From the NCBI RefSeq assembly GCF_001642835.1, contig NZ_LXEI01000002.1, positions 124,001-188,000 of the forward strand: DNA of 64,000 nt. The letters are read 5' to 3'. Numbering within the stretch: the first letter of the stretch is position 1; each line of letters begins with the position of its first letter. Below the pieces are notes generated by a model. The model saw only the letters and a list, made by a program, of their open reading frames with translations. It ran no database searches and had not been told where the DNA came from. The position numbers and the translations under genes were made by a program. The DNA comes from Pseudotamlana agarivorans (GTDB taxonomy: Bacteria > Bacteroidota > Bacteroidia > Flavobacteriales > Flavobacteriaceae). Of the stretch, positions 1 to 64,000 are shown piece by piece.

Positions 1-884
1 AAAAACTGAGTAGCAATTTTTTCGGCCTTTTTACTTTCCGAGTAATCGTAAAAGCCTTCGCCGGACTTAACGCCTAATTTTCCAGCACGCACCATATTAA
101 CTAATAGGGGACATGGAGCGTATTTAGGGTTTTTAAAGCCGTCGTACATCACATTTAAAATAGATAAACAGACGTCTAAACCAATAAAATCGGCTAATTG
201 TAAAGGTCCCATAGGGTGAGCCATGCCGAGTTTCATTACGGTATCGATTTCATAAACGCCAGCTACGCCGTTGTATAAGGTTTCAATCGATTCGTTAAGC
301 ATAGGCATCAAAATACGGTTGGCAACAAAACCAGGGTAATCATTAACTTCCACAGGTACTTTGCCCAAAGTTTCAGAAAGATCCATGATGGTTTTAGTAA
401 CCGAGTCACTGGTATTATACCCACGAATAATCTCTACCAACTTCATAATTGGTACAGGATTCATGAAATGCATGCCAATAACACGTTCTGGGTTTGAAGT
501 AGCCGCTGCGATTTGCGTAATGGAAATGGATGAAGTATTCGTTGCTAAAATGGCTGTTTCTAAGCTCGCTTCGTCTATGTCTTTAAATATTTTGAGTTTT
601 AAATCTAAATTTTCGGTAGCCGCTTCAACGATTAAATCGGCTTTAGCCACGCCTTCTTTTAGATTTGTAAAGGTTTTTATATGATCTAGGGTAGCTGTTT
701 TATCGGTTTCTGTAATTTTTTCTTTAGCAACCATACGGTCCAAATTGGTAGTAATGGTTTGCATGCCTTTTTTTATGGCATCGGGATTTACATCAATCAA
801 TTGTACATTAAAACCGCTTTGTGCAAAGGTATGTGCGATACCGTTGCCCATAGTTCCTGCACCTATAACTGCTACATTTTTCAT
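1..884 (-). CDS. 3-hydroxyacyl-CoA (3-hydroxybutyryl-CoA) dehydrogenase, 3' end outside window
   Basis: NAD-dependent oxidation of 3-hydroxyacyl-CoA to 3-oxoacyl-CoA, in fatty-acid or butanoate metabolism (family knowledge). Translating the minus strand from the ATG at 884 gives an N-terminal Rossmann motif (VAVIGAGTMGNGIA), the ATNTSSISITQIA stretch and the catalytic-region motif IGMHFMNPVPIMKLVEI. These are followed by the C-terminal domain with NDYPGFVANRILMP and LGVKSGEGFYDY. The frame is open to base 1, giving about 294 codons. The family is usually near 295 residues, so only a few C-terminal residues are missing. The start directly abuts the stop of the upstream oxidoreductase gene (stop at 885-887), which points to co-transcription and translational coupling. 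Physiological chain length cannot be told from sequence. Confidence 0.9.
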   Translation of the reverse strand, partial: MKNVAVIGAGTMGNGIAHTFAQSGFNVQLIDVNPDAIKKGMQTITTNLDRMVAKEKITETDKTATLDHIKTFTNLKEGVAKADLIVEAATENLDLKLKIFKDIDEASLETAILATNTSSISITQIAAATSNPERVIGMHFMNPVPIMKLVEIIRGYNTSDSVTKTIMDLSETLGKVPVEVNDYPGFVANRILMPMLNESIETLYNGVAGVYEIDTVMKLGMAHPMGPLQLADFIGLDVCLSILNVMYDGFKNPKYAPCPLLVNMVRAGKLGVKSGEGFYDYSESKKAEKIATQF

Positions 885-1844
885 CTAGAAACAATTTATA
901 ATTTGAGTAGCCACGCGAAGCGCTTCGGTGCCATCATGTAAAGATACGATTGGCGTTTCGTCGTTATTTACAGCATCTGCAAAGGTTTCTAATTCGTCTA
1001 AAATCGAATTGTTGTCTGGAACCTCGGGGTTATCAAAGTAGATTTGTTTTTTAACACCTTCGGCATTCTGAAGAATCATATCAAAATCTCCAGGAGTTTC
1101 AGGGGCATCTTTCATTTTTACGACCTCACATTTTTTCGTTAGAAAATCTACCGAGATGTAAGCATCCTTTTGAAAGAAACGGGCCTTACGCATTTTTTTA
1201 AGTGAAATACGACTCGCCGTTAAATTGGCAACACAGCCGTTTTCAAATTCTAGTCGGGCGTTAGCGATATCTGGTGTTTCGCTAATCACAGCAACACCAC
1301 TGGCCGAAATGTGTTTTATTTTAGATTTTACAATGCTCAAAATAATATCAATATCGTGAATCATTAAATCTAAAACCACAGGTACATCGGTACCTCGAGG
1401 GTTAAATTCTGCCAAACGATGTGTTTCGATAAACATGGGCGATTTAATATGATCTTTTACCGCTGTAAACGCTGGGTTAAAGCGCTCTACGTGACCTACT
1501 TGTCCGCGTAAATTATGTTCGGCAAGCAGTTCACGAATGTGTTCGGCTTCTTCTACAGTATTGGTAATGGGCTTTTCTATAAATATATGTTTGCCTTTGG
1601 AAATGGCTTGTTTAGCGCAATCGTAATGCGAAAGTGTCGGGGTAACAATATCAACGATATCTACAGCATCTATAAGCGCGTCAATTGAGTTGAAAAATTT
1701 ATATCCAAATTCGGCTTCAACCTTTTTACCATTTTCTTCATTGGCATCATAAAAACCAACAAGATTATATTTTTCAGATTGATTAAGAAGTCTTAAATGA
1801 ATTTTACCTAAGTGTCCTGCACCTAGTACTCCAGCTTTTAGCAT
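885..1844 (-). CDS. Gfo/Idh/MocA family NAD(P)-dependent oxidoreductase
   Basis: 319 residues, a normal length for the family. The N-terminal Rossmann fold shows AGVLGAGHLGKIHLRLL. The EKP signature (HIFIEKPITNT, near residue 95) is the conserved lysine region of the family, and DLMIHDIDI near residue 160 supplies the usual active-site histidine region. The C-terminal half is the GFO_IDH_MocA alpha/beta domain. Substrate is unknown; family members act on sugars, inositol or biliverdin. It is the first gene of a two-gene unit with the acyl-CoA dehydrogenase, with no bases between stop and next ATG. A TAnnTTTG-type -7 box on the minus strand lies at 1863-1870. Confidence 0.85.
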   Translation of the reverse strand: MLKAGVLGAGHLGKIHLRLLNQSEKYNLVGFYDANEENGKKVEAEFGYKFFNSIDALIDAVDIVDIVTPTLSHYDCAKQAISKGKHIFIEKPITNTVEEAEHIRELLAEHNLRGQVGHVERFNPAFTAVKDHIKSPMFIETHRLAEFNPRGTDVPVVLDLMIHDIDIILSIVKSKIKHISASGVAVISETPDIANARLEFENGCVANLTASRISLKKMRKARFFQKDAYISVDFLTKKCEVVKMKDAPETPGDFDMILQNAEGVKKQIYFDNPEVPDNNSILDELETFADAVNNDETPIVSLHDGTEALRVATQIINCF

Positions 1845-1862
1845 AATTTTTTAGGTTTTCAA

Positions 1863-1870
1863 CAAAAATA
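1863..1870 (-). promoter_or_regulatory. -7 box of the Gfo/Idh/MocA gene
   Basis: On the minus strand this reads TATTTTTG, an exact match to the Bacteroidota -7 consensus TAnnTTTG, 18 bases ahead of the ATG at 1844. No clear TTG -33 element is visible at the right spacing, so the call rests on the -7 box and position. Confidence 0.45.
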
Positions 1871-1951
1871 AGATAATTAAAGTATGATAGTGGGATTTAG
1901 GTTTATTTTTTGGTCTGATAAAAACTAAAAATAAAAATATAAAAAATGGTT

Positions 1952-1980
1952 TTGCACTTAAGCAGCTTCGCGTATTTTTG
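1952..1980 (+). promoter_or_regulatory. Promoter of pcm
   Basis: TTG at 1952-1954 and TATTTTTG at 1973-1980 are separated by 18 bases, matching the Bacteroidota -33/-7 architecture. The TTG start codon of pcm follows 21 bases after the -7 box, so the leader is short. Confidence 0.65.
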
Positions 1981-2001
1981 TAGACCAAACTCCCAACCAA
2001 T

Positions 2002-2643
2002 TTGAAAGATACGTACAGACATCAAGGTTTACGACAACAGCTTGTCAATGTTTTAATTAGCAAAGGCATAAAAGATCAAAATGTATTGAAGGCGATAGGA
2101 AATATTCCTCGTCATTTATTTATGGATTCTAGCTTTTTAGACCATGCTTACCAAGATAAAGCCTTTCCTATTGCGGCCGATCAAACCATTTCGCAACCAT
2201 ATACCGTAGCTTTTCAATCGGAATTACTTCAAATAAAACGTGGCGATAAAATTTTAGAAATAGGTACCGGAAGTGGTTACCAAACAGCCGTTTTATGTGA
2301 GTTAGGTGCTAGAGTTTACAGCATTGAGCGTCAAAATGAACTGTTTAAAATTACCAGTCGTTTTTTACCAAAATTAGGATATCGTGCTAAAAAGTTAATT
2401 TTTGGTGATGGTTATATTGGGTTGGAGGAAGAAGCGCCTTTCGATGGCATTATTGTAACAGCCGGAGCTCCTTTTGTGCCTAAACCCTTATTAAAACAAT
2501 TAAAAGTAGGAGGTAGGCTCGTAATTCCTGTGGGCGATGATGTGCAAATCATGACCATGTTTACAAGAAAAGGTCCAAAAGAATTCGAACAAGAAGAATT
2601 TGGAGAATTTAGATTCGTACCCTTGTTAGAAGATAAAAACTAG
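2002..2643 (+). CDS. pcm: Protein-L-isoaspartate O-methyltransferase
   Basis: Cytosolic repair enzyme that methylates isoaspartyl residues in aged proteins using S-adenosylmethionine. 213 residues, the normal size. Visible motifs are the N-terminal RHLFMDSS and the AFPIAADQTISQPYTVA region, the SAM-binding motif I (KILEIGTGSGYQTAVL), the acidic ribose-binding end of strand 2 (VYSIERQ) and the post-motif PFDGIIVTAGAP. The start is TTG at 2002; the next in-frame Met is around residue 41, after conserved sequence, so an ATG start is not available. Its stop shares the tetramer CTAG with the stop of the convergent downstream gene. Confidence 0.93.
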   Translation: MKDTYRHQGLRQQLVNVLISKGIKDQNVLKAIGNIPRHLFMDSSFLDHAYQDKAFPIAADQTISQPYTVAFQSELLQIKRGDKILEIGTGSGYQTAVLCELGARVYSIERQNELFKITSRFLPKLGYRAKKLIFGDGYIGLEEEAPFDGIIVTAGAPFVPKPLLKQLKVGGRLVIPVGDDVQIMTMFTRKGPKEFEQEEFGEFRFVPLLEDKN

Positions 2644-3212
2644 ATTTTTTTTCGAGGCGGCAAATAATCTCTAGGGATGAGGTTACGATAAGTTTCATGG
2701 GTCCAATAGATGTTGATAATCCACCAGCGCTCTTCATCGTACAAAAGTTGAATGCTGTTAATGCCTCTTAAAAAAGGTTCTTCGTCAGAGGTTTTATGGT
2801 AGGCTTCAAACGTACTGAAGGCATGGGCCATATTTCCATAGATTTCAGTTTTTCTGTGAATTTCATTTTGGATGAAACCGTTGTTTTTAAACCAATCACT
2901 AGATTTTTTCTTGTATTCATCGGGCGATAAATATCCCACGTGGTAAACGCCCATTTTGTCTTTTCCGCAAGGAATTAATTTGGCATCTTTTTTAAATAAA
3001 TACTTGAATTGCTTCCAGTTTCTAACCGTGTCCTTTTTTGCAGAAATGACTTTATAAAAACTTTTTATCGTGCCGTCTAGAGTTAAAACCGCTTCTTTAT
3101 CTATAGTAAATTCTACTTTTTTTACAGCAGTAGTATCCGTTTTGGTAGCGTCTTGGGCTTGTAAGCTAAATGTTATGACAAAAACAAAAAGTAAGGATAG
3201 ATTTTTTAACAT
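2640..3212 (-). CDS. NTF2-like (SnoaL-like) exported protein of unknown function
   Basis: 190 residues from the ATG at 3212, chosen because MLKNLSLLFVFVITFSLQAQ is a clean signal peptide ending at a plausible signal-peptidase I site. A longer reading frame exists upstream (to 3266) but lacks a signal-peptide start. The C-terminal part (AHAFSTFEAYHKTSDEE, then GINSIQLLYDEERWWIINIY) has the pattern of nuclear-transport-factor-2-like proteins common in Bacteroidota, a cone-shaped fold often binding small ligands. Function is not known. It ends convergently with pcm, overlapping by four bases, and lies downstream of smpB in the same direction, so it may be the distal gene of an smpB transcript. 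Confidence 0.7.
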   Translation of the reverse strand: MLKNLSLLFVFVITFSLQAQDATKTDTTAVKKVEFTIDKEAVLTLDGTIKSFYKVISAKKDTVRNWKQFKYLFKKDAKLIPCGKDKMGVYHVGYLSPDEYKKKSSDWFKNNGFIQNEIHRKTEIYGNMAHAFSTFEAYHKTSDEEPFLRGINSIQLLYDEERWWIINIYWTHETYRNLIPRDYLPPRKKI

Positions 3213-3265
3213 GAGGTTAGAATTGATTTTTTTATCCGCATCAAATTTAAAGCCAAAAGTCAGCA

Positions 3266-3724
3266 CTACTTGTATATTTTTTTAACGCGATCAAGGTTTC
3301 TTTTGTTGTCGCGATCTTTAATTGTTTCACGTTTGTCGTATAATTTCTTACCCTTAGCTAAAGCAATGTCTAGCTTAGCATACCCCTTGTCTGTAATAAA
3401 CATGCGTAGGGGTATAATGGTAAGTCCTGTGTTTTGAACTTCCTTATTCAGTTTTTTTAGCTCTTTCTTATTTAATAAAAGTTTGCGTTCGGCTTTGGGT
3501 TTATGGTTATAGTAAGTGCCATAAATATATTCCTCAATGGTCATATTAATCACAAAGAGTTCGCCTTTGTCATTAAATTCACAAAAACTTTCGGCTATAG
3601 ACGCGCGACTGTTTCTAATCGATTTTATTTCGGTACCCGTTAGCACTATGCCTGCCGTGTACTTGTCTAAAATTTCATATTGAAACCGTGCCTTTTTATT
3701 CTGTATGTTTATCTTTTTCTGCAT
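3266..3724 (-). CDS. smpB: SsrA-binding protein SmpB
   Basis: RNA-binding partner of tmRNA in trans-translation, delivering it to stalled ribosomes. 152 residues from the ATG at 3724; a TTG three codons upstream is possible, but the family normally begins MQKKINI-NKKAR. Conserved features are ARFQYEILDKYTAGIVLTGTEIKSIR, the SFCEF segment, and the basic C-terminal tail ending DRDNKRNLDRVKKIYK, which enters the ribosomal mRNA channel. A TAnnTTTG match on the minus strand (TAGTTTTG, 3731-3738) sits only six bases before this ATG, suggesting a very short leader if it is used. Confidence 0.95.
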   Translation of the reverse strand: MQKKINIQNKKARFQYEILDKYTAGIVLTGTEIKSIRNSRASIAESFCEFNDKGELFVINMTIEEYIYGTYYNHKPKAERKLLLNKKELKKLNKEVQNTGLTIIPLRMFITDKGYAKLDIALAKGKKLYDKRETIKDRDNKRNLDRVKKIYK

Positions 3725-3804
3725 GGAGCACAAAACTAAACAATTTTTAATTTGTGTCTTAAATATTGTGCCTTTTCATTGCATAAATTGTAAGCGGCCT
3801 TACT

Positions 3805-4014
3805 TTAATCGTTCATGGTAAAGCCAATTTTAAGCGTTACTTGCCAACGACCCACTTTGCCGTTTTCAATATTTCCACGGGTGTTGGTCACTTCAAACCA
3901 TCTTAAGTTTTGAATACTTTTTGAGGCTTTAGCTAAAGCGTTAGAAACGGCGTCATCGCTAGATGTGTTTGATGTTCCTACAATTTCGATAATTTTATAA
4001 ATATGATCTTCCAT
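3805..4014 (-). CDS. Dodecin family flavin-binding protein
   Basis: 69 residues, the exact size class of dodecins, small dodecameric proteins that store or buffer flavins. The pattern YKIIEIVGTSNTSSDDAVSNAL followed by ASKSIQNLRWFEV, with the conserved tryptophan that stacks on flavin, and the terminal GRWQVTLKIGF strand are diagnostic. It stands alone, divergent from lpdA, which encodes a flavoprotein. A functional link to lpdA is only positional. Confidence 0.9.
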   Translation of the reverse strand: MEDHIYKIIEIVGTSNTSSDDAVSNALAKASKSIQNLRWFEVTNTRGNIENGKVGRWQVTLKIGFTMND

Positions 4015-4251
4015 GATATATGATTTATTTAAGAATTAATACATATAAAATATGAAAAAACTGATGAATATATTGGTTTTTAATCCGTAATTCAGATAAG
4101 TAATAGTCTTTATGTTAAAATTTTAAACAAATCACATACGAAAACGTTATAGAAATATTTTGGTATTTAGAATGATTATTAAGATAATTAGGAAAATTTA
4201 TCATCTTAAATTTAGAAATTGCCAATTCAACTTATAAACCCTTGTTTTTTA

Positions 4252-4281
4252 TTGTTGAAGCGTAAAACATTCGTATTTTTG
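4252..4281 (+). promoter_or_regulatory. Promoter of lpdA, in the 306-base dodecin-lpdA gap
   Basis: TTG at 4252-4254, a 19-base spacer, then TATTTTTG at 4274-4281: a full match to the Bacteroidota promoter pattern. The ATG of lpdA follows 40 bases later. The rest of the gap (4015-4251) is AT-rich and shows no gene or strong hairpin. Confidence 0.7.
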
Positions 4282-4320
4282 ATTCTGACATTAATTTAAG
4301 ATAATTACAATAAATATATT

Positions 4321-5721
4321 ATGAATTCATACGATGTAGCCGTTATTGGCTCGGGTCCTGGAGGATATGTAGCAGCGATTCGTTGCGCACAATTAGGCAT
4401 GAAAACGGCCATTATAGAAAAGTACGCAACGCTTGGCGGAACCTGTTTAAATGTGGGATGTATCCCAAGTAAAGCGCTTTTAGATTCTTCACACCATTAT
4501 GAAGACGCCGTAAAGCATTTTGAAGAACATGGTATTGAAATTCCAGGTGACATTAAAGTGAATTTGGAAAAAATGATCGCTCGTAAACAAGCGGTTGTTG
4601 ATCAAACTACAGGCGGTATCGATTTTTTAATGAAGAAAAATAACATTGATGTTTATCAAGGTTTAGGAAGTTTTAAAGATGCTACGCATATTACTATTGC
4701 CGGTGAAGAAGCAACCGAAATTGAAGCTAAAAACACGATTATCGCTACAGGAAGTAAGCCATCAAGCTTACCATTTATCAAATTAGATAAAGAACGTGTT
4801 ATTACCTCTACTGAAGCTTTAAAATTAAAGGAAATCCCTAAACATTTAGTTGTTATTGGTGGTGGTGTTATTGGTTTAGAGCTTGGTCAGGTTTACAAAC
4901 GTTTAGGTGCCGAGGTTACTGTGGTTGAGTATATGGACCGTATTATCCCAACTATGGATGCTGGTTTATCTAAAGAACTTAATAAAGTACTTAAAAAGGC
5001 GAAGTTTAAAATGAACTTGTCTCATAAAGTAAAATCTGTTGAAACTGTAGGAAACGAGGTTGTGATTAAAGCAGATAATAAAAAAGGCGAAGAAGTTGAA
5101 ATTAAAGGGGATTACTGTTTAGTTTCTGTGGGTCGTCGTCCTTATACAGACGGGCTTAACGCTGAAGCTGCTGGTGTGAAATTAGACGATAGAGGTCGTG
5201 TTGAAGTGAATGATCACTTACAAACGAGTGCTTCTAACATCTATGCTATAGGTGATGTTGTAAAAGGAGCGATGCTAGCTCATAAAGCTGAAGAAGAAGG
5301 TGTTTTTGTTGCTGAAACTTTAGCAGGACAAAAACCTCACATCGATTATAACTTAATTCCAGGTGTGGTTTATACATGGCCAGAAGTTGCTACAGTTGGT
5401 AAGACTGAAGAGCAATTAAAAGAAGCTGGAGTGGCTTACAAAACAGGATCTTTCCCAATGCGTGCTTTAGGTAGAAGTAGAGCGAGTATGGATTTAGACG
5501 GATTTGTAAAAATCTTAGCTGATAAAAATACCGATGAAATTTTAGGGGTACATATGGTTGGCGCTCGTGCTGCCGATATGATTGCCGAAGCGGTTGTGGC
5601 TATGGAGTATCGCGCTTCCGCGGAAGACATTTCTCGTATGTCTCATGCGCATCCTACATTTACTGAAGCGATTAAAGAAGCAGCTCTAGCAGCTACTGAA
5701 GATCGTGCACTTCATATTTAA
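4321..5721 (+). CDS. lpdA: Dihydrolipoyl dehydrogenase (E3)
   Basis: FAD enzyme that reoxidises dihydrolipoamide in the pyruvate, 2-oxoglutarate or branched-chain dehydrogenase complexes and the glycine cleavage system. 466 residues, normal length. It has the FAD-binding motif VAVIGSGPGGYVAA, the redox-active disulphide GGTCLNVGCIPSKALL (Cys42 and Cys47), the NAD-binding motif VVIGGGVIGLELG, the second FAD segment IYAIGDVV, and the catalytic His-Glu pair in HAHPTFTEAIKEA near the C terminus. It is monocistronic: its own promoter lies upstream and a strong terminator follows. Confidence 0.96.
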   Translation: MNSYDVAVIGSGPGGYVAAIRCAQLGMKTAIIEKYATLGGTCLNVGCIPSKALLDSSHHYEDAVKHFEEHGIEIPGDIKVNLEKMIARKQAVVDQTTGGIDFLMKKNNIDVYQGLGSFKDATHITIAGEEATEIEAKNTIIATGSKPSSLPFIKLDKERVITSTEALKLKEIPKHLVVIGGGVIGLELGQVYKRLGAEVTVVEYMDRIIPTMDAGLSKELNKVLKKAKFKMNLSHKVKSVETVGNEVVIKADNKKGEEVEIKGDYCLVSVGRRPYTDGLNAEAAGVKLDDRGRVEVNDHLQTSASNIYAIGDVVKGAMLAHKAEEEGVFVAETLAGQKPHIDYNLIPGVVYTWPEVATVGKTEEQLKEAGVAYKTGSFPMRALGRSRASMDLDGFVKILADKNTDEILGVHMVGARAADMIAEAVVAMEYRASAEDISRMSHAHPTFTEAIKEAALAATEDRALHI

Positions 5722-5750
5722 TTTTTAGAGATTATATTCTAACATATAAA

Positions 5751-5786
5751 ACGAGGCAGTTTCATTGAAGCTGCCTCGTTTTTTTG
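5751..5786 (+). terminator. Rho-independent terminator after lpdA
   Basis: ACGAGGCAGTTT pairs with AAGCTGCCTCGT (12 bp with one G-U pair) around a five-base loop and is followed directly by a run of T. Confidence 0.9.
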
Positions 5787-5841
5787 TTTTGTTATTTTTA
5801 AGAAAGCTCGAATAGGTCTGTATAGTTGCATATTTTAGGTG

Positions 5842-5903
5842 TTCGAGCGGAGTCTAGAACAACGTAGTTTCAGTTAAGCCAAAACTTCTCGGCTCCGCTC
5901 GAA
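5842..5903. repeat. Inverted repeat, probable dispersed intergenic palindrome
   Basis: TTCGAGCGGAG at 5842-5852 is the exact reverse complement of CTCCGCTCGAA at 5893-5903, with 40 bases between. The GC-rich arms stand out from the AT-rich surroundings, and similar TCGAGCGGAGTC-like hairpins are, from general knowledge, scattered between genes in flavobacteria. It lies between the lpdA terminator and the convergent exporter genes. Confidence 0.6.
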
Positions 5904-5964
5904 GACCTTGATGATATTTATGAAGAACAATCTTGTGTTAACGGTTATGGAGGCGTCCTCAGCC

Positions 5965-6450
5965 TTATCTCAACTGTTTAATACTCCCTTTATTCATAAC
6001 TAATAGAGGCAACGCCACTCCAAAAGTTAAACCTATTAATACATAAATCATTTTAAATCCGTGAGAAAACATGGCGTCTATGAGTAAAAGGCGCTTTTCG
6101 GGATCGGTTTCTACAAACACAAAATTCATTAAAGATAAAATGGTTTCATAGGCAAAATAACCGGGAATCATAGGAATCATGGTAGGAATAGAAAAAACTA
6201 CTGGCGGATGATGAATTTTATGGGCGATGGGAATGCTCGCCCAGCCTACAAATGAAGCAGCAGCCAAACTAGCCAAAGCAATATGATGACCGTGGTGTAA
6301 AATGCTAAATTTGATTAAACCGGCTAAAAACCCCAAGATAAAAATGCTTAAAATGGTTTGTTTGGGTACGTTGAATAAAATACCAAAACCTACAGCGGCT
6401 ATGCCAGACCAAAAGGACACTTCTAATAAATGTAATAAAATTTCAGTCAT
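5965..6450 (-). CDS. ThrE-type threonine/serine exporter, small membrane subunit (ThrE_2 domain)
   Basis: 161 residues with about five predicted membrane segments (for example IAAVGFGILFNV, TILSIFILGFLAGLI and MIYVLIGLTFGVALPLLVM). The PTMIPMIPGYFAYETIL motif is typical of the C-terminal half of ThrE exporters when encoded separately. Three bases separate its ATG from the stop of the larger subunit, so the two are an operon and likely form one transporter for export of threonine, serine or another small metabolite. Substrate is inferred only from the family. Confidence 0.8.
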   Translation of the reverse strand: MTEILLHLLEVSFWSGIAAVGFGILFNVPKQTILSIFILGFLAGLIKFSILHHGHHIALASLAAASFVGWASIPIAHKIHHPPVVFSIPTMIPMIPGYFAYETILSLMNFVFVETDPEKRLLLIDAMFSHGFKMIYVLIGLTFGVALPLLVMNKGSIKQLR

Positions 6451-6453
6451 ACT

Positions 6454-7227
6454 TTAAACACGGTTTATTGAAAAAATAGACATGGCCAAAAACAAACCTG
6501 TTGCAATGGCTAAGACGATCATTAGTCCAACTGCGAATCGAGCCAGACCATTCAAAATGTTGTTTTCTAATAAATCTGTAAATGAATTGATTAGAGGCAC
6601 TCCCGGAATTAAAAATAGGATGGAAGTGGCCAAAGCGGTTTGTGGGTTAGCGCCAATATCAAATACAATACCCAATGAAGCCACTAACGAAGCCGTGAGT
6701 GAAGCCAAAAATATACGAACGTATAAATTGTAATGTCTTTTATGTACTTGTTGTGAAACACATAGTCCTGTAAAAGCGCTCACAAAAGCGACGGTCATAT
6801 TAAGGTAATCGCCTTTAAAAATATTACAAAACCCAGCAACAGCAAAACTTACAGCAATTAAAACGACGATGTTGGGGTATTTATCTAAGCTTTTAATACG
6901 TTCGATTTCAGTTGTTATTTTGTCGATGTCCCAGTCTTCGCGCTGTGCTTTCCAACTGGCTTTACTAATTTCCGAAATGGTTTTAAAGTTTATGGCATGC
7001 GGAGGTAAATTGAATACTCTGGTGTCGCTAACTTTAGAGGACTCATCCGTTAAGGTCATAATAATGGTTTTTTGATGAATCCATGTGTGAACCGTAAAGT
7101 TTAAAGCAGCGGCAAAACGATTAATACTTCTTTGGATTCTACTGGTGTTAGCTCCAGAAACCATTAAAAGGGATGCGATTTCTAAAAGTAAATGGGCAGT
7201 TTTAGCAAACTTTTCAGAATCTGACAT
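6454..7227 (-). CDS. ThrE-type threonine/serine exporter, N-terminal-domain subunit
   Basis: 257 residues. The first roughly 115 are soluble and carry the ThrE/DUF1212 hallmarks (LLMVSGANTSRIQRSINRFA, then FTVHTWIHQKTIIMTL). The second half has about five membrane spans, including IVVLIAVSFAVAGFC and the LFLIPGVPLINSFTDLLENN motif. In ThrE proteins the soluble domain is thought to resemble a hydrolase and sits in the cytoplasm. It pairs with the downstream small subunit. Confidence 0.82.
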   Translation of the reverse strand: MSDSEKFAKTAHLLLEIASLLMVSGANTSRIQRSINRFAAALNFTVHTWIHQKTIIMTLTDESSKVSDTRVFNLPPHAINFKTISEISKASWKAQREDWDIDKITTEIERIKSLDKYPNIVVLIAVSFAVAGFCNIFKGDYLNMTVAFVSAFTGLCVSQQVHKRHYNLYVRIFLASLTASLVASLGIVFDIGANPQTALATSILFLIPGVPLINSFTDLLENNILNGLARFAVGLMIVLAIATGLFLAMSIFSINRV

Positions 7228-7320
7228 ACATTAAGCTATGTTTTATTTTTTGTAACATAATCTGACTTCACTAGTTAATTAGAAAAGGATGATTAAAATT
7301 ACAATAAATAAAGGGAAAAA

Positions 7321-8676
7321 CTACTTTTTCTTATTGCGCTTGTTGTAATTTTTATCGCCTCTAGTTTTAGGCTTTTTGTATTTGGCAGCGATTTTAAATT
7401 TATAAGAACCACCTAAATTTTCTTTCGAGTTTTTAGCTGATTTTTCATGGAAAGCTGGTCCAGGGACATCCTCGTCTTTACGCTTTGTAGGGTTGTTGCG
7501 CTCTTTTATTTGCGGACGCTCTTCCTCAATTAGTTCTGTTGAAATTTTAACTTCCTCAGGCATTTCCAATACAGGAATTTGCATTTTCATTAAACTTTCA
7601 ATGGCTTCAATTGCATCCTGATCTTTTTCAGTTGTAAAAACTAAAGCTTCACCCAAACGTTCAGCACGACCGGTTCTACCAATACGGTGCATGTAGTTTT
7701 CAGGATATTCTGGGGTGTCAAAATTAATAACATGGGATACATTATCAATATCCAATCCACGAGCCATCACATCGGTAGCAATTAAAATACGGTTGTGACC
7801 TTCTCTAAATTGTTCGATGCTTCGTAAACGGTAATTTTGAGTTTTGTTAGAGTGAATCACGCATAATTCTTCCTTAAAAAACTCGTCTAATTGCTCAAAT
7901 AAACGGTCTGCCATACGTTTAAATGCCACAAAAATAAGCACTTTGTTATACTGCTCGGTGTCTTGCAGTAAGTTTGTAAGCAGGTTCACTTTTGTGTAAA
8001 AGTTAGGCACCTTGTAACGTACTTGATTGATGTTTTCTAGTGGTGTTCCAGAAACAGCAATGGATACACGTTCTGGATTTTTAAAGAAATCATTAATTAA
8101 TAAATCCACATCCTGAGTCATAGTTGCCGAAAACATGATGTTTTGTCGGCGTTCCGGAAGAATATCGAAAATATTGATTAATTGGTGTCTAAATCCTAAA
8201 TCTAACATCACATCCACCTCATCGATCACTAATTTCTGAATGGATTTAAGTTGCAACACACGACTCAAAGCTAAATCGTATAAACGGCCTGGTGTAGCTA
8301 CTAATATGTCTAATCCTTCGGCAATAGCTTGTTTTTGCGTGTTAATGTTGGTGCCTCCATAAACCCCAAGCACACGATTATTAATGTATTTGGAAAGTTT
8401 TTCAATTTCTTCAACAACCTGTACAACTAATTCACGGGTAGGCACTAAAACTAAAACCCTCGGATTTTCTTGTCTAGAATATTTTAAGTTCTTTAAAATA
8501 GGTAGCATGTAGGCAAAGGTTTTTCCTGTACCTGTTTGTGCAATACCAATCACATCTTTTCCTGAAGCTACCACATTAAAGGCTTGCTCTTGGATGGGCG
8601 TAGGGGTTGTAAAACCTAAATCATCAAGGGCATTATATAATGGTGTGTTTAAGTTTAAGTCTTGAAAATTTGCCAT
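7321..8676 (-). CDS. DEAD/DEAH-box ATP-dependent RNA helicase
   Basis: 451 residues from the ATG at 8676 (MANFQDLNLN), preferred over a TTG-type extension to 8715 because family members begin with the Q-motif region. It has the Q motif (GFTTPTPIQEQAF), Walker A (AQTGTGKT), PTRELV, motif II DEVD rather than DEAD, SAT, and motif VI HRIGRTGRAER. The basic, low-complexity tail, ending in KKPKTRGDKNYNKRNKKK, is typical of flavobacterial cold-shock and ribosome-assembly helicases such as RhlE/CsdA relatives. Precise RNA target unknown. Confidence 0.92.
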   Translation of the reverse strand: MANFQDLNLNTPLYNALDDLGFTTPTPIQEQAFNVVASGKDVIGIAQTGTGKTFAYMLPILKNLKYSRQENPRVLVLVPTRELVVQVVEEIEKLSKYINNRVLGVYGGTNINTQKQAIAEGLDILVATPGRLYDLALSRVLQLKSIQKLVIDEVDVMLDLGFRHQLINIFDILPERRQNIMFSATMTQDVDLLINDFFKNPERVSIAVSGTPLENINQVRYKVPNFYTKVNLLTNLLQDTEQYNKVLIFVAFKRMADRLFEQLDEFFKEELCVIHSNKTQNYRLRSIEQFREGHNRILIATDVMARGLDIDNVSHVINFDTPEYPENYMHRIGRTGRAERLGEALVFTTEKDQDAIEAIESLMKMQIPVLEMPEEVKISTELIEEERPQIKERNNPTKRKDEDVPGPAFHEKSAKNSKENLGGSYKFKIAAKYKKPKTRGDKNYNKRNKKK

Positions 8677-8762
8677 AAAAAGAAGGTTTCCGTAATTATT
8701 GTGCCAACCAAACATGGTTTAAGCGTACTATTTAGCTGGCAAAGTTACGCTTATTATTCTAT

Positions 8763-9653
8763 TTATGTTAAATGCGTTGTGGCAATTTCAATTGAATAGC
8801 TTGCTAAGTAAGACTTCTGGGTTTCCAATTTTATAATCCCTTCTTTGGATTTAAAATCTTGATTGGTGTTTTCATGGTCGGCAATGCCCAGCCATGGTTC
8901 GATACACACATAATTACCCGTAGGTTTTGCCCAAATGCCTAAATACGGATAGTCAGGGTAGCTAACCGTTAAAATGGGGCCGTGATTCTTACTGTGTAAG
9001 GCTACTTTTTTCGATTTTAAATCTTTAAAAATAAGGGCATCGGTACGAAACAAAACATGAGTTAGCTGTAGTGTTTTTGTGTTGTTGAATATGGTTTTGG
9101 TTTCAGAAGAAATGAGTCCGTTTTCCATGTTTATCACATGGGTTTTGGCGTTTTCTTCTTGTTCAAATTCTAAGGTATAATTTTCGTAATCTTCATTTTC
9201 AAAAACAGGACATTTAAAAGCAGGGTGTCCGCCAAGCGAGAAATATATGGGTTTGGAGTCCACGTTTTTAACCTCATGTGTGAGTGTTAATTTGTTTTCT
9301 TCTAAAGTGTAGGTGAGATAGAATTCAAACTTAAACGGATAGATTTTTAACGATTTTTCGCTGTAACCCAGTTTAAAAGTTAGGCTGTTTTCAGATTGTT
9401 TGTGAAGTGTCACATCAGAGTTGTTTCTAACTAAACCGTGTTTTGGTAGCTGGAATGATTGCCCTTCAAACATATATGTGCCATCTTTTAAGGCGCCAAT
9501 AATCGGAAATAAATTGGGCGCATAACTGTTCCAAATCTCAGGGTTCGCATCCCACATAAAGTCAGTTTGATGTTTTTTAGCGCGTATTTGGCATAATTCG
9601 GCACCTGTTTTTTTTACAGCGATTTCCAGGTATTTATTTTCTAATGTAAACAT
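8763..9653 (-). CDS. Aldose 1-epimerase family protein
   Basis: 296 residues with the galactose-mutarotase beta-sandwich pattern: FMWDANPEIWNSYAPNLFPIIGAL near the N terminus, YFSLGGHPAFKCP with the catalytic-region histidine near residue 142, and YVCIEPWLGIADHE with the conserved glutamate near residue 258. This is the YeaD/YihR-like branch rather than canonical GalM, so the substrate may be a hexose or a phosphorylated sugar. It is a single gene divergent from pabB; no sugar-use cluster is nearby. Confidence 0.85.
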   Translation of the reverse strand: MFTLENKYLEIAVKKTGAELCQIRAKKHQTDFMWDANPEIWNSYAPNLFPIIGALKDGTYMFEGQSFQLPKHGLVRNNSDVTLHKQSENSLTFKLGYSEKSLKIYPFKFEFYLTYTLEENKLTLTHEVKNVDSKPIYFSLGGHPAFKCPVFENEDYENYTLEFEQEENAKTHVINMENGLISSETKTIFNNTKTLQLTHVLFRTDALIFKDLKSKKVALHSKNHGPILTVSYPDYPYLGIWAKPTGNYVCIEPWLGIADHENTNQDFKSKEGIIKLETQKSYLASYSIEIATTHLT

Positions 9654-9731
9654 GACAGATTATTTAAACTAAGTTACAAATCTTGCAATTTTTTAAGTAT
9701 TCTAAGTAACTTTACAGCATAAATTTTAAGC

Positions 9732-11027
9732 TTGAGAACAAAACAAATTTATCATTTAGATGATGTCGCTTCATTTAAGGAAAAAGCCTTACAGTGGAGT
9801 TTGCAATACGACGACTTGGTTTGGCTAGATTCTAATCAGTATGATGAAAAATATTCAAAATACGATGCGGTTTTAGCAGTTGATGCCTTTACCTGTATTC
9901 AAACCGATTATTTTCAGGCTTTTGAAAAACTGAAGGAATATCAGAGTTTAACGAAAGATTGGATTTTTGGGTATCTAACCTACGATTTAAAAAATGATGT
10001 TGAAGTACTCCAATCTGAAAACTACGATGGATTAGGATTCCCAGATTTATACTTTTTTCAACCTAAAAAACTGTTTCTATTTAAAGGAGAATCGGTTGAA
10101 ATTCAATATTTAAAAGCAGTTGATGACGAGCTTGAAACCGATATAAAAGCGATTCATAAATTTGAAGACAAAAGTCAGGACCATGCATCTGAAGCCCTCA
10201 AGATAAAATTACGCATTCATAAAGATGCATACTGTGAGAAAGTGAATGCCATGCTAAAACATATTAAGCACGGTGCTATTTATGAAGCTAATTTTTGTCA
10301 GGAGTTTTATGCCGAAAACACGCAAATCAATCCTTTAGAAACTTATAAAAAATTAAATAGCATCTCCAAAGCTCCTTTTGCGTCTTTCATTAAAATGAAC
10401 GATAAGTTTGTGCTAAGTGCCTCGCCAGAGCGTTACTTGAAGAAGGATGGAGTGCATGTCATTTCACAACCTATAAAAGGAACGGCTAAACGTTCTAAGG
10501 ATCAGGAAAAAGACGAACAGTTAAAAAGCGATTTGTCTAAAGACGAAAAAGAACGCAGCGAGAATATCATGATTGTCGATTTGGTGCGCAACGATTTATC
10601 TAAAACCGCCATAAAAGGCAGTGTCAAGGTTGAAGAACTGTGTGAGATTTATACTTTCGAGCAAGTGCATCAAATGATTTCAACGGTAAGTTCAACGGTT
10701 GAAGCCACGACACATCCAGTCGATATTATTAAGAGTAGCTTTCCAATGGGAAGTATGACGGGCGCTCCAAAAATTTCAGCCATGAAAATCATTGAAAATC
10801 TCGAAGAAACCAAACGCGGCGTCTATTCTGGAGCGATTGGTTATTTTACCCCGCAAAACGATTTCGACTTTAATGTGGTTATTCGAAGTATTCTATATAA
10901 CCAAAGTAATGGCTATGTGTCTTATTCGGTGGGAAGTGCGATTACGGCCAAAAGTGATGCCCTTCGTGAATATGAAGAGTGCTTGATAAAGGCTAAGGCG
11001 ATGCGTACCGTTTTAGAAAAGCCATAA
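9732..11027 (+). CDS. pabB: Aminodeoxychorismate synthase component I
   Basis: Converts chorismate and ammonia to 4-amino-4-deoxychorismate for folate synthesis. 431 residues. The chorismate-binding domain fills the C-terminal 270 residues. The PIKGT motif (247-251, with Lys249) carries the lysine typical of PabB where anthranilate synthase TrpE has alanine. It also has IMIVDLVRNDLSK, TFEQVHQMISTVSS and the SFPMGSMTGAPK and YSGAIGYF motifs. The start is TTG at 9732; no ATG exists in the first fifty codons in frame. The glutaminase PabA and lyase PabC are not in the window. tilS follows after 79 bases. Confidence 0.9.
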   Translation: MRTKQIYHLDDVASFKEKALQWSLQYDDLVWLDSNQYDEKYSKYDAVLAVDAFTCIQTDYFQAFEKLKEYQSLTKDWIFGYLTYDLKNDVEVLQSENYDGLGFPDLYFFQPKKLFLFKGESVEIQYLKAVDDELETDIKAIHKFEDKSQDHASEALKIKLRIHKDAYCEKVNAMLKHIKHGAIYEANFCQEFYAENTQINPLETYKKLNSISKAPFASFIKMNDKFVLSASPERYLKKDGVHVISQPIKGTAKRSKDQEKDEQLKSDLSKDEKERSENIMIVDLVRNDLSKTAIKGSVKVEELCEIYTFEQVHQMISTVSSTVEATTHPVDIIKSSFPMGSMTGAPKISAMKIIENLEETKRGVYSGAIGYFTPQNDFDFNVVIRSILYNQSNGYVSYSVGSAITAKSDALREYEECLIKAKAMRTVLEKP

Positions 11028-11106
11028 CCATATGGGGTAAAGAGGTCGTTGTCTTTGCTAACCGAATTATCCACGAAATAATATTACAAGTTGTATATTT
11101 ATTACC

Positions 11107-12420
11107 ATGTTAGAAGGATTCAAAATACACATTGAAAATCATTTTCATTTTTTAAAAGAGAAGAAGCTGCTTATCGCCATTTCAGGAGGTATAGATAGTG
11201 TGGTTTTGACGCATTTATGTGATAAAGCAGGCCTAAATATTACCTTGGCGCATTGTAATTTTAACTTGCGCGGAAAAGAAAGCGATGCCGATGAATCTTT
11301 TGTGAAACAACTGGCAGATAAGCTGAATTTAGAGGTTTTTGTACAGCATTTTGATACTGAAAAATACGCCAAAGATGAAAAGCGTTCCATACAAATGGCA
11401 GCTCGCGAATTGCGTTATAATTGGTTTAATGAATTGTCGGAACAATTGGGTTTCGACTATATTTTAACAGCCCATCATGCCGATGATAATCTGGAAACTT
11501 TTTTAATTAATTTCACCAGAGGAACTGGTATTGAAGGTTTAACAGGTATTCCCGAAGTCAACCAAAAGTTTGTAAGACCCTTATTGAGGTTTTCAAGTGC
11601 TCAGATACACGAATTTGCTGAGGAAAACCAGATCGCTTGGCGCGACGATAGTAGCAATGCATCGGTAAAATACCTTAGGAATAAACTTCGTCATGAGGTG
11701 ATTCCTATTTTAAAAGAAATCAATCCGAGTTTATTAAATAGTTTTGAAACTACGCTTCATAACCTACAGGGGGCTTCCGATATTATTGATGAGTCTATAA
11801 ATGATTTTCTGAGTAAAACGATTGAGAATATAGACGATACCACCGTAAAATTTAAAATTTCAGAATTCAAAAAAAAGGCACAACCTAAAGCGTTTTTATA
11901 TGAAACTTTTAAAGATTTTGGTTTTACAGCTTGGGACGATATTTTAAACCTGCTGGATGCCGAAACAGGAAAACAAGTGCTATCAAATACATACCGCTTA
12001 ATTAAAAATAGAGATCATTTATTGCTGAGCGAGATAGCGCAAGATGCAACCGAAAATATTTCAATTTCAGAAGAAGAACGGACTAAGGAAACGCCTTTTG
12101 GAACTTTAGCTTTTAGTCAGGTTGATGCCGTTTTGGAAACCTCACCAGAGGTGATTTATGTTGATCAAAATCTATTAAAATATCCTTTAATCTTAAGAAA
12201 AAAACAGGAAGGCGATGTGTTTTATCCTCTGGGAATGAAGGGAAAAAAGAAGTTGAGTAAGTATTTTAAAGACGAAAAAATGTCTTTGCTTGATAAAGAA
12301 AATGTCTGGTTGTTGTGCAGTGGAGAAGCTATTGTTTGGGTAGTCAATAAACGCGCCGATAACCGCTTTAAAGTGACTTCAAACACCACATCCATTTTAA
12401 AAATAGAAATTAAAAACTAA
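11107..12420 (+). CDS. tilS: tRNA(Ile)-lysidine synthetase
   Basis: Modifies C34 of the tRNA(Ile) CAU anticodon to lysidine, an essential decoding step. 437 residues. The PP-loop ATP-pyrophosphatase motif SGGIDS is at 26-31, followed by the family segments TLAHCNFNLRGKESDADE, YILTAHHADDNLET and FTRGTGIEGLTG. The C-terminal TilS domain is recognisable from LILRKKQEGDVFYPLGMKG and KKKLSKYFKDEK. The adenine deaminase gene starts six bases after the stop, so the two are probably co-transcribed. Confidence 0.95.
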   Translation: MLEGFKIHIENHFHFLKEKKLLIAISGGIDSVVLTHLCDKAGLNITLAHCNFNLRGKESDADESFVKQLADKLNLEVFVQHFDTEKYAKDEKRSIQMAARELRYNWFNELSEQLGFDYILTAHHADDNLETFLINFTRGTGIEGLTGIPEVNQKFVRPLLRFSSAQIHEFAEENQIAWRDDSSNASVKYLRNKLRHEVIPILKEINPSLLNSFETTLHNLQGASDIIDESINDFLSKTIENIDDTTVKFKISEFKKKAQPKAFLYETFKDFGFTAWDDILNLLDAETGKQVLSNTYRLIKNRDHLLLSEIAQDATENISISEEERTKETPFGTLAFSQVDAVLETSPEVIYVDQNLLKYPLILRKKQEGDVFYPLGMKGKKKLSKYFKDEKMSLLDKENVWLLCSGEAIVWVVNKRADNRFKVTSNTTSILKIEIKN

Positions 12421-12426
12421 ATCATT

Positions 12427-14052
12427 TTGAAACTACAAGGGCAGATTGTTGACATCCATCAAAAACGAATTTTTAAAGGAGAAATAACCTTCGAATCTGG
12501 AAAAATTGTTTCTATAGAAGAAAAGGATCATGAGGTAAATCATTATATACTTCCTGGGTTTGTAGATGCTCATATTCATATTGAAAGTTCCATGTTAGTG
12601 CCAAGCGAATTTGCAAAAATGGCTGTCGCTCATGGTACGGTAGCTACGGTTTCCGATCCGCATGAAATTGCTAATGTGCTTGGTGTTGAAGGCGTGGAAT
12701 TCATGATTGAAAATGGTAAAAAAGTACCATTAAAATTTAATTTCGGAGCGCCATCTTGTGTGCCAGCTACTAGTTTTGAATCGGCTGGTGCTGAAATAAA
12801 TTCTGAAGACATCAAAAAACTTTTAGAGCTAGAGGATATAAAATATTTAGCCGAAATGATGAATTACCCAGGGGTGATTTTTGATGATGAAGAAGTACTT
12901 AAAAAAATAGCCTGGGCAAAGCATTTTAACAAACCTGTTGATGGCCATGCGCCAGGACTGCTTGGAGATAAATTAACCAAATACATTAACGCTGGAATTT
13001 CAAGCGATCATGAAAGTTTTACCTATGAAGAAGGTTTGGAAAAGCTTCAAAAAGGGATGAAAATCTTAATTCGTGAGGGTAGTGCCGCTAAAAACTTCGA
13101 CGCATTAATCGATTTGGTGCCAGAACATTTTGAAAATATGATGTTTTGTAGCGACGATAAACATCCCGATGATTTATTGATTGGTCATATCAATCAGTTG
13201 TGTGCTCGGGCTGTGAAAAAGGATATCGATCTGTTTAAGATTTTACAAATGGCCTGCATAAATCCGGTTAAACATTATAACCTAGATGTGGGTACTTTGA
13301 AAGTTGGTGAAGCAGCCGATTGTATCGTTGTGGAAGATTTGGTGAATTTTAAGACCCTCCAAACTTATATCGATGGGAGTTTAGTATTTGATGAAGGCAG
13401 ATCATTAATTTCACCAGTTTCATTTGAAAATTTGAATAACTTCAACTGCGGTTTAAAAGAGGTTTCAGAATTTAAAGTGATGTCCTCAGCAAAGGAAATT
13501 CGCGTCATTGAAGCATTAGAAGGGCAGTTAATCACGAATGAAATTATTGAATCTGTAACTATTGAAAACGGAAATTTAGTTTCAAATACAGATAAAGATG
13601 TTCTAAAAATGGCGGTTGTCAACCGTTACCAAAATCAGCCTCCAGCTTTGGCTTTTATTAAAAATTTTAATTTAAAGGAAGGCGCTATTGCAGCTTCAGT
13701 TGGGCATGATTCCCATAATATTGTTGCAGTTGGTGTTAGTGATGAGGCGATTTGCAGAGCCTTTAATTTAATTATTGAACATAAAGGTGGTGTTTGTGCT
13801 GTTTCTAATTCAGATTCAAAAATTTTACCGCTTCCAGTGGCTGGTATTATAAGCGATCAAGATGGCCAAACGGTTGGTAAAGCCTACGCCGAACTTGATA
13901 AAATGGCCAAACAATTAGGTAGCACCTTAAATGCACCGTATATGACGCTCTCCTTTATGGCTTTATTGGTAATTCCGTCGTTAAAATTAAGTGACAAAGG
14001 CCTTTTTGATGGAACTCATTTTAAGTTTGTTGATTTGGAATTGGAAAGTTAA
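12427..14052 (+). CDS. ade: Adenine deaminase
   Basis: Hydrolyses adenine to hypoxanthine and ammonia in purine salvage. 541 residues, normal for the AdeC/Ade family of metal-dependent amidohydrolases. It shows the metal-binding [10 protein letters not shown] (His49 and His51), [18 protein letters not shown], the [12 protein letters not shown] segment, [12 protein letters not shown], and the C-terminal [20 protein letters not shown] and [10 protein letters not shown] stretches. The start is TTG at 12427, six bases after tilS; there is no earlier usable ATG. Confidence 0.94.
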
Positions 14053-14310
14053 AAGGTTACAAAGTTATAAGGTTAAAAAGCTTCAAAGCTTCAAAGATGG
14101 ATAGTTTCTTAGTCAACAGTCAACAGTCAACAGTCAATAGTTAAAAGTTAAAAGTTTGTTTGAAAACGCATTGTCATTCCGACGTAAGGTGGAATCTTTA
14201 AGTGTCAAGTTTGAATTAGCTAATATTGGAGCTACAGAGCTACAGAGCTACAAAGTTTCAAAGTAAAAAAACTCCAGAAATGTTGAAGATATAAAACAGA
14301 AAATTTTATT
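14053..14310. repeat. Gene-free low-complexity stretch with several short tandem repeats
   Basis: No gene. Within it are four copies of AGTCAAC (14111-14138, the last ending in T), two copies of TTAAAAG (14141-14154) and three perfect copies of GAGCTACA (14229-14252), plus purine-rich GGTTAAAA- and CTTCAAAG-like runs. A segment resembling scattered flavobacterial repeats (GTCATTCCGACG...GGAATCTT) is at 14173-14199. Confidence 0.75.
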
Positions 14311-14431
14311 TTAACCATTAACCATTAACCATTAACCATTAACCATTAACCATTAACCATTAACCATTAACCATTAACCATTAACCATTAACCATTAACC
14401 ATTAACCATTAACCATTAACCATTAACCATT
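14311..14431. repeat. Heptanucleotide tandem repeat (TTAACCA), about 17 copies
   Basis: Perfect TTAACCA units run without interruption from 14311 to about 14430 and end at the ATG of the next gene at 14432. The + strand contains no G in the array. The unit is not a multiple of three and is non-coding on both strands beyond a few codons, so copy-number change would alter promoter-to-start spacing rather than a protein. Confidence 0.95.
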
Positions 14432-15406
14432 ATGCCCGTAATCGAATCCACATACAAACCTTCATTTCTGTTTAAAAACGGTTTCGTTTCAACGGTGTAT
14501 TCTGGGTTATTTCGTCGTGTACAATTAACACAGGAACGGGAACGCATTACTTTAAGTGATGGTGATTTTTTAGACCTAGATTGGAGTTGTGCTAAGGGGA
14601 AAACTAATAAACTCATCATTTTACTTCACGGATTGGAAGGCAGTGGAAACCGACCGTATATGACGGGAGCAGCAAAGCTTTTTAATGAAAATGGTATCGA
14701 TGCTGTTTGTGTGAATTTTAGAGGTTGTAGTGGTGAAACCAATTTGAAATTTAGAAGCTACCATTCGGGAGCTACCGAAGATTTAGTAGATGTGATTTCA
14801 CATGTTTTAAATCAAGAAAAGTATACCGACGTTTATTTAAAAGGTATCAGTTTAGGGGCAAACATGATTCTTAAATATTTGGGTGAACGCGAAGCGGTTC
14901 CTCAAGAAATTAAAGCGGCCATTGCCGTTTCGGCGCCATGTTACTTATATGGTTCTGCGAAAGAATTGCATACCATCAAGAATAAATTATATCACGATAG
15001 GTTTTTGAAACACCTTTCCAAAGCCTTAAAAAATAAGCAAAAACGCTTCCAAGAAGATTTAAGTTTGGAGCAGATTGAAAGTATAAAAACCTTGTTCGAT
15101 TTTGATAACATATACACTTCAAACGCTCATGGTTTTAAAAACGGATTAGACTATTACGAGCAAGCGAGCAGTTTGCAATTTCTTCCCAAAATAAAAACAC
15201 CAACACTTATTATAAATGCGTTAAACGACTCGTTTCTTTCTCATGAGTGTTACCCGGTTAAAGAAGCTAAAAACAATCCGTATCTACATTTAGAAATGCC
15301 TAAGTATGGCGGGCATGTGGGGTTTATTTCTAAAAAAAATGTGCATTACAACGAAAAACGGGCGCTGGAGTTTGTGGAGTCTATTTATGAAGAAAATGAA
15401 TTATAA
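14432..15406 (+). CDS. YheT-like alpha/beta hydrolase
   Basis: 324 residues of the YheT/ABHD1-3 branch of alpha/beta hydrolases, probable esterases or lipases of uncharacterised substrate. It has the oxyanion motif LLHGLEGSGNRPYM, VNFRGCSGETN, the nucleophile elbow KGISLGANMIL with Ser140, the acid in INALNDSFLSHE and the catalytic-histidine region YGGHVGFI near the C terminus. The ATG immediately follows the heptamer array, so the untranslated leader is largely or entirely repeat. No other start is in frame close by. Confidence 0.88.
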   Translation: MPVIESTYKPSFLFKNGFVSTVYSGLFRRVQLTQERERITLSDGDFLDLDWSCAKGKTNKLIILLHGLEGSGNRPYMTGAAKLFNENGIDAVCVNFRGCSGETNLKFRSYHSGATEDLVDVISHVLNQEKYTDVYLKGISLGANMILKYLGEREAVPQEIKAAIAVSAPCYLYGSAKELHTIKNKLYHDRFLKHLSKALKNKQKRFQEDLSLEQIESIKTLFDFDNIYTSNAHGFKNGLDYYEQASSLQFLPKIKTPTLIINALNDSFLSHECYPVKEAKNNPYLHLEMPKYGGHVGFISKKNVHYNEKRALEFVESIYEENEL

Positions 15407-15501
15407 TTTTACAGTATGTAATACACTTGTAAAATTAAAAACCTAAAAAGTTGATCTTACCTCAATCTGAATTTATTTCAGCTTCTCATTATAAACAAAT
15501 T

Positions 15502-16608
15502 CTACAAAAAAGGATAATCGGTATACCCACGAGCTGTTCCGCCACCAAATAGGGTATGTGTATCACTAATTTCGTTCATTTTAGCATTTAATTTAACGCG
15601 TGTTGGGTAATCCGGATTAGTTAAAAATTTTCTACCAAAACCTACTAAATCCACCAGGTTTTCGGCTAATAATTCATTGGCTTGCTCTGGCGTTTTGTTT
15701 CCCGTAGCTATAATGGTATTCGTGAAATTTTCACGTAAAGTGACTCTAAAATCAGCGGGGATTTCAGGAGCATCATCCCAATCGGCTTCACATAAATGAA
15801 TGTAAGTCACACCAATTTTTCCTAAGGTTTTAGAAGCGATTTTAATAGTCTCCAAAATTTCAGGATCGTTCATATCCTTAAAACTAATGAAGGGTGATAG
15901 TCGAACCCCTGTTTTTTCTGGTCCTACGGCATCGGCTACTGCCTGAGTGATTTCGGTTAATAATCGCACACGATTTTCTTTGCTTCCGCCATATTCATCG
16001 GTTCTTTCATTGGAATTACTTCTTAAAAACTGATCGATTAAATAACCGTTAGCACCGTGAATTTCAACACCATCAAAACCAGCTTCAATGGCATTTTTTG
16101 CACCTATTTTAAATTCTTCAATCACCTGATTTATGTCTGCTTTGGTCATAGCTCTAGGTGTTTCAACCGGCACAAACGTAGCATCGCCGTTTGGTGCACC
16201 ATCAAAAACATATACATTAGTTTCCTTGGCTATTTTGGCTGAAGGCGCAATAGGTTGTAGGCCATTAACTTTCGAGCTAGAAACCCGTCCTACATGCCAC
16301 AATTGTAAAAATATTTTACTGCCTTTTTTATGAACTTCATCGGTTATTAATTTCCAACCTTCAATTTGTGCTTGGGTATAAATACCTGGAGTGTTGGCGT
16401 AACCTTTTCCTTGTAAAGAAACTTGAGTGGCTTCCGTTATAATAATTCCAGCTTCAGCTCTTTGTCCGTAATATTCAGCCATCAAGGCATTAGGAATATC
16501 GCCGGGTTGGGAAGCTCTAGAACGTGTCATAGGAGCCATTAAAAAGCGGTTTTTTAATTTTAAATCTTTAGATTGGTATGCTGAAAATAAATTGATTGTA
16601 TGAGACAT
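15502..16608 (-). CDS. Alkene reductase, old yellow enzyme family
   Basis: FMN enzyme that reduces activated C=C bonds and nitro groups using NAD(P)H (NemA/OPR-like). 368 residues, normal length. Motifs are RFLMAPMTRSRAS at the N terminus, FLQLWHVGRVSS, the substrate- and flavin-binding GFDGVEIHGANGYLIDQFLR with SNERTDEYGGS, and the C-terminal DLVGFGRKFLTNPD phosphate-binding loop. It follows a 63-residue membrane protein with one base between, and a nitroreductase lies upstream in the same direction. The group probably handles electrophiles. Confidence 0.93.
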   Translation of the reverse strand: MSHTINLFSAYQSKDLKLKNRFLMAPMTRSRASQPGDIPNALMAEYYGQRAEAGIIITEATQVSLQGKGYANTPGIYTQAQIEGWKLITDEVHKKGSKIFLQLWHVGRVSSSKVNGLQPIAPSAKIAKETNVYVFDGAPNGDATFVPVETPRAMTKADINQVIEEFKIGAKNAIEAGFDGVEIHGANGYLIDQFLRSNSNERTDEYGGSKENRVRLLTEITQAVADAVGPEKTGVRLSPFISFKDMNDPEILETIKIASKTLGKIGVTYIHLCEADWDDAPEIPADFRVTLRENFTNTIIATGNKTPEQANELLAENLVDLVGFGRKFLTNPDYPTRVKLNAKMNEISDTHTLFGGGTARGYTDYPFL

Positions 16609-16609
16609 G

Positions 16610-16801
16610 TTATTTTTTGAATATTTTATACAGTAGATATATGCTTACGAAAAAAAGTACGGGCCATAAAATGAATAAATCAACTCTAATAATAGCACCA
16701 ACTTCTTTTGGAGCCCAGACGAAGTATAAATAGGCTTCATAGGCTAAATAAATCACCCACATGGTAACAAGAATGATTTTATATCGTTTTTTATGATTCA
16801 T
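16610..16801 (-). CDS. Small two-helix membrane protein, unknown function
   Basis: 63 residues. A basic N terminus (MNHKKRYK) precedes a first hydrophobic helix (IILVTMWVIYLAYEAYLYFVW) and a second (LFILWPVLFFVSIYLLYKIF) ending in KK. No family recognised. The stop codon is one base before the ATG of the alkene reductase, indicating translational coupling. The tight spacing and normal base composition support a real gene. Confidence 0.65.
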   Translation of the reverse strand: MNHKKRYKIILVTMWVIYLAYEAYLYFVWAPKEVGAIIRVDLFILWPVLFFVSIYLLYKIFKK

Positions 16802-16891
16802 GATTTATAGTGTTATAATTAAATTAGAAATTGTTATCTACATTCTAAATTAATCAATTAACCGTGATGTAAGCACTTTAGAGCATTTTTG

Positions 16892-17551
16892 TTATATAAA
16901 TGTTACAACGTTTTCTAGAGTCCTTCTGGTTTTTTCTCGCGGTTCATTCACACGGTATCCAAAAGCGACCATGTACGATAGTCCGAATAAGTTGGTGTCA
17001 ATCCCTAAATTTTCTTTAAGAATATGTTCACTAACAGATTGATTAAACCCTTCAATAGGACAAGAGTCAATGCCAATCATGGCAGCACTTGTCATCATAT
17101 TTGCCAAAGGAATGTAACACTGCTTTGAAGCCCAATCGAAAAGCTTTCTGTCGTCAGATAAATCAAAATCACTTTTTTGAAACGCTTCATACATACTGCC
17201 TTTTTGTTCAATTACATTCTCGGGTAATTCTTGAATGTCTCTCATAAACTCTTTAATATAGCTGCTGTCGTATTTTGTTAAAGGCGACTTCATGGTTAAT
17301 CCTAGAACAAAATGACTTGCCGTATCTAACTTTGCGGTGGCTCCCCATGCGCTTTCTTTTAATTTGTTTCTTAATTCAGGATCTTGAACGACAACAAAAT
17401 GCCAAGGCTCAAAACCAAAAGAACTTGGAGATAACATGCCAGTTTTAAGTATGAAATTCATATCGTCATCACTCACTTTTTTATTAGTGTCAAATAACTT
17501 ACAGGCATGTCTAAATTTGTAAGCTTCTAATATGTCTGTTTTATTAATCAT
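16892..17551 (-). CDS. Nitroreductase-family NAD(P)H-dependent oxidoreductase
   Basis: 219 residues, matching the NfsB-like FMN flavoproteins. It contains YKFRHACKLFD, LSPSSFGFEPWHFVVVQD (FMN phosphate/isoalloxazine region), MMTSAAMIGIDSCPIEGF, and the terminal GYRVNEPREKTRR. Members reduce nitroaromatics, quinones or flavins; the substrate here is unknown. It heads a minus-strand group with the small membrane protein and alkene reductase, and diverges from an AraC-type regulator 94 bases away, which is the likely controller. Confidence 0.88.
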   Translation of the reverse strand: MINKTDILEAYKFRHACKLFDTNKKVSDDDMNFILKTGMLSPSSFGFEPWHFVVVQDPELRNKLKESAWGATAKLDTASHFVLGLTMKSPLTKYDSSYIKEFMRDIQELPENVIEQKGSMYEAFQKSDFDLSDDRKLFDWASKQCYIPLANMMTSAAMIGIDSCPIEGFNQSVSEHILKENLGIDTNLFGLSYMVAFGYRVNEPREKTRRTLENVVTFI

Positions 17552-17574
17552 GGTTTGAGTTTTAAATGATAAGA

Positions 17575-17628
17575 CAAAGGTACAGGGAGACTTAAAAGTT
17601 AATGTTGTATAAATCCATTGTATATTTG
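17575..17628. promoter_or_regulatory. Divergent promoter region, nitroreductase / AraC regulator
   Basis: On the minus strand TACCTTTG (17575-17582) is a -7 match 23 bases before the nitroreductase ATG. On the plus strand TATATTTG (17621-17628) is a -7 match 17 bases before the regulator ATG. The two core promoters face apart within about 55 bases, so one bound regulator could affect both. Confidence 0.55.
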
Positions 17629-17645
17629 TATAATTATATGTTTCT

Positions 17646-18491
17646 ATGTCGCAGCGTTTTTATATTACAAAAGATTTAGATGTTATTGAATTTGATGCCG
17701 TTAGTGAATGGGGCTACCCTAGGCATAAGCATAATTTTTTCGAAATTACCTTTGTGTTAAAAGGTTCTGGGCAGCATGTGTTAAACGACAGTATCGTACA
17801 TTATAAAACTGGAGATATCTTTTTTTTAACGCCTAAGGATGAGCATGAATTTGTTGTAGCAGAGCCATCGCGTTTTGGAATTATAAAATTCACAGAACAG
17901 CTATTTTTAGAAAAATCGACCTTTTCCGCTCAGGTTTACGGACAAAGTAAAATAGAAACCGTAATTTTTCATTCTAACATTATTGCCGAATCTGTTGTGT
18001 ATTACGAAAATGATAAGCATCAACTTACGGGTTTATACCATTTAATAAAGGCCGAAATAAATAACAAATTGATTTATAATAGGCACGTACTTACTGAATT
18101 ATTTGGAGCACTTTTAATGGTGCTTTCTAGAAATATAAAGGCGAGTGTGAAAAACAGAAGTAATGATACAATTTCGGATAAAGAAAAAATTGAGAATATA
18201 CTCGCATACATCAGGCAGCACGTGTTAAATAAAGAGTTTATCAATATAAAACACATTGCAGAAGTCTTTTATATGTCGCCAAATTACGTAAGTACTTTTA
18301 TAAAAAAACACGCAGGTATTTCAATGCAACAATATGTTATTCAAACTAAAATAAAAATGGCCGAACGTTTATTAAAACAATCAAATTTAGGAGTAAATCA
18401 AATTGCCGATAAATTGGGGTTTGTAGATGCTAGTCATTTTAACAAGATTTTTAAAAAATACACGGGGAAAAATCCGAGTCAATTTAAGTAG
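17646..18491 (+). CDS. AraC-family transcriptional regulator
   Basis: 281 residues. The N-terminal half is a cupin-like sensor domain (WGYPRHKHNFFEITFVLKG, then GDIFFLTPKDEHEF). The C-terminal 95 residues are the double helix-turn-helix of AraC/XylS proteins (IKHIAEVFYMSPNYVSTFIKKH, then the second motif around VNQIADKLGFVDASHFNKIFKKYTG and NPSQFK). Its divergent position suggests control of the nitroreductase/alkene reductase group in response to a small ligand, which is not identifiable. Confidence 0.9.
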   Translation: MSQRFYITKDLDVIEFDAVSEWGYPRHKHNFFEITFVLKGSGQHVLNDSIVHYKTGDIFFLTPKDEHEFVVAEPSRFGIIKFTEQLFLEKSTFSAQVYGQSKIETVIFHSNIIAESVVYYENDKHQLTGLYHLIKAEINNKLIYNRHVLTELFGALLMVLSRNIKASVKNRSNDTISDKEKIENILAYIRQHVLNKEFINIKHIAEVFYMSPNYVSTFIKKHAGISMQQYVIQTKIKMAERLLKQSNLGVNQIADKLGFVDASHFNKIFKKYTGKNPSQFK

Positions 18492-18566
18492 TATGTTTTA
18501 GCAATTTTTCTGAGAGATGTTTTTTTGATTTAAAAATGCGATATTTGATAGAAATACATAACAACT

Positions 18567-20861
18567 ATGAGTTCCTCGCCTAAAGAAAAAGCACTTACAC
18601 CTGAAGAATTTCACGATCTAAAAACCGCAAAACCACCAGTAAATAGTGTTGGTTTTGGCGGGCTAATCGCGGCTGTTAAGCAAACAACAAAGTACATGAA
18701 TCTAAAAGATGCTTTTGTGTTGGCGCGAAAAATGAATCAGAAAGGAGGCTTCGATTGTCCGGGGTGTGCATGGCCAGATCCTGATGATGATAGGTCATCA
18801 CTAGGAGAATTTTGTGAAAACGGATTAAAAGCTATTGCTGAAGAAGCTCAGAATAAAACTATTGGTGCCGATTTTTTTAATAAACACAGCGTTGATGAAT
18901 TAGCCACATGGAGCGATTTTGAAATCGGAAAATCTGGACGATTAGCGGAACCGATGTTTCTTGCTGAAGGCGCCACTCATTATCAACCCATTTCCTGGGA
19001 AGACGCTTTTAATAAGGTTGGTTCGCATTTAAATGCTTTAGATTCTCCAGATGAAGCAGTTTTTTACACCTCGGGAAGAACCACAAATGAAGCGGCTTTT
19101 TTATACCAATTATTTGTTCGAGAGTTTGGAACTTCTAATTTACCCGATTGCTCAAATATGTGTCATGAAGCCAGTGGCAGCGCCTTGTCTGAAACTCTAG
19201 GAATTGGTAAAGGTTCGGTGACTTTAGATGATTTATACAAAGCAGAATTGGTGCTAGTCGTGGGGCAAAACCCAGGAACAAACCACCCTAGAATGTTAAC
19301 CGCATTAGAGAAATGTAAAAATAATGGCGGAAAGGTGGTGGCTATAAATCCGCTACCAGAAGCAGGATTAGTTAGGTTTACCAATCCGCAAAACCCTATA
19401 AAATTATTAACCGGCGGAACACAAATTGCCGATGTATTTGTGCCTATTACGATTAATGGTGATGTGGCCTTTTTTAAAGCCATACTTTTAAAGTTATTAC
19501 AAGCTGAAGAGAGTCAAGGTGGTGTATTCGATAGGGAATTTATAAATGAATTTACCCATGGATATGATGCTTTTATAGCAGATTTAAAAACTTACAATTT
19601 TGAGGATTGCTTAGCGGATTCAGGGGTGTCTTTAGATATTTTCAATCATGTTTTTGATTTGGTTTTAAACAAAAATAAAATCATTATTTGTTGGGCTATG
19701 GGCTTAACACAACATGAAAATGCTGTTGATAATATTCGCGAAGTTGTTAATCTTCTGCTTTTAAAAGGAAGCATTGGTAAAGAAGGCGCAGGAACCTGCC
19801 CTGTTCGTGGGCACTCCAATGTTCAAGGCGATAGAACGGTTGGGATTTTTGAAGCAGCGCCTCAGGCTTTTTTAGATAAAATTGAAGACAAATACGGATT
19901 TAAACCCAGTGCCAAACACGGTTATTCCGTTATCGAGGCCATAAAAGCCATGTACGAGAAAAAGGCCAAAGTGTTTTTTGGTTTGGGTGGTAATTTTATC
20001 TCGGCGGTTCCCGATACCTTATATTCCGCGAAAGCGTTAGAAAACTGTAATTTAACGGTGCATGTAAGTACTAAGCTTAACCGCTCACATTTGGTAACAG
20101 GAAAGGAAGCACTCATATTTCCTTGTTTAGGACGTACCGAAAAGGATTATCAGAAATCGGGGCTTCAAATTCAAAGTGTTGAAAATTCTATGGGTGTCGT
20201 ATCTTCAACTAAAGGTGTTTTAGAACCCTGCTCTAAAGACCTTCTAAGTGAAGTGGCTGTAGTTTGTGGTATCGCACACGCTACTTTAAAGGAACGTTCT
20301 AAAATTAATTGGTTAGCGTATAAAGACGACTATACTTTGGTGAGAAACGATATTGAAGAGGTAGTTTCTGGTTTCGATAGTTATAATAAGCGCTTAAATA
20401 ATCCTTCAGGATTTTATTTACCTAATGGAGCGCGGGTTAGAAAATTTAATACTTCTACAGGAAAAGCTAACTTTTCCATTAATAAAATGCCAGATTGGAA
20501 GTTAAAGGACGGCGAATTGGTAATGATGACCATACGTAGTCATGATCAATTTAATACCACGATTTATGGTTTAGACGATCGTTACCGTGGTGTGTTTAAC
20601 GACCGACGTGTTGTGTTTTTGAACCGTGAAGACATGCAAGAACGGGGGGTAACCGAGCATCAGGTGGTTAATTTGAAGTCGGAATTCAATGGAATAACTA
20701 GAAAAGTACGTAGTTTTAAGGTTGTTGGTTACGATATTCCTAAAAACTGTTGCGCTACTTATTTTCCAGAAACGAATGTTTTGGTGCCGCTAGATAGTTT
20801 TGCGCATACTGCGAAAACGCCCGCATCCAAGAGTATCCGTGTTACAATTGAGATTCTTTAG
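18567..20861 (+). CDS. FdhF/YdeP-family molybdopterin oxidoreductase
   Basis: 764 residues, the usual length of the YdeP-like branch of formate-dehydrogenase-type enzymes that bind bis-MGD. The N-terminal cysteine-rich motif (FDCPGCAWPDPDDD, then FCENGLKA) and the ETLGIGKGSVTLDDL and VVGQNPGTNHPRML stretches are characteristic, as are GTCPVRGHSNVQGDRTVG and the C-terminal molydopterin-dinucleotide-binding domain (MTIRSHDQFNTTIYGLDDRYRG). No in-frame TGA is present, so it is not a selenoprotein. The electron donor is unknown. It precedes nirB by 157 bases but lacks the shared palindrome, so membership in the nitrate regulon is uncertain. Confidence 0.87.
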   Translation: MSSSPKEKALTPEEFHDLKTAKPPVNSVGFGGLIAAVKQTTKYMNLKDAFVLARKMNQKGGFDCPGCAWPDPDDDRSSLGEFCENGLKAIAEEAQNKTIGADFFNKHSVDELATWSDFEIGKSGRLAEPMFLAEGATHYQPISWEDAFNKVGSHLNALDSPDEAVFYTSGRTTNEAAFLYQLFVREFGTSNLPDCSNMCHEASGSALSETLGIGKGSVTLDDLYKAELVLVVGQNPGTNHPRMLTALEKCKNNGGKVVAINPLPEAGLVRFTNPQNPIKLLTGGTQIADVFVPITINGDVAFFKAILLKLLQAEESQGGVFDREFINEFTHGYDAFIADLKTYNFEDCLADSGVSLDIFNHVFDLVLNKNKIIICWAMGLTQHENAVDNIREVVNLLLLKGSIGKEGAGTCPVRGHSNVQGDRTVGIFEAAPQAFLDKIEDKYGFKPSAKHGYSVIEAIKAMYEKKAKVFFGLGGNFISAVPDTLYSAKALENCNLTVHVSTKLNRSHLVTGKEALIFPCLGRTEKDYQKSGLQIQSVENSMGVVSSTKGVLEPCSKDLLSEVAVVCGIAHATLKERSKINWLAYKDDYTLVRNDIEEVVSGFDSYNKRLNNPSGFYLPNGARVRKFNTSTGKANFSINKMPDWKLKDGELVMMTIRSHDQFNTTIYGLDDRYRGVFNDRRVVFLNREDMQERGVTEHQVVNLKSEFNGITRKVRSFKVVGYDIPKNCCATYFPETNVLVPLDSFAHTAKTPASKSIRVTIEIL

Positions 20862-20979
20862 GGTTTTCATTAAAACTCATCCTTTAATTTTCTTAAAAAG
20901 CAATTAATCGTAAATCAATTTGAGAAATCGACAATAATCGGCTTTCTGTGAAAAATTCTTAGAAAAACACAGTGTAAAA

Positions 20980-20995
20980 TAAGTATAAATACTTA
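20980..20995. promoter_or_regulatory. Palindromic operator upstream of nirB
   Basis: TAAGTATAAATACTTA: 7-base arms TAAGTAT and ATACTTA with a two-base centre. It abuts a -7 match, TAGTTTTG (20994-21001), and lies 23 bases ahead of the nirB ATG. The same core recurs upstream of narK and of the nitrate reductase gene. Confidence 0.75.
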
Positions 20996-21018
20996 GTTTT
21001 GTTTTCAAATACGTAATT

Positions 21019-23532
21019 ATGAAACAAATAATTGTAGTTGGAAACGGAATGGTTGGTTATAAGTTTTGTGAAAAATTTGTAGCAACCCAAGAAAGTAAAG
21101 ACTTTAAGATCACGGTTTTTGGAGAAGAGCCAAGACCTGCTTACGATCGAGTTCACTTAAGTGAGTTTTTTGAAAACCAAGACGCCGAAGCTTTAGAGAT
21201 GGCTCCTAGCACATGGTATGAGGAAAACGGTATCGAATTGGTAACTAGCGAGCGTGTCGTAGATATAAGTAGAGGGAAAAAAACAATTACTACGGTAAGT
21301 GATCGCGTATTTTCTTATGATTATTTAGTTTTAGCAACAGGATCTGCACCTTTTGTACCGCCAATTAGAGGGGTAGAGAAAAAAGGGGTTTTTGTATATA
21401 GAACCATTGAAGATTTAGAAGGCATGTTGGCTTACGCTGCTAAGATTAAAGCTGAAAATCCAAATGCTAGAGCAGCCGTTCTAGGTGGTGGTTTATTAGG
21501 TTTAGAGGCTGGTAAAGCGGTTAAGGATATGGGCTTAGAGCCACATATTGTTGAGTTTGCAAATAAATTAATGCCAAGACAATTGGATTTGAGAAGTAGT
21601 CAAGTACTGCAACTTAAATTGGAGTCTATTGGTTTAAATATACACTTAAGTAAAGCGACCAATCAGATTTTAGGTGATGATCGAATCACAGGAATGGAAT
21701 TTGGCGAAGATGATGTTCTAGATGTGGATATGCTTGTTATTTCGGCAGGTATTCGACCTAGAGACGAACTAGGAAAAACCTGTGGTTTAGAAATGGGTGT
21801 TCGTGGCGGCATTGTAGTTGATAACAAAATGCAAACGTCAGATCCTAATATTTATGCCATTGGTGAAATCGCTTTGTACAATCAAATGATTTACGGATTG
21901 GTTGCTCCTGGTTACGATATGGCTGAGGTTGCTGTAAATCAAATTATCGGGAATACCGAAAAATTAATGCCTGCAGACATTGACATGTCTACCAAACTAA
22001 AGTTAATTGGGGTAGATGTAGCAAGTTTTGGTGAGCCGTTTATGCCACCGTCTAAAGGCCATTCTATTATTTTTGAAAATAAAACACAGTATTTATATAA
22101 ACGTATTAACGTTAGCCTAGATGGGAAATCGCTTTTAGGAGGGGTTTTAGTTGGTGATGCTTCAGATTATAGCATGTTACACCAAATCTACCTAAATGGT
22201 ATGGCTATTCCAGAAGATCCTGCTCAATTAATCTTACCAGCTACCGAAGGTGGTGGTGCATTTGGTGATGTAATGGATTTACCAGATGAGGCTCAAATAT
22301 GTTCTTGTGAAAGCGTTACAAAAGGACAGATTTGTGGTGTTATTGAAAGTGGTGAGGCTAAAGATTTAGGAGATGTTGTGTCTTGCACTAAAGCAGGAAC
22401 TGGTTGTGGTGGTTGTAAGCCTATGGTAAAAGATCTTACCGATGCCACCTTAAAATCGCTTGGTATTGAAGTTAAAGATACCATTTGTGAGCACTTCGAA
22501 TTAGGAAGACAAGAACTATACGATATAATTAAAATTAAAGGCTATAGAACTTTTAACGAAGTTATAGATAACCATGGAACAGGTTGCGGATGTGAGCTTT
22601 GTAAGCCTCTAGTAGCGTCGTTAATGGCTTCTATTCATGCCGATACGGCTAATAAAGAGTACGCTATCCAAGATTCTAACGATAGATTCTTAGCGAACAT
22701 TCAACGAAACGGAACCTATTCTGTTGTACCACGTGTACCAGGGGGAGAAATTACTCCAGATAAACTTATTGCTCTTGGACAGATTGCTAAGAAATACGAT
22801 TTATATACTAAAGTAACAGGTGGTGTGCGTATCGATTTATTTGGTGCAACATTAAAACAGTTACCATTAATCTGGAAGGAATTAATTAGTCATGGTTTCG
22901 AAAGTGGTCATGCTTACGGTAAATCGTTACGTACTGTAAAAACATGTGTAGGATCTACATGGTGTCGTTATGGTATGGATGAAAGTGTAAGTTTTGGTAT
23001 TGAATTAGAAAACAGATACCGAGGTATTCGTGCACCACATAAAATTAAAGGTGGAGTTTCTGGATGTATTCGTGAATGTGCTGAGGCGCGTGGAAAAGAT
23101 TTCGGACTTATCGCTGTTGATGGTGGTTGGAACCTTTACGTAGGTGGAAACGGAGGAGCAACGCCGCGTCACGCCGAACTTCTAGCTGAGCAAATCGATA
23201 ATGAAACTGTTATTAAATATTTAGATAGATACTTAATGTTCTATATGAGAACAGCTAAGCCTTTACAACGTACTGCTGCATGGCAAGAGCGTTTAGAGGG
23301 TGGTATGGATTACTTAAAAGAAGTGATTATAGACGATAAATTAGGGATTGCCTCAGATTTAGAAAATGAAATGGAAACCCTTGTTAATAAGTTTGAGTGC
23401 GAATGGACGCAAGCAGTTAATGATCCTGAAATGATGAAGCGTTTCAATCACTTTGTAAATAGTGAAGACGAAGATGATAACTTGGTTTTTGTCCCTATGA
23501 GAGAACAAAAAATGCCAGAACCTTGGAATTAA
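21019..23532 (+). CDS. nirB: NAD(P)H-dependent nitrite reductase, large subunit
   Basis: Cytoplasmic six-electron reduction of nitrite to ammonium. 837 residues with the full NirB order: FAD/NAD(P)H reductase domain (QIIVVGNGMVGYKF, AVLGGGLLGLEAG), two BFD-like [2Fe-2S] segments (ICSCESVTKG...GCGGCKPMV, then GCGCELCKP), and the ferredoxin-like plus sirohaem/[4Fe-4S] domain. The last carries its four ligands Cys643, Cys649, Cys683 and Cys687 in TCVGSTWCRYG and GCIRECAEA. First gene of nirB-nirD-DUF4202-kinase-RidA-regulator, all closely spaced. The palindrome at the promoter suggests shared control with narK and the nitrate reductase. Confidence 0.96.
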   Translation: MKQIIVVGNGMVGYKFCEKFVATQESKDFKITVFGEEPRPAYDRVHLSEFFENQDAEALEMAPSTWYEENGIELVTSERVVDISRGKKTITTVSDRVFSYDYLVLATGSAPFVPPIRGVEKKGVFVYRTIEDLEGMLAYAAKIKAENPNARAAVLGGGLLGLEAGKAVKDMGLEPHIVEFANKLMPRQLDLRSSQVLQLKLESIGLNIHLSKATNQILGDDRITGMEFGEDDVLDVDMLVISAGIRPRDELGKTCGLEMGVRGGIVVDNKMQTSDPNIYAIGEIALYNQMIYGLVAPGYDMAEVAVNQIIGNTEKLMPADIDMSTKLKLIGVDVASFGEPFMPPSKGHSIIFENKTQYLYKRINVSLDGKSLLGGVLVGDASDYSMLHQIYLNGMAIPEDPAQLILPATEGGGAFGDVMDLPDEAQICSCESVTKGQICGVIESGEAKDLGDVVSCTKAGTGCGGCKPMVKDLTDATLKSLGIEVKDTICEHFELGRQELYDIIKIKGYRTFNEVIDNHGTGCGCELCKPLVASLMASIHADTANKEYAIQDSNDRFLANIQRNGTYSVVPRVPGGEITPDKLIALGQIAKKYDLYTKVTGGVRIDLFGATLKQLPLIWKELISHGFESGHAYGKSLRTVKTCVGSTWCRYGMDESVSFGIELENRYRGIRAPHKIKGGVSGCIRECAEARGKDFGLIAVDGGWNLYVGGNGGATPRHAELLAEQIDNETVIKYLDRYLMFYMRTAKPLQRTAAWQERLEGGMDYLKEVIIDDKLGIASDLENEMETLVNKFECEWTQAVNDPEMMKRFNHFVNSEDEDDNLVFVPMREQKMPEPWN

Positions 23533-23554
23533 TAGTAATAAAATTTAAGTAAGT

Positions 23555-23932
23555 ATGGAATTAGTTTTAGATAAATACGCAACAACCAAAGTAGAAGATG
23601 TCAAGGTTTGGTTTAAAGCCGCATCGGTAAACGATTTTCCTCAAGATGGAGGGGCTTGTGTGAAATATAAAGACAAGCAAATAGCTGTTTTCAATTTCGC
23701 AAAAATGGACAAATGGTATGCCTGCCAAAATGTTTGTCCGCATAAAATGGAAATGGTTTTATCAAGAGGTATGATTGGAGATGATAAAGGAATTCCAAAA
23801 GTAGCTTGTCCGTTACATAAAAAAACTTTCTCATTAGAGAATGGCGAAAATTTAAATGGAGATATGGATGCTATTGCTACATATCCAGTAAAAATTGAAG
23901 GAGAAAATGTGTATATTGGCTTTTCAGAATAA
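23555..23932 (+). CDS. nirD: Nitrite reductase small subunit, Rieske-type
   Basis: 125 residues. It has a Rieske-like fold with both cluster motifs intact: C-P-H in ACQNVCPHKMEM and C-P-L-H in VACPLHKKTF. NirD proteins vary in whether they keep these ligands, so this one may bind a [2Fe-2S] cluster. The GDMDAIATYPVKIEGENVYIGF ending is typical. It starts 22 bases after nirB and is the partner subunit. Confidence 0.93.
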   Translation: MELVLDKYATTKVEDVKVWFKAASVNDFPQDGGACVKYKDKQIAVFNFAKMDKWYACQNVCPHKMEMVLSRGMIGDDKGIPKVACPLHKKTFSLENGENLNGDMDAIATYPVKIEGENVYIGFSE

Positions 23933-23956
23933 TGAAAAGTAATACAATATATAGAT

Positions 23957-24541
23957 ATGAAGCCTACAAGATTTGAAACCGCAATAGCTTTAATAGATAA
24001 AAAAAACGCCGAAGATACTAATACATACCACGTTGCAGGTATAGAATACCCTAAAGAATTGCTGTATTCACAGCGTATGACAAGGAAGTTACTGCAATTT
24101 AACCCTAATGCTTCAAAGGCACTTCAAATCGCGGCAAGAGCACAACACATCTGCCGCTGGAAAATAGCAAGAGATGAGTACCCTATGGATCGTGTAGGGT
24201 ATTTAAAATGGCGTGAAACTTTAAAGAAAATGCACGCCGAAATTACTGCTGAAATTTTAGAGCAAGTAGGCTACGATCAACAATTTATTGATAGAGTGTC
24301 TTTATTAATAAATAAAAAGCTCATTAAAAAGAATGAAGAAACTCAAATTCTAGAAGATACCATCTGTTTGGTGTTTTTAGATTATTATTTCGAAGAATTC
24401 GCAGCGAAACATGACGACGAGAAAATTATAGATATTCTTCAGAAAACTTGGGTTAAAATGTCGGAAGATGGACATCAAGCCGCACTGAAGTTACCTTATT
24501 CAGAGAAAAGTCTTGAACTCGTTAAAAAAGCAATTTCATAA
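23957..24541 (+). CDS. DUF4202 family protein
   Basis: 194 residues, all-helical in appearance, with RFETAIALIDKKNAED at the N terminus and AARAQHICRWKIARDEYPMDR, a His-containing helix that resembles HD-type metal sites. It also contains VGYLKWRETLKKMHA and DTICLVFLDYYFEEFAAKHDDEKI. DUF4202 genes are known neighbours of assimilatory nitrite reductase genes, but the biochemical role is not established. It sits 24 bases after nirD and ten before the sensor kinase, clearly in the operon. Confidence 0.82.
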   Translation: MKPTRFETAIALIDKKNAEDTNTYHVAGIEYPKELLYSQRMTRKLLQFNPNASKALQIAARAQHICRWKIARDEYPMDRVGYLKWRETLKKMHAEITAEILEQVGYDQQFIDRVSLLINKKLIKKNEETQILEDTICLVFLDYYFEEFAAKHDDEKIIDILQKTWVKMSEDGHQAALKLPYSEKSLELVKKAIS

Positions 24542-24551
24542 GATGTAATAT

Positions 24552-26372
24552 ATGACGAAGCACGGAAATTCATTAGACCAAAGTACGTTTGATAAATTAA
24601 GCCGGCTTTATATTATTGCTTTAAGTGCCATCGCGGTCTCTGTCATTGTTAGTCAAATTCTAATTCGTAATCACCTTTCTAATCAGGAAACAGATTCTTC
24701 GGTCATAAATGTTGCAGGGCGACAACGTATGTTAAGTCAGAAACTGACTAAAAACGTCGTGTCACTCACTTCAGAAAAATCGCTTGAAGAGCGGATAGCC
24801 TTAAAAAATAGAATAAAGGAAACGCTTAATGTTTGGGAACTTTCGCATCATGCCCTTCAAAATGGTAATGATAGCCTAGGGCTTCCTGATACCAATTCGG
24901 CCGATGTAAGAGCCCGTTTTGCTGTACTGAATCCCGTTTTTGATAAAATGAGTTTCGCTACGCAAACCATTATTTCCGAAATTGAACAGTCTCCTGACTT
25001 AAATTTAGCTGCTTTAAATGCCGAGGTGAACATTGTAAGAGACAATGAAGGTGATTTTCTCTTGATGATGGACGATATCGTAAATCAATACGATCTTGAG
25101 GCCGAGAAGAAAGTCGCATGGCTGCGTAGGCTAGAGTCATGGCTTACAGCGTTAACCTTACTCATATTATTGGCAGAATTTTTATTCATTTTCTGGCCTG
25201 CAGCGAAATCGGTGAGATCCACGCTTTCAGAGTTATTGTATGCCGAAAAACGTGCCAAGAAAATGGCTTTTGATGCCGATGAGCTTAGTTTGGCTAAAGA
25301 AAAATCCATTAAGGAATTGCGTGCTTTAAGTCGCGCTATGGATGATACCTTATTATTTGCTCGTATTTTACAAAATGGTCAAATCGTACATATGGGTAAT
25401 AAGTTTTCACGCTTATTTACCTATTCAAAACTTAACGATTTAGGCTTATTTTGGAAAGTGTTGTCAACCGTTGAAAACGAACAGTTACTAATTGAAGAGT
25501 TAGTGGTAAAGTATAAAAAAACAGGTTGGCAGGGTGAAGTAAAAGCGACAACCAAAGCAGGAAAAGATGTATGGTTGGAAATGGCCATCATTCCATATAG
25601 TCCTACCGAAGATAAATCGGAGTTGCTCATTATTGCTTCCGAAATCACCGATAGAAAAGAAGCGCAACTTGAAATTGACCGACTTACTGCAGCGAGTTTC
25701 GAGGAGAAAATGAATCAGCAAAAAATCATTTCTAGTAAGATTATTGAAAACCAAGAAAAGGAGCAAAACCGAATTGCTAAAGATGTGCACGACGGTATTG
25801 GGCAAATGCTTACGGGGTTAAAATATAATTTAGAAAGTATTGATACCACTGATGTGGAAAAAGCCACGGCTAAAGTTGAAAACCTAAAAGTGCTCGCTTC
25901 CGATATTATTAAAGGTATTAGAACGGCAACCTTTAATTTAACACCGCCAGAATTAACCGATCATGGTATCGTGCCAGCCATTACGAAGTTAACTCAAGAA
26001 TTGGCTAAGCTTACCGGAAAACAAATTATGCTGTTTAATAAAACCGATTTTAATCAGCGATTAGATTCTTTAACCGAGATTAATATTTATCGCATCACTC
26101 AAGAAGCGATTAATAATGCGATTAAATACGCTGAAACCTCACATATTCTGGTGTCATTATCTCATAGTGAAGATATTTTGAGTATTGTTATTGATGATAA
26201 CGGAATTGGTTTCAATCCGAGTAAGGTTAAAAATATTAAAAATGGTGATGGGGGTATGGGGATGACCTTTATGAGAGAACGTATTAAATACATTAACGGT
26301 CGATTTTTTATAAATTCTGAACCAGGTAAAGGTACACGTGTAACCCTAAATATCCCATTGAAAGAGAAGTAA
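24552..26372 (+). CDS. NarX-like membrane sensor histidine kinase
   Basis: 606 residues. TM1 is near 19-38, followed by a periplasmic PilJ/NarX-type domain whose P-box-like segment VINVAGRQRMLSQKLTK (about 51-67) is the part that binds nitrate or nitrite in NarX. TM2 is near 198-216, then a coiled linker and a PAS domain (residues about 260-375). The HisKA_3 dimerisation domain has NRIAKDVHDGIGQ with the phospho-acceptor His413. The HATPase domain has EAINNAIKYA, DDNGIGF and GGMGMTFMRER. Two genes downstream is a NarL-type response regulator. Ligand specificity for nitrate is inferred from the domain and operon. Confidence 0.88.
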   Translation: MTKHGNSLDQSTFDKLSRLYIIALSAIAVSVIVSQILIRNHLSNQETDSSVINVAGRQRMLSQKLTKNVVSLTSEKSLEERIALKNRIKETLNVWELSHHALQNGNDSLGLPDTNSADVRARFAVLNPVFDKMSFATQTIISEIEQSPDLNLAALNAEVNIVRDNEGDFLLMMDDIVNQYDLEAEKKVAWLRRLESWLTALTLLILLAEFLFIFWPAAKSVRSTLSELLYAEKRAKKMAFDADELSLAKEKSIKELRALSRAMDDTLLFARILQNGQIVHMGNKFSRLFTYSKLNDLGLFWKVLSTVENEQLLIEELVVKYKKTGWQGEVKATTKAGKDVWLEMAIIPYSPTEDKSELLIIASEITDRKEAQLEIDRLTAASFEEKMNQQKIISSKIIENQEKEQNRIAKDVHDGIGQMLTGLKYNLESIDTTDVEKATAKVENLKVLASDIIKGIRTATFNLTPPELTDHGIVPAITKLTQELAKLTGKQIMLFNKTDFNQRLDSLTEINIYRITQEAINNAIKYAETSHILVSLSHSEDILSIVIDDNGIGFNPSKVKNIKNGDGGMGMTFMRERIKYINGRFFINSEPGKGTRVTLNIPLKEK

Positions 26373-26406
26373 TACTTACTTTTTGGTGCTTTAAAGGTGT
26401 ATAAAT

Positions 26407-26787
26407 ATGGAACGACGATTAATCAGTTCAAAGTCCGATTTTGAAAATAAGATAGGTTATTCTAGGGCGGTTGTTCAGAATGGTTGGGTGTTCGTTTCGG
26501 GAACTACAGGTTACAATTATGAAACGATGCGTATTAGTGATGATGTTGTTGAGCAAACCGAACAATGTTTTGTGAATATCATAAAAGCACTAGAGGAAGC
26601 AGGGGCTAGTTTGAAAGATACGGTTCGAGTTACGTATATTTTGCCTGAAGCAGAAGATTTTAAAGCCTGTAGGCCTGTTTTAAATAAGTATTTTGGCGAC
26701 ATAAAACCTGCAGCTACTATGATTTCAGCGGGTTTGGCTGATGATAAAATGAAAATTGAAATTCAAATAACAGCACTGAAAGGATAA
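26407..26787 (+). CDS. RidA family protein
   Basis: 126 residues. The Rid/YjgF/UK114 fold is recognisable from GYSRAVVQNGWVFVSGTTGYN, QTEQCFVNIIKALEEAGASLKDTVRVTYIL, and the terminal PAATMISAGLADDKMKIEIQITAL. RidA enzymes hydrolyse reactive enamine/imine intermediates; some have lost that activity. The usual RidA catalytic-arginine position appears to be replaced, with SAGLADD where canonical RidA has an R-containing segment, so activity is uncertain. It lies between the kinase and its response regulator. Confidence 0.85.
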   Translation: MERRLISSKSDFENKIGYSRAVVQNGWVFVSGTTGYNYETMRISDDVVEQTEQCFVNIIKALEEAGASLKDTVRVTYILPEAEDFKACRPVLNKYFGDIKPAATMISAGLADDKMKIEIQITALKG

Positions 26788-26811
26788 ATACGTAGTTTTA
26801 CTTAATTTTAT

Positions 26812-26819
26812 TACTTTTG
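26812..26819 (+). promoter_or_regulatory. Possible internal promoter (-7) of the response regulator gene
   Basis: TACTTTTG matches TAnnTTTG, 17 bases ahead of the ATG. Just upstream, TACTTAATTTT (26799-26809) equals one arm of the narK palindrome, and TACGTAGTTTTA (26789-26800) recurs exactly upstream of narK (28203-28214). Confidence 0.4.
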
Positions 26820-26836
26820 TGCTATAATTAAAGGTT

Positions 26837-27502
26837 ATGGATATTATTAATGTTGTGCTTGCCGATGATCATGTTTTGGTTAGAGATGGAATAAGAGCAC
26901 TTTTAGAAGATCAATCTGGAGTTGAAGTGATTGCCGAGGCTTCAAATGGAAAGGAAGCTTTGGAAATTGTTGCTGAGACTAAACCACATGTACTAATTGT
27001 TGATATTAGAATGCCCGAAATGAACGGTATTGAAGTGGTTGGTGTTATAAGTAAAATATATCCTGATGTTCGTACTTTAGTATTATCTATGCACGATTCC
27101 GAGGAATATGTGTTAAAAGCCATTCAGGCTGGAGCCGATGGTTATCTGTTAAAAGGAGCTAGTAAGGAAGAGTTTATCAAAGCGCTGAATAATGTGGCTT
27201 CTGGTGGTAAGTATTTTACTGGTGATGTGTCTGCAATCATTATGAATAACTTTGTTAATGGCAACACAAACGCTGCAGTAGTTCCAGAGAAAAAGGTTGT
27301 AAAAGATCCGTTTAAGCTTACAAAGCGTGAAAAGCAAATACTTAATTTAGTATTGCAACTTAAAAATAATAAGGATATTGCTGAAGAACTTCAAATCAGC
27401 AAACGTACCGCTGAGGTACATCGTTTTAACTTGATGAAAAAGTTAGAGGTTAAAAATTTGATGGAACTTAGCAATAAGGCTAAGGAATTCGATCTAGTAT
27501 AA
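26837..27502 (+). CDS. NarL/FixJ-type response regulator
   Basis: 221 residues. The receiver domain has acidic pocket DD at 10-11, phospho-acceptor Asp56 in VLIVDIRMPEMNG, switch residues in LVLSMHD and Lys in YLLKGAS. A linker follows, then a LuxR-type helix-turn-helix at about 155-215 (FKLTKREKQILNLVL, NNKDIAEELQISKRTAEVHRFNLMKKL). Pairs with the NarX-like kinase. Members of this family bind DNA as dimers on inverted 7-base sites. The shared palindromes upstream of nirB, narK and the nitrate reductase are the natural candidate targets (inference). Confidence 0.9.
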   Translation: MDIINVVLADDHVLVRDGIRALLEDQSGVEVIAEASNGKEALEIVAETKPHVLIVDIRMPEMNGIEVVGVISKIYPDVRTLVLSMHDSEEYVLKAIQAGADGYLLKGASKEEFIKALNNVASGGKYFTGDVSAIIMNNFVNGNTNAAVVPEKKVVKDPFKLTKREKQILNLVLQLKNNKDIAEELQISKRTAEVHRFNLMKKLEVKNLMELSNKAKEFDLV

Positions 27503-27608
27503 ATTCACATGTTCCTTGTAAAATAAGGGAGCGCTGCCTGTTATCTTGGTAGTTTAGTGTTGCTAACTTCACATTGGAGGTTGCTTGGCGATTTATTGTT
27601 GGTAAAAG

Positions 27609-28028
27609 TTATTTTTTTTGATATTTATAACTGCAACCTTCAATGCAAATGGGGCCACTCGTGGGTGAAACGATAAAGTAATCAGAATAAAATTCCAAAT
27701 CATAAGTTATATAGCCTTGTTCGTTTTCAGATACACTATGAAAATCCTGGCAGTTATATTTCAGAAGTAATTTGTTTTCATTTATTGAAAAGTTTCCAGT
27801 AGAACATTCGGTAAATCTACTAGACGTAAATGATCCGTTTTCTAAAAAATCAATGTCATGGCCGTTTTCAACATCTATCCAGTATTGGGGGCCGCCAGCA
27901 CTTATATATGCTTAAGTTAGTTCCCATTTACCGACTATCAAAGTTTCGTTAGAAACAATGGGTTCATTCGATTTGTCGCAATTGATGAGAATTAATAGAA
28001 GTAGTAGGAAACAATATTTGTATTTCAT
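27609..28028 (-). pseudogene. Lipocalin-like lipoprotein gene broken by one stop codon
   Basis: Read on the minus strand from the ATG at 28028, this is a 140-codon frame that starts with a lipoprotein signal (MKYKYCFLLLLLILINC; lipobox cysteine 17). It continues as a lipocalin-like domain: LIVGKWELT, then AYISAGGPQYWIDVENG, DIDFLENGSFTS and FSINENKLLLKYNCQ, with a natural stop at 27609-27611. A single in-frame TAA at 27914-27912 (codon 39) lies where this family usually has GAA (the WxLTEA pattern). A one-base G-to-T change would explain it. Apart from that the frame is intact, so inactivation is recent, or it is a sequencing error. It lies between the nir regulator and narK. Confidence 0.8.
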
Positions 28029-28223
28029 TTTAAGTATTTGTTTTGTAGATGAAAATTTTTAATAAAGGTTGCGTCTTAATTACTAATGATTCTTTTGATG
28101 AAAACTACTAAAATCGATAATTTCAATTAAAATTCCCCTTTTATTTTAGTGATTCTTCAATATCATTAAACTTAAATTGTCAAACTCATATTTCTGTTTA
28201 ATTACGTAGTTTTAGATGTTTAA

Positions 28224-28245
28224 AATTAAGTATAAATACTTAATT
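28224..28245. promoter_or_regulatory. Palindromic operator upstream of narK
   Basis: Perfect inverted repeat of AATTAAGTAT and ATACTTAATT with a two-base AA centre (10-2-10). The core TAAGTATAAATACTTA is identical to the nirB site. A -7 match, TAATTTTG (28241-28248), overlaps its right end, the same arrangement as at nirB. narK starts 52 bases further on. The rest of the gap from 28030 shows no gene. Confidence 0.8.
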
Positions 28246-28297
28246 TTGTTTCAAGAATTAGTTATATCTGTATTATAAATTTTAAACTATTATTGAA

Positions 28298-29788
28298 ATG
28301 AATACAACTAAAGGTGCAAATAAAATACTCTTTATAAATACTTTAGCCTTTACTTTTTGCTTTGCAGCTTGGCTGTTAAATGGCATATTGGTGACATTTT
28401 TAGTAGACAATCAAGTTTTCAATTGGTCTGGTGTTGAAATAGGATGGTTAATAGGGATTCCTGTATTAACGGGTGCTATATTTAGATTGCCAGCCGGAGT
28501 TTTAACCGATAAACTAGGCGGGAAACCTGTGTTTACGGGCTTATTGTTGTTATGTGCTGTTCCTATGTATTTGTTGTCTTATGCTAACGATTTTTGGTCT
28601 TTCGCATTATGTAGTTTAGGTTTTGGAATTGCAGGTGCTAGTTTTGCCGTAGGTATTGCATTTTCATCTATTTGGTTTCCTAAGGAAAGACAAGGTGTTG
28701 CCCTAGGGATCTTTGGTGCTGGTAATGCAGGGGCTGCGATAACTACTTTAGTAGGTCCTAAACTTTTGGATTACTTAACCGATGGTAAAACCAATTTAGA
28801 TGGTTGGAGAGAAATGCCTAAAATTTATGCTGCAGTATTGGTGCTTATGGCGGTTATATTTTTCTTAACGACTAAAAATAAGAAGCCTGCTTCAAGTACT
28901 AAGAGCTTAAAAGGAATGATGGCGCCGCTTAAAAGTATTAGAGTTTGGCGTTTCGGATTATATTACTTCTTAGTTTTTGGATGTTTTGTGTCTTTTGCGG
29001 GATGGTTAGTGCCTTATTATACTAATGTTTATGCATTAGATTTAGCTACCGCCGGACTTTTGGCGTCTTGTTTTAGTTTGCCTTCTGGAGTTATTAGAGC
29101 TTTTGGTGGTTGGTTGTCCGATCGCGTGGGTGCTAGAAAAGTGATGTATTGGGTGCTAGGGTCTTCTTTAATTTTTAGTGCGATTTTAATCGTTCCTAAA
29201 ATGGATATATATGCAGCTGGAAAAGGAATAATGGCTAAATCCGCCGGAACAGTTACCGATGTGAGTTCAACTTATATCGAAGTTAATGGTGTTAAATATC
29301 CTGTGAAAAGTAAAACAGACAAACTTACCAACGTCGATGAAGGTTTCCATATTTTTCCTGTGAAGGAGTCTTGGCAAGAAGTGCTTGTTCAGAAGGGTGA
29401 TGAGGTTAAAAAGAAACAGTTAATTGCTAAAGGAAATACACATATTTTCTTTCAAGCCAATTTATGGATATATGCGATTATTGCGATAATTATAGGTTCT
29501 ATTTGGGGTATTGGTAAGGCTGCCGTTTATAAGCATATTCCTGACTATTTCCCTGAAGAAGTTGGTGTTGTAGGCGGTATGGTCGGCGTTCTTGGTGGAC
29601 TAGGTGGTTTCGTTTGCCCAATTTTATTCGGGTACTTATTGGAAGGCACTGGATTGTGGTCAAGCTGTTGGATATTAATGTTATTCTTATCAGCTATCTG
29701 TTTAATTTGGATGCATAGAGTGGTGCAAAAAATGGCCGATAAAGCAACGCCTCAGCTGGTGGATAAGTTTGAAAAGGAAATGGAGTAA
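28298..29788 (+). CDS. narK: Nitrate/nitrite transporter of the MFS NarK/NasA family, with an inserted soluble domain
   Basis: Inner-membrane nitrate uptake or nitrate/nitrite exchange. 496 residues. The nitrate signature motifs are present: GAGNAGAAITTLVGP after TM4 (about 140-154) and GVLGGLGGFVCPILFG near TM11 (about 430-445), together with FRLPAGVLTDKLGGKP and SGVIRAFGGWLSDRVGAR. Unusually, about 85 residues (302-386) between the segment ending SSLIFSAILIVP and the one starting LWIYAIIAIIIG are hydrophilic and look like a small beta domain (SAGTVTDVSSTYIEVNG, then VQKGDEVKKKQLIAKG, which resembles biotinyl/lipoyl-type barrels). It carries the shared operator and lies between the nir operon and nitrate reductase. 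Confidence 0.9.
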   Translation: MNTTKGANKILFINTLAFTFCFAAWLLNGILVTFLVDNQVFNWSGVEIGWLIGIPVLTGAIFRLPAGVLTDKLGGKPVFTGLLLLCAVPMYLLSYANDFWSFALCSLGFGIAGASFAVGIAFSSIWFPKERQGVALGIFGAGNAGAAITTLVGPKLLDYLTDGKTNLDGWREMPKIYAAVLVLMAVIFFLTTKNKKPASSTKSLKGMMAPLKSIRVWRFGLYYFLVFGCFVSFAGWLVPYYTNVYALDLATAGLLASCFSLPSGVIRAFGGWLSDRVGARKVMYWVLGSSLIFSAILIVPKMDIYAAGKGIMAKSAGTVTDVSSTYIEVNGVKYPVKSKTDKLTNVDEGFHIFPVKESWQEVLVQKGDEVKKKQLIAKGNTHIFFQANLWIYAIIAIIIGSIWGIGKAAVYKHIPDYFPEEVGVVGGMVGVLGGLGGFVCPILFGYLLEGTGLWSSCWILMLFLSAICLIWMHRVVQKMADKATPQLVDKFEKEME

Positions 29789-29956
29789 ACGTTTAAGTTT
29801 TATTAAGTATTTGTTATATAGTGCTTTAGTAGGTTGCTTTTTGATATAATGATAAAACTTAAATAATTATTAGACGAATATTATAAAATCCGTAAAACGA
29901 GTATTCTTAAATTGTTAATCTTACAAATTTTTTAGATTACTTAATTTTTACGCTTC

Positions 29957-29980
29957 AAATTAAGTATTTATACTTAATTT
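29957..29980. promoter_or_regulatory. Palindromic operator between narK and the nitrate reductase gene
   Basis: Perfect inverted repeat with 11-base arms AAATTAAGTAT (29957-29967) and ATACTTAATTT (29970-29980) and a TT centre. The TAAGTAT/ATACTTA core is shared with nirB and narK. It lies about 435 bases before the nitrate reductase ATG and 168 after narK, so if it marks the promoter the transcript has a long leader. Confidence 0.75.
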
Positions 29981-30119
29981 TACGATAACAGAGTTTGTGA
30001 TTTAGGCTTTATGAATCAAGACATCTTGTTAAATCTGAAAAATTGAAAGTGTTAAGATTAACGAAACGGATTTTGTATTTGATTAGTTAATAGTGATAAA
30101 GACTACTTAAAAGGTAGTG

Positions 30120-30305
30120 TATGCTACCGCGGTGTCTAATGGTTATTTCATAATTGGGGCCATATAGTGGTTGTGGCTGCGGTAGTTTTCTTTATCAATG
30201 GCAATGCTCTTAAAAAAAAATGAAAGCCATGTTATAAAAATTGTTTAAACGCAATTTAAAATATATAACAGCGGCGATGTAAACCGGCAAAATTGATGGT
30301 TTATT
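30120..30305 (+). other. Possible structured leader of the nitrate reductase transcript
   Basis: The 627-base gap has no gene. CTACCGCGG (30124-30132) pairs with CTGCGGTAG (30177-30185), 9 bp with one G-U, enclosing a 44-base segment that is G-rich (GGGGCCATATAGTGGTTGTGG) in an otherwise AT-rich gap. A second small hairpin is TAAACC / GGTTTA (30280-30285 / 30298-30303). No known riboswitch consensus was recognised. The stem is followed by TTTTC only, so it is not a clear terminator. Confidence 0.35.
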
Positions 30306-30415
30306 TTATTAAAATAATAAGATAGGGTGTCTTTTTTATAGGTATTCAGAATAATGAATTCAGTATTTGTTTTCTGAAATTAAAAATTATTATTTAGTAT
30401 AAAATCTTTGTCTGA

Positions 30416-33400
30416 ATGATTAAAAACGAAGTAAAAACAACGTGTTCATATTGTGGTGTAGGCTGCGGAATTATTGTTAAAAAAGACAGTAATAACAAGG
30501 TGCTTGTTGAGGGTGATAAGGATCATCCTGTTAACCGTGGCATGCTTTGTTCAAAAGGTATGAATTTGCACTACGTCTCTAACGACACCTCCGATAGAAT
30601 TTTATACCCAGAAATGCGCTGGAGCCGATCTCACCCAAGAGAGCGTGTGAGTTGGGATGATGCCCTTGATCGTGCAGCAAGCGTTTTCAAATCTATTATA
30701 AAAAAACACGGTCCAGATAGTGTAGCTTTTTATGTTTCTGGACAGAGTTTAACAGAAGAATATTATATCGCTAACAAGCTTACTAAAGGCTTTTTAGGGA
30801 CCAATAACATCGATACCAACTCCAGACTTTGTATGAGTTCGGCCGTGGTAGGTTATAAGAAAACTTTTGGTGAGGATAGTGTGCCTATTTCGTATGCCGA
30901 TATTGAGTTGGCTGATACGTTTTTAATATCTGGTGCGAATCCTGCTTGGTGTCACCCGATACTTTTTAGACGTATTGAAAAGCGTAAAGAGGACAATCCC
31001 GATGTTAAAATTATTGTGGTTGATCCGCGTAAAACAGATTCCGCTAATTTTGCTGATTTACACTTACAATTGTTACCTGGTACAGATGTTATTTTATACA
31101 ATGCTATTGCCAGATGTCTTTATAAAAGCGGTTTAATTGATGAAAAGTTTATTGCTCAGTATACCGATGGTTTTGCCGAGTATAAAGATTTAATTTTCCA
31201 AACTTCATTACGAAAAGCTTCAAGTTTATGTGGGGTTTCTGAAGATGATATAAGAAAGGCTGCCAAGTACATCGGACTTTCAAAAGGTTTTATCAGCATG
31301 TGGGCCATGGGGCTTAATCAAAGTGTGGTAGGAACCGATAAAAATGTGTCCTTATTAAACTTATCGCTTATCACAGGTCAGGTTGGAAAGCCAGGTGCTG
31401 GCCCATTTTCACTTACAGGTCAGCCAAACGCAATGGGTGGTCGTGAAGTAGGAGGGATGGCTAATTTATTGGCTGTCCATAAAGATTTAATGAATGAAGA
31501 GCATCGTCGTGAAGTGGCTCAGTTTTGGGGGGTTGATCAAATTAATCCGAAACCAGGACTTACTGCTACCGAAATGTTTGACGCTCTTGAAAGTGGAAAA
31601 TTAAAAGCCATTTGGGTTGCTTGTACCAATCCGTTAGTGAGTCTACCTAACTCAAATCGTATTGAACGTGCCATGAAAAACGCGAAGTTTGTTGTGGTTC
31701 AAGATATATCTCATAAATCGGATACCGTAGATTTTGCCGATTTAGTACTTCCTGCAGCAGCATGGCTTGAGAAGGAAGGTACTATGACGAATTCTGAAAG
31801 ACGTATTTCATACCTGCCTAAAGAAATTGATGCGCCAGGGGAAGCTAGACCAGATGTTGAAATCTTTTGTGATTTCGCACAACGTATGGGCTTCAGAGGT
31901 TTCAATTTTAATAATGCCAGCGAAATTTATGATGAATATGCATCGATGACCAAAGGCACGAATATCGATGTGTCTTTCTTGAATTACGATCGATTAAAAA
32001 ATGAAGGTACGTTTCAATGGCCAGTTCCAGAATACAGACATCCAGGAACACCGCGATTGTTTGAAGATAAAAAGTTTTACACGCCTTCAAAAAAGGCACA
32101 ATTCAACTTACCTAGTACCATTGAAAATACGTCGGTTCAGCCTAACGACGATTATCCGTTAATTCTAACCACAGGGCGTGTGCGTGATCAATGGCATACC
32201 ATGACGAAAACCGGAAAGGTATCTCGTTTAAAAACACATTACCCAACACCTGTTTTAGAAATCAACCCTGTTGATGCCTTCTTGAATAAAATTAAAGATG
32301 GCGACATCACCGAGATTAAAGGTGAAAACGGTGAAGTTCGTGTGCGTGCAAAAATTACCGATACCATTAAAAAAGGTGTTGTTTTCTTACCGATGCACTG
32401 GGGTAAACAGTTACAGAGTGATTTAAACCGCGCCAATAATTTAACCAATACGCATGTCGATCCGACATCCAAAGAACCAGATTTTAAATTTACCCGTGTA
32501 GCGGTTTCAAAATATAAAAAGCCTGTAGAAAAAATTATTATCGTAGGGGCTGGAGCAGCGGCATTCCGTTTTGTTCAAAATTATAGAGAATATAATGAGG
32601 TTGATGAAATTCATGTATTTTCCAAAGAACCTAATTTGTTTTACAATAGGGTTTTATTACCAGAATATGTTACCGAAGAGTTGACTTGGGAACAGTTGCT
32701 TAAAATTAAAGAATTAGAACTTGGTAAACTAAATATTCATTTACATCCAGAAACGTCAATTTCTAAAATAGATAAAGAAAATAAACAGGTTACCGATAGT
32801 AACAATGAAACCCATAGTTTCAATAAGTTGATTTTGGCAACTGGTAGTCGAGCGTTTATTCCTAAAGATGTTCAAATTGATTTACCTGGACGTTTTACAA
32901 TGCGTAATAAAAGTGATGCCGATAGGTTTAAAGCTTATTTAGATGCTACTAATTTACCACCGGAAGAACAACATGTGGTTATCGTAGGAGGTGGATTATT
33001 AGGTTTAGAGCTAGCAGCTGCCATGAAGCATAAAAACGCTAAAATTACCATTATTCAACGTGCTTCTCGACTTATGGAACGTCAGTTAGACAAGGTTTCA
33101 AGTAAGTTGTTAGCTCTTGATGTTCAAGAACGTGGTATTCAAATTTACTTTGATAACGAAGTAAGTACCGTTTTCGATGATGAAGATACAGGAGAATTAA
33201 ACATCACTTTAAAAAGTGGAAAATTCATTACTGCGAATGCTATTGTATATGCTATAGGAACCATTCCTAACGTGGAAATGGCAAGAGCAAACGGTATTTC
33301 TTGTAGTCGTGGGGTTAAAGTAAATCAGCATTTAGAATCTTCTCACAAAGATATTTTTGCCATTGGTGAAATTGCCGAATACAATAACCAATTGTTTGGT

Positions 33401-33937
33401 ATTACTTCGGCAGCCGAAGAGCAAGCGGGTATTCTAGCCAACTTTATTGCCGGTGATATTAGCTGCGCATATAACGGTTCGGTGTTAATGAATATCTTAA
33501 AATTCAATGATTTAAATCTTTGTAGTATTGGTGAAATTAGTGTGCCTGAAAATGATGAAAGCTACGAAGAAATCATCTTTACAGATATTAAAAAGCGCTA
33601 CTACAAGAAGTGTATTGTTAAAGACGATTTATTAGTTGGTGCGGTTTTAATGGGCGATAAAAATGAATTTGCCGAATTTAAAACCATGATCGAAAGTAAA
33701 ATTGAAATGGCCGATAAGCGTAATACCTTACTTAGAGGGGCTTCAAACGATACGCCTGTTATAGGTAAATTAGTTTGTTCTTGTAGTCAAGTGGGTGAAG
33801 GGAACATTGAAGAGGCTATTGCAAAAGGGTGTACCGACTTTACTGAGTTGTGCAGTAAAACTGGTGCTGGATTAGGTTGTGGAAGTTGTAAAACTGAAGT
33901 GCGTGAAATACTTCATAATTCAAAGGTGTTAGCATAA
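30416..33937 (+). CDS. Assimilatory nitrate reductase fused to its NAD(P)H-FAD reductase and a [2Fe-2S] domain
   Basis: 1173 residues. Residues 1-690 are a Nas/Nap-type bis-MGD catalytic unit, with an N-terminal [4Fe-4S] site at Cys10, Cys13, Cys17 and Cys45, and the probable Mo ligand Cys139 in TNSRLCMSSAV. GQPNAMGGREVGGMANLL and the C-terminal LTTGRVRDQWHTMTKTG are also present. Residues about 704-1050 are a two-Rossmann FAD/NAD(P)H domain (KIIIVGAGAAAFRF, HVVIVGGGLLGLELAAA, IFAIGEIAEY) like that at the start of NirB. Residues about 1117-1165 are a BFD [2Fe-2S] domain (CSCSQVGEGNIEEAI, GLGCGSCKTEV). In other bacteria the reductase is a separate subunit. The product can plausibly take NAD(P)H to nitrate on one chain. 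It overlaps the next gene by one base. Confidence 0.92.
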   Translation: MIKNEVKTTCSYCGVGCGIIVKKDSNNKVLVEGDKDHPVNRGMLCSKGMNLHYVSNDTSDRILYPEMRWSRSHPRERVSWDDALDRAASVFKSIIKKHGPDSVAFYVSGQSLTEEYYIANKLTKGFLGTNNIDTNSRLCMSSAVVGYKKTFGEDSVPISYADIELADTFLISGANPAWCHPILFRRIEKRKEDNPDVKIIVVDPRKTDSANFADLHLQLLPGTDVILYNAIARCLYKSGLIDEKFIAQYTDGFAEYKDLIFQTSLRKASSLCGVSEDDIRKAAKYIGLSKGFISMWAMGLNQSVVGTDKNVSLLNLSLITGQVGKPGAGPFSLTGQPNAMGGREVGGMANLLAVHKDLMNEEHRREVAQFWGVDQINPKPGLTATEMFDALESGKLKAIWVACTNPLVSLPNSNRIERAMKNAKFVVVQDISHKSDTVDFADLVLPAAAWLEKEGTMTNSERRISYLPKEIDAPGEARPDVEIFCDFAQRMGFRGFNFNNASEIYDEYASMTKGTNIDVSFLNYDRLKNEGTFQWPVPEYRHPGTPRLFEDKKFYTPSKKAQFNLPSTIENTSVQPNDDYPLILTTGRVRDQWHTMTKTGKVSRLKTHYPTPVLEINPVDAFLNKIKDGDITEIKGENGEVRVRAKITDTIKKGVVFLPMHWGKQLQSDLNRANNLTNTHVDPTSKEPDFKFTRVAVSKYKKPVEKIIIVGAGAAAFRFVQNYREYNEVDEIHVFSKEPNLFYNRVLLPEYVTEELTWEQLLKIKELELGKLNIHLHPETSISKIDKENKQVTDSNNETHSFNKLILATGSRAFIPKDVQIDLPGRFTMRNKSDADRFKAYLDATNLPPEEQHVVIVGGGLLGLELAAAMKHKNAKITIIQRASRLMERQLDKVSSKLLALDVQERGIQIYFDNEVSTVFDDEDTGELNITLKSGKFITANAIVYAIGTIPNVEMARANGISCSRGVKVNQHLESSHKDIFAIGEIAEYNNQLFGITSAAEEQAGILANFIAGDISCAYNGSVLMNILKFNDLNLCSIGEISVPENDESYEEIIFTDIKKRYYKKCIVKDDLLVGAVLMGDKNEFAEFKTMIESKIEMADKRNTLLRGASNDTPVIGKLVCSCSQVGEGNIEEAIAKGCTDFTELCSKTGAGLGCGSCKTEVREILHNSKVLA

Positions 33938-35367
33938 TGGAAGAACCATATAGAATTAAGATAAATGGAGGTGTGTTGTCTCCAGGTGAGTTAAAATATA
34001 TTTGTGAAGCAGCCGAAAGTTTAGGTTTAGATGCGATTTCATTTGGTTCTCGCCAAGATATTATTTTTCCAGAGCAAATTGGTGAAAGTAAATTCGATCA
34101 GTTTAGTAAAATCCAGTTTATAAAACCGAAACGCGATGGTATCCAGAATATCGCTTCGTCTTATGTATCTGCCGAAATATTACCGAGTACCTCTTGGTTA
34201 ACAAGTGACCGTTATCTGTATATCTTAGAGCAGTTTAAACATAAATTAAAACTAAGGGTTAATATTACCGACCCTAGACAACGCTTGGTGCCTTTATTTA
34301 CTGGAAATGTGAATTTTATCGCTTCCGATCATGAAGATTACTGGTATTTATATGTTAGACTTCCAGGTTGGAAAAAAACATTGATGTACCCTGCGCTTAT
34401 TTATAGCTGGGATATGGATAAAATTGAAATCGCCATTGAAAATATATTACAAGAGGAGCCTGAAACTATTGAAACGGTTTTCGATTTGGTAAGTGATGCT
34501 GTCGATACTAATAATAGGACGGTTGATAAGCCGCTAGAAGTGCCTTTCTATCCTTTTCCTTATTATGAAGGTATGAACCGTATTGGTACAGATCGTTATT
34601 GGTTAGGCTTGTATTGGAGAAATAATCGCTATGATTTAAAGTTTCTTAAAGCAATGTGTGAGCTGTGTTCGGAAAATAAGATTGGAAAGATCTCGATCAC
34701 ACCATGGAAATCCTTTATCGTAAAAGGTATTCCATTGAAAGCGAAACTTCAATGGGAAAAGTTTTTAGGAAAATTCGGAATCAATGTGCGTCATTCCATG
34801 CTCGAAATGAACTGGCACTTACCTGTAAACGATAGAGAAGCCTTAAATCTTAAAAAGTACTTGGTAACTAATTTCGATCAAAATGATATTAGTACCTACG
34901 GACTTACCTTCGGAATTACAAGTTATGAAAGTGATACCTATAATTTTACCTCTATTGTTATTGAAAAAAACAAACAACCAGATATTATAGGGGATTTTAA
35001 AATTAGAGATACCTATAATTTATTATATGCTAAGAATTTCGATCCGAACACGCAACAATATATCATGCATGTTCAAGATGTAGATAAGGTGGAATTACCT
35101 GGTTTGTTGATGGAATTAAGTCAGTTGTACTTCGAACAATTAGGAACCGAACGCGAAGAGGAAGAGGTGAGCGTTATTAAAAAGGAACGTAGCGAAGAGG
35201 AGGTTTATCAATGTTCGGAATGTTTAACGGTTTACAATGAGGTTTATGGCGATGTTACGCAAGATATTGCGCCTAACACCCCTTTTGAAAAATTAGAGGA
35301 TACTTATGAATGTTCCCTTTGTGAGGCTCCTAAAAGTAGTTTTGAAAAGAAAGTATTAGTCAAATAG
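33937..35367 (+). CDS. Nitrite/sulphite reductase-like scaffold without cluster cysteines, with C-terminal rubredoxin
   Basis: 476 residues. The C terminus (about 422-470) is a rubredoxin: CSEC...CSLC around GDVTQDIAPNTPFEKLEDTYE. The first 400 residues show two repeats resembling the ferredoxin-like half-domains of sirohaem nitrite/sulphite reductases (RIKINGGVLSPGELKYICEAAE...AISFGSRQDIIFP, later RYWLGLYWRNNRYDLKFLKAM...ISITPWKSFIVKGI). The C-x5-C and C-x3-C sirohaem/[4Fe-4S] ligands are absent: the only other cysteines are in YICEAAE and MCELCSE. The start overlaps the nitrate reductase stop (TAATG), so the two are translated together and probably interact. A role as electron-transfer partner is inference; catalytic nitrite reduction is unlikely. 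Confidence 0.75.
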   Translation: MEEPYRIKINGGVLSPGELKYICEAAESLGLDAISFGSRQDIIFPEQIGESKFDQFSKIQFIKPKRDGIQNIASSYVSAEILPSTSWLTSDRYLYILEQFKHKLKLRVNITDPRQRLVPLFTGNVNFIASDHEDYWYLYVRLPGWKKTLMYPALIYSWDMDKIEIAIENILQEEPETIETVFDLVSDAVDTNNRTVDKPLEVPFYPFPYYEGMNRIGTDRYWLGLYWRNNRYDLKFLKAMCELCSENKIGKISITPWKSFIVKGIPLKAKLQWEKFLGKFGINVRHSMLEMNWHLPVNDREALNLKKYLVTNFDQNDISTYGLTFGITSYESDTYNFTSIVIEKNKQPDIIGDFKIRDTYNLLYAKNFDPNTQQYIMHVQDVDKVELPGLLMELSQLYFEQLGTEREEEEVSVIKKERSEEEVYQCSECLTVYNEVYGDVTQDIAPNTPFEKLEDTYECSLCEAPKSSFEKKVLVK

Positions 35368-35700
35368 AAGTGTTTTTTTAATCAAATATTATTGAAGTTA
35401 GTCTAAGAATTAAAAGAAATACTTTTGCTCGAATGCGATGTCTCGGATGCGTTTGATATGTTTTAAATATGCTTGGGTTTGTATTTGAAAAATCAACATC
35501 GACGCCAGAGATGTCGCATTATTTTTTAGAATAATTCACGGCGATTCTTCATTCAGCTGTTATTTATTTAAGGTTTTAACAATTTTACTGCGTTTCTTGT
35601 TTTAGGGTGCATAACTTCATGTACTCTTTTTTATTCTTGAACATCGTATTTTCAGAAATTTCCTATATTTTCAAAAACTCTAGGTAGTTAATTTCGTTGT
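35368..35700. repeat. Gene-free gap with an imperfect inverted repeat
   Basis: No gene. AATGCGATGTCTC (35432-35444) pairs with GAGATGTCGCATT (35508-35520), 13 bp with a two-base internal mismatch, and is followed by ATTTTTT. The similarity continues into the loop on both sides, as in a decaying palindromic repeat. It may serve as the terminator of the nitrate reductase operon. Nothing else was identified up to the transporter start. Confidence 0.55.
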
Positions 35701-36603
35701 ATGGAAACAACAAAAAAACAATTTTGGTACGGAGTGCTTATTGGTATTTTAGGGGTCGTCCTATTTTCATCAAAAGCGGTTATGGTTAAATTAGCCTATG
35801 GCTATAATGTCGATACGATAAGTATTCTGTTGTTAAGGATGCTGTTTTCTTTTCCAATTTATGTAGGTATTGCTATCGCTTATAGAAATAAAAACACTGA
35901 GGCCACTTTGGTTAAAAAGGACTATTTATGGTTGTGTTTTTTCGGTGTGGTGGGCTATTATTTGGCGAGTTATTTTGATTTCGTCGGACTTAAGTATATT
36001 AAGGCAAGCTTAGAGCGTATTATCTTGTTTTTATATCCTACTATCGTTTTAATTTTAAACTGCGTGTTTTTAAAAAGGCCTATTACTAAAATTCAGGCCA
36101 TGGCTATCGCTTTAACTTACTTAGGCGTTGTGATAACGTTTTGGGATGAAGTAACCTTATCTGGAACCGAAACCTTTATAGGTGCGGCTTTTGTATTGCT
36201 TAGTGCGATTACATACGCCACTTATTTAGTAGGTAGCGGCTGGTTAATTCCTAAATTCGGCGTGGTGCAGTTTACCGCTTATGCTATGATTGTGTCGTGC
36301 ATTTGTGTATTTGTGCATTACAGTTTGGTTTCTGAGGTGGATTTGTTTAGTTTTTCATGGCAAGTGTATGTCTTAGGTTTTGTAATAGCCATGTTTGCAA
36401 CGGTAATACCTTCGTTTTTAGTTTCTGCGTCTATTAAAATGATTAGCTCATCAAATTTTGCTATTGTGGCGGGAATAGGGCCTATTTCAACCATCATATT
36501 AGCTGCGATCTTTTTAAATGAAATTTTAACGGGTTTACAGTGGTTTGGTGCTTTAGTGGTTATTGCAGGAATATTAATTGTATCCTTAAAGAAAGGGAAG
36601 TGA
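35701..36603 (+). CDS. DMT-superfamily (EamA) transporter
   Basis: 300 residues with ten predicted membrane helices in two EamA repeats (first FSSKAVMVKLAYGYN...LLRMLFSFP, second FIGAAFVLLSAITYATYLVGSG through IAGIGPISTIILAAIFLNE). The ending LIVSLKKGK is a usual cytoplasmic tail. Family members export or import metabolites such as amino acids or purines; the substrate cannot be told. It is monocistronic, followed by a long AT-rich hairpin. Confidence 0.88.
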   Translation: METTKKQFWYGVLIGILGVVLFSSKAVMVKLAYGYNVDTISILLLRMLFSFPIYVGIAIAYRNKNTEATLVKKDYLWLCFFGVVGYYLASYFDFVGLKYIKASLERIILFLYPTIVLILNCVFLKRPITKIQAMAIALTYLGVVITFWDEVTLSGTETFIGAAFVLLSAITYATYLVGSGWLIPKFGVVQFTAYAMIVSCICVFVHYSLVSEVDLFSFSWQVYVLGFVIAMFATVIPSFLVSASIKMISSSNFAIVAGIGPISTIILAAIFLNEILTGLQWFGALVVIAGILIVSLKKGK

Positions 36604-36611
36604 GTAAATAG

Positions 36612-36652
36612 AAGTAATTAACAATGAAAAATATTTTCATTGTTAATTACTT
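36612..36652. repeat. Perfect 19-bp hairpin after the EamA transporter gene
   Basis: AAGTAATTAACAATGAAAA (36612-36630) and its exact reverse complement (36634-36652) are separated by three bases (ATA). The stem is AT-rich and followed by TGTTG rather than a T-run, so it is an atypical terminator or a protein-binding palindrome. Confidence 0.8.
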
Positions 36653-36724
36653 TGTTGTAATGCTATTTTATTTTTTAATTGCATGTGCTATATTAGCATC
36701 CTATCTTAACCACACCTCTTATTA

Positions 36725-38575
36725 ATGGCAGAAAACTCTAACTACACCGAAGACAATATTCGTTCATTAGACTGGAAAGAGCATATTCGTATGCGTCCTG
36801 GAATGTATATTGGAAAATTAGGTGATGGGTCTTCGCCAGATGACGGAATTTATATTCTTCTTAAAGAGGTTCTAGATAACTCCATTGACGAGTATGTCAT
36901 GGGGGCCGGAAAAACGATTGAAATTTCTATTCAAGGAACGAAAGTTACGGTTCGCGATTATGGTCGTGGTATTCCATTAGGGAAAGTTGTAGATGTAGTT
37001 TCTAAAATGAATACCGGAGGTAAATACGATTCCAAAGCCTTCAAAAAATCGGTTGGTTTAAATGGTGTTGGTACCAAAGCGGTTAATGCCTTATCCTCAT
37101 TTTTTAGAGTAGAGTCTACACGTGATAGTAAAAGCGCTTCCGCGGAATTCGAACAAGGTAACCTTATAAATGAAGAGTTTTTAGAAGAAACTTCGCGTAG
37201 AAAAGGAACCAAAGTATCTTTCATTCCGGATGATATCATTTTCAAAAATTATAAGTTCAGAAGTGAATATATAGTGAAAATGCTTAAAAACTATGTGTAC
37301 CTAAATCCAGGTTTAACCATAGTTTTTAATGGTGAAAAATATTATAGCGAACACGGTTTAAAGGATTTACTGAGTGAAAATATTAACGATACCGATCGTT
37401 TATATCCTATTATTCATCTAAAAGGCGATGATATTGAAATCGCGCTTACCCATAGTAAAACGCAGTACAGCGAAGAATATCATTCATTTGTAAACGGACA
37501 AAATACCACTCAAGGTGGAACACATCTAAATGCTTTTAGAGAGTCGCTCGTAAAAACCATTAGAGAATTTTATGGTAAAAATTACGATGCTTCCGATATA
37601 AGGAAATCGGTGGTGAGTGCCATTGCCATTAAAGTAATGGAACCTGTTTTCGAAAGTCAGACCAAAACAAAATTAGGGTCTACCGATATGGGGGGCGAAT
37701 TACCAACGGTAAGGACCTATATTAACGACTTCGTAAAGCGTTACTTAGATAACTATCTGCATAAAAATCCAGAGACTGCCGATAAGCTTCAGCGTAAAAT
37801 TCTACAAGCCGAACGCGAGCGAAAAGAGTTATCAGGTATTCGAAAATTAGCGAAAGACCGTGCTAAAAAGGCCAGTCTTCACAATAAAAAATTAAGAGAT
37901 TGTCGCGTTCATTTTGGTGACACTAAAAATCCAAGAAACTTAGAAACCACTTTGTTTATTACCGAGGGTGATTCGGCTTCTGGTAGTATCACAAAATCGC
38001 GAGATGTAAATACTCAAGCCGTTTTTAGTTTAAAAGGGAAACCGCTAAACTGTTACGGTCTCACCAAAAAAATTGTTTACGAAAATGAAGAGTTTAATCT
38101 GCTTCAAGCAGCATTAAATATAGAAGAATCATTAGAAGATTTACGTTATAATAATGTAGTGATTGCTACCGATGCCGATGTTGATGGGATGCACATCCGT
38201 TTGTTATTGATAACGTTTTTCTTACAGTTTTTTCCAGAGGTGATTAAAGAAGGTCATTTGTATATCTTACAAACGCCTTTATTTCGTGTAAGAAATAAGA
38301 AAGAAACCATTTATTGCTATTCTGAAGAAGAGCGCAAAAATGCCATAGAAAAACTTAAGCCAAAACCTGAAATTACTCGATTTAAAGGTTTGGGTGAGAT
38401 TTCTCCAGATGAGTTTAAACATTTTATTGGGGAAGACATTCGTTTAGATCCTATTATGTTAGATCATAACATGTCTATCGAAGATTTATTAGAGTTTTAT
38501 ATGGGGAAAAACACACCGTCTAGACAGGAATTTATTATTGAAAACTTGAAAGTTGAGTTGGATATAATTGAGTAA
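36725..38575 (+). CDS. parE: DNA topoisomerase IV subunit B
   Basis: ATPase subunit of the chromosome decatenase. 616 residues. GHKL ATPase motifs are [13 protein letters not shown] (catalytic Glu/Asn), DYGRGIPLG and [12 protein letters not shown]. The TOPRIM domain has [22 protein letters not shown] and the [10 protein letters not shown] segment. The short length and adjacency to a ParC-type subunit favour topoisomerase IV over gyrase. A 48-residue gene and parC follow. Confidence 0.9.
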
Positions 38576-38672
38576 GTTTAATCGAATTTTTTATCCTTAT
38601 TTTTAATAAAAAATTGGGGTAAAATCGTAATAAATTTTAGTTAAAATTATTTAAGTAATTTATCTTTAAATG

Positions 38673-38680
38673 TACCTTTG
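38673..38680 (+). promoter_or_regulatory. Probable -7 box upstream of the 48-residue gene and parC
   Basis: TACCTTTG matches TAnnTTTG, 69 bases before the small gene's ATG in the 174-base gap after parE. No clear -33 TTG is visible. Short leader hairpin CCCTCTTTAGGGA is at 38718-38730. Confidence 0.4.
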
Positions 38681-38749
38681 CGGCGACTAAAAAAGATAAA
38701 TTAATTTGTAAAATTATCCCTCTTTAGGGAAGCAAAAAACTTAAATAAG

Positions 38750-38896
38750 ATGTTATATACTAAGAAAGAAGAATTAGAAGTGGTACGTTCATACGAGCAT
38801 CTATATGTGCACCCTGCAACCGAACAAATAGCAAGATTACAAGCACGTGGTGGTAGAGTAATGCTTAATGGCAAACCAAAACCAGTTAAAAAATAA
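38750..38896 (+). CDS. Small basic protein between parE and parC, unknown function
   Basis: 48 residues: MLYTKKEELEVVRSYEHLY, then VHPATEQIARLQARGGRV and MLNGKPKPVKK. It has a clean ATG, no rare-looking codons, and ends three bases before the parC ATG, so translation of parC is likely coupled to it. The composition is soluble and basic at the C terminus. I do not recognise a family. Location in a topoisomerase IV operon suggests a conserved small ORF rather than chance. Confidence 0.7.
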   Translation: MLYTKKEELEVVRSYEHLYVHPATEQIARLQARGGRVMLNGKPKPVKK

Positions 38897-38899
38897 TTA

Positions 38900-41506
38900 A
38901 TGATTGAAAACGGCGACGATTTAATTAACGAACAAGACGAACCTCAAGAAACCATTACCCGAGTTACGGGAATGTATAAAGATTGGTTTTTAGATTATGC
39001 TTCTTACGTTATTTTAGAACGTGCTGTTCCTGCTATTGAAGACGGTTTTAAACCCGTTCAGCGTCGTATCATGCACTCCATGAAGGATTTGGATGATGGA
39101 CGCTATAACAAAGTAGCCAATATCGTTGGTCATACCATGCAATACCATCCTCATGGTGATGCTAGTATCGCCGATGCCATGGTTCAAATAGGGCAGAAAG
39201 ATTTATTAATTGATACCCAAGGGAACTGGGGGAACATTTTAACGGGCGACCGTGCTGCGGCCTCCCGTTATATCGAAGCTCGAATTTCTAAGTTCGGGCT
39301 CGATGTGGTTTATAACCCTAAGATTACCGAATGGCAAGCGAGTTACGATGGCCGTAGAAAAGAACCCATTAACTTACCGGTTATGTTTCCGTTGTTGCTG
39401 GCACAAGGCGGCGAGGGCATTGCAGTTGGGCTTTCAACAAAAATATTACCACATAATTTTATTGAACTTATTGATGCTTCAATAAAACACTTACAAGGTA
39501 AACGCTTTACTATTTTACCTGATTTTCCAACAGGAGGCGTTGCCGATTTTTCAAATTACAATGACGGATTAAGAGGCGGAAAGGTACGTGTACGTGCTCG
39601 AATTTCACAACTCGATAAGAATACTTTAGTGATTACCGAATTACCTTTTGGAACAACAACCTCTTCGCTAATCGATTCTATATTAAAGGCGAATGATAAA
39701 GGTAAAATCAAGGTTAAAAAGATTGAAGATAATACCGCTGCAGAAGTTGAAATTCTAGTGCACCTTCCATCGGGATTATCGCCAGATAAAACCATAGATG
39801 CCCTTTATGCTTTTACAAGTTGCGAGTCATCTATTTCGCCATTAGGTTGTGTTATTGAAGATAACAAGCCATTATTTATTGGTGTTACAGAAATGCTTCG
39901 TCGCTCAACCGATAATACGGTGCAGCTACTAAAGCAAGACCTGGAAATTAAGTTAGGTGAGTTTGAAGAACAATGGCATTTTGCTTCTTTAGAGCGAATT
40001 TTTATTGAAAATAGAATTTACCGTGATATTGAAGAGGAAGAAACCTGGAAAGGGGTTATTTCTGCTATTGATAAAGGATTAAAACCACATATAAAACACC
40101 TAAAACGCGCGGTAACTGAAGACGATATTGTGCGTTTAACTGAAATCCGTATCAAGCGTATTTCTAAATTTGATATTGATAAAGCACAGCAAAAAATTGA
40201 AGCCCTAGAGGAACAAATTGCTGAAATTAAACATCATCTGGCACATCTTACCGATTATGCTATTGCTTATTTCACCAGACTTAAAAAGGAATACGGTGAA
40301 GGTAGAGAGCGTAAAACAGAAATTAGAACTTTCGATGATGTTGATGCGACTAAAGTTGTGATTCGAAACACAAAACTTTATGTGAATCGTGCAGAAGGCT
40401 TTATTGGCACCTCATTACGTCGTGACGAATACGTTTGCGATTGTAGTGATATCGACGATATTATTGTGTTTACCAAACAAGGGGTGATGATGGTCACCAA
40501 AGTGGACTCCAAAACTTTTATAGGTAAAGATATTATTCATGTTGCTGTTTTTAAGAAGAAAGATAAGCGCACCATTTATAATATGATTTACCGTGATGGT
40601 AAAAGCGGCCCTTCCTATATAAAACGTTTCGCTGTGACTAGTGTAACCCGCGATAGAGAGTACGATCTTACCAATGGCACCAAAGGGTCTACTTGTTTGT
40701 ATTTCTCTGCCAATCCGAATGGTGAAGCTGAAGTCGTTACCGTATTACTTCGCCAAGCAGGCAGTATTAAAAAACTTAAATGGGATATCGATTTTGCCGA
40801 TATTCTTATTAAAGGCAGGGTGTCTAAAGGAAATTTAGTCACAAAATATCCTGTAAAACGTGTAGAACTTAAAGAAAAAGGGGTTTCAACCTTAAAACCG
40901 CGTAAAATTTGGTTCGATGACACCGTTCAGCGTTTAAATGTTGATGGTCGAGGCGAATTGATTGGTGAGTTTAGAGGGGAAGATAAACTACTTATTATCA
41001 CCCAATCGGGAATGCTTAAAACGGTTACTCCAGAAGTAACTATGCATTTTGATGATGATATGATTGTCATGGAAAAATGGCAGCCTAAAAAGCCAATTTC
41101 TGTGGTTTATTTTAATGGTGAGAAGGAATTGTATTACGTGAAACGTTTCTTAATTGAGCAAGAAGGTAAGGAAGAAATGTTTATTCCAGACGATCCCAAG
41201 TCACAATTAGAAATCGTTTCAACAGATTGGCGCCCTATGGCCGAAATCGTATTTGCGAAAGAACGCGGAAAAGACCGTAAAGAAAACCTAGAGGTTAATT
41301 TGGAAGAATTTATAGCTATAAAAGGAATAGGTGCTTTAGGTAATCAATTAACGAAAGATAAGGTGAATCAAGTGAATTTAATGGAACCATTACCTTTTGA
41401 AGGGCCCGAAGAAGTTCATGCCGATGATCTAGAGGTTGTTGATGAAACTGAAGTCTCTGATTCAGAAAACTCTAAGGATGACGACACCCAAACCAAATTA
41501 TTCTAA
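38900..41506 (+). CDS. parC: DNA topoisomerase IV subunit A
   Basis: DNA-cleaving subunit. 868 residues. The breakage-reunion domain includes YASYVILERAVPAIEDGFKPVQRR and the catalytic tyrosine in DRAAASRYIEARIS (about residue 122). A coiled-coil (DKAQQKIEALEEQIAEIKHHLAHL) follows near 430-450, then a C-terminal beta-pinwheel region with degenerate repeats and an acidic tail. The C-terminal domain lacks an obvious GyrA-box (QRRGGKG), favouring ParC over GyrA. Together with parE this is the topoisomerase IV operon. Confidence 0.9.
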   Translation: MIENGDDLINEQDEPQETITRVTGMYKDWFLDYASYVILERAVPAIEDGFKPVQRRIMHSMKDLDDGRYNKVANIVGHTMQYHPHGDASIADAMVQIGQKDLLIDTQGNWGNILTGDRAAASRYIEARISKFGLDVVYNPKITEWQASYDGRRKEPINLPVMFPLLLAQGGEGIAVGLSTKILPHNFIELIDASIKHLQGKRFTILPDFPTGGVADFSNYNDGLRGGKVRVRARISQLDKNTLVITELPFGTTTSSLIDSILKANDKGKIKVKKIEDNTAAEVEILVHLPSGLSPDKTIDALYAFTSCESSISPLGCVIEDNKPLFIGVTEMLRRSTDNTVQLLKQDLEIKLGEFEEQWHFASLERIFIENRIYRDIEEEETWKGVISAIDKGLKPHIKHLKRAVTEDDIVRLTEIRIKRISKFDIDKAQQKIEALEEQIAEIKHHLAHLTDYAIAYFTRLKKEYGEGRERKTEIRTFDDVDATKVVIRNTKLYVNRAEGFIGTSLRRDEYVCDCSDIDDIIVFTKQGVMMVTKVDSKTFIGKDIIHVAVFKKKDKRTIYNMIYRDGKSGPSYIKRFAVTSVTRDREYDLTNGTKGSTCLYFSANPNGEAEVVTVLLRQAGSIKKLKWDIDFADILIKGRVSKGNLVTKYPVKRVELKEKGVSTLKPRKIWFDDTVQRLNVDGRGELIGEFRGEDKLLIITQSGMLKTVTPEVTMHFDDDMIVMEKWQPKKPISVVYFNGEKELYYVKRFLIEQEGKEEMFIPDDPKSQLEIVSTDWRPMAEIVFAKERGKDRKENLEVNLEEFIAIKGIGALGNQLTKDKVNQVNLMEPLPFEGPEEVHADDLEVVDETEVSDSENSKDDDTQTKLF

Positions 41507-41517
41507 AACAAAACCTT

Positions 41518-42555
41518 TTGAATATCTTTAAAAGCACCTATGTCGTGCTTTGTAGTATTATAGCTATTGTTATACCGCTACTTTTAGTTTTTGGTTGTGT
41601 TATTACTCGGTATTTCGAGAATGTATGGTCTTTAGTTTTTTCTGTTGTACTTCCGGTTCTTGTTGTTTTAAACGGACTCCTTTTTACTTTATTAATTTTT
41701 CTTAAAAGAAAGTATGCCTATTTTGCTGGGTTCGCTTTAGTAGTATATGCTTGGTCTCATGTGCTCTTTTTCAATTTGAATTTTGATAATCATAATATAG
41801 AACATGATAATCTTTCTGTTTTAACTTATAATGTGAGAGGCGGAGGAGGTTCAGGGCATACTTCTGATCGGACCCAAATAAAACCTAGAATTGAGGCGAT
41901 AACCAATTTTGTTAATAACCAGGATGCTGATTTTGTAGTGTTTCAAGAGTTTTGGACCATTCAGAAATATGGCTTTGATAATTACCCATATGCTTTTGTT
42001 GGAAAACGACGTGGCATTAGTAAATCCTTGCAAGTCATTCTTTCTAAATTCCCTATCGTAAATACAGGGTATATTGATTTTCCTGATACGTCTAATAATG
42101 CCATGTATGCCGATGTACAGTATAATGAAGAGGTTATTAGAATTTATAATGTGCATTTACAATCCTTTGGAGTAGAAGTGGATTCAGAGTTTTTTACACA
42201 AAAAGGCTTGGAGGCGGTTTATCCCAAAATAGACGTTGGTCAGAAAATGAAAAGTGCACAAACCGAGTTATTACTAGAAAATATAGAAGGCTTTAAAGGA
42301 AAGTATATTGTAGCAGGTGATTTTAATGCGACACCTTTTTCTGAAACCTACCGTTTAATCAGTCAAGGTAGGCAAGATAGCTTTCTTGAAAAGGGTTCTG
42401 GTTTTGGTGGTACCTATCACTTGTTAGGTTACCCAATGCGCTTAGATTATGTATTGCCCGATAAAAGTTTTCAAATATGGGCTCATGAAAATTTCAATTT
42501 AAAATGGTCTGATCATGAGCCTATATTGGCTAAATTATCTACTAAAAATTATTAG
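41518..42555 (+). CDS. Membrane-anchored endonuclease/exonuclease/phosphatase family protein
   Basis: 345 residues. Three N-terminal membrane helices (VVLCSIIAIVIPLLLVFGCVI, LVFSVVLPVLVVLNGLLFTLLIF, YFAGFALVVYAW) precede an EEP domain with LSVLTYNVRGG, FVVFQEFW, RIYNVHLQS, IVAGDFNATPFSETY and WSDHEPILAKL, which supply the catalytic Asn/Glu/His/Asp set. Substrate may be a nucleic acid, a phospholipid or a phosphoester; topology would place the domain outside the cytoplasm. The start is TTG at 41518, 11 bases after parC. Confidence 0.85.
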   Translation: MNIFKSTYVVLCSIIAIVIPLLLVFGCVITRYFENVWSLVFSVVLPVLVVLNGLLFTLLIFLKRKYAYFAGFALVVYAWSHVLFFNLNFDNHNIEHDNLSVLTYNVRGGGGSGHTSDRTQIKPRIEAITNFVNNQDADFVVFQEFWTIQKYGFDNYPYAFVGKRRGISKSLQVILSKFPIVNTGYIDFPDTSNNAMYADVQYNEEVIRIYNVHLQSFGVEVDSEFFTQKGLEAVYPKIDVGQKMKSAQTELLLENIEGFKGKYIVAGDFNATPFSETYRLISQGRQDSFLEKGSGFGGTYHLLGYPMRLDYVLPDKSFQIWAHENFNLKWSDHEPILAKLSTKNY

Positions 42556-42560
42556 TAGAA

Positions 42561-43829
42561 CTATGTTCGTTTTAATTGTTTCTGAATTTTTTTAATCGCC
42601 GATTCGATCGATTTTTCAGGTTCTATAATATTGTAAGCACCCCAAAATCTAGGATCTGAAAACCCTGAAGCTTTTTCGGTTAAAATGGTGGTAGGTCTTA
42701 AAACTTGATTTCTGTTTTTTGCAAGTTTTGATTCAGCAATTTCCCAGTCTGTTACCGCCATTTCACTATTTAAGGTATACGTACTGTTAAATAATTTGCC
42801 TTCCCAATTGACTTTAAAAGTTAATGAAATATTGCTGTAAGCATAATGCCATTTACCATCTTTGGTTCTGTAATTTACCCGATAAGCCGTTTCAATAGGG
42901 TAAACATCAGCTTTTCTTGGTTTTTTTCTAACAAACATCTCACTTGACAATACTTTGTTAGATACATTTAAACTATACACAGCATTTGTTAACGCGTAAG
43001 TTTCGGCATCAATAAATAGTTTACCGTAAAAAAGTGGTGTTGTAATATTAGCCTTTTGCTTGAAGTTAATCACATAAATTAAGCGCTCATTGATTTTTGT
43101 AGCTTTATCAAATTTAAAGTCATACATAGGCATTGTCTCTGAAGTAAAAATGTATTCTGGATACTTAATCATATCAGTATACAAATTACTAAATGGTCCG
43201 CCTTGTAATTTGAGAGCAACTGTGTCTAACCTTTTGTAATTTGTTGTTTTTCGAGCTTTAACCAATTCAATATAATCACTTTTTACATTGTCGTAAGGTT
43301 GTTTATGGATTTGAACAACAGCTTCAGATAAAGAAGCATTTTTTCTTCGTTTTTTAATCGTTTCACGGTAAAAAGCCGTCATTAAAGTGTTTTCATTGCT
43401 ATATAAACTACTTTTTTTGCTTAAACAATTTAAAACTACTTTTTCAGCATCTTTTGGAGTGGTTGATATTTGTACAATATCTAAAGTGGTGTTAACTGGT
43501 TTTAGGCTTATTTTTCGGTGATTTTCAAAATCGGAGATTGGTATGATGACTTTTTCATAACCCAAGTAAGAAATGGCAATATGACCATCAGCGTAAGTAG
43601 AAGGTATTTTTAAAGCAAAATGCCCGTCGCTGTTACTTACGGTACTTATGTTGGAGTTTTCTAATACTATATCAGCAAAAATTAAATCATTATGAGTTTC
43701 TGCGTCAATGACTTTGCCTTCAATTTCTGTAAATTGTTCTTTAGTGTCGTCTTGTGCGTTTAAGGTGTTTGCTCCAAATAAAAATAAAGCAAACACCATT
43801 AAAGTACTTAAATAGGATAGTTTTTTCAT
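42561..43829 (-). CDS. Exported protein with carboxypeptidase-regulatory-like domain
   Basis: 422 residues. The signal peptide ends near FGANTLNAQ. Residues about 38-110 form a CarboxypepD_reg-like beta-sandwich (IEGKVIDAETHNDLIFADIVLENSNISTVSN..., SYLGYEKVIIPI). The remainder resembles the DUF5686-type beta-rich region found in surface proteins of Bacteroidota (AFYRETIKKRRKNASLSEAV, YGKLFIDAETYAL). Likely periplasmic or outer-membrane associated; no enzymatic motif is evident. It converges with the EEP gene, five bases apart. Confidence 0.75.
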   Translation of the reverse strand: MKKLSYLSTLMVFALFLFGANTLNAQDDTKEQFTEIEGKVIDAETHNDLIFADIVLENSNISTVSNSDGHFALKIPSTYADGHIAISYLGYEKVIIPISDFENHRKISLKPVNTTLDIVQISTTPKDAEKVVLNCLSKKSSLYSNENTLMTAFYRETIKKRRKNASLSEAVVQIHKQPYDNVKSDYIELVKARKTTNYKRLDTVALKLQGGPFSNLYTDMIKYPEYIFTSETMPMYDFKFDKATKINERLIYVINFKQKANITTPLFYGKLFIDAETYALTNAVYSLNVSNKVLSSEMFVRKKPRKADVYPIETAYRVNYRTKDGKWHYAYSNISLTFKVNWEGKLFNSTYTLNSEMAVTDWEIAESKLAKNRNQVLRPTTILTEKASGFSDPRFWGAYNIIEPEKSIESAIKKIQKQLKRT

Positions 43830-43906
43830 GATGTCGTTTTTTGTGGTGTAACATGTTGTTAATATACGAAAAAAACGTGTAAAATCCTACTATTCAGATT
43901 GTTGAG

Positions 43907-45718
43907 TTATAAGTTTAAGTTTGTTTCGGTATAATCAGTAAGGCTTTTCATAAACAAAACAATAGCATGTTGTTCATCTTCAGTTAGATCTAATTGGTCA
44001 AAAGGGAGGGTTTGATGTTCTAGATTAAAGCCTAAACCAACGCCTCCTCCTTCATTATAAAAATTAACAACCTCTTCTAATGTGTTATACACACCGTTGT
44101 GCATATAGGGTGCGGTAAGTTCGATATTTCTTACTGTTGGAGTTTTAAAAGCGCCAATACGTTCCTTAGTTTTAAAAATGTCGTATCGCCCTAAATCGTC
44201 ATCAAGCGTTTTGTTTTCACTGGTTTCCGGAACGCCTATAATTTCCAATTCGGTGTCGGTGAAATTTGGCGGAACCGTGCCGTTAAACATTGGCGGAAAA
44301 TGACAAGTGGCACAAGCCGCTTTACCCATAAATAAATTAAAGCCACGTTTTTCTTCTGCGGTTAATGTATTTTCTAGGTTGTTTATGTTCTTGTCGAATT
44401 TAGAATCGAACGTATTCAAGGTTCTAATGTAGGATGCTATAGCGTGTCTTATATTGAAATCTTCTCGTTTGTTGTGGTAGAGCGTATCTAAAACATATTT
44501 GTAATGTTTATCACTTTTTACCCTTGTTATGATCGAGTCCATAGACATGTTAAACTCATCGTGATTATTTACCACACCAACAATTTGACCTTCTAAACTC
44601 CCCACACGAGCGTCGGTAAAATACAATTGCTGATTAGAAGCATAGGTAAGTGTAGGGGTATTTCTTTTTTGACGCTTGTCAAAAGTGACACGTCCGTCAG
44701 TAAAAGCCTTTTCTTTAATATGGCAGGTGGCACAGGCCATGTTTCGATCTTTGGAAAGGGTTTTATCATTAAAAAGTTGTTTTCCGAAGGCCACTTTGTT
44801 TGCCAAATTGGTGGTATCACTTTTATAATCCGTAAAGAAATCCATATTAAGAGTTTCTTCTGTAAACAATGATGTGAGTTCGTTGGATAAAGCCAGGTTA
44901 AAAGGAAAGCTTACTTGCCAATCGTTTTGTGCGTCTACTAAAAGTTTTAACTGCGGATGAATATGATTTTTAATGAAGGCGTAACGATCAAAAGTATCGA
45001 AGTCGGCATTTAGAGCGGTTTTAGCCTTTTCTATAGCACATAAAAGTGATTTATATAAAATTTCCGAAGTGAATTTGCTTTCTGAAAGTTTTAGAATAGC
45101 TTCTAATGTTTCATACGTAAACTGACTTTCTTTTAATGATTGCCCTAAAACAGGTGAATCAAATCCTGTAATTCCTGTAGTAGCAATGCGCACTATTTGG
45201 TTTCGTAATAGCCAAATAACATGATAATCCTTTAAATTTATATGGGTGTTTTGTTCTATCAGTTTTAGTCGACTACTGGTAATATTAACGATTTCAGCAA
45301 TTTTGCTTCTATCTATTGGGGTTTCATGAAGCAGTTCCTCAATCACTTGAAATCCAAAAGGGTTTCTAATTTTTATATCGGTAGGGCTGTCTTCATGAAC
45401 TTGTAAAATGTTTGGTGCATTTATCGATTTGTAATTATTTTGATCGACATAAGCTAAAATAGGTTCGGCCAATTTAAAATACTGTCTAGCTTTTTTGTAG
45501 CTATCAATTTTATCATTTGTGTTTTCAACAGTGTTTATAGCATCTAGGTTTACAATGCTTTGCTTAATGTTGTTTAAGTAAATCTGTTCAATGCCATTTT
45601 CTGTAGCTTTTGGGGTTTCACTACTGGTTTCACTTTTGCACGCTAGTCCTGATAAAAGCAAAAGACATATACCAAAAGTATATGCCTTTGCTCTTACATT
45701 TTGTAAGATGTAATTCAT
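43907..45718 (-). CDS. Di-haem cytochrome c peroxidase (MauG/CcpA-like) with N-terminal extension
   Basis: 603 residues. It has a signal sequence with a lipobox-like GLACKSE, a helical region of about 290 residues that is not part of the usual peroxidase, and a C-terminal di-haem domain with two CXXCH motifs (MACATCHIKEKAF and AACATCHFPPMF). The FGKQLFNDKTLSKDRN, RNTPTL and TPTVRNIELTAPYMHNGVYNTLEEVVNFYNEGG motifs are standard for the family. It reduces peroxide or oxidises a protein partner in the periplasm. The gene starts seven bases after the stop of the PhoX-like lipoprotein, so they are co-transcribed. Confidence 0.9.
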   Translation of the reverse strand: MNYILQNVRAKAYTFGICLLLLSGLACKSETSSETPKATENGIEQIYLNNIKQSIVNLDAINTVENTNDKIDSYKKARQYFKLAEPILAYVDQNNYKSINAPNILQVHEDSPTDIKIRNPFGFQVIEELLHETPIDRSKIAEIVNITSSRLKLIEQNTHINLKDYHVIWLLRNQIVRIATTGITGFDSPVLGQSLKESQFTYETLEAILKLSESKFTSEILYKSLLCAIEKAKTALNADFDTFDRYAFIKNHIHPQLKLLVDAQNDWQVSFPFNLALSNELTSLFTEETLNMDFFTDYKSDTTNLANKVAFGKQLFNDKTLSKDRNMACATCHIKEKAFTDGRVTFDKRQKRNTPTLTYASNQQLYFTDARVGSLEGQIVGVVNNHDEFNMSMDSIITRVKSDKHYKYVLDTLYHNKREDFNIRHAIASYIRTLNTFDSKFDKNINNLENTLTAEEKRGFNLFMGKAACATCHFPPMFNGTVPPNFTDTELEIIGVPETSENKTLDDDLGRYDIFKTKERIGAFKTPTVRNIELTAPYMHNGVYNTLEEVVNFYNEGGGVGLGFNLEHQTLPFDQLDLTEDEQHAIVLFMKSLTDYTETNLNL

Positions 45719-45725
45719 GCTATTT

Positions 45726-47255
45726 TTATCTGTCTAATCCAGTAATTTTAAATAATGTAGAACCTTCTTTGTTGGCGCTATCAGATGAGTTAGCTTTAGG
45801 ATCTGTAAAAGAAGAACCATCAGCAGGAACCCAACCGTGATTTTGAGTGATGATGATAAAGGTATTTTCACCGTTGTTTACTTCTTCTGTAACATCAATC
45901 ATTCCTGTGATCTCCCAATAATTTGATGTGCTTCCATAGCCTTGAGCTGCAGCCGTGTCTTGATCACATTCTAAAACCGTTTTAAATGCTCCTGTATTTA
46001 AATCGTATTGATACACTTTAGCATAACCTTGGATGTTAGAGTTTAAGTTAGCGTAACCATTGGGGTCTTCTTGAATATAGGCGTAGTTTTCTGTTACTAA
46101 AATGTTATCTGGCGAGTGGAAACCATCTGCCTTTCCACCAACGATATCGCCATCTAAAACACAAGTGATTTTCGCAGCTCCAGCTGGATCTTTTTCATTT
46201 AATACTACCTTGTAAATACGTCCTAATAAAGAGCCCTTACCAACTAAATCTGGGTAATTTCTTCCTGTTACACAAAAATAAATCTCTCTTTGGTTAGCAG
46301 CAGAACCACGTCTCCAATCGATATCTTCTAATCTAGAGAAGCCCATAACGCCTTTAGCCTTAGCTTCAGCATCTAATAAATCGATTTGTGTTTCGTTTAA
46401 TTCAACAAATTCAGCATCGTATTCTACACCTTCAGCCATATCCATTTCAAAATCAATTCCAGCCGTTGTTACTTTTAATCCGTAAAGCTTTCCATCGTCA
46501 AAATTCCCACGACTTCCAACATACATACCTAATTGTCCAGAAGGCACAGAGTTATCAGAGTGGTCGTCACCTATAAATGCAACAGTTTTAGTTTGGTAAG
46601 CATCTTTACCAATAACTACAGCATTTTCGGTAGACCATTGGCCTAATTTTGGTAACATGATGGCAGTATCAGCATTATCTACAGATTTATATGGGTTAAC
46701 TGCAAATACACCTTTTGAAGAACCTCCCCATTCACCTCCAGATAAATATAAAGGACCAAAACCGTGTTCTTCTGGAGTAATCATAGATCCAGAACATTGT
46801 GCAGTATAGGCTGTAGCAAACGCATTTAAAATGTATTCACCGTACATAGGTTTTAAATCTTCGTTTAATTTAATTCTAGCAATAGAATAATCGCCTTCAA
46901 GGTTGTTAATTAAAGTAAAAGACCCATCATCTTCAGCTAATAATCCAGCACCATCGGCTAGTGAACCGTAAACGAACTCAGGAGAACTTTCTAGAACATC
47001 TTCAGAAGATAGAAGTGGAGTGACTTCAATAGAAGAGAATGCAGGGTCTACCTTATAAAAGTTAGGTGTTCTTGACGATTCAAGAGGAATCAAGTCTTCA
47101 ACAGAATAATCGGCGCCATCCTCACCGTCTTGTCCATCTTGACCGTTAGTACCGTCTACACCATCTTTTCCGTCTTCGCCATCACAAGCGACCAACACCG
47201 TACTCGTGGCTGTAAGTACTAATAAAAGCAGTAAAAGTTTAAATAAGTTTTTCAT
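45726..47255 (-). CDS. PhoX-like lipoprotein with collagen-like Gly-X-X spacer
   Basis: 509 residues. The signal peptide ends in the lipobox VLVAC (Cys24), immediately followed by eight Gly-X-X triplets (26-49, mostly X-Asp), a collagen-like spacer. The rest resembles the PhoX/DUF839 beta-propeller: TAQCSGSMITPEEHG, LSGGEWGGSSKGVFAV, FHSPDNILVTENYAYIQEDPNGY and the terminal TQNHGWVPADGSSF. PhoX phosphatases use Ca/Fe centres; here the metal ligands appear divergent, so activity is uncertain. A minus-strand -7 match (TACATTTG, 47294-47301) lies upstream. The spacer would hold the domain away from the outer membrane. Confidence 0.75.
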   Translation of the reverse strand: MKNLFKLLLLLLVLTATSTVLVACDGEDGKDGVDGTNGQDGQDGEDGADYSVEDLIPLESSRTPNFYKVDPAFSSIEVTPLLSSEDVLESSPEFVYGSLADGAGLLAEDDGSFTLINNLEGDYSIARIKLNEDLKPMYGEYILNAFATAYTAQCSGSMITPEEHGFGPLYLSGGEWGGSSKGVFAVNPYKSVDNADTAIMLPKLGQWSTENAVVIGKDAYQTKTVAFIGDDHSDNSVPSGQLGMYVGSRGNFDDGKLYGLKVTTAGIDFEMDMAEGVEYDAEFVELNETQIDLLDAEAKAKGVMGFSRLEDIDWRRGSAANQREIYFCVTGRNYPDLVGKGSLLGRIYKVVLNEKDPAGAAKITCVLDGDIVGGKADGFHSPDNILVTENYAYIQEDPNGYANLNSNIQGYAKVYQYDLNTGAFKTVLECDQDTAAAQGYGSTSNYWEITGMIDVTEEVNNGENTFIIITQNHGWVPADGSSFTDPKANSSDSANKEGSTLFKITGLDR

Positions 47256-47524
47256 AATTAAAAATTGATAAATTGTTTGGTTTATGTTATTACCAAATGT
47301 ATTATGAGTGCACGGGAAACTTGTTATGTGATTAATGTTGAATGATTAACTTAGGGTTAGTTGAAAGTTAATAACGTTAAGTAAGGATTAATACAGTGCT
47401 TAGACAAAGCTTTAAAAGTTACCTCAGGATTAATTAGTGGTTAAGCCAAATAGAAGCATCTTAACTTAATTTTTAGATTTGTTAAAATAGAATAACAGTA
47501 TATTTACGTGATTTTTTACTGAAC

Positions 47525-49126
47525 ATGCAGCATAAAACCCTTCCTTTTAATAAAACCGGCTATTTTTCATCATTAATTTGTGACTATTTAGCTGAAAGTG
47601 AAATATTACAGCCGTTTTATAACAGGTTTCCGAACTTGGATAATTTTAAACTTCAGATTGAAGAAAAAAGCAAGTCTTTTAGTTTGGAGTCTCGAAACAC
47701 TTTGGTTGCCGTTCTAAAGGAACAATATAAAAACCTGGAAACGTCTAAACTGGTGTTAAGTCAGATTGAATTGTTGCAATCCGAAAACACTTTTACAGTT
47801 ACTACCGGACATCAATTAAATTTATTTACCGGGCCCTTATATTTCTTATATAAAATTGTTTCGGCCATAAACCTCGCTAAAACATTAAAAAAGGAACATT
47901 CCGAAAGCAACTTTGTACCTATATATTGGATGGCTACGGAAGATCATGATTTCGATGAAATCAACTATTTTAATTTTAAAGGAAAAAAAGTACAGTGGAA
48001 TCGCGAATCCACTGGGCCTGTAGGTGAATTATCTATAGAAGGTTTACAAGCCGTTTTTGATGTTTTTTCAGAAGAATTAGGTTCTACAACACATGCTGAA
48101 ACCATTAAGGAACTTTTTAAGAAGGCGTATTTGGATCATGATAATCTATCTGATGCGACTCGTTTTCTAGCCAATGCTTTATTTCAAGAGTATGGCTTAG
48201 TTATTTTAGATGCTAATAATGCGCGTTTGAAAAGGGGTTTTATTCCTTTTATGAAGCAGGAACTTTTAAATCAAGTGTCGTTTCAAGCGGTTTCTAAAAC
48301 CAACGATGACCTTACAGTAGCTTTTCAAGACTACAAAATACAGGTTAATCCTAGAGAAATAAATCTATTTTACATTGATGATCAGTTACGAGAACGTATC
48401 GTTTTTGAAGATGAGGTGTATAAAGTTTTAAACACAAACCTTCAATGGAACGAAGATGAATTGTTACAGGAATTAAATGAAAATCCCCAACGGTTTTCGC
48501 CAAACGTTATCATGCGTCCTTTATATCAAGAAGTCATTTTACCCAACCTATGCTATATTGGTGGAGGCGGAGAATTGGCCTATTGGTTTCAGCTGAAAGG
48601 CTTTTTTAATGCCGTTGATGTACCTTTTCCCATGTTATTGTTGCGAAATTCTGTTTTAATTCAGACTGAAAATCAGCTTAAAAAATTAAAAAATTTAGAT
48701 ATTTCTACACAAGATTTATTTTTGAAACAAAGTACCTTCATCAATAAAAAAGTACGTGAAATTTCTAATATAGATATTGATTTCTCTACTCAGAAAAAAC
48801 ATCTAAAAGAACAATTTCTAGCTTTATACGATCTGGCCGAACAAACCGATAAATCTTTTTTGGGAGCCGTAAAAGCGCAAGAAGTGAAGCAATTAAAAGG
48901 CTTAGGTCATCTAGAAAAACGATTGTTGCAAGCCCAGAAACGAAAATTATCCGATGAGGTTTTGCGTATGACCGACCTTCAAAATGAGCTATTCCCAAAT
49001 AAGAGTCTGCAAGAACGAAACACCAATTTTTCTCAATTTTATTTGGAGTATGGTGAAAAGCTTGTGCCTAGTCTTATTGAAAACTTGAATCCTTTAAGTG
49101 GTGCCTTTTCGATATTGACATTATAA
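47525..49126 (+). CDS. bshC: Bacillithiol biosynthesis cysteine-adding enzyme BshC
   Basis: Last step of bacillithiol synthesis, adding cysteine to glucosaminyl-malate. 533 residues, the usual length. The N-terminal Rossmann-like core has the family's TGHQLNLFTGPLYFLYKIVSAINLA and FVPIYWMATEDHDFDEINYF. Later segments include RPLYQEVILPNLCYIGGGGELAYW and a C-terminal coiled region ending in LNPLSGAFSILTL. bshA and bshB are not in the window, so they are elsewhere, as is usual in flavobacteria. Confidence 0.93.
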   Translation: MQHKTLPFNKTGYFSSLICDYLAESEILQPFYNRFPNLDNFKLQIEEKSKSFSLESRNTLVAVLKEQYKNLETSKLVLSQIELLQSENTFTVTTGHQLNLFTGPLYFLYKIVSAINLAKTLKKEHSESNFVPIYWMATEDHDFDEINYFNFKGKKVQWNRESTGPVGELSIEGLQAVFDVFSEELGSTTHAETIKELFKKAYLDHDNLSDATRFLANALFQEYGLVILDANNARLKRGFIPFMKQELLNQVSFQAVSKTNDDLTVAFQDYKIQVNPREINLFYIDDQLRERIVFEDEVYKVLNTNLQWNEDELLQELNENPQRFSPNVIMRPLYQEVILPNLCYIGGGGELAYWFQLKGFFNAVDVPFPMLLLRNSVLIQTENQLKKLKNLDISTQDLFLKQSTFINKKVREISNIDIDFSTQKKHLKEQFLALYDLAEQTDKSFLGAVKAQEVKQLKGLGHLEKRLLQAQKRKLSDEVLRMTDLQNELFPNKSLQERNTNFSQFYLEYGEKLVPSLIENLNPLSGAFSILTL

Positions 49127-49220
49127 TTTTCTAAAAAAGCTTTTCGATTAAATGCTGTTAAAATTTCACAGTTTCTAATGATAAGCTTAATTTTGGATTT
49201 TTATATAAAATATAACTTAA

Positions 49221-50594
49221 ATGCATAAGATTGACTTTGATTTGGTAGAGATGACTATGGATACTATGAAATATGTTATCGATAGGGTGTCCTCTACAAC
49301 CACAAAAATTGGAAAACCTAAAAAAGCTGAAGAGTTAAAGGCCTTAGTTGGCGAAACCGTTACCGAAAAGGGAATTGGTGGCGAATATGCTTTTAAGTTA
49401 TGGCGTAAACATCTTGCTGGGGCTAATGTGCCTGTGGATCACCCTAGAAATTTAGCTTTTGTACCAGCTTCGCCAACCAGAGCAGCCATTATGTTCGATT
49501 TAGTGACAGCAGCTTCAAGTATTCATGGTGCCTATTGGATGGAAGGTGCTGGAGGTATTTTTTGTGAAAATGAAGCCATGCGCTGGATGGTGTCTTTAAC
49601 AGGTTTACCTGAAGGAGCTTTTGGTGTGTTTACAAGTGGAGGAACCGCTGCAAACCTTTCGGCTATTGTAACTGCTCGCGAATATTGGCGTAATAGTGAT
49701 GCCGAACATAAATCTCAAAAAGGACTTATTATTACTTCTATCGGTGCACACTCATCGGTGAAAGCCATGGCAAAAGTTGCCGATATCGATGTGGTTCTTG
49801 TCGATACCGAAGATTGCTTAGAAAAAGAAGCGCTGCAAGATGCTATTAATGCCTTATCGCCTAAAGAAAAACGACGCTTGTTTGCTGTTGTAGGGACTGG
49901 AGGAACTACAAATGCCGGAATTATAGATGATTTGGAGGGTATTGCTCAAGTTTGTGAACAAGAAAATTTATGGTTTCATGTGGATGCCGCTTATGGCGGA
50001 GGGGCTTTAATGGCCCAATCTGTGAAGCATTTGTTTAAAGGTATTGATAAAGCTGATAGTATTACTATCGATCCGCATAAGTGGATGTTCTCACCATACG
50101 ATTGTGGTGCAGTAATTTATAAAAACCCGGAGTTAGCAAAGGATGCGCATTCTCAGGAAGGTTCCTATTTAGATATTTTTAAAGATGAAGGCGCTCATGG
50201 TTTTAATCCAACCGATTATCAAATACAATTAACACGCCGGGTAAGAGGTTTACCTTTATGGTTTTCATTAGCCATGCACGGTACCGATAAATATAAAGAA
50301 GCTGTAGAACGTGGTATAGAATTGGCTCAAATTGCAGGGCGTTTAATAGAAGAAATGCCACATGTCGAATTGGTAAGAGATCCTAGTTTGTCATGTGTTT
50401 TATACAGAAGAATAGGGTGGGAGCCGGATGATTACACGCATTGGACTTACGAAAATCATAAGTCAGGCTTTGCTTTAGTTACGCCTACAAAGTGGAAAAC
50501 AGGTAATACTTTTGAGACGGTTTCGCGTTTCTGCTTTATTAATCCAGATACTACTGAGGAAGATATTCGCATGATTTTAGAAACCATGGCTTAA
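49221..50594 (+). CDS. PLP-dependent group II decarboxylase
   Basis: 457 residues, glutamate/aromatic amino-acid decarboxylase family. It has [31 protein letters not shown], the cofactor-binding [11 protein letters not shown] and the Schiff-base lysine in [15 protein letters not shown]. The ending [20 protein letters not shown] is typical. The substrate could be aspartate, diaminobutyrate, or an aromatic amino acid. It is a single gene between bshC and guaA, with no transporter next to it. Confidence 0.87.
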
Positions 50595-50645
50595 AAAAAA
50601 CCTCAAAAAAACGGTTAGGTAATTCGTCAATAAAAAATCAATTCA

Positions 50646-50653
50646 TATTTTTG
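50646..50653 (+). promoter_or_regulatory. -7 box immediately upstream of guaA
   Basis: TATTTTTG ends three bases before the guaA ATG (50657). If used, transcription begins at or next to the start codon, giving a leaderless or near-leaderless mRNA. No clear -33 TTG is visible at 19 bases. Confidence 0.4.
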
Positions 50654-50656
50654 CGC

Positions 50657-52192
50657 ATGCAACATGATAAGGTACTAATTTTAGACTTCGGATCGCAATA
50701 CACTCAACTTATTGCTCGTCGAGTTAGAGAACTCAACATCTACTCCGAAATACATCCATTTAACAAAATTCCAACCAACTTAGAAGAATACAAAGCAGTG
50801 ATTCTTTCTGGTAGCCCAAACTCTGTTAGAGGCGAAGACGCTTTGCACCCTGAATTAAAAGGAATAAGAGGGGTTAAGCCAATGCTAGCTGTGTGTTACG
50901 GAGCGCAATACTTAGCACACTTTTCAGGTGGCGAAGTGGCACCTTCAAATACGAGAGAGTATGGTCGTGCGAATTTGTCATTTATCAAAACAGAAGAAGC
51001 ATTTTTTGAAAATATCAGTCAAGGTAGCCAAGTATGGATGAGCCATTCTGATACCATTAAAAAATTACCAGAAAATGGTGTGTTACTAGCAAGTACCACC
51101 GATGTTGAAAATGCGGCTTATAAAATTGAAGGAGAAACAACCTTTGCTATTCAGTTCCATCCTGAAGTTTACCACTCTACAGATGGTAAACAACTTTTAG
51201 AAAACTTTTTAGTAGGTATTGCAGGACTTAATCAAGATTGGACGCCAGATTCATTTGTTGAAGAAACCGTTGAGGCCATAAAGGCAAAAGTAGGCGGCGA
51301 CAAAGTTGTTTTAGGGCTTTCAGGAGGTGTAGATTCTACCGTAGCTGCAGTACTTTTAAACAAAGCCATTGGAGCAAATTTATACTGTATTTTTGTAAAT
51401 AACGGCTTGCTTCGTAAAAACGAATTCGAGAGCGTTTTAAAGCAATACGAAGGCATGGGGCTTAACGTAAAAGGTGTTGATGCTTCCGATAGATTCTTAG
51501 CTGCTTTAGCAGGAATTGAAGATCCAGAATTAAAACGTAAAGCCATCGGAAATGCTTTTATAGAAGTATTCGACGATGAAGCTCATAAATTAGAAGATGT
51601 AAAATGGTTAGCTCAAGGAACCATTTATCCAGATGTTATTGAAAGTGTTTCTGCAACCGGAGGGCCTTCAGCTACAATTAAAAGTCATCATAATGTAGGA
51701 GGATTACCTGATTTTATGAAACTTAAAATCGTAGAGCCTTTAAGAGCTATTTTTAAAGATGAGGTAAGACGTGTTGGTGCAACCTTAGGCATCGATCCAG
51801 AATTACTTGGTCGTCACCCATTCCCTGGTCCAGGATTAGGAATCCGTATTTTAGGCGATATTACGGCCGAAAAGGTACGTATACTTCAAGAAGTAGATGC
51901 TATTTTTATCAACGGACTTAAAACTTGGGGACTATACGATAAAGTATGGCAAGCTGGTGCCATGTTATTACCTGTAAATAGTGTTGGTGTTATGGGCGAT
52001 GAGCGTACCTATGAAAAATGTGTGGCACTACGTGCTGTTGAAAGTACCGATGGTATGACAGCCGATTGGGTTAATTTACCATACGAGTTCCTTCAAAAAA
52101 TATCAAACGATATTATAAATAAAGTAAAAGGTGTAAACAGAGTAGTTTACGATATTAGTTCAAAACCACCTGCAACAATTGAGTGGGAATAA
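50657..52192 (+). CDS. guaA: GMP synthase (glutamine-hydrolysing)
   Basis: Converts XMP to GMP using glutamine. 511 residues from the ATG at 50657 ([22 protein letters not shown]); a TTG two codons upstream is not needed. The class I glutaminase domain has the nucleophile Cys in [13 protein letters not shown] and the His/Glu pair in [12 protein letters not shown]. The PP-loop ATP-pyrophosphatase motif is [13 protein letters not shown]. The GMP synthase C-terminal domain includes [17 protein letters not shown] and the ending KPPATIEWE. It is monocistronic with a hairpin terminator downstream. Confidence 0.96.
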
Positions 52193-52275
52193 AGATGATG
52201 ACTGAAACCTTTAAATTTTGTGATTTAGGATTAAATACATAATTTTGGTTTCAGCATACTATATGAAAAAAGAGA

Positions 52276-52411
52276 GAGGCTGTACAGAAAGTAAAATTTT
52301 CGTCAACCTGAACTTGATTCAGGTTCTCCTAACTACTGGTTATCAGTATGATGAGATTCTGAAATAAATTCAGAATGACGTGTTTAATACTTTTTAGACC
52401 GCCTCTTTTTT
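52276..52411 (+). terminator. guaA terminator with an inserted palindromic repeat
   Basis: Arms 52276-52293 and 52388-52405 (GAGGC...AAAGTA / TACTTTTTAG...GCCTC) pair over 18 bases with four mismatches and are followed by TTTTTTT. They resemble the LysM-gene terminator at 54449. Between the arms lies an extra repeat of 80 bases. Confidence 0.55.
52301..52380. repeat. Palindromic intergenic repeat (REP/MITE-like), 80 bases
   Basis: Outer ends CGTCA...TGACG pair. Inside are two perfect hairpins, AACCTGAA-CTTGA-TTCAGGTT (52305-52325) and ATTCTGAA-ATAAA-TTCAGAAT (52356-52376), each eight bp with a five-base loop, giving a three-stem cruciform. Similar CCTGAACTTGATTCAGG / TTCAGAATGACG elements are, from general knowledge, scattered in flavobacterial intergenic regions. 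No coding capacity. Confidence 0.8.
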
Positions 52412-52483
52412 ATTTACAATTAATGTAATATGGCGTAGGTATTTACGTTTTACTATCTTTATATTAGCAGATAATAACAAACT

Positions 52484-54424
52484 ATGAATAGAATATTATT
52501 AGTACTGGTTTTTGTATTGACTTTTACAAGTGTTAAGGCTCAAAATTTTAGCACACATAACGTTAAAGCAGGAGAAACCGTTGAAAGTTTAGCTAAACGT
52601 TATTTTGTAACACCTTCAGATATTTACAAGTTAAATCCAGATGCTAAAAGAGGGTTAAAACCGAATACGATATTAATAATTCCTATTTCGAAAGCCGAAA
52701 AACCTAAAACCACAACTACAGTTTCAAGAGAGTTTCAAGGATTAAAACCTCACCGAGTTAAGCGAAAAGAGACTTTGTATAGCTTGTCTAAAATGTACAA
52801 TGTTGAGGAGGCCGATATCAAAAAACACAACACTTTTTTATACTCAAACCCCTTACGAAAAGGAGATAAGATTCAAATTCCTGTTTACAAAACAGTAAAG
52901 GTTATTGAAGAAGTAAAACCTACTAAAGAGTATACGGTTTTACCAAAAGAAGGGAAGTGGCGTGTCGCTTATAAATTCGGAATTACCTTAAAAGAATTGG
53001 AAGCCCTAAATCCAGATATGGGTGATGTTTTAAATGAAGGGCAAGTTTTATTGGTGCCTAATATTGAAGAGACTGAAGAAAAAGTTATCGACGAACAGAA
53101 GTACAGCTACTATAAAGTTTTACCTAAAGAAGGCTTTTACAGGCTTAAAATAAAATTAGATTTAGAACAATCGGAATTAGAGGCGCTTAATCCAGGTTTA
53201 GCTGAAACTGGACTGAAATCAGGTATGATTCTAAAAATACCGTTTTCTGAAGAAGTTGCGCCTATAGTAGGAGGTTCGGTAGCCGAAAAAGTAAATCTTG
53301 TTGATAGTATTTCGAATCGTAAAACACAGCACATTGCAGTGATGTTGCCTTTCCGATTAAATCGTGTAGATTTTGATTCTGTCTCACATACCAAAAACAG
53401 CATCAAAAGTGATCCGTATTTAAATGCTTCTTTAGAATTTTATTCAGGAGTATTAGTTGCTGTCGATTCTTTGAAAAAACTTGGAATTTCATTGAAACTA
53501 GATGTTTATGATACTAAAAATAGTGTAAGTGAGGTGTCTAAAATTGTGGAAGACCATAATTTTAAAAATGTCGATGCTGTTATTGGTCCGTTAACATCTA
53601 TGTGTTTCGATAAAGTGGCTTCTGCTTTAAATGCCGATCATATCCCAGTGGTATCACCTATAGGGCTAAATTTAAACCTGCGTGATAATGTTTTTCAATC
53701 TCGTCCTTCAGATGAATTGTTAAAACAAAAAATCGTCAATTTTGTAAAAGCAGATACACTTAATTATAACGTGTTAATTGTTTCCGATTCTAAAACTTCA
53801 GCGATAGCTAGAGATCTTAAAAATGATTTTCCTGTAGCTCATCATGTTGAATCGAGAAAAGGTAAAAATGGTAAAGATGAGTTTTTTGCTACGCGAGAAG
53901 ATATAAGTAAAGGCCTAAAGCCAGGAAAAAACTATGTGTTTTTAGAAACTAAGGATGAAGGGTTTGCTTCCAATGTTACAAGTATTTTGGCTTCTTTAAT
54001 TCGAAAAGAAAATACGGAAACTCAGCAACAAGCCGTTGAAATTATTTTAGTAACAACAAACATAAACACAGCTTTTGAAGGCGATCAAATTAATAACAAC
54101 CATTTGTCTAAACTGCGTTTTCATTTTGCAACGGGCTCATTGGAGTATAACGAAAGTCAGGATAATTCTTTTGTAAAAACGTATAACCGTATTTATAACA
54201 CTATTCCTAATAAACGCGCTGTTAAAGGGTTTGATTTAGCTATGGATGTTGCTTTACGATTGGCTTCTTCCAACGATTTATACATGTCCACAGTTAATGC
54301 GCCTCTTACGGAATATGTTGAGAATAAATTTGCTTATAAAAAACAACGCTTAGGGGGTTATTATAATGATTCAGCGTATTTGGTAATGCACGATAATTTA
54401 ACCATAGTTAAAGTTCAGGATTAA
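52484..54424 (+). CDS. LysM-domain protein with type-1 periplasmic-binding-protein fold
   Basis: 646 residues. A signal peptide (ILLVLVFVLTFTSVKAQ) is followed by four LysM-like repeats at about 24-68 (HNVKAGETVESLAKRYFVTP), 87-134 (HRVKRKETLYSLSKMY), 147-190 and 208-252; the last two are degenerate. From about residue 282 it is a type-1 receptor-ligand-binding domain (IAVMLPFRLN, DVYDTKNSVSEV, VDAVIGPLTSMCFDKVASALN). It probably binds peptidoglycan in the periplasm and senses or holds an unknown ligand; the transport components that usually accompany such domains are absent here. Similar proteins are widespread in Bacteroidota. Confidence 0.85.
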   Translation: MNRILLVLVFVLTFTSVKAQNFSTHNVKAGETVESLAKRYFVTPSDIYKLNPDAKRGLKPNTILIIPISKAEKPKTTTTVSREFQGLKPHRVKRKETLYSLSKMYNVEEADIKKHNTFLYSNPLRKGDKIQIPVYKTVKVIEEVKPTKEYTVLPKEGKWRVAYKFGITLKELEALNPDMGDVLNEGQVLLVPNIEETEEKVIDEQKYSYYKVLPKEGFYRLKIKLDLEQSELEALNPGLAETGLKSGMILKIPFSEEVAPIVGGSVAEKVNLVDSISNRKTQHIAVMLPFRLNRVDFDSVSHTKNSIKSDPYLNASLEFYSGVLVAVDSLKKLGISLKLDVYDTKNSVSEVSKIVEDHNFKNVDAVIGPLTSMCFDKVASALNADHIPVVSPIGLNLNLRDNVFQSRPSDELLKQKIVNFVKADTLNYNVLIVSDSKTSAIARDLKNDFPVAHHVESRKGKNGKDEFFATREDISKGLKPGKNYVFLETKDEGFASNVTSILASLIRKENTETQQQAVEIILVTTNINTAFEGDQINNNHLSKLRFHFATGSLEYNESQDNSFVKTYNRIYNTIPNKRAVKGFDLAMDVALRLASSNDLYMSTVNAPLTEYVENKFAYKKQRLGGYYNDSAYLVMHDNLTIVKVQD

Positions 54425-54448
54425 CGGTTTATAGATTGTATTATATGT

Positions 54449-54499
54449 GAGGCTGTTTGAAAAGTAAGTTTTATCGACTATTCAAACAGCCTCTTTTTT
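54449..54499 (+). terminator. Rho-independent terminator after the LysM gene
   Basis: GAGGCTGTTTGAA (54449-54461) pairs perfectly with TTCAAACAGCCTC (54481-54493) over 13 bp and is followed by six T. The loop is 19 bases. Confidence 0.9.
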
Positions 54500-54553
54500 A
54501 GAATCTTTATTAAAAAAGTGACGTTAAAATTAACCGATTAGTTTAAAATAAAC

Positions 54554-54781
54554 ATGTTACCAGATCAACAGTTTTTAATAGATTTAGCACATACCAAAAT
54601 GCCTTTTGGTAAGTATAAAGATCGGTATTTAATCGATTTACCCGAGTATTATGTAGTTTGGTATCATAGCAAAGGATTTCCTAAAGGGAAGTTGGGCCTT
54701 ATGTTAGAACAAGTTTACGAACTTAAGTTAAATGGCTTAGAGAATATTATTCGTAATATAAAAAGGCAATTCCCCAAATAG
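54554..54781 (+). CDS. DUF3820 family protein
   Basis: 75 residues. The motif MPFGKYKDRYLIDLPEYYVVWYHSKGFPKGKLGLML is characteristic of DUF3820, a small cytosolic family occasionally annotated as putative quorum-sensing-regulated factors, without biochemical support for that role here. It converges with a 79-residue gene 12 bases away. Confidence 0.85.
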   Translation: MLPDQQFLIDLAHTKMPFGKYKDRYLIDLPEYYVVWYHSKGFPKGKLGLMLEQVYELKLNGLENIIRNIKRQFPK

Positions 54782-54793
54782 CTGAAAATTGTT

Positions 54794-55033
54794 TTACTCT
54801 GCGGTATAAACTTGACCACGATGAGGTTTTAAGGCATCTCGTATAGGTTTCATCTCATTTTCATTGACAACCAAAAAGGCAATGCTATGCATATCACTTA
54901 AGTTAGAAACTCCTGTAATACTAATATCAAGGTTTTCAATTTTAATGTATTCTTTTAAATGAATATTATGGTGAATTGCGGTTTGTTCTGCATTTGGGCC
55001 ATGAAAGTCCCAAATAAGTTTGAGTTTGCGCAT
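54794..55033 (-). CDS. Conserved small protein of unknown function
   Basis: 79 residues: MRKLKLIWDFHGPNAEQTAIHHNIHLKEYI, a middle section ISITGVSNLSDMHSIAFLVV, and NEMKPIRDALKPHRGQVY. It is soluble with an alternating pattern compatible with an alpha-beta ferredoxin-like fold, but I do not recognise a family. It has a clean ATG and base composition like its neighbours and faces the DUF3820 gene, which suggests the frame is real. Confidence 0.65.
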   Translation of the reverse strand: MRKLKLIWDFHGPNAEQTAIHHNIHLKEYIKIENLDISITGVSNLSDMHSIAFLVVNENEMKPIRDALKPHRGQVYTAE

Positions 55034-55115
55034 GTGAATATTTTAAAAATTCAAAAGGTAAAAATACATAAAAGGGATGAAATATATGCCTCTTTTAATC
55101 GTTCATAAAACAACT

Positions 55116-55145
55116 TGCAATCTACGTTTATATTGCTATTTTTGT
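55116..55145 (+). promoter_or_regulatory. Promoter of the periplasmic chaperone/MoxR operon
   Basis: TTG at 55116-55118, a 19-base spacer and TATTTTTG at 55138-55145 give a full match to the Bacteroidota consensus, 24 bases before the first ATG. Confidence 0.7.
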
Positions 55146-55169
55146 ATCCTTTGAAAATAATTTAACTCT

Positions 55170-57125
55170 ATGAAATTGAAATATTTTTTTATATTTTTTT
55201 CTTCTTTTATAGCCTTTAATGCTTTGGCTCAATCTACTGAAGAAGACGTCTTATTTACCGTAGGAAATGATCCAGTTTATGCTTCGGAATTTATTAGAGT
55301 GTACCAAAAAAACTTAGATCTGGTTCAAGATGAGTCCCAAAAGGATGTTGATGAATACTTAAAGCTTTTTACCAGCTATAAGTTGAAAATTAAGGAAGCA
55401 AGAAGTCAGGGTTTTCATGAAAAACCAGGCTATAAAAAAGAACTAGAAAGCTATAAAAAACAACTTGCAAAGAATTATATTTCAGATCCTAAAGCTACCG
55501 ATGCATTGGTCGAGGAGGCCTACGAGCGTATTACTGAAGATGTAAACGCCAATCATATTTTAGTAAAAGTTGCTGAAGATGCGAGTTCAGAAGATACCTT
55601 AGCAGCTTATAATAAAATTGTAAAACTAAGGGAACGCACTGAAAAGGAAGGCTTCGAAAAAGTTAGAAAAGAAGTGCATAATGGAAAAACCATTTACGGA
55701 GAAGCTTTAGGGTACTTTTCTGGGTTTAAAATGGTCTATGATTTTGAAACCATGGCTTACAATACTCCTGTTGGAGCAACATCTCAGCCTTTTAGAACGC
55801 GATTTGGATATCATATATTACATGTTATCGATAAGCGAAAATCTGAAGGTGAACGTGAAGTAGGGCATATCATGATTACTACAGGACAAGAAGCGAACGA
55901 TTCGATTGTAGGTCAAGCTGAAGAAAAAATTAATGAAGTTTATGCTAAAATTAACCAAGGCGATTCTTTTGAAGCTTTAGCGAAACAGTTTTCACAGGAT
56001 ACTAATTCAGCAGAAAAAGGAGGGAAATTACGCGCTTTTAGTCGCGGACAAATAAGTGCTGAAGCCTTTGAAAATGTCGCTTTTAATTTGAAAAATGAAG
56101 GTGATATTTCCAAACCGTTTCAAACTAAATTCGGATGGCATATTATCAAGTTATATCAAATTATTCCAGTTCCTGACTTTGAAACTATGAAACCAGAGCT
56201 TGTTGAAAAAGTGAAACGAGATTCAAGATCTAAAATTATTGATCAGGCATTAATTGATAGCTTAAAGAAAAAATATGATATTGATGACACACAAGTGCCA
56301 TTATCTTATTTCGAATCAATTTTAAACGAGAATTATTTTAAAAACTCATGGGGACTTCCTAGCAATTTTTCTTCAGAAAAGGTTTTCTTAAACATTCAAG
56401 AAGAGCAAATTTCTTATAAAGAATTCGGTGATTATCTTTTGAAAACACAGCGTCAATCAAGAAAAAAAATGCCTCTTAATGACCTGGTAGAGGAAAAATA
56501 TCAATCTTTTTTAAAGGACCATCTAATCGAATATCAAGAGGCGCATTTAGAAACTGAAAACGAAGAGTATGCTTCGGTAGTTCACGAATACAGAGACGGA
56601 CTATTGTTATTCGAACTTATGGAAAACACGATTTGGAACACGGCTCAAACCGATTCTTTAGAAGTGAAAAAATATTACGAAACACATCAGTCAGACTATA
56701 ACTTTCCTGAACGGATTGATGCGGTAATCGCTTCTTCGTCTAAGAAAAAAGATATAAAAACGGTTTCTAAATTATTAGAGCACAATGAAGATGTTGAAAC
56801 GATTAAGTCAGCGGTAAATAAAAACGGTGATGTTAATGTTATCTTCACCTCTGGTGTAGTGGAAGCCGACCATCAAGGACTACCAAAGAATTTCGAATTT
56901 AAAAAAGGTGTTTCTAAAATTTTTAAACACAATGATGCTTATGTCGTAGTTCAGGTTAAAGACGTTTTTCCTAAGAAACAAAAAACATTTGAAGAAGCAA
57001 AAGGTCTGGTGGTTAACGATTACCAAACTCTAAAAGAAGAAAAATGGATTGGTAGTTTAGAGGAAAAGTATGAAGTTAAAGTGAACCAGGACGTTTTCAA
57101 AAAAGTAAAAAATCAACTTAAATAA
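55170..57125 (+). CDS. Periplasmic peptidylprolyl isomerase with two parvulin domains
   Basis: 651 residues. The signal peptide ends at NALAQ. Two PpiC-type parvulin domains are at about 120-225 (ANHILVKVAEDAS, GALGYFSGFKMV-like FETMAYNTP, TRFGYHILHVIDKR) and about 230-330 (VGHIMITTG, FEALAKQFSQDTNSAEKGGKL, TKFGWHIIKLY). The C-terminal half is SurA-like helical. It likely folds outer-membrane proteins. First gene of a run with two further SurA-type genes and a MoxR ATPase. Confidence 0.88.
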   Translation: MKLKYFFIFFSSFIAFNALAQSTEEDVLFTVGNDPVYASEFIRVYQKNLDLVQDESQKDVDEYLKLFTSYKLKIKEARSQGFHEKPGYKKELESYKKQLAKNYISDPKATDALVEEAYERITEDVNANHILVKVAEDASSEDTLAAYNKIVKLRERTEKEGFEKVRKEVHNGKTIYGEALGYFSGFKMVYDFETMAYNTPVGATSQPFRTRFGYHILHVIDKRKSEGEREVGHIMITTGQEANDSIVGQAEEKINEVYAKINQGDSFEALAKQFSQDTNSAEKGGKLRAFSRGQISAEAFENVAFNLKNEGDISKPFQTKFGWHIIKLYQIIPVPDFETMKPELVEKVKRDSRSKIIDQALIDSLKKKYDIDDTQVPLSYFESILNENYFKNSWGLPSNFSSEKVFLNIQEEQISYKEFGDYLLKTQRQSRKKMPLNDLVEEKYQSFLKDHLIEYQEAHLETENEEYASVVHEYRDGLLLFELMENTIWNTAQTDSLEVKKYYETHQSDYNFPERIDAVIASSSKKKDIKTVSKLLEHNEDVETIKSAVNKNGDVNVIFTSGVVEADHQGLPKNFEFKKGVSKIFKHNDAYVVVQVKDVFPKKQKTFEEAKGLVVNDYQTLKEEKWIGSLEEKYEVKVNQDVFKKVKNQLK

Positions 57126-57130
57126 AAAGG

Positions 57131-57982
57131 GTGCGCATTAGAATCAGTTTATTATTGCTTGGGGTGTTAGTGGTTTCTTGTGGTTATTTTAATAAATCAG
57201 AAGAAATAGATGCCGTGGCTCGGGTTAATACCAGTTATTTATATCACGATGATATTAGTGGCTTGGTTCCCGCCGACGCTTCAGAAGCAGATAGCATCTT
57301 AATTGTCCATAATTTTATTAACCGTTGGGCAACACAACAATTGCTTGTTGATGGTGCCATGGTAAATTTAAGTCAGGAAAAACAGGACGCTTTTAATAAA
57401 CTTGTCGTTCAGTATAAAAATGATTTATACACCAAAGCTTATGTTGAAGCACTTGTAAAGCGCAGTATAGATACCCTGGTAACTATAGACGAAGCTAACA
57501 GTTATTACGAGGAAAATAAGGAAGTTTTCAAACTAAACGAAGAACTTATAAAATTCCGATACATTCATGTTGATGAAAATATCATCAATTATAACGACAT
57601 AAATGAGCGATTCCAGAGGTATAGCGAAAAGGATAAAAAAGTATTAGATTCCATCTCTATTCAGTTTAAATCTTATTCCTTAAATGATTCAATTTGGATT
57701 AAGTTGAGTCAGGTGGTAAACAAAATTCCAGCGGTAAATTCTGAAAATAAAGACGAACTGTTAAAAAAATCTAATTTTATACAGCTCAAAGATTCATTAG
57801 GAGTATATTTGATGCAAATTAATGATTTTTTACTGCGTAATAATACTGCCCCGTTAGAGTATGTTAAGCCTACTATTGATCAAATCGTGATTAATAAACG
57901 AAAGCTAGAATTAATTAAAGAGTTAGAAAAAGATATCACAAAAGATGCCATTAAAAATAAACAATTTGAAATTTATAAATAA
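57131..57982 (+). CDS. Lipoprotein related to SurA-type chaperones, no recognisable parvulin domain
   Basis: 283 residues starting at a GTG (57131), five bases after the previous stop. The N terminus is a lipoprotein signal (LLLLGVLVVSCGYFNK; Cys17). The helical region VARVNTSYLYHDDISGL and INRWATQQLLVDGAM resembles the N-terminal domain of SurA/PrsA chaperones. The parvulin core motifs (HIL, GGxLG) are not evident. It probably acts as a holdase in the periplasm, working with its neighbours; this is inference. Confidence 0.7.
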   Translation: MRIRISLLLLGVLVVSCGYFNKSEEIDAVARVNTSYLYHDDISGLVPADASEADSILIVHNFINRWATQQLLVDGAMVNLSQEKQDAFNKLVVQYKNDLYTKAYVEALVKRSIDTLVTIDEANSYYEENKEVFKLNEELIKFRYIHVDENIINYNDINERFQRYSEKDKKVLDSISIQFKSYSLNDSIWIKLSQVVNKIPAVNSENKDELLKKSNFIQLKDSLGVYLMQINDFLLRNNTAPLEYVKPTIDQIVINKRKLELIKELEKDITKDAIKNKQFEIYK

Positions 57983-57983
57983 T

Positions 57984-59399
57984 TTGAAGCATATATGGGT
58001 TTTTAGCATGACTTTCCTTTTTGTAGGAATTATGACTGGCCAAGAAATTATTGAAGAAGAGGTTCCTGAACAGGTAGTGACGAAGGTAGATTCTGTTAAA
58101 ACTCAAAATGCGAGAAAGATTGATGGCGTTGCAGCAGTGGTAGGAAATTATATCGTTTTGGATTCTGATATCAAAAAGGAAAGAGAGCAAGTTAAGGCTG
58201 CTGGAGGTTCTTTAGAAGGGGTAGATGATTGTGAATTATTTGGTTTGATGTTAGAGCGTAAATTATATGCCCACCACGCGATTCAAGACAGTCTTCCAGT
58301 CTCGGATGCCGAAATTAGAAAAAATGTAGATTACCAAATTGAACAGTTTTTACAACAAACCAACGGTTCCATGGAAAAACTTTTAGAGTTCTATAATAAA
58401 GAGGATGAAAAAAGTTTTAGGGATGATATGTTTGAAATTAATAAGGCCAATGAGTTGGCTAATAAAATGCAAGCACATATTGTAGAAGAAGTTGAAATTA
58501 CTCCTGAAGAGGTTAGAACTTTTTTTAATAGCCTGCCTGAAGATGAACGTCCAACTTTTGGGGCGGAACTTAAAGTAGCGCAAATCGTTGCCGAGCCTCA
58601 AGTATCAGAAGAAGAGAAGCAAAAAATTATAGACCGCCTAAAAGGTTTCAAAAAAGATATTGTTGAGAACGGTGCAAGTTTCCGTTCTAAAGCGGTGTTG
58701 TATTCTGACGATCCAGGATCGGCAAGTAAAGGAGGAAAATACACGCTGAATAAGAAAAAGCCTAAAATGGTAAAGGAGTTTAGACAAGTAGCTTTTTCTT
58801 TAGAAGAAGGTCAGATTTCAGAACCTTTTGCAACCGATTATGGGTACCATATTATCATGCTTGAAAAAATCAGAGGTCAAGAATATGATGTTGCACACAT
58901 ACTTCTAATTCCTAAGGTTTCTCAAAAGGCAATTGACGAAGCTAAAGAGCGCCTAGAGAAAGTTAGAAAGCGTATTATAGATGGCGATATTTCATTTGCT
59001 GAAGCCGCAAAAGAAGTAAGTGACGAGAAGGAAACTAAAAATGATGGCGGACAATTAATCAACCCAACAACACAAGATTATAATTTTGAACTTACTAGAA
59101 TGGATCCTGAGTTATATGCTCAAATTCAAAACTTAAAGGATGATGAAGTAAGTTTGGTTTTAAAAGAAGAAGATAGAACAGGAAAAGTAAAGTTTAAAAT
59201 TTTAAAAGTAACCGATAGAATCGACGAGCATGAAGCTGATTATGGTAGGGATTATTTAAAAATTAAAGAGTTAGCGCTAGATCAGAAAAAGATTAAAGCG
59301 ATTGAAGAATGGCAGGAGGAACATATTTTAGATACCTATATTAAAATTAGCGGTGAGTTTAGAAATTGCGATTTTACTGGAAATTGGTTAAAAAAATAA
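57984..59399 (+). CDS. SurA-like periplasmic peptidylprolyl isomerase
   Basis: 471 residues if it begins at the TTG at 57984, two bases after the preceding stop. This gives a compact signal peptide, MKHIWVFSMTFLFVGIMTGQ. The alternative ATG at 57945 would overlap the upstream gene by 38 bases and lengthen the signal sequence. Mature domains are a SurA-like N-terminal helical domain (VAAVVGNYIVLDSDI, LERKLYAHHAI), then a parvulin domain with VAQIVAEPQVSEEEK, YSDDPGSASKGGKYTL and EPFATDYGYHIIMLEK. A second parvulin-like segment has VAHILLIPKVS and ISFAEAAKEVSDEKETKNDGG. Outer-membrane-protein folding is the likely role. Confidence 0.85.
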   Translation: MKHIWVFSMTFLFVGIMTGQEIIEEEVPEQVVTKVDSVKTQNARKIDGVAAVVGNYIVLDSDIKKEREQVKAAGGSLEGVDDCELFGLMLERKLYAHHAIQDSLPVSDAEIRKNVDYQIEQFLQQTNGSMEKLLEFYNKEDEKSFRDDMFEINKANELANKMQAHIVEEVEITPEEVRTFFNSLPEDERPTFGAELKVAQIVAEPQVSEEEKQKIIDRLKGFKKDIVENGASFRSKAVLYSDDPGSASKGGKYTLNKKKPKMVKEFRQVAFSLEEGQISEPFATDYGYHIIMLEKIRGQEYDVAHILLIPKVSQKAIDEAKERLEKVRKRIIDGDISFAEAAKEVSDEKETKNDGGQLINPTTQDYNFELTRMDPELYAQIQNLKDDEVSLVLKEEDRTGKVKFKILKVTDRIDEHEADYGRDYLKIKELALDQKKIKAIEEWQEEHILDTYIKISGEFRNCDFTGNWLKK

Positions 59400-59402
59400 T
59401 AT

Positions 59403-60356
59403 ATGTCAGACGTAGCAGCACTAGAATCATTCGTTAAACAATTCAAAAATTTAAAATCCGAAATAGCTAAAGTTATTATTGGTCAGGATGAAGTTGTTAC
59501 TCAAATTTTAATTTCTATATTTTCTGGAGGCCATGCCTTGCTAATTGGAGTACCCGGATTAGCCAAAACTTTAATGGTAAATACCATTGCACAGACGCTG
59601 GGTTTAGATTTCAAACGCATTCAGTTTACCCCAGATTTAATGCCTAGTGATATTCTTGGGAGTGAAGTGTTGGATGAAGATCGTCGCTTTAAATTCATAA
59701 AAGGACCTATTTTTTCTAACATCATTTTAGCCGATGAGATTAATAGAACACCTCCAAAAACGCAAGCTGCATTATTAGAAGCCATGCAAGAACGTGCGGT
59801 AACTGTAGCAGGACACCATTATAAACTAAGTTTGCCTTATTTTGTATTAGCGACTCAAAACCCTATTGAGCAGGAAGGTACTTATCCTTTACCTGAAGCA
59901 CAGTTGGACCGTTTTATGTTTGCGATTCATTTAGATTACCCAACTTTCGATGAAGAAGTTGAAGTTATTAAATCTACAACTACAGACAATACAGTTAAGC
60001 TGAATACCTTGTTTTCTTCAGAAGAAATTATACAATTTCAACATCTAATAAGGAGAATTCCAGTTGCTGATAATGTGATTGAATACGCCGTGACTTTAGT
60101 AGGTAAAACCAGACCAAACTCTGATGCAGCACCAGAATTAGTCAAAAAATATATCGATTGGGGAGCAGGACCTCGAGCGTCTCAAAACTTGGTATTAGCC
60201 GCAAAAACTCATGCCGCAATAAAAGGTAAGTTTTCTCCTGATATAGAAGATATTCAAGCGGTTGCATTTGGTGTTCTAAGACATCGAATTATTAAAAATT
60301 ACAAGGCAGAAGCAGAAGGTGTTTCCGAAGAACAGATTATTGCCAGTTTATTTTAA
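59403..60356 (+). CDS. MoxR family AAA+ ATPase
   Basis: 317 residues. The Walker A motif is GVPGLAKT, Walker B is NIILADEINRTPPKTQAALLEAMQER, and sensor 1 is in FVLATQNPIEQEGTYPLPEAQLDRFMF, with the DYPTFDEE and TPDLMP segments of MoxR proteins. The C-terminal lid ends in RHRIIKNYKAEAEG. MoxR proteins act as chaperone-like ATPases, often with von Willebrand-A (DUF58) partners. Those are not adjacent here; the gene instead begins three bases after a SurA-like chaperone gene. Confidence 0.93.
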   Translation: MSDVAALESFVKQFKNLKSEIAKVIIGQDEVVTQILISIFSGGHALLIGVPGLAKTLMVNTIAQTLGLDFKRIQFTPDLMPSDILGSEVLDEDRRFKFIKGPIFSNIILADEINRTPPKTQAALLEAMQERAVTVAGHHYKLSLPYFVLATQNPIEQEGTYPLPEAQLDRFMFAIHLDYPTFDEEVEVIKSTTTDNTVKLNTLFSSEEIIQFQHLIRRIPVADNVIEYAVTLVGKTRPNSDAAPELVKKYIDWGAGPRASQNLVLAAKTHAAIKGKFSPDIEDIQAVAFGVLRHRIIKNYKAEAEGVSEEQIIASLF

Positions 60357-60913
60357 GAGGTAATCCAATCCATTTAGTTTTATGCTATCCTAAATATTCC
60401 AGGGTTTATTACTGGATACAATCTTTATAGGTCTCAAAATATTCAATAGGCTGTTTCTTTAAAGATAATAATTCATCAAATACTCGTTTTCCAAAAAAAA
60501 CAGATGACTTCTTCAGACATTTAAAATCCTAAATTTTAATGAAGAAATACCATGATATATTCAATCAGCATGAATTATCTACTTCTAAACAAGGTTTAAA
60601 TACAAACATAAAAATTTAATTAGGGTATTGGTATTGTCAATTCGGTAATTATTTATGAATATTTATGTCAAAAATTAAATGATTTTAAATAATTATGACA
60701 CAATAATAATTTGGAAGTATTACTTATCGTATAAGAGGAATTCCTTTTAAAAATAAGGTTTTTATTTTGTATTTTGCGAAGCCTAAAAAAATAAATGGCC
60801 TTTAGGTCGCTTGCTTTATTGTGTCACAGTAAATTCGAGTTCTATATAAGAATAATTTAACAGCTGTTAAATTATGATCTACAAGTAATGCCAAACCAGA
60901 TTAATTCTATTTT
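60357..60913. other. Gap before acnB: gene-poor, possible decayed coding remnant
   Basis: The gap of 557 bases holds no intact gene. On the minus strand, 60409-60525 reads as a stretch ending at a stop at 60409 (CLKKSSVFFGKRVFDELLSL, then KKQPIEYFETYKDCIQ), with stops upstream and a similar frame (FKPCLEVDNSC) interrupted at about 60567. It looks like the C-terminal end of a decayed gene, but I recognise no family. The right end carries the palindrome described separately. Confidence 0.3.
60852..60875. promoter_or_regulatory. 24-bp perfect palindrome upstream of acnB
   Basis: The left arm ATAATTTAACAG (60852-60863) is followed with no loop by its exact reverse complement (60864-60875). It lies 38 bases before the acnB ATG, a typical position for a dimeric regulator in a promoter or leader. 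With no loop it is a poor RNA hairpin, so a DNA-binding site is more likely. Confidence 0.7.
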
Positions 60914-63691
60914 ATGAATATTTATAACGATTATCTCAAGGAGATTGAAGAAAGAAAAGAACAAGGTCTTCACCCTAAGCCAATTGATGGTGCAGAATTA
61001 TTAAGCGTAATTATTGAGCAAATTAAAGATGTAGATAATGAACATAGAGAAGATTCTCTAAACTTCTTTATCTATAACGTTTTGCCTGGAACCACAAGCG
61101 CTGCTGGTGTAAAAGCTAAATTTTTAAAGGAAATCATTCTTGGAGAGTCTGTTGTTAAAGAAATCACTCCTGCTTTTGCTTTAGAGCAATTGTCACATAT
61201 GAAAGGTGGTCCATCAATTGGAGTACTTTTAGATATTGCACTTGGTGATGATGAAGCTATCGCTAAAGAGGCTGCTGAAGTTTTAAAAACTCAAGTTTTC
61301 CTTTATGAAGCTGATACTGCTCGTTTAGAAGCAGCTTATAAAGCAGGAAATAGTATCGCTAAAGAACTTATTGAAAGTTATGCTAAAGCAGAATTTTTCA
61401 CGAAGCTTCCTGAGGTAGAAGAAAAAATTGAAGTTGTTACTTTTATTGCCGGTGTAGGTGATATTTCTACCGATTTATTATCTCCAGGTGGTGATGCGCA
61501 CTCAAGATCAGATCGTGAATTACATGGTCAATGTATTTTTGAGCATAATAAAGCTCAACAAGAAGAACTTAAAGCCTTACAAGCGCAACATCCTGATAAA
61601 CGTGTAATGTTAATTGCCGAAAAAGGAACGATGGGTGTAGGTTCATCTAGAATGTCAGGTGTAAATAATGTGGCTTTATGGACAGGTGTTAAAGCTAGTC
61701 CTTATGTACCATTTATAAATATTGCTCCAATTATTGCTGGAACAAATGGTATTTCTCCAATTTTCTTAACGACTGTAGGTGTAACAGGAGGTATTGGAAT
61801 CGATTTAAAAAACTGGGTTAAAAAGACTGATGCTGAAGGCAATGTTATTAAAGATGAAAACGGCGATCCTGTTTTAGAAGAAAAATACTCTGTAGCTACA
61901 GGAACAGTACTTACTGTAAATACTAAAGAGAAAAAATTATACCACGGTGACCAAGAATTAATTGATATTTCAGCGTCATTAACACCTCAAAAAGTTGAGT
62001 TTATTAAAGCTGGAGGATCATATGCTGTTGTTTTTGGTAAAAAACTTCAAACGTTTGCATCTAAAGTTTTAGGTATTGATGTCATTCCTGTTTATGCGCC
62101 ATCAAAAGAAATTTCTATTGAAGGTCAGGGACTTACTGCTGTTGAAAAAATATTTAATAAAAATGCTGTAGGAACAACACCAGGTAAAGTATTACACGCT
62201 GGGTCAGATGTTCGTGTTGAAGTTAATATTGTAGGATCTCAAGATACTACAGGATTAATGACATCTCAAGAATTAGAGATGATGGCAGCGACTATTATTT
62301 CTCCTATTGTAGACGGGGCATACCAATCAGGTTGTCATACCGCTTCTGTTTGGGATAATAAATCTAAAGCTAACATTCCAAGATTGATGAAATTCATGAA
62401 CGATTTTGGATTGATTACAGCGCGTGACCCTAAAGGGAAATATCACGCCATGACCGATGTTATTCACAAGGTTTTAAATGATATCACTGTTGATGACTGG
62501 GCTATTATTATTGGTGGCGATTCTCACACGAGAATGTCTAAAGGTGTGGCTTTTGGAGCAGATTCAGGAACCGTAGCCTTAGCTCTTGCAACTGGTGAGG
62601 CGTCTATGCCAATTCCTCAATCGGTTAAAGTGACTTTTAAAGGTGAAATGTTACCTTACATGGATTTTCGTGATGTGGTACATGCTACACAACAACAAAT
62701 GCTTTCTCAATTTGGTGGAGACAACGTATTCCAAGGTCGTATTATTGAAGTACACTTAGGAACATTAACTGCCGATCAAGCCTTTACGTTTACAGATTGG
62801 ACTGCAGAGATGAAAGCAAAAGCATCGATCTGTATTTCTGAAGATGCTACTTTAATTGAATCTTTAGAGATCGCTAAGAGTAGAATCCAAATCATGATCG
62901 ATAAAGGTATGGATAATGATCTTAACGTGCTTAAAGGATTAATTGCGATTGCTGATAAGAGAATTAATGAAATTAAAACTGGAGAAAAACCAGCTTTAAC
63001 TCCAGATGCTAATGCCAAGTATTTTGCTGAAGTAGAAATTGATCTTGATGAAATTCAAGAGCCAATGATTGCCGATCCAGATGTAAATAATGAAGATGTT
63101 TCTAAACGTTATACGCATGATACCATCAGACCATTATCTTATTACGGTGGAACGAAGCAAGTAGATTTAGGTTTCGTTGGATCTTGTATGGTTCACAAAG
63201 GAGACATGAAAATATTAGCTCAAATGTTGAAAAACATTGAAGATTTACATGGTAAAGTTGAGTTTAAAGCGCCTTTAGTTGTTGCTCCTCCAACATATAA
63301 TATTGTTGATGAGTTAAAAGCAGAAGGAGATTGGGAAGTATTACAAAAATACTCTGGTTTCGAATTTGATGATAACGATCCTAAAGCAGCTGCACGTACG
63401 AAATACGAGAATATGCTTTATTTAGAGCGTCCAGGTTGTAACCTTTGTATGGGTAACCAAGAAAAAGCTGAGCCAGGTGATACGGTAATGGCGACTTCTA
63501 CACGTTTATTCCAAGGTCGTGTGGTAAAAGATTCTGGTGAGAAAAAAGGTGAATCTTTATTATCATCTACACCAGTTGTTGTATTATCAACTATTTTAGG
63601 AAGAACTCCTGATTTGGTAGAATATCAAGCTGCTGTAAAAGGTATCAATCTTACAAAGTTTAAGCCTTCAAGCAAGTTGTTAGTGGTGTAA
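60914..63691 (+). CDS. acnB: Bifunctional aconitate hydratase 2 / 2-methylisocitrate dehydratase
   Basis: TCA-cycle isomerisation of citrate to isocitrate, and 2-methylcitrate cycle activity in related enzymes. 925 residues, as expected of AcnB with its N-terminal HEAT-like domain (FALEQLSHMKGGPSIGVLLDIAL) and swivelling domain before the [4Fe-4S] core. Cluster ligands are Cys758 (FVGSCMVHKGDM), Cys842 and Cys845 (RPGCNLCMGNQ). Other motifs are GVGSSRMSGVNNVALWTG and IIGGDSHTRMSKGVAFGADSGT. It is monocistronic, ending in a strong terminator. Regulation is suggested by the palindrome just upstream. Confidence 0.96.
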   Translation: MNIYNDYLKEIEERKEQGLHPKPIDGAELLSVIIEQIKDVDNEHREDSLNFFIYNVLPGTTSAAGVKAKFLKEIILGESVVKEITPAFALEQLSHMKGGPSIGVLLDIALGDDEAIAKEAAEVLKTQVFLYEADTARLEAAYKAGNSIAKELIESYAKAEFFTKLPEVEEKIEVVTFIAGVGDISTDLLSPGGDAHSRSDRELHGQCIFEHNKAQQEELKALQAQHPDKRVMLIAEKGTMGVGSSRMSGVNNVALWTGVKASPYVPFINIAPIIAGTNGISPIFLTTVGVTGGIGIDLKNWVKKTDAEGNVIKDENGDPVLEEKYSVATGTVLTVNTKEKKLYHGDQELIDISASLTPQKVEFIKAGGSYAVVFGKKLQTFASKVLGIDVIPVYAPSKEISIEGQGLTAVEKIFNKNAVGTTPGKVLHAGSDVRVEVNIVGSQDTTGLMTSQELEMMAATIISPIVDGAYQSGCHTASVWDNKSKANIPRLMKFMNDFGLITARDPKGKYHAMTDVIHKVLNDITVDDWAIIIGGDSHTRMSKGVAFGADSGTVALALATGEASMPIPQSVKVTFKGEMLPYMDFRDVVHATQQQMLSQFGGDNVFQGRIIEVHLGTLTADQAFTFTDWTAEMKAKASICISEDATLIESLEIAKSRIQIMIDKGMDNDLNVLKGLIAIADKRINEIKTGEKPALTPDANAKYFAEVEIDLDEIQEPMIADPDVNNEDVSKRYTHDTIRPLSYYGGTKQVDLGFVGSCMVHKGDMKILAQMLKNIEDLHGKVEFKAPLVVAPPTYNIVDELKAEGDWEVLQKYSGFEFDDNDPKAAARTKYENMLYLERPGCNLCMGNQEKAEPGDTVMATSTRLFQGRVVKDSGEKKGESLLSSTPVVVLSTILGRTPDLVEYQAAVKGINLTKFKPSSKLLVV

Positions 63692-63718
63692 TTAAAACAC
63701 TGATTTCTTATAAATATT

Positions 63719-63752
63719 AAAGCCTGAGTTTTTTAACTCGGGCTTTTTTTTG
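63719..63752 (+). terminator. Rho-independent terminator after acnB
   Basis: AAAGCCTGAGTT (63719-63730) pairs with AACTCGGGCTTT (63735-63746) over 12 bp with one G-U, a four-base T loop, and a run of T. Confidence 0.92.
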
Positions 63753-63882
63753 TTCCGAATTATTCATTAGCCCAACATCTTTTCTTCTACTTTGATGCTT
63801 GAATAACTTCCTGCTAATGATTTAATTAATCTTTATTTATAAAATAGTTTTAGTTTGAATATTATTAAAGTAGGTTTTTTCC

Positions 63883-63890
63883 TATTTTTG
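63883..63890 (+). promoter_or_regulatory. -7 box of a gene beyond the right edge
   Basis: TATTTTTG matches the -7 consensus. No start codon with an open frame follows before 64000, so the gene would begin beyond the window or have a long leader. The remaining bases from 63753 show no gene. Confidence 0.4.
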
Positions 63891-64000
63891 CAGGCTTGTA
63901 AAATACATGAGTTTTTAATGGTGGTCAATTTAAAATGAAATAACAAGTCCGTCAATATAAATTATCGTGTTTTTAAAATAAGTAAACCCAAACTCAACCA

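Follow-up and report, generated by a model that had tools for sequence, protein, structure and literature searches.

Pairing of a single-chain nitrate reductase with a rubredoxin-bearing, sirohaem-reductase-like protein in Bacteroidota

In Bacteroidota, a single-chain assimilatory nitrate reductase (here FUS) and a sirohaem-reductase-like protein with a C-terminal rubredoxin (RUBX) form a real and widespread pair. Within the window (the whole 64,000-nucleotide stretch of Pseudotamlana agarivorans DNA analyzed here), the two genes overlap by one base (33937) in TAATG, as an earlier note on this DNA had read it, and RUBX lies downstream of FUS on the same strand in 31/31 sampled genomes that hold both (the window and 30 other loci). 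RUBX also follows FUS in 78 of 80 named loci (two break off within FUS), which bears out across Bacteroidota the co-occurrence that the note had proposed to check. The genes overlap in 64 of those 78 loci, and in one of the 31 sampled genomes (locus L060) another ORF stands between them. The annotated record names the RUBX gene simply “rubredoxin”, and we found no description of RUBX or of the pair in PMC open-licence papers.

The locus and the fused reductase

FUS lies near transporter and nitrite reductase genes, which are also present in many relatives' FUS loci, and is organized as follows (positions are those of the window; conservation is given across 36 aligned FUS sequences):

21019..23532, + strand: NirB, NAD(P)H nitrite reductase large subunit (TIGR02374, 992.7 bits, cut-off 578.35)
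23555..23932, + strand: NirD-like Rieske-type small subunit (Rieske_2, 90.8 bits, cut-off 27; position after NirB)
28298..29788, + strand: NarK-like MFS nitrate/nitrite transporter (TIGR00886, 183.3 bits, below the cut-off of 311.7)
30416..33937, + strand: FUS, 1173 aa, single-chain assimilatory nitrate reductase (ORF, Pfam, locus with NarK-type transporter and NirBD)
30428..30583, + strand: FUS residues 5-56, [4Fe-4S] domain (C10, C13, C17 and C45, each in 35/36)
30596..31882, + strand: FUS residues 61-489, Molybdopterin domain (C139 within the CMSS motif, 35/36)
32159..32494, + strand: FUS residues 582-693, Molydop_binding domain (Pfam)
32531..33424, + strand: FUS residues 706-1003, Pyr_redox_2 FAD/NAD(P)H module of NirB/NorW type (Pfam, profile scores)
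33056..33061, + strand: FUS Q881-R882, nucleotide-binding site (residue pair compared across FUS sequences)
33488..33703, + strand: FUS residues 1025-1096, Rubredoxin_C, the rubredoxin reductase C-terminal domain (Pfam)
33770..33916, + strand: FUS residues 1119-1167, BFD [2Fe-2S] domain (C1121, C1123, C1155 and C1158 in 36/36)

The 1173-residue frame with Mo/[4Fe-4S], FAD/NAD(P)H and BFD domains described in the earlier note was recovered as an ORF with Pfam matches to Molybdop_Fe4S4, Molybdopterin, Molydop_binding, Pyr_redox_2, Rubredoxin_C and Fer2_BFD. As judged from its sequence, FUS joins a Mo/[4Fe-4S] chain of the nitrate reductase type to a FAD-NAD(P)H module like those of NirB and NorW, followed by a BFD [2Fe-2S] domain. 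Its Mo and [4Fe-4S] domains, with the Cys of the CMSS motif (C139, which we take to be the expected Mo ligand), and the transporter and nitrite reductase in its locus place it among the Nas enzymes; the single aligned FUS without that Cys (L066) comes from a frame that misses the N-terminal part. FUS scores under the cut-offs of the curated NasC/NasA models (NF047855, 536.6 bits against 1100; NF041323, 496.1 against 1000), but both are equivalogs built for narrow clades, and the shortfall therefore restricts its name and not its kind. The NorW (NADH:flavorubredoxin reductase) model matches FUS with 164 bits and NirB with 133 bits, both below its cut-off of 392. The predicted FUS structure (pLDDT 53.1, pTM 0.36) was too poor to interpret.

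According to the earlier note, Nas systems normally keep the NAD(P)H reductase as a separate subunit, which fits the Klebsiella heterodimer and Bradyrhizobium Flp, but the single-chain form has a known analogue in mycobacterial NasN (MSMEG_4206), called a monomeric, NADPH-dependent nitrate reductase in the available text of PMC7816997. NasN thus resembles FUS as a one-chain assimilatory enzyme said to use NADPH, and differs in being diflavin (as worded in the title of a 2020 paper cited there), whereas FUS combines a NirB-type FAD module with a BFD [2Fe-2S] domain, has neither a flavodoxin nor a FAD_binding_1 domain among its Pfam matches, and does not show the FAD and FMN pair of the NasN type; that text mentions no RUBX-like partner. 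A Nonomuraea pair holds the same two parts in the same order, as 680-aa and 464-aa frames with overlapping ends that jointly match FUS 6-1166. There, as for Bradyrhizobium Flp and NasC, the parts are separate genes, whereas FUS is one chain.

The nucleotide-binding pair at positions 881-882 reads QR (26), HR (4) or QL (1) in the 31 RUBX-linked FUS and QR (22) or HR (3) in 25 further ones, against EL (3) or EM (2) in the five FUS linked to a NirA gene; the window NirB has E. Gln/His-Arg in place of Glu, a pair that we take to resemble an NADPH-type site, suggests NADPH as donor in RUBX-linked FUS, and FUS probably prefers NADPH. The consistent lack of the Glu (31/31 and 25/25 RUBX-linked sequences) could also mean that FUS itself no longer uses NAD(P)H and that RUBX is its electron input; we regard this as very improbable, given that the GGGLLG and FAD motifs of FUS are intact and that the Q/H-R pair presumably reflects an NADPH-type site and not decay.

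RUBX and its missing cluster ligands

The RUBX gene encodes the following features (conservation across 67 aligned sequences):

33937..35367, + strand: RUBX, 476 aa, sirohaem-reductase-like, with C-terminal rubredoxin and without cluster cysteines (ORF, Pfam, predicted fold, profile alignment)
33952..34071, + strand: RUBX residues 6-45, NIR_SIR_ferr half-domain (Pfam; R39 and Q40 in 67/67)
34570..34782, + strand: RUBX residues 212-282, second half-domain (weak CobG match; T255 and K258 in 67/67)
34657..34668, + strand: RUBX CxxC 241-244 (both Cys in 60/67)
34792..34806, + strand: RUBX H286-E290, ending at an 11-residue gap that deletes the cluster's first Cys (H in 66/67, E in 67/67)
35206..35343, + strand: RUBX residues 424-469, rubredoxin (C426, C429, C459 and C462; Pfam, structure match)

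The half-domains and rubredoxin that the earlier note had seen are both found by Pfam, as NIR_SIR_ferr (PF03460, E 5.1e-11, two stretches) and rubredoxin (PF00301, 46.7 bits, cut-off 23; VIA Z 9.8 to 1rdg). RUBX is more than a pair of half-domains. The predicted model resembles sulfite/nitrite reductases most closely across roughly residues 1-294, and some alignments run on to 406. This model (pLDDT 66.5, pTM 0.43) is good for fold recognition only: it matches SiRHP 2gep (Foldseek E 9.8e-13, TM 0.39-0.40) and 4g39 (VIA Z 14.9, rmsd 5.5 across 268 residues), the whole-length Foldseek TM of about 0.4 and rmsd of 9-11 indicate a poorly modelled domain arrangement, and residues 294-420 are scarcely covered by structure matches. 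RUBX also matches a NirA/sulfite reductase profile across 399 columns, and the predicted fold appears to resemble that of sirohaem sulfite/nitrite reductases.

Aligned by profile with five NirA/sulfite reductase sequences, RUBX has gaps at two of the four cluster cysteines (CX5C, CX3C) and Met291 and a Tyr at the other two, and Pfam gave no match to the NIR_SIR domain (PF01077) up to E 1. The absence of the cluster cysteines claimed in the earlier note therefore holds, although RUBX does have other conserved Cys. The CxxC 241/244 is present in 33/33 sequences of a first alignment (the window and 32 relatives), in which no Cys column outside this motif and the rubredoxin exceeded 18/33. Displaced cluster ligands were rejected as an explanation, as 241/244 lie in a helix of the second half-domain, opposite two NirA Ala, and are incomplete in 7/67 sequences. 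Lacking the cluster ligands, RUBX is not a canonical nitrite reductase, and we rejected a working sirohaem nitrite reductase; compared with SiRHP and NirA, it has a matching fold at about 16 percent identity, without the cluster cysteines and with an added rubredoxin. The four rubredoxin Cys are found in 59/67 sequences, the remaining 8 being a rubredoxin-less clade.

Charged residues of the core are strongly conserved: R39 (aligned with the Arg of the NirA T-T-R motif), R228, K258, E290 and K306 are found in 67/67 sequences, H286 in 66/67, and a basic residue (K or R) occupies position 107 in 64/67. Among the positions compared to what we take to be the anion-site residues of sulfite reductase, Q70 (opposite NirA R196) is basic in 0/67 and position 105 varies. 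E290, which flanks the deleted cluster loop, and the other invariant charged residues speak for a pocket that still binds something.

Distribution of FUS and RUBX

Across 392 Bacteroidota genomes (two best candidates per genome scored at strict thresholds; all candidates scored in named sets of 38 and 11 genomes), those with rubredoxin-bearing RUBX are precisely the 31 that have full-length NirB, which supports the link to NirB that the earlier note had raised as a possibility. FUS was found in 36 of these genomes, 31 with RUBX and 5 without RUBX but with a NirA gene, near which lies a gene for a CPR-type FAD/NAD reductase (5/5, with a flavodoxin domain in 4/5). An obligatory partnership of RUBX with every FUS was thus rejected: 5/36 FUS genomes do without it, so that RUBX is not generally required by the FUS chain. 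On the FUS tree, whose deep join was flagged by the tree program itself as a meeting of long branches, the five NirA-linked FUS form one side of one branch, so that the NirA/NirB contrast counts as one event and independent evolutionary support for the RUBX-NirB link was not obtained. Fisher values, which assume independent genomes, were set aside. The sequence selections were 21/32 relatives (A1), 53/80 loci (A2) and 36/78 (A3).

RUBX relatives were detected in at least 588 stretches of GTDB r220, not necessarily distinct genes. The plasmid collection, which was the scope of the search outside Bacteroidota, held four RUBX records (two Persicobacter, one Hymenobacter, one Spirosoma); 312 of its records match FUS at E 1e-100, and the five with at least 80% cover are the same four and a two-gene actinomycete pair.

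RUBX also occurs away from FUS. The rubredoxin-less sequences, from eight genomes, are one clade sited away from FUS (in a tree that left out 9/67 sequences), and neither FUS nor NirB was found in 6/8 of these genomes, which points to a role of the core outside the FUS pairing. The missing rubredoxin is what would be expected if its partner were FUS or NirB. At least one genome, L190, has a further copy with rubredoxin at a distance from FUS (in its near-twin L192 a contig end interrupts the upstream sequence), and G410 has rubredoxin-bearing RUBX and NirB with no FUS match in a 270-contig assembly, its RUBX lying 655 bases from a contig end.

Possible roles of RUBX

Taken as a whole, these data are best explained, tentatively and at somewhat less than an even chance, by RUBX being a non-catalytic electron-transfer and docking partner that joins FUS and NirBD. 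NAD(P)H, probably NADPH, would reduce the FAD of FUS, from which electrons would pass to the BFD [2Fe-2S], the [4Fe-4S] cluster and Mo-bisMGD, reducing nitrate to nitrite. RUBX would serve as one-electron carrier and docking hub: FUS and NirB would trade electrons with its rubredoxin through their NorW/NirB-type FAD modules, and its core would dock the nitrate-reducing to the nitrite-reducing enzyme so that both steps would share reducing power. In this picture the domains, the fold match, the missing cluster Cys and the operon and genome co-occurrence are observed, and the NADPH preference, the choice of partners, the path of electrons and the docking are inferred. The explanation is favored by the FUS-RUBX order, the co-occurrence with NirB, the NorW-type scores, the Rubredoxin_C domain of FUS and a precedent in Paracoccus. 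There, in the available text of PMC5424462, NasC receives NADH electrons via the nitrite reductase NasB and the small Rieske protein NasG, so that nitrite and nitrate reduction likewise share NADH-derived electrons via a small iron protein. The Paracoccus carrier is a Rieske protein, whereas the window has a Rieske NirD as well and RUBX would be an extra partner. NorV is like RUBX in bearing rubredoxin as the C-terminal domain of a larger protein, and its reductase NorW belongs to the family of the FUS/NirB module, but its fold is presumably that of a flavodiiron protein whereas the RUBX core is sirohaem-reductase-like.

Against the docking and electron-transfer reading we count the NirA-linked FUS without RUBX, the one-event NirB correlation and the L190 and G410 copies. 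The adaptor for FUS proposed in the earlier note is partly supported, being favored by the ligand loss and the tight co-occurrence and weakened by the 5/36 genomes and by the rubredoxin-less core elsewhere. The core residues also appear to be conserved beyond the needs of a mere scaffold, which counts against a docking hub. A non-catalytic, structural site within the sirohaem-reductase fold does exist in DsrAB (PMC10229431, available text); DsrAB retains bound structural sirohaem or sirohydrochlorin, whereas a cofactor in the RUBX core is hypothetical.

A rival reading relates the conserved pocket to tetrapyrroles, the core keeping sirohaem (or a precursor) without the cluster and delivering it to NirB, or to sulfite reductase in rubredoxin-less genomes. 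Such a role could operate without rubredoxin and would suit R39 and the basic residue at 107, as well as gene neighborhoods: cobA, a sirohaem biosynthesis gene, follows RUBX in Hymenobacter, and genes for 5-aminolevulinate synthase, HemC and HemB lie close to RUBX at L068 (which also has a sirohaem reductase) and L188. Yet a comparison of eleven loci (eight rubredoxin-less) gave no other shared neighbor family apart from those hem genes and the near-twins L190 and L192, four scanned operon loci (including L188) have MOSC, MoaA, MoeA or TauE proteins downstream, NirA-linked genomes need sirohaem too and have no RUBX, and the rubredoxin is left unexplained; we thus consider tetrapyrrole handling unlikely. 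Even less probable is a nitrite-binding channel or sensor that conveys the nitrite made by FUS to NirB or signals its presence, the rubredoxin acting as redox switch: the exact RUBX-NirB co-occurrence and the basic residues kept near the old anion site (R39, K/R at 107) are consistent with it, but the non-basic Q70 and variable position 105 speak against it.

The residues H286 and E290 near the deleted loop, with R39, R228, K258 and K306, could instead belong to an altered active site, a new metal or haem site fed by rubredoxin that FUS or NirB reduces and removing NO or hydroxylamine that escapes as nitrate and nitrite are reduced. Proteins with a fused rubredoxin, such as the NO reductase flavorubredoxin and class III hybrid cluster protein, are among the structure matches. 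In Bradyrhizobium, NasC is able to produce NO, and it is expressed together with NO detoxification (PMC4724949, available text). With no ligand set identified, the CxxC incomplete in 7/67 sequences and rubredoxin-less RUBX in genomes where FUS was not found, we doubt this reading. More broadly, RUBX may be a family in which the Cys-ligated sirohaem-[4Fe-4S] center was swapped for another cofactor or substrate site (H286, E290, R39, R228, K258, K306), fed by a tethered rubredoxin that the flavin domains of nitrate and nitrite reductase reduce, and in the rubredoxin-less clade that catalyst or carrier would serve a purpose other than nitrate assimilation, though we hold this to be improbable as well.

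Nitrate assimilation by marine and soil Bacteroidota carries ecological weight. Should RUBX prove necessary, many genomes (31/392 in our sample of the phylum) would contain a conserved part of this pathway that has been overlooked, and should its core hold a new cofactor or function, RUBX would represent the re-use of an ancient enzyme fold, which is directly testable.

The fused reductase and its rubredoxin-bearing neighbour

The two frames that the earlier note described, a single-chain nitrate reductase (FUS, 1173 residues) and the following rubredoxin-bearing gene (RUBX, 476 residues), are present in the window, with the following Pfam domains.

30416-33937: FUS, in order Molybdop_Fe4S4 (residues 5-56), Molybdopterin (61-489), Molydop_binding (582-693), Pyr_redox_2 (706-1003), Rubredoxin_C (1025-1096) and Fer2_BFD (1119-1167)
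33937-35367: RUBX, two NIR_SIR_ferr stretches and a rubredoxin

For FUS, the top model is formate dehydrogenase alpha, followed by NasC, NasA and NapA, with every score below its cut-off, and the nearest solved chain by sequence is periplasmic nitrate reductase, a match covering the Mo part. FUS contains a CMSS motif, which we take to point to nitrate reductase, and because its neighbours are a NarK-like transporter, NirB (above its cut-off) and a Rieske-type NirD, we regard it as such. Single-chain nitrate reductase is already known from mycobacteria (PMC7816997), and Nonomuraea has a two-gene version.

The AlphaFold2 model of RUBX (54-row alignment, pLDDT 66.5, pTM 0.43) retrieves sulfite reductase hemoprotein first in both Foldseek (E 9.8e-13, yet TM ~0.4 and rmsd 9.7) and VIA (Z 14.9, rmsd 5.5, 268 residues of 3-294), while Mycobacterium NirA (Z 14.6, rmsd 7.6) aligns with residues 1-406 and rubredoxins (Z up to 9.8) align with 421-474. 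When RUBX is aligned by profile to five sequences of the NirA/sulfite reductase kind, over 399 columns at a probability of 93.3 (E 2.7e-7), two of the four cluster cysteines lie in gaps and two opposite Met291 and a Tyr; the cluster ligands are therefore gone, which bears out the earlier claim that RUBX lacks them. R39, Q40, Q115, N126, E211, R228, T255, K258, E290 and K306 are nonetheless kept in 67/67 sequences and H286 in 66/67, an 11-residue gap begins directly after E290, and the CxxC (241/244) is complete in 60/67. R39 and T255 align with the Arg and Thr of NirA's two half-domain motifs, and these residues would line one pocket, which the RUBX model is too weak to display.

Distribution, linkage and probable cofactor preference

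Among 392 tool-drawn Bacteroidota genomes (at least 90% complete), near full-length RUBX occurs in 33 and the full fusion in 36, one of which (G179) aligned only from residue 152. In 31 genomes, represented by the window plus 30 retrieved loci, RUBX lies downstream of FUS and is read in the same direction, with an extra ORF between them in L060; these are exactly the 31 genomes with full-length NirB. The RUBX copies of G126 and G388 have no rubredoxin, and neither FUS nor NirB was matched in these two genomes. A scan of named genomes confirmed at least 588 RUBX-related stretches; among the best 80, all names read as Bacteroidota and FUS lies directly upstream in 78, the remaining two ending inside FUS. 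The genes overlap in 64 of these 78 loci, by one base (37) or four (27).

Five FUS genomes without RUBX carry a NirA-family reductase (four of them 62, 66, 83 and 83% identical to that of L065, which is itself the fifth, at 100%) and have no full-length NirB, the best NirB match being FUS alone. A CPR-type FAD/NAD reductase lies between NirA and FUS in all five loci, and a flavodoxin domain in four. These five FUS fall on one side of one fully supported branch, so that the NirA/RUBX contrast is a single unreplicated event; the program also warns of long branches meeting at this split.

FUS residues 881-882 change on the branch that separates these five, the one on which RUBX was gained or lost. 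They are QR (26), HR (4) or QL (1) in the 31 sampled enzymes linked to RUBX and QR (22) or HR (3) in 25 further ones, and EL (3) or EM (2) in the five NirA-linked enzymes; the window NirB has E at the position equivalent to 881. NADH sites are usually acidic at this residue and NADPH sites usually have a basic neighbourhood, and we infer from sequence that RUBX-linked FUS probably uses NADPH.

Other features of the nitrate locus

The palindrome TAAGTA-N4-TACTTA occurs exactly three times in the window (20980-20995, 28227-28242, 29961-29976), and precedes a nitrate gene each time (NirB, the NarK-like gene and FUS, respectively); with at most one mismatch, four copies are observed vs. 0.40 expected. 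Related loci hold 93 matches in 3.04 Mb, their places checked in part, and the motif is a possible nitrate-regulon operator. Between NirBD and FUS lie a sensor kinase (24552-26372) whose N-terminal domain is of the PilJ type and which partially resembles NarX/NarQ, and a response regulator partially similar to NarL (26837-27502); relatives of both occur in many related loci, and the pair is a candidate nitrate sensor of Bacteroidota. Next to NirD is a DUF4202 protein (23957-24541, 259.5 bits) that has relatives in many nitrate loci and beside cobA in Hymenobacter, and a second Mo-oxidoreductase of the FdhF/YdeP family (18567-20861; TIGR01701, 905.5 bits vs. a cut-off of 582.15) lies directly 5' of NirB.

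Rubredoxin-less copies and the proposed role of RUBX

We inspected the surroundings of all 39 RUBX copies in the family of G388 (35/147 genomes). The rubredoxin is present in 31, of which 28 adjoin FUS, and absent from eight, none of which does; it thus largely tracks FUS/NirB. Three rubredoxin-bearing copies are exceptions: L188, whose contig ends 655 bases away and whose genome (G410) has NirB and no FUS match; L190, a second copy in its genome, away from FUS; and its near-twin L192, cut upstream by a contig end. The eight rubredoxin-less copies form one fully supported clade nested within rubredoxin-bearing RUBX and retain the core residues and CxxC. Six of their genomes gave neither full fusion nor NirB (G425 has a Mo-domain match only), so the core is maintained in the absence of both; the other two also have FUS, NirB and a rubredoxin-bearing operon copy.

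As separate observations, one rubredoxin-less copy adjoins a 709-residue sirohaem reductase with a C-terminal HEPN domain (L068, 7518-9647) and genes for 5-aminolevulinate synthase, HemC and HemB, and two RUBX rubredoxins (L060, 10469-11848; L062, 9493-10941) have a much shortened middle loop with both CxxC knuckles kept.

Most likely, RUBX would partner FUS and NirBD in docking and electron transfer, its rubredoxin being served by their flavin reductase modules: a rubredoxin needs a flavin reductase of exactly this kind, and in Paracoccus a small iron protein lets nitrate and nitrite reductases share electrons, a precedent for such a role (PMC5424462). This reading accounts neither for the conservation of charged residues nor for the clade lacking rubredoxin, its main gaps, and both would be better explained if RUBX handled sirohaem or had a new redox activity; all three roles are ones that we infer. 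In Hymenobacter, where cobA comes after the pair, the two genes bear the annotations ‘nitrate reductase’ and ‘rubredoxin’. A literature search, covering result listings and the openings of abstracts, found no paper on RUBX. It is reasonably likely that the core of RUBX will prove more than a variant of something known.
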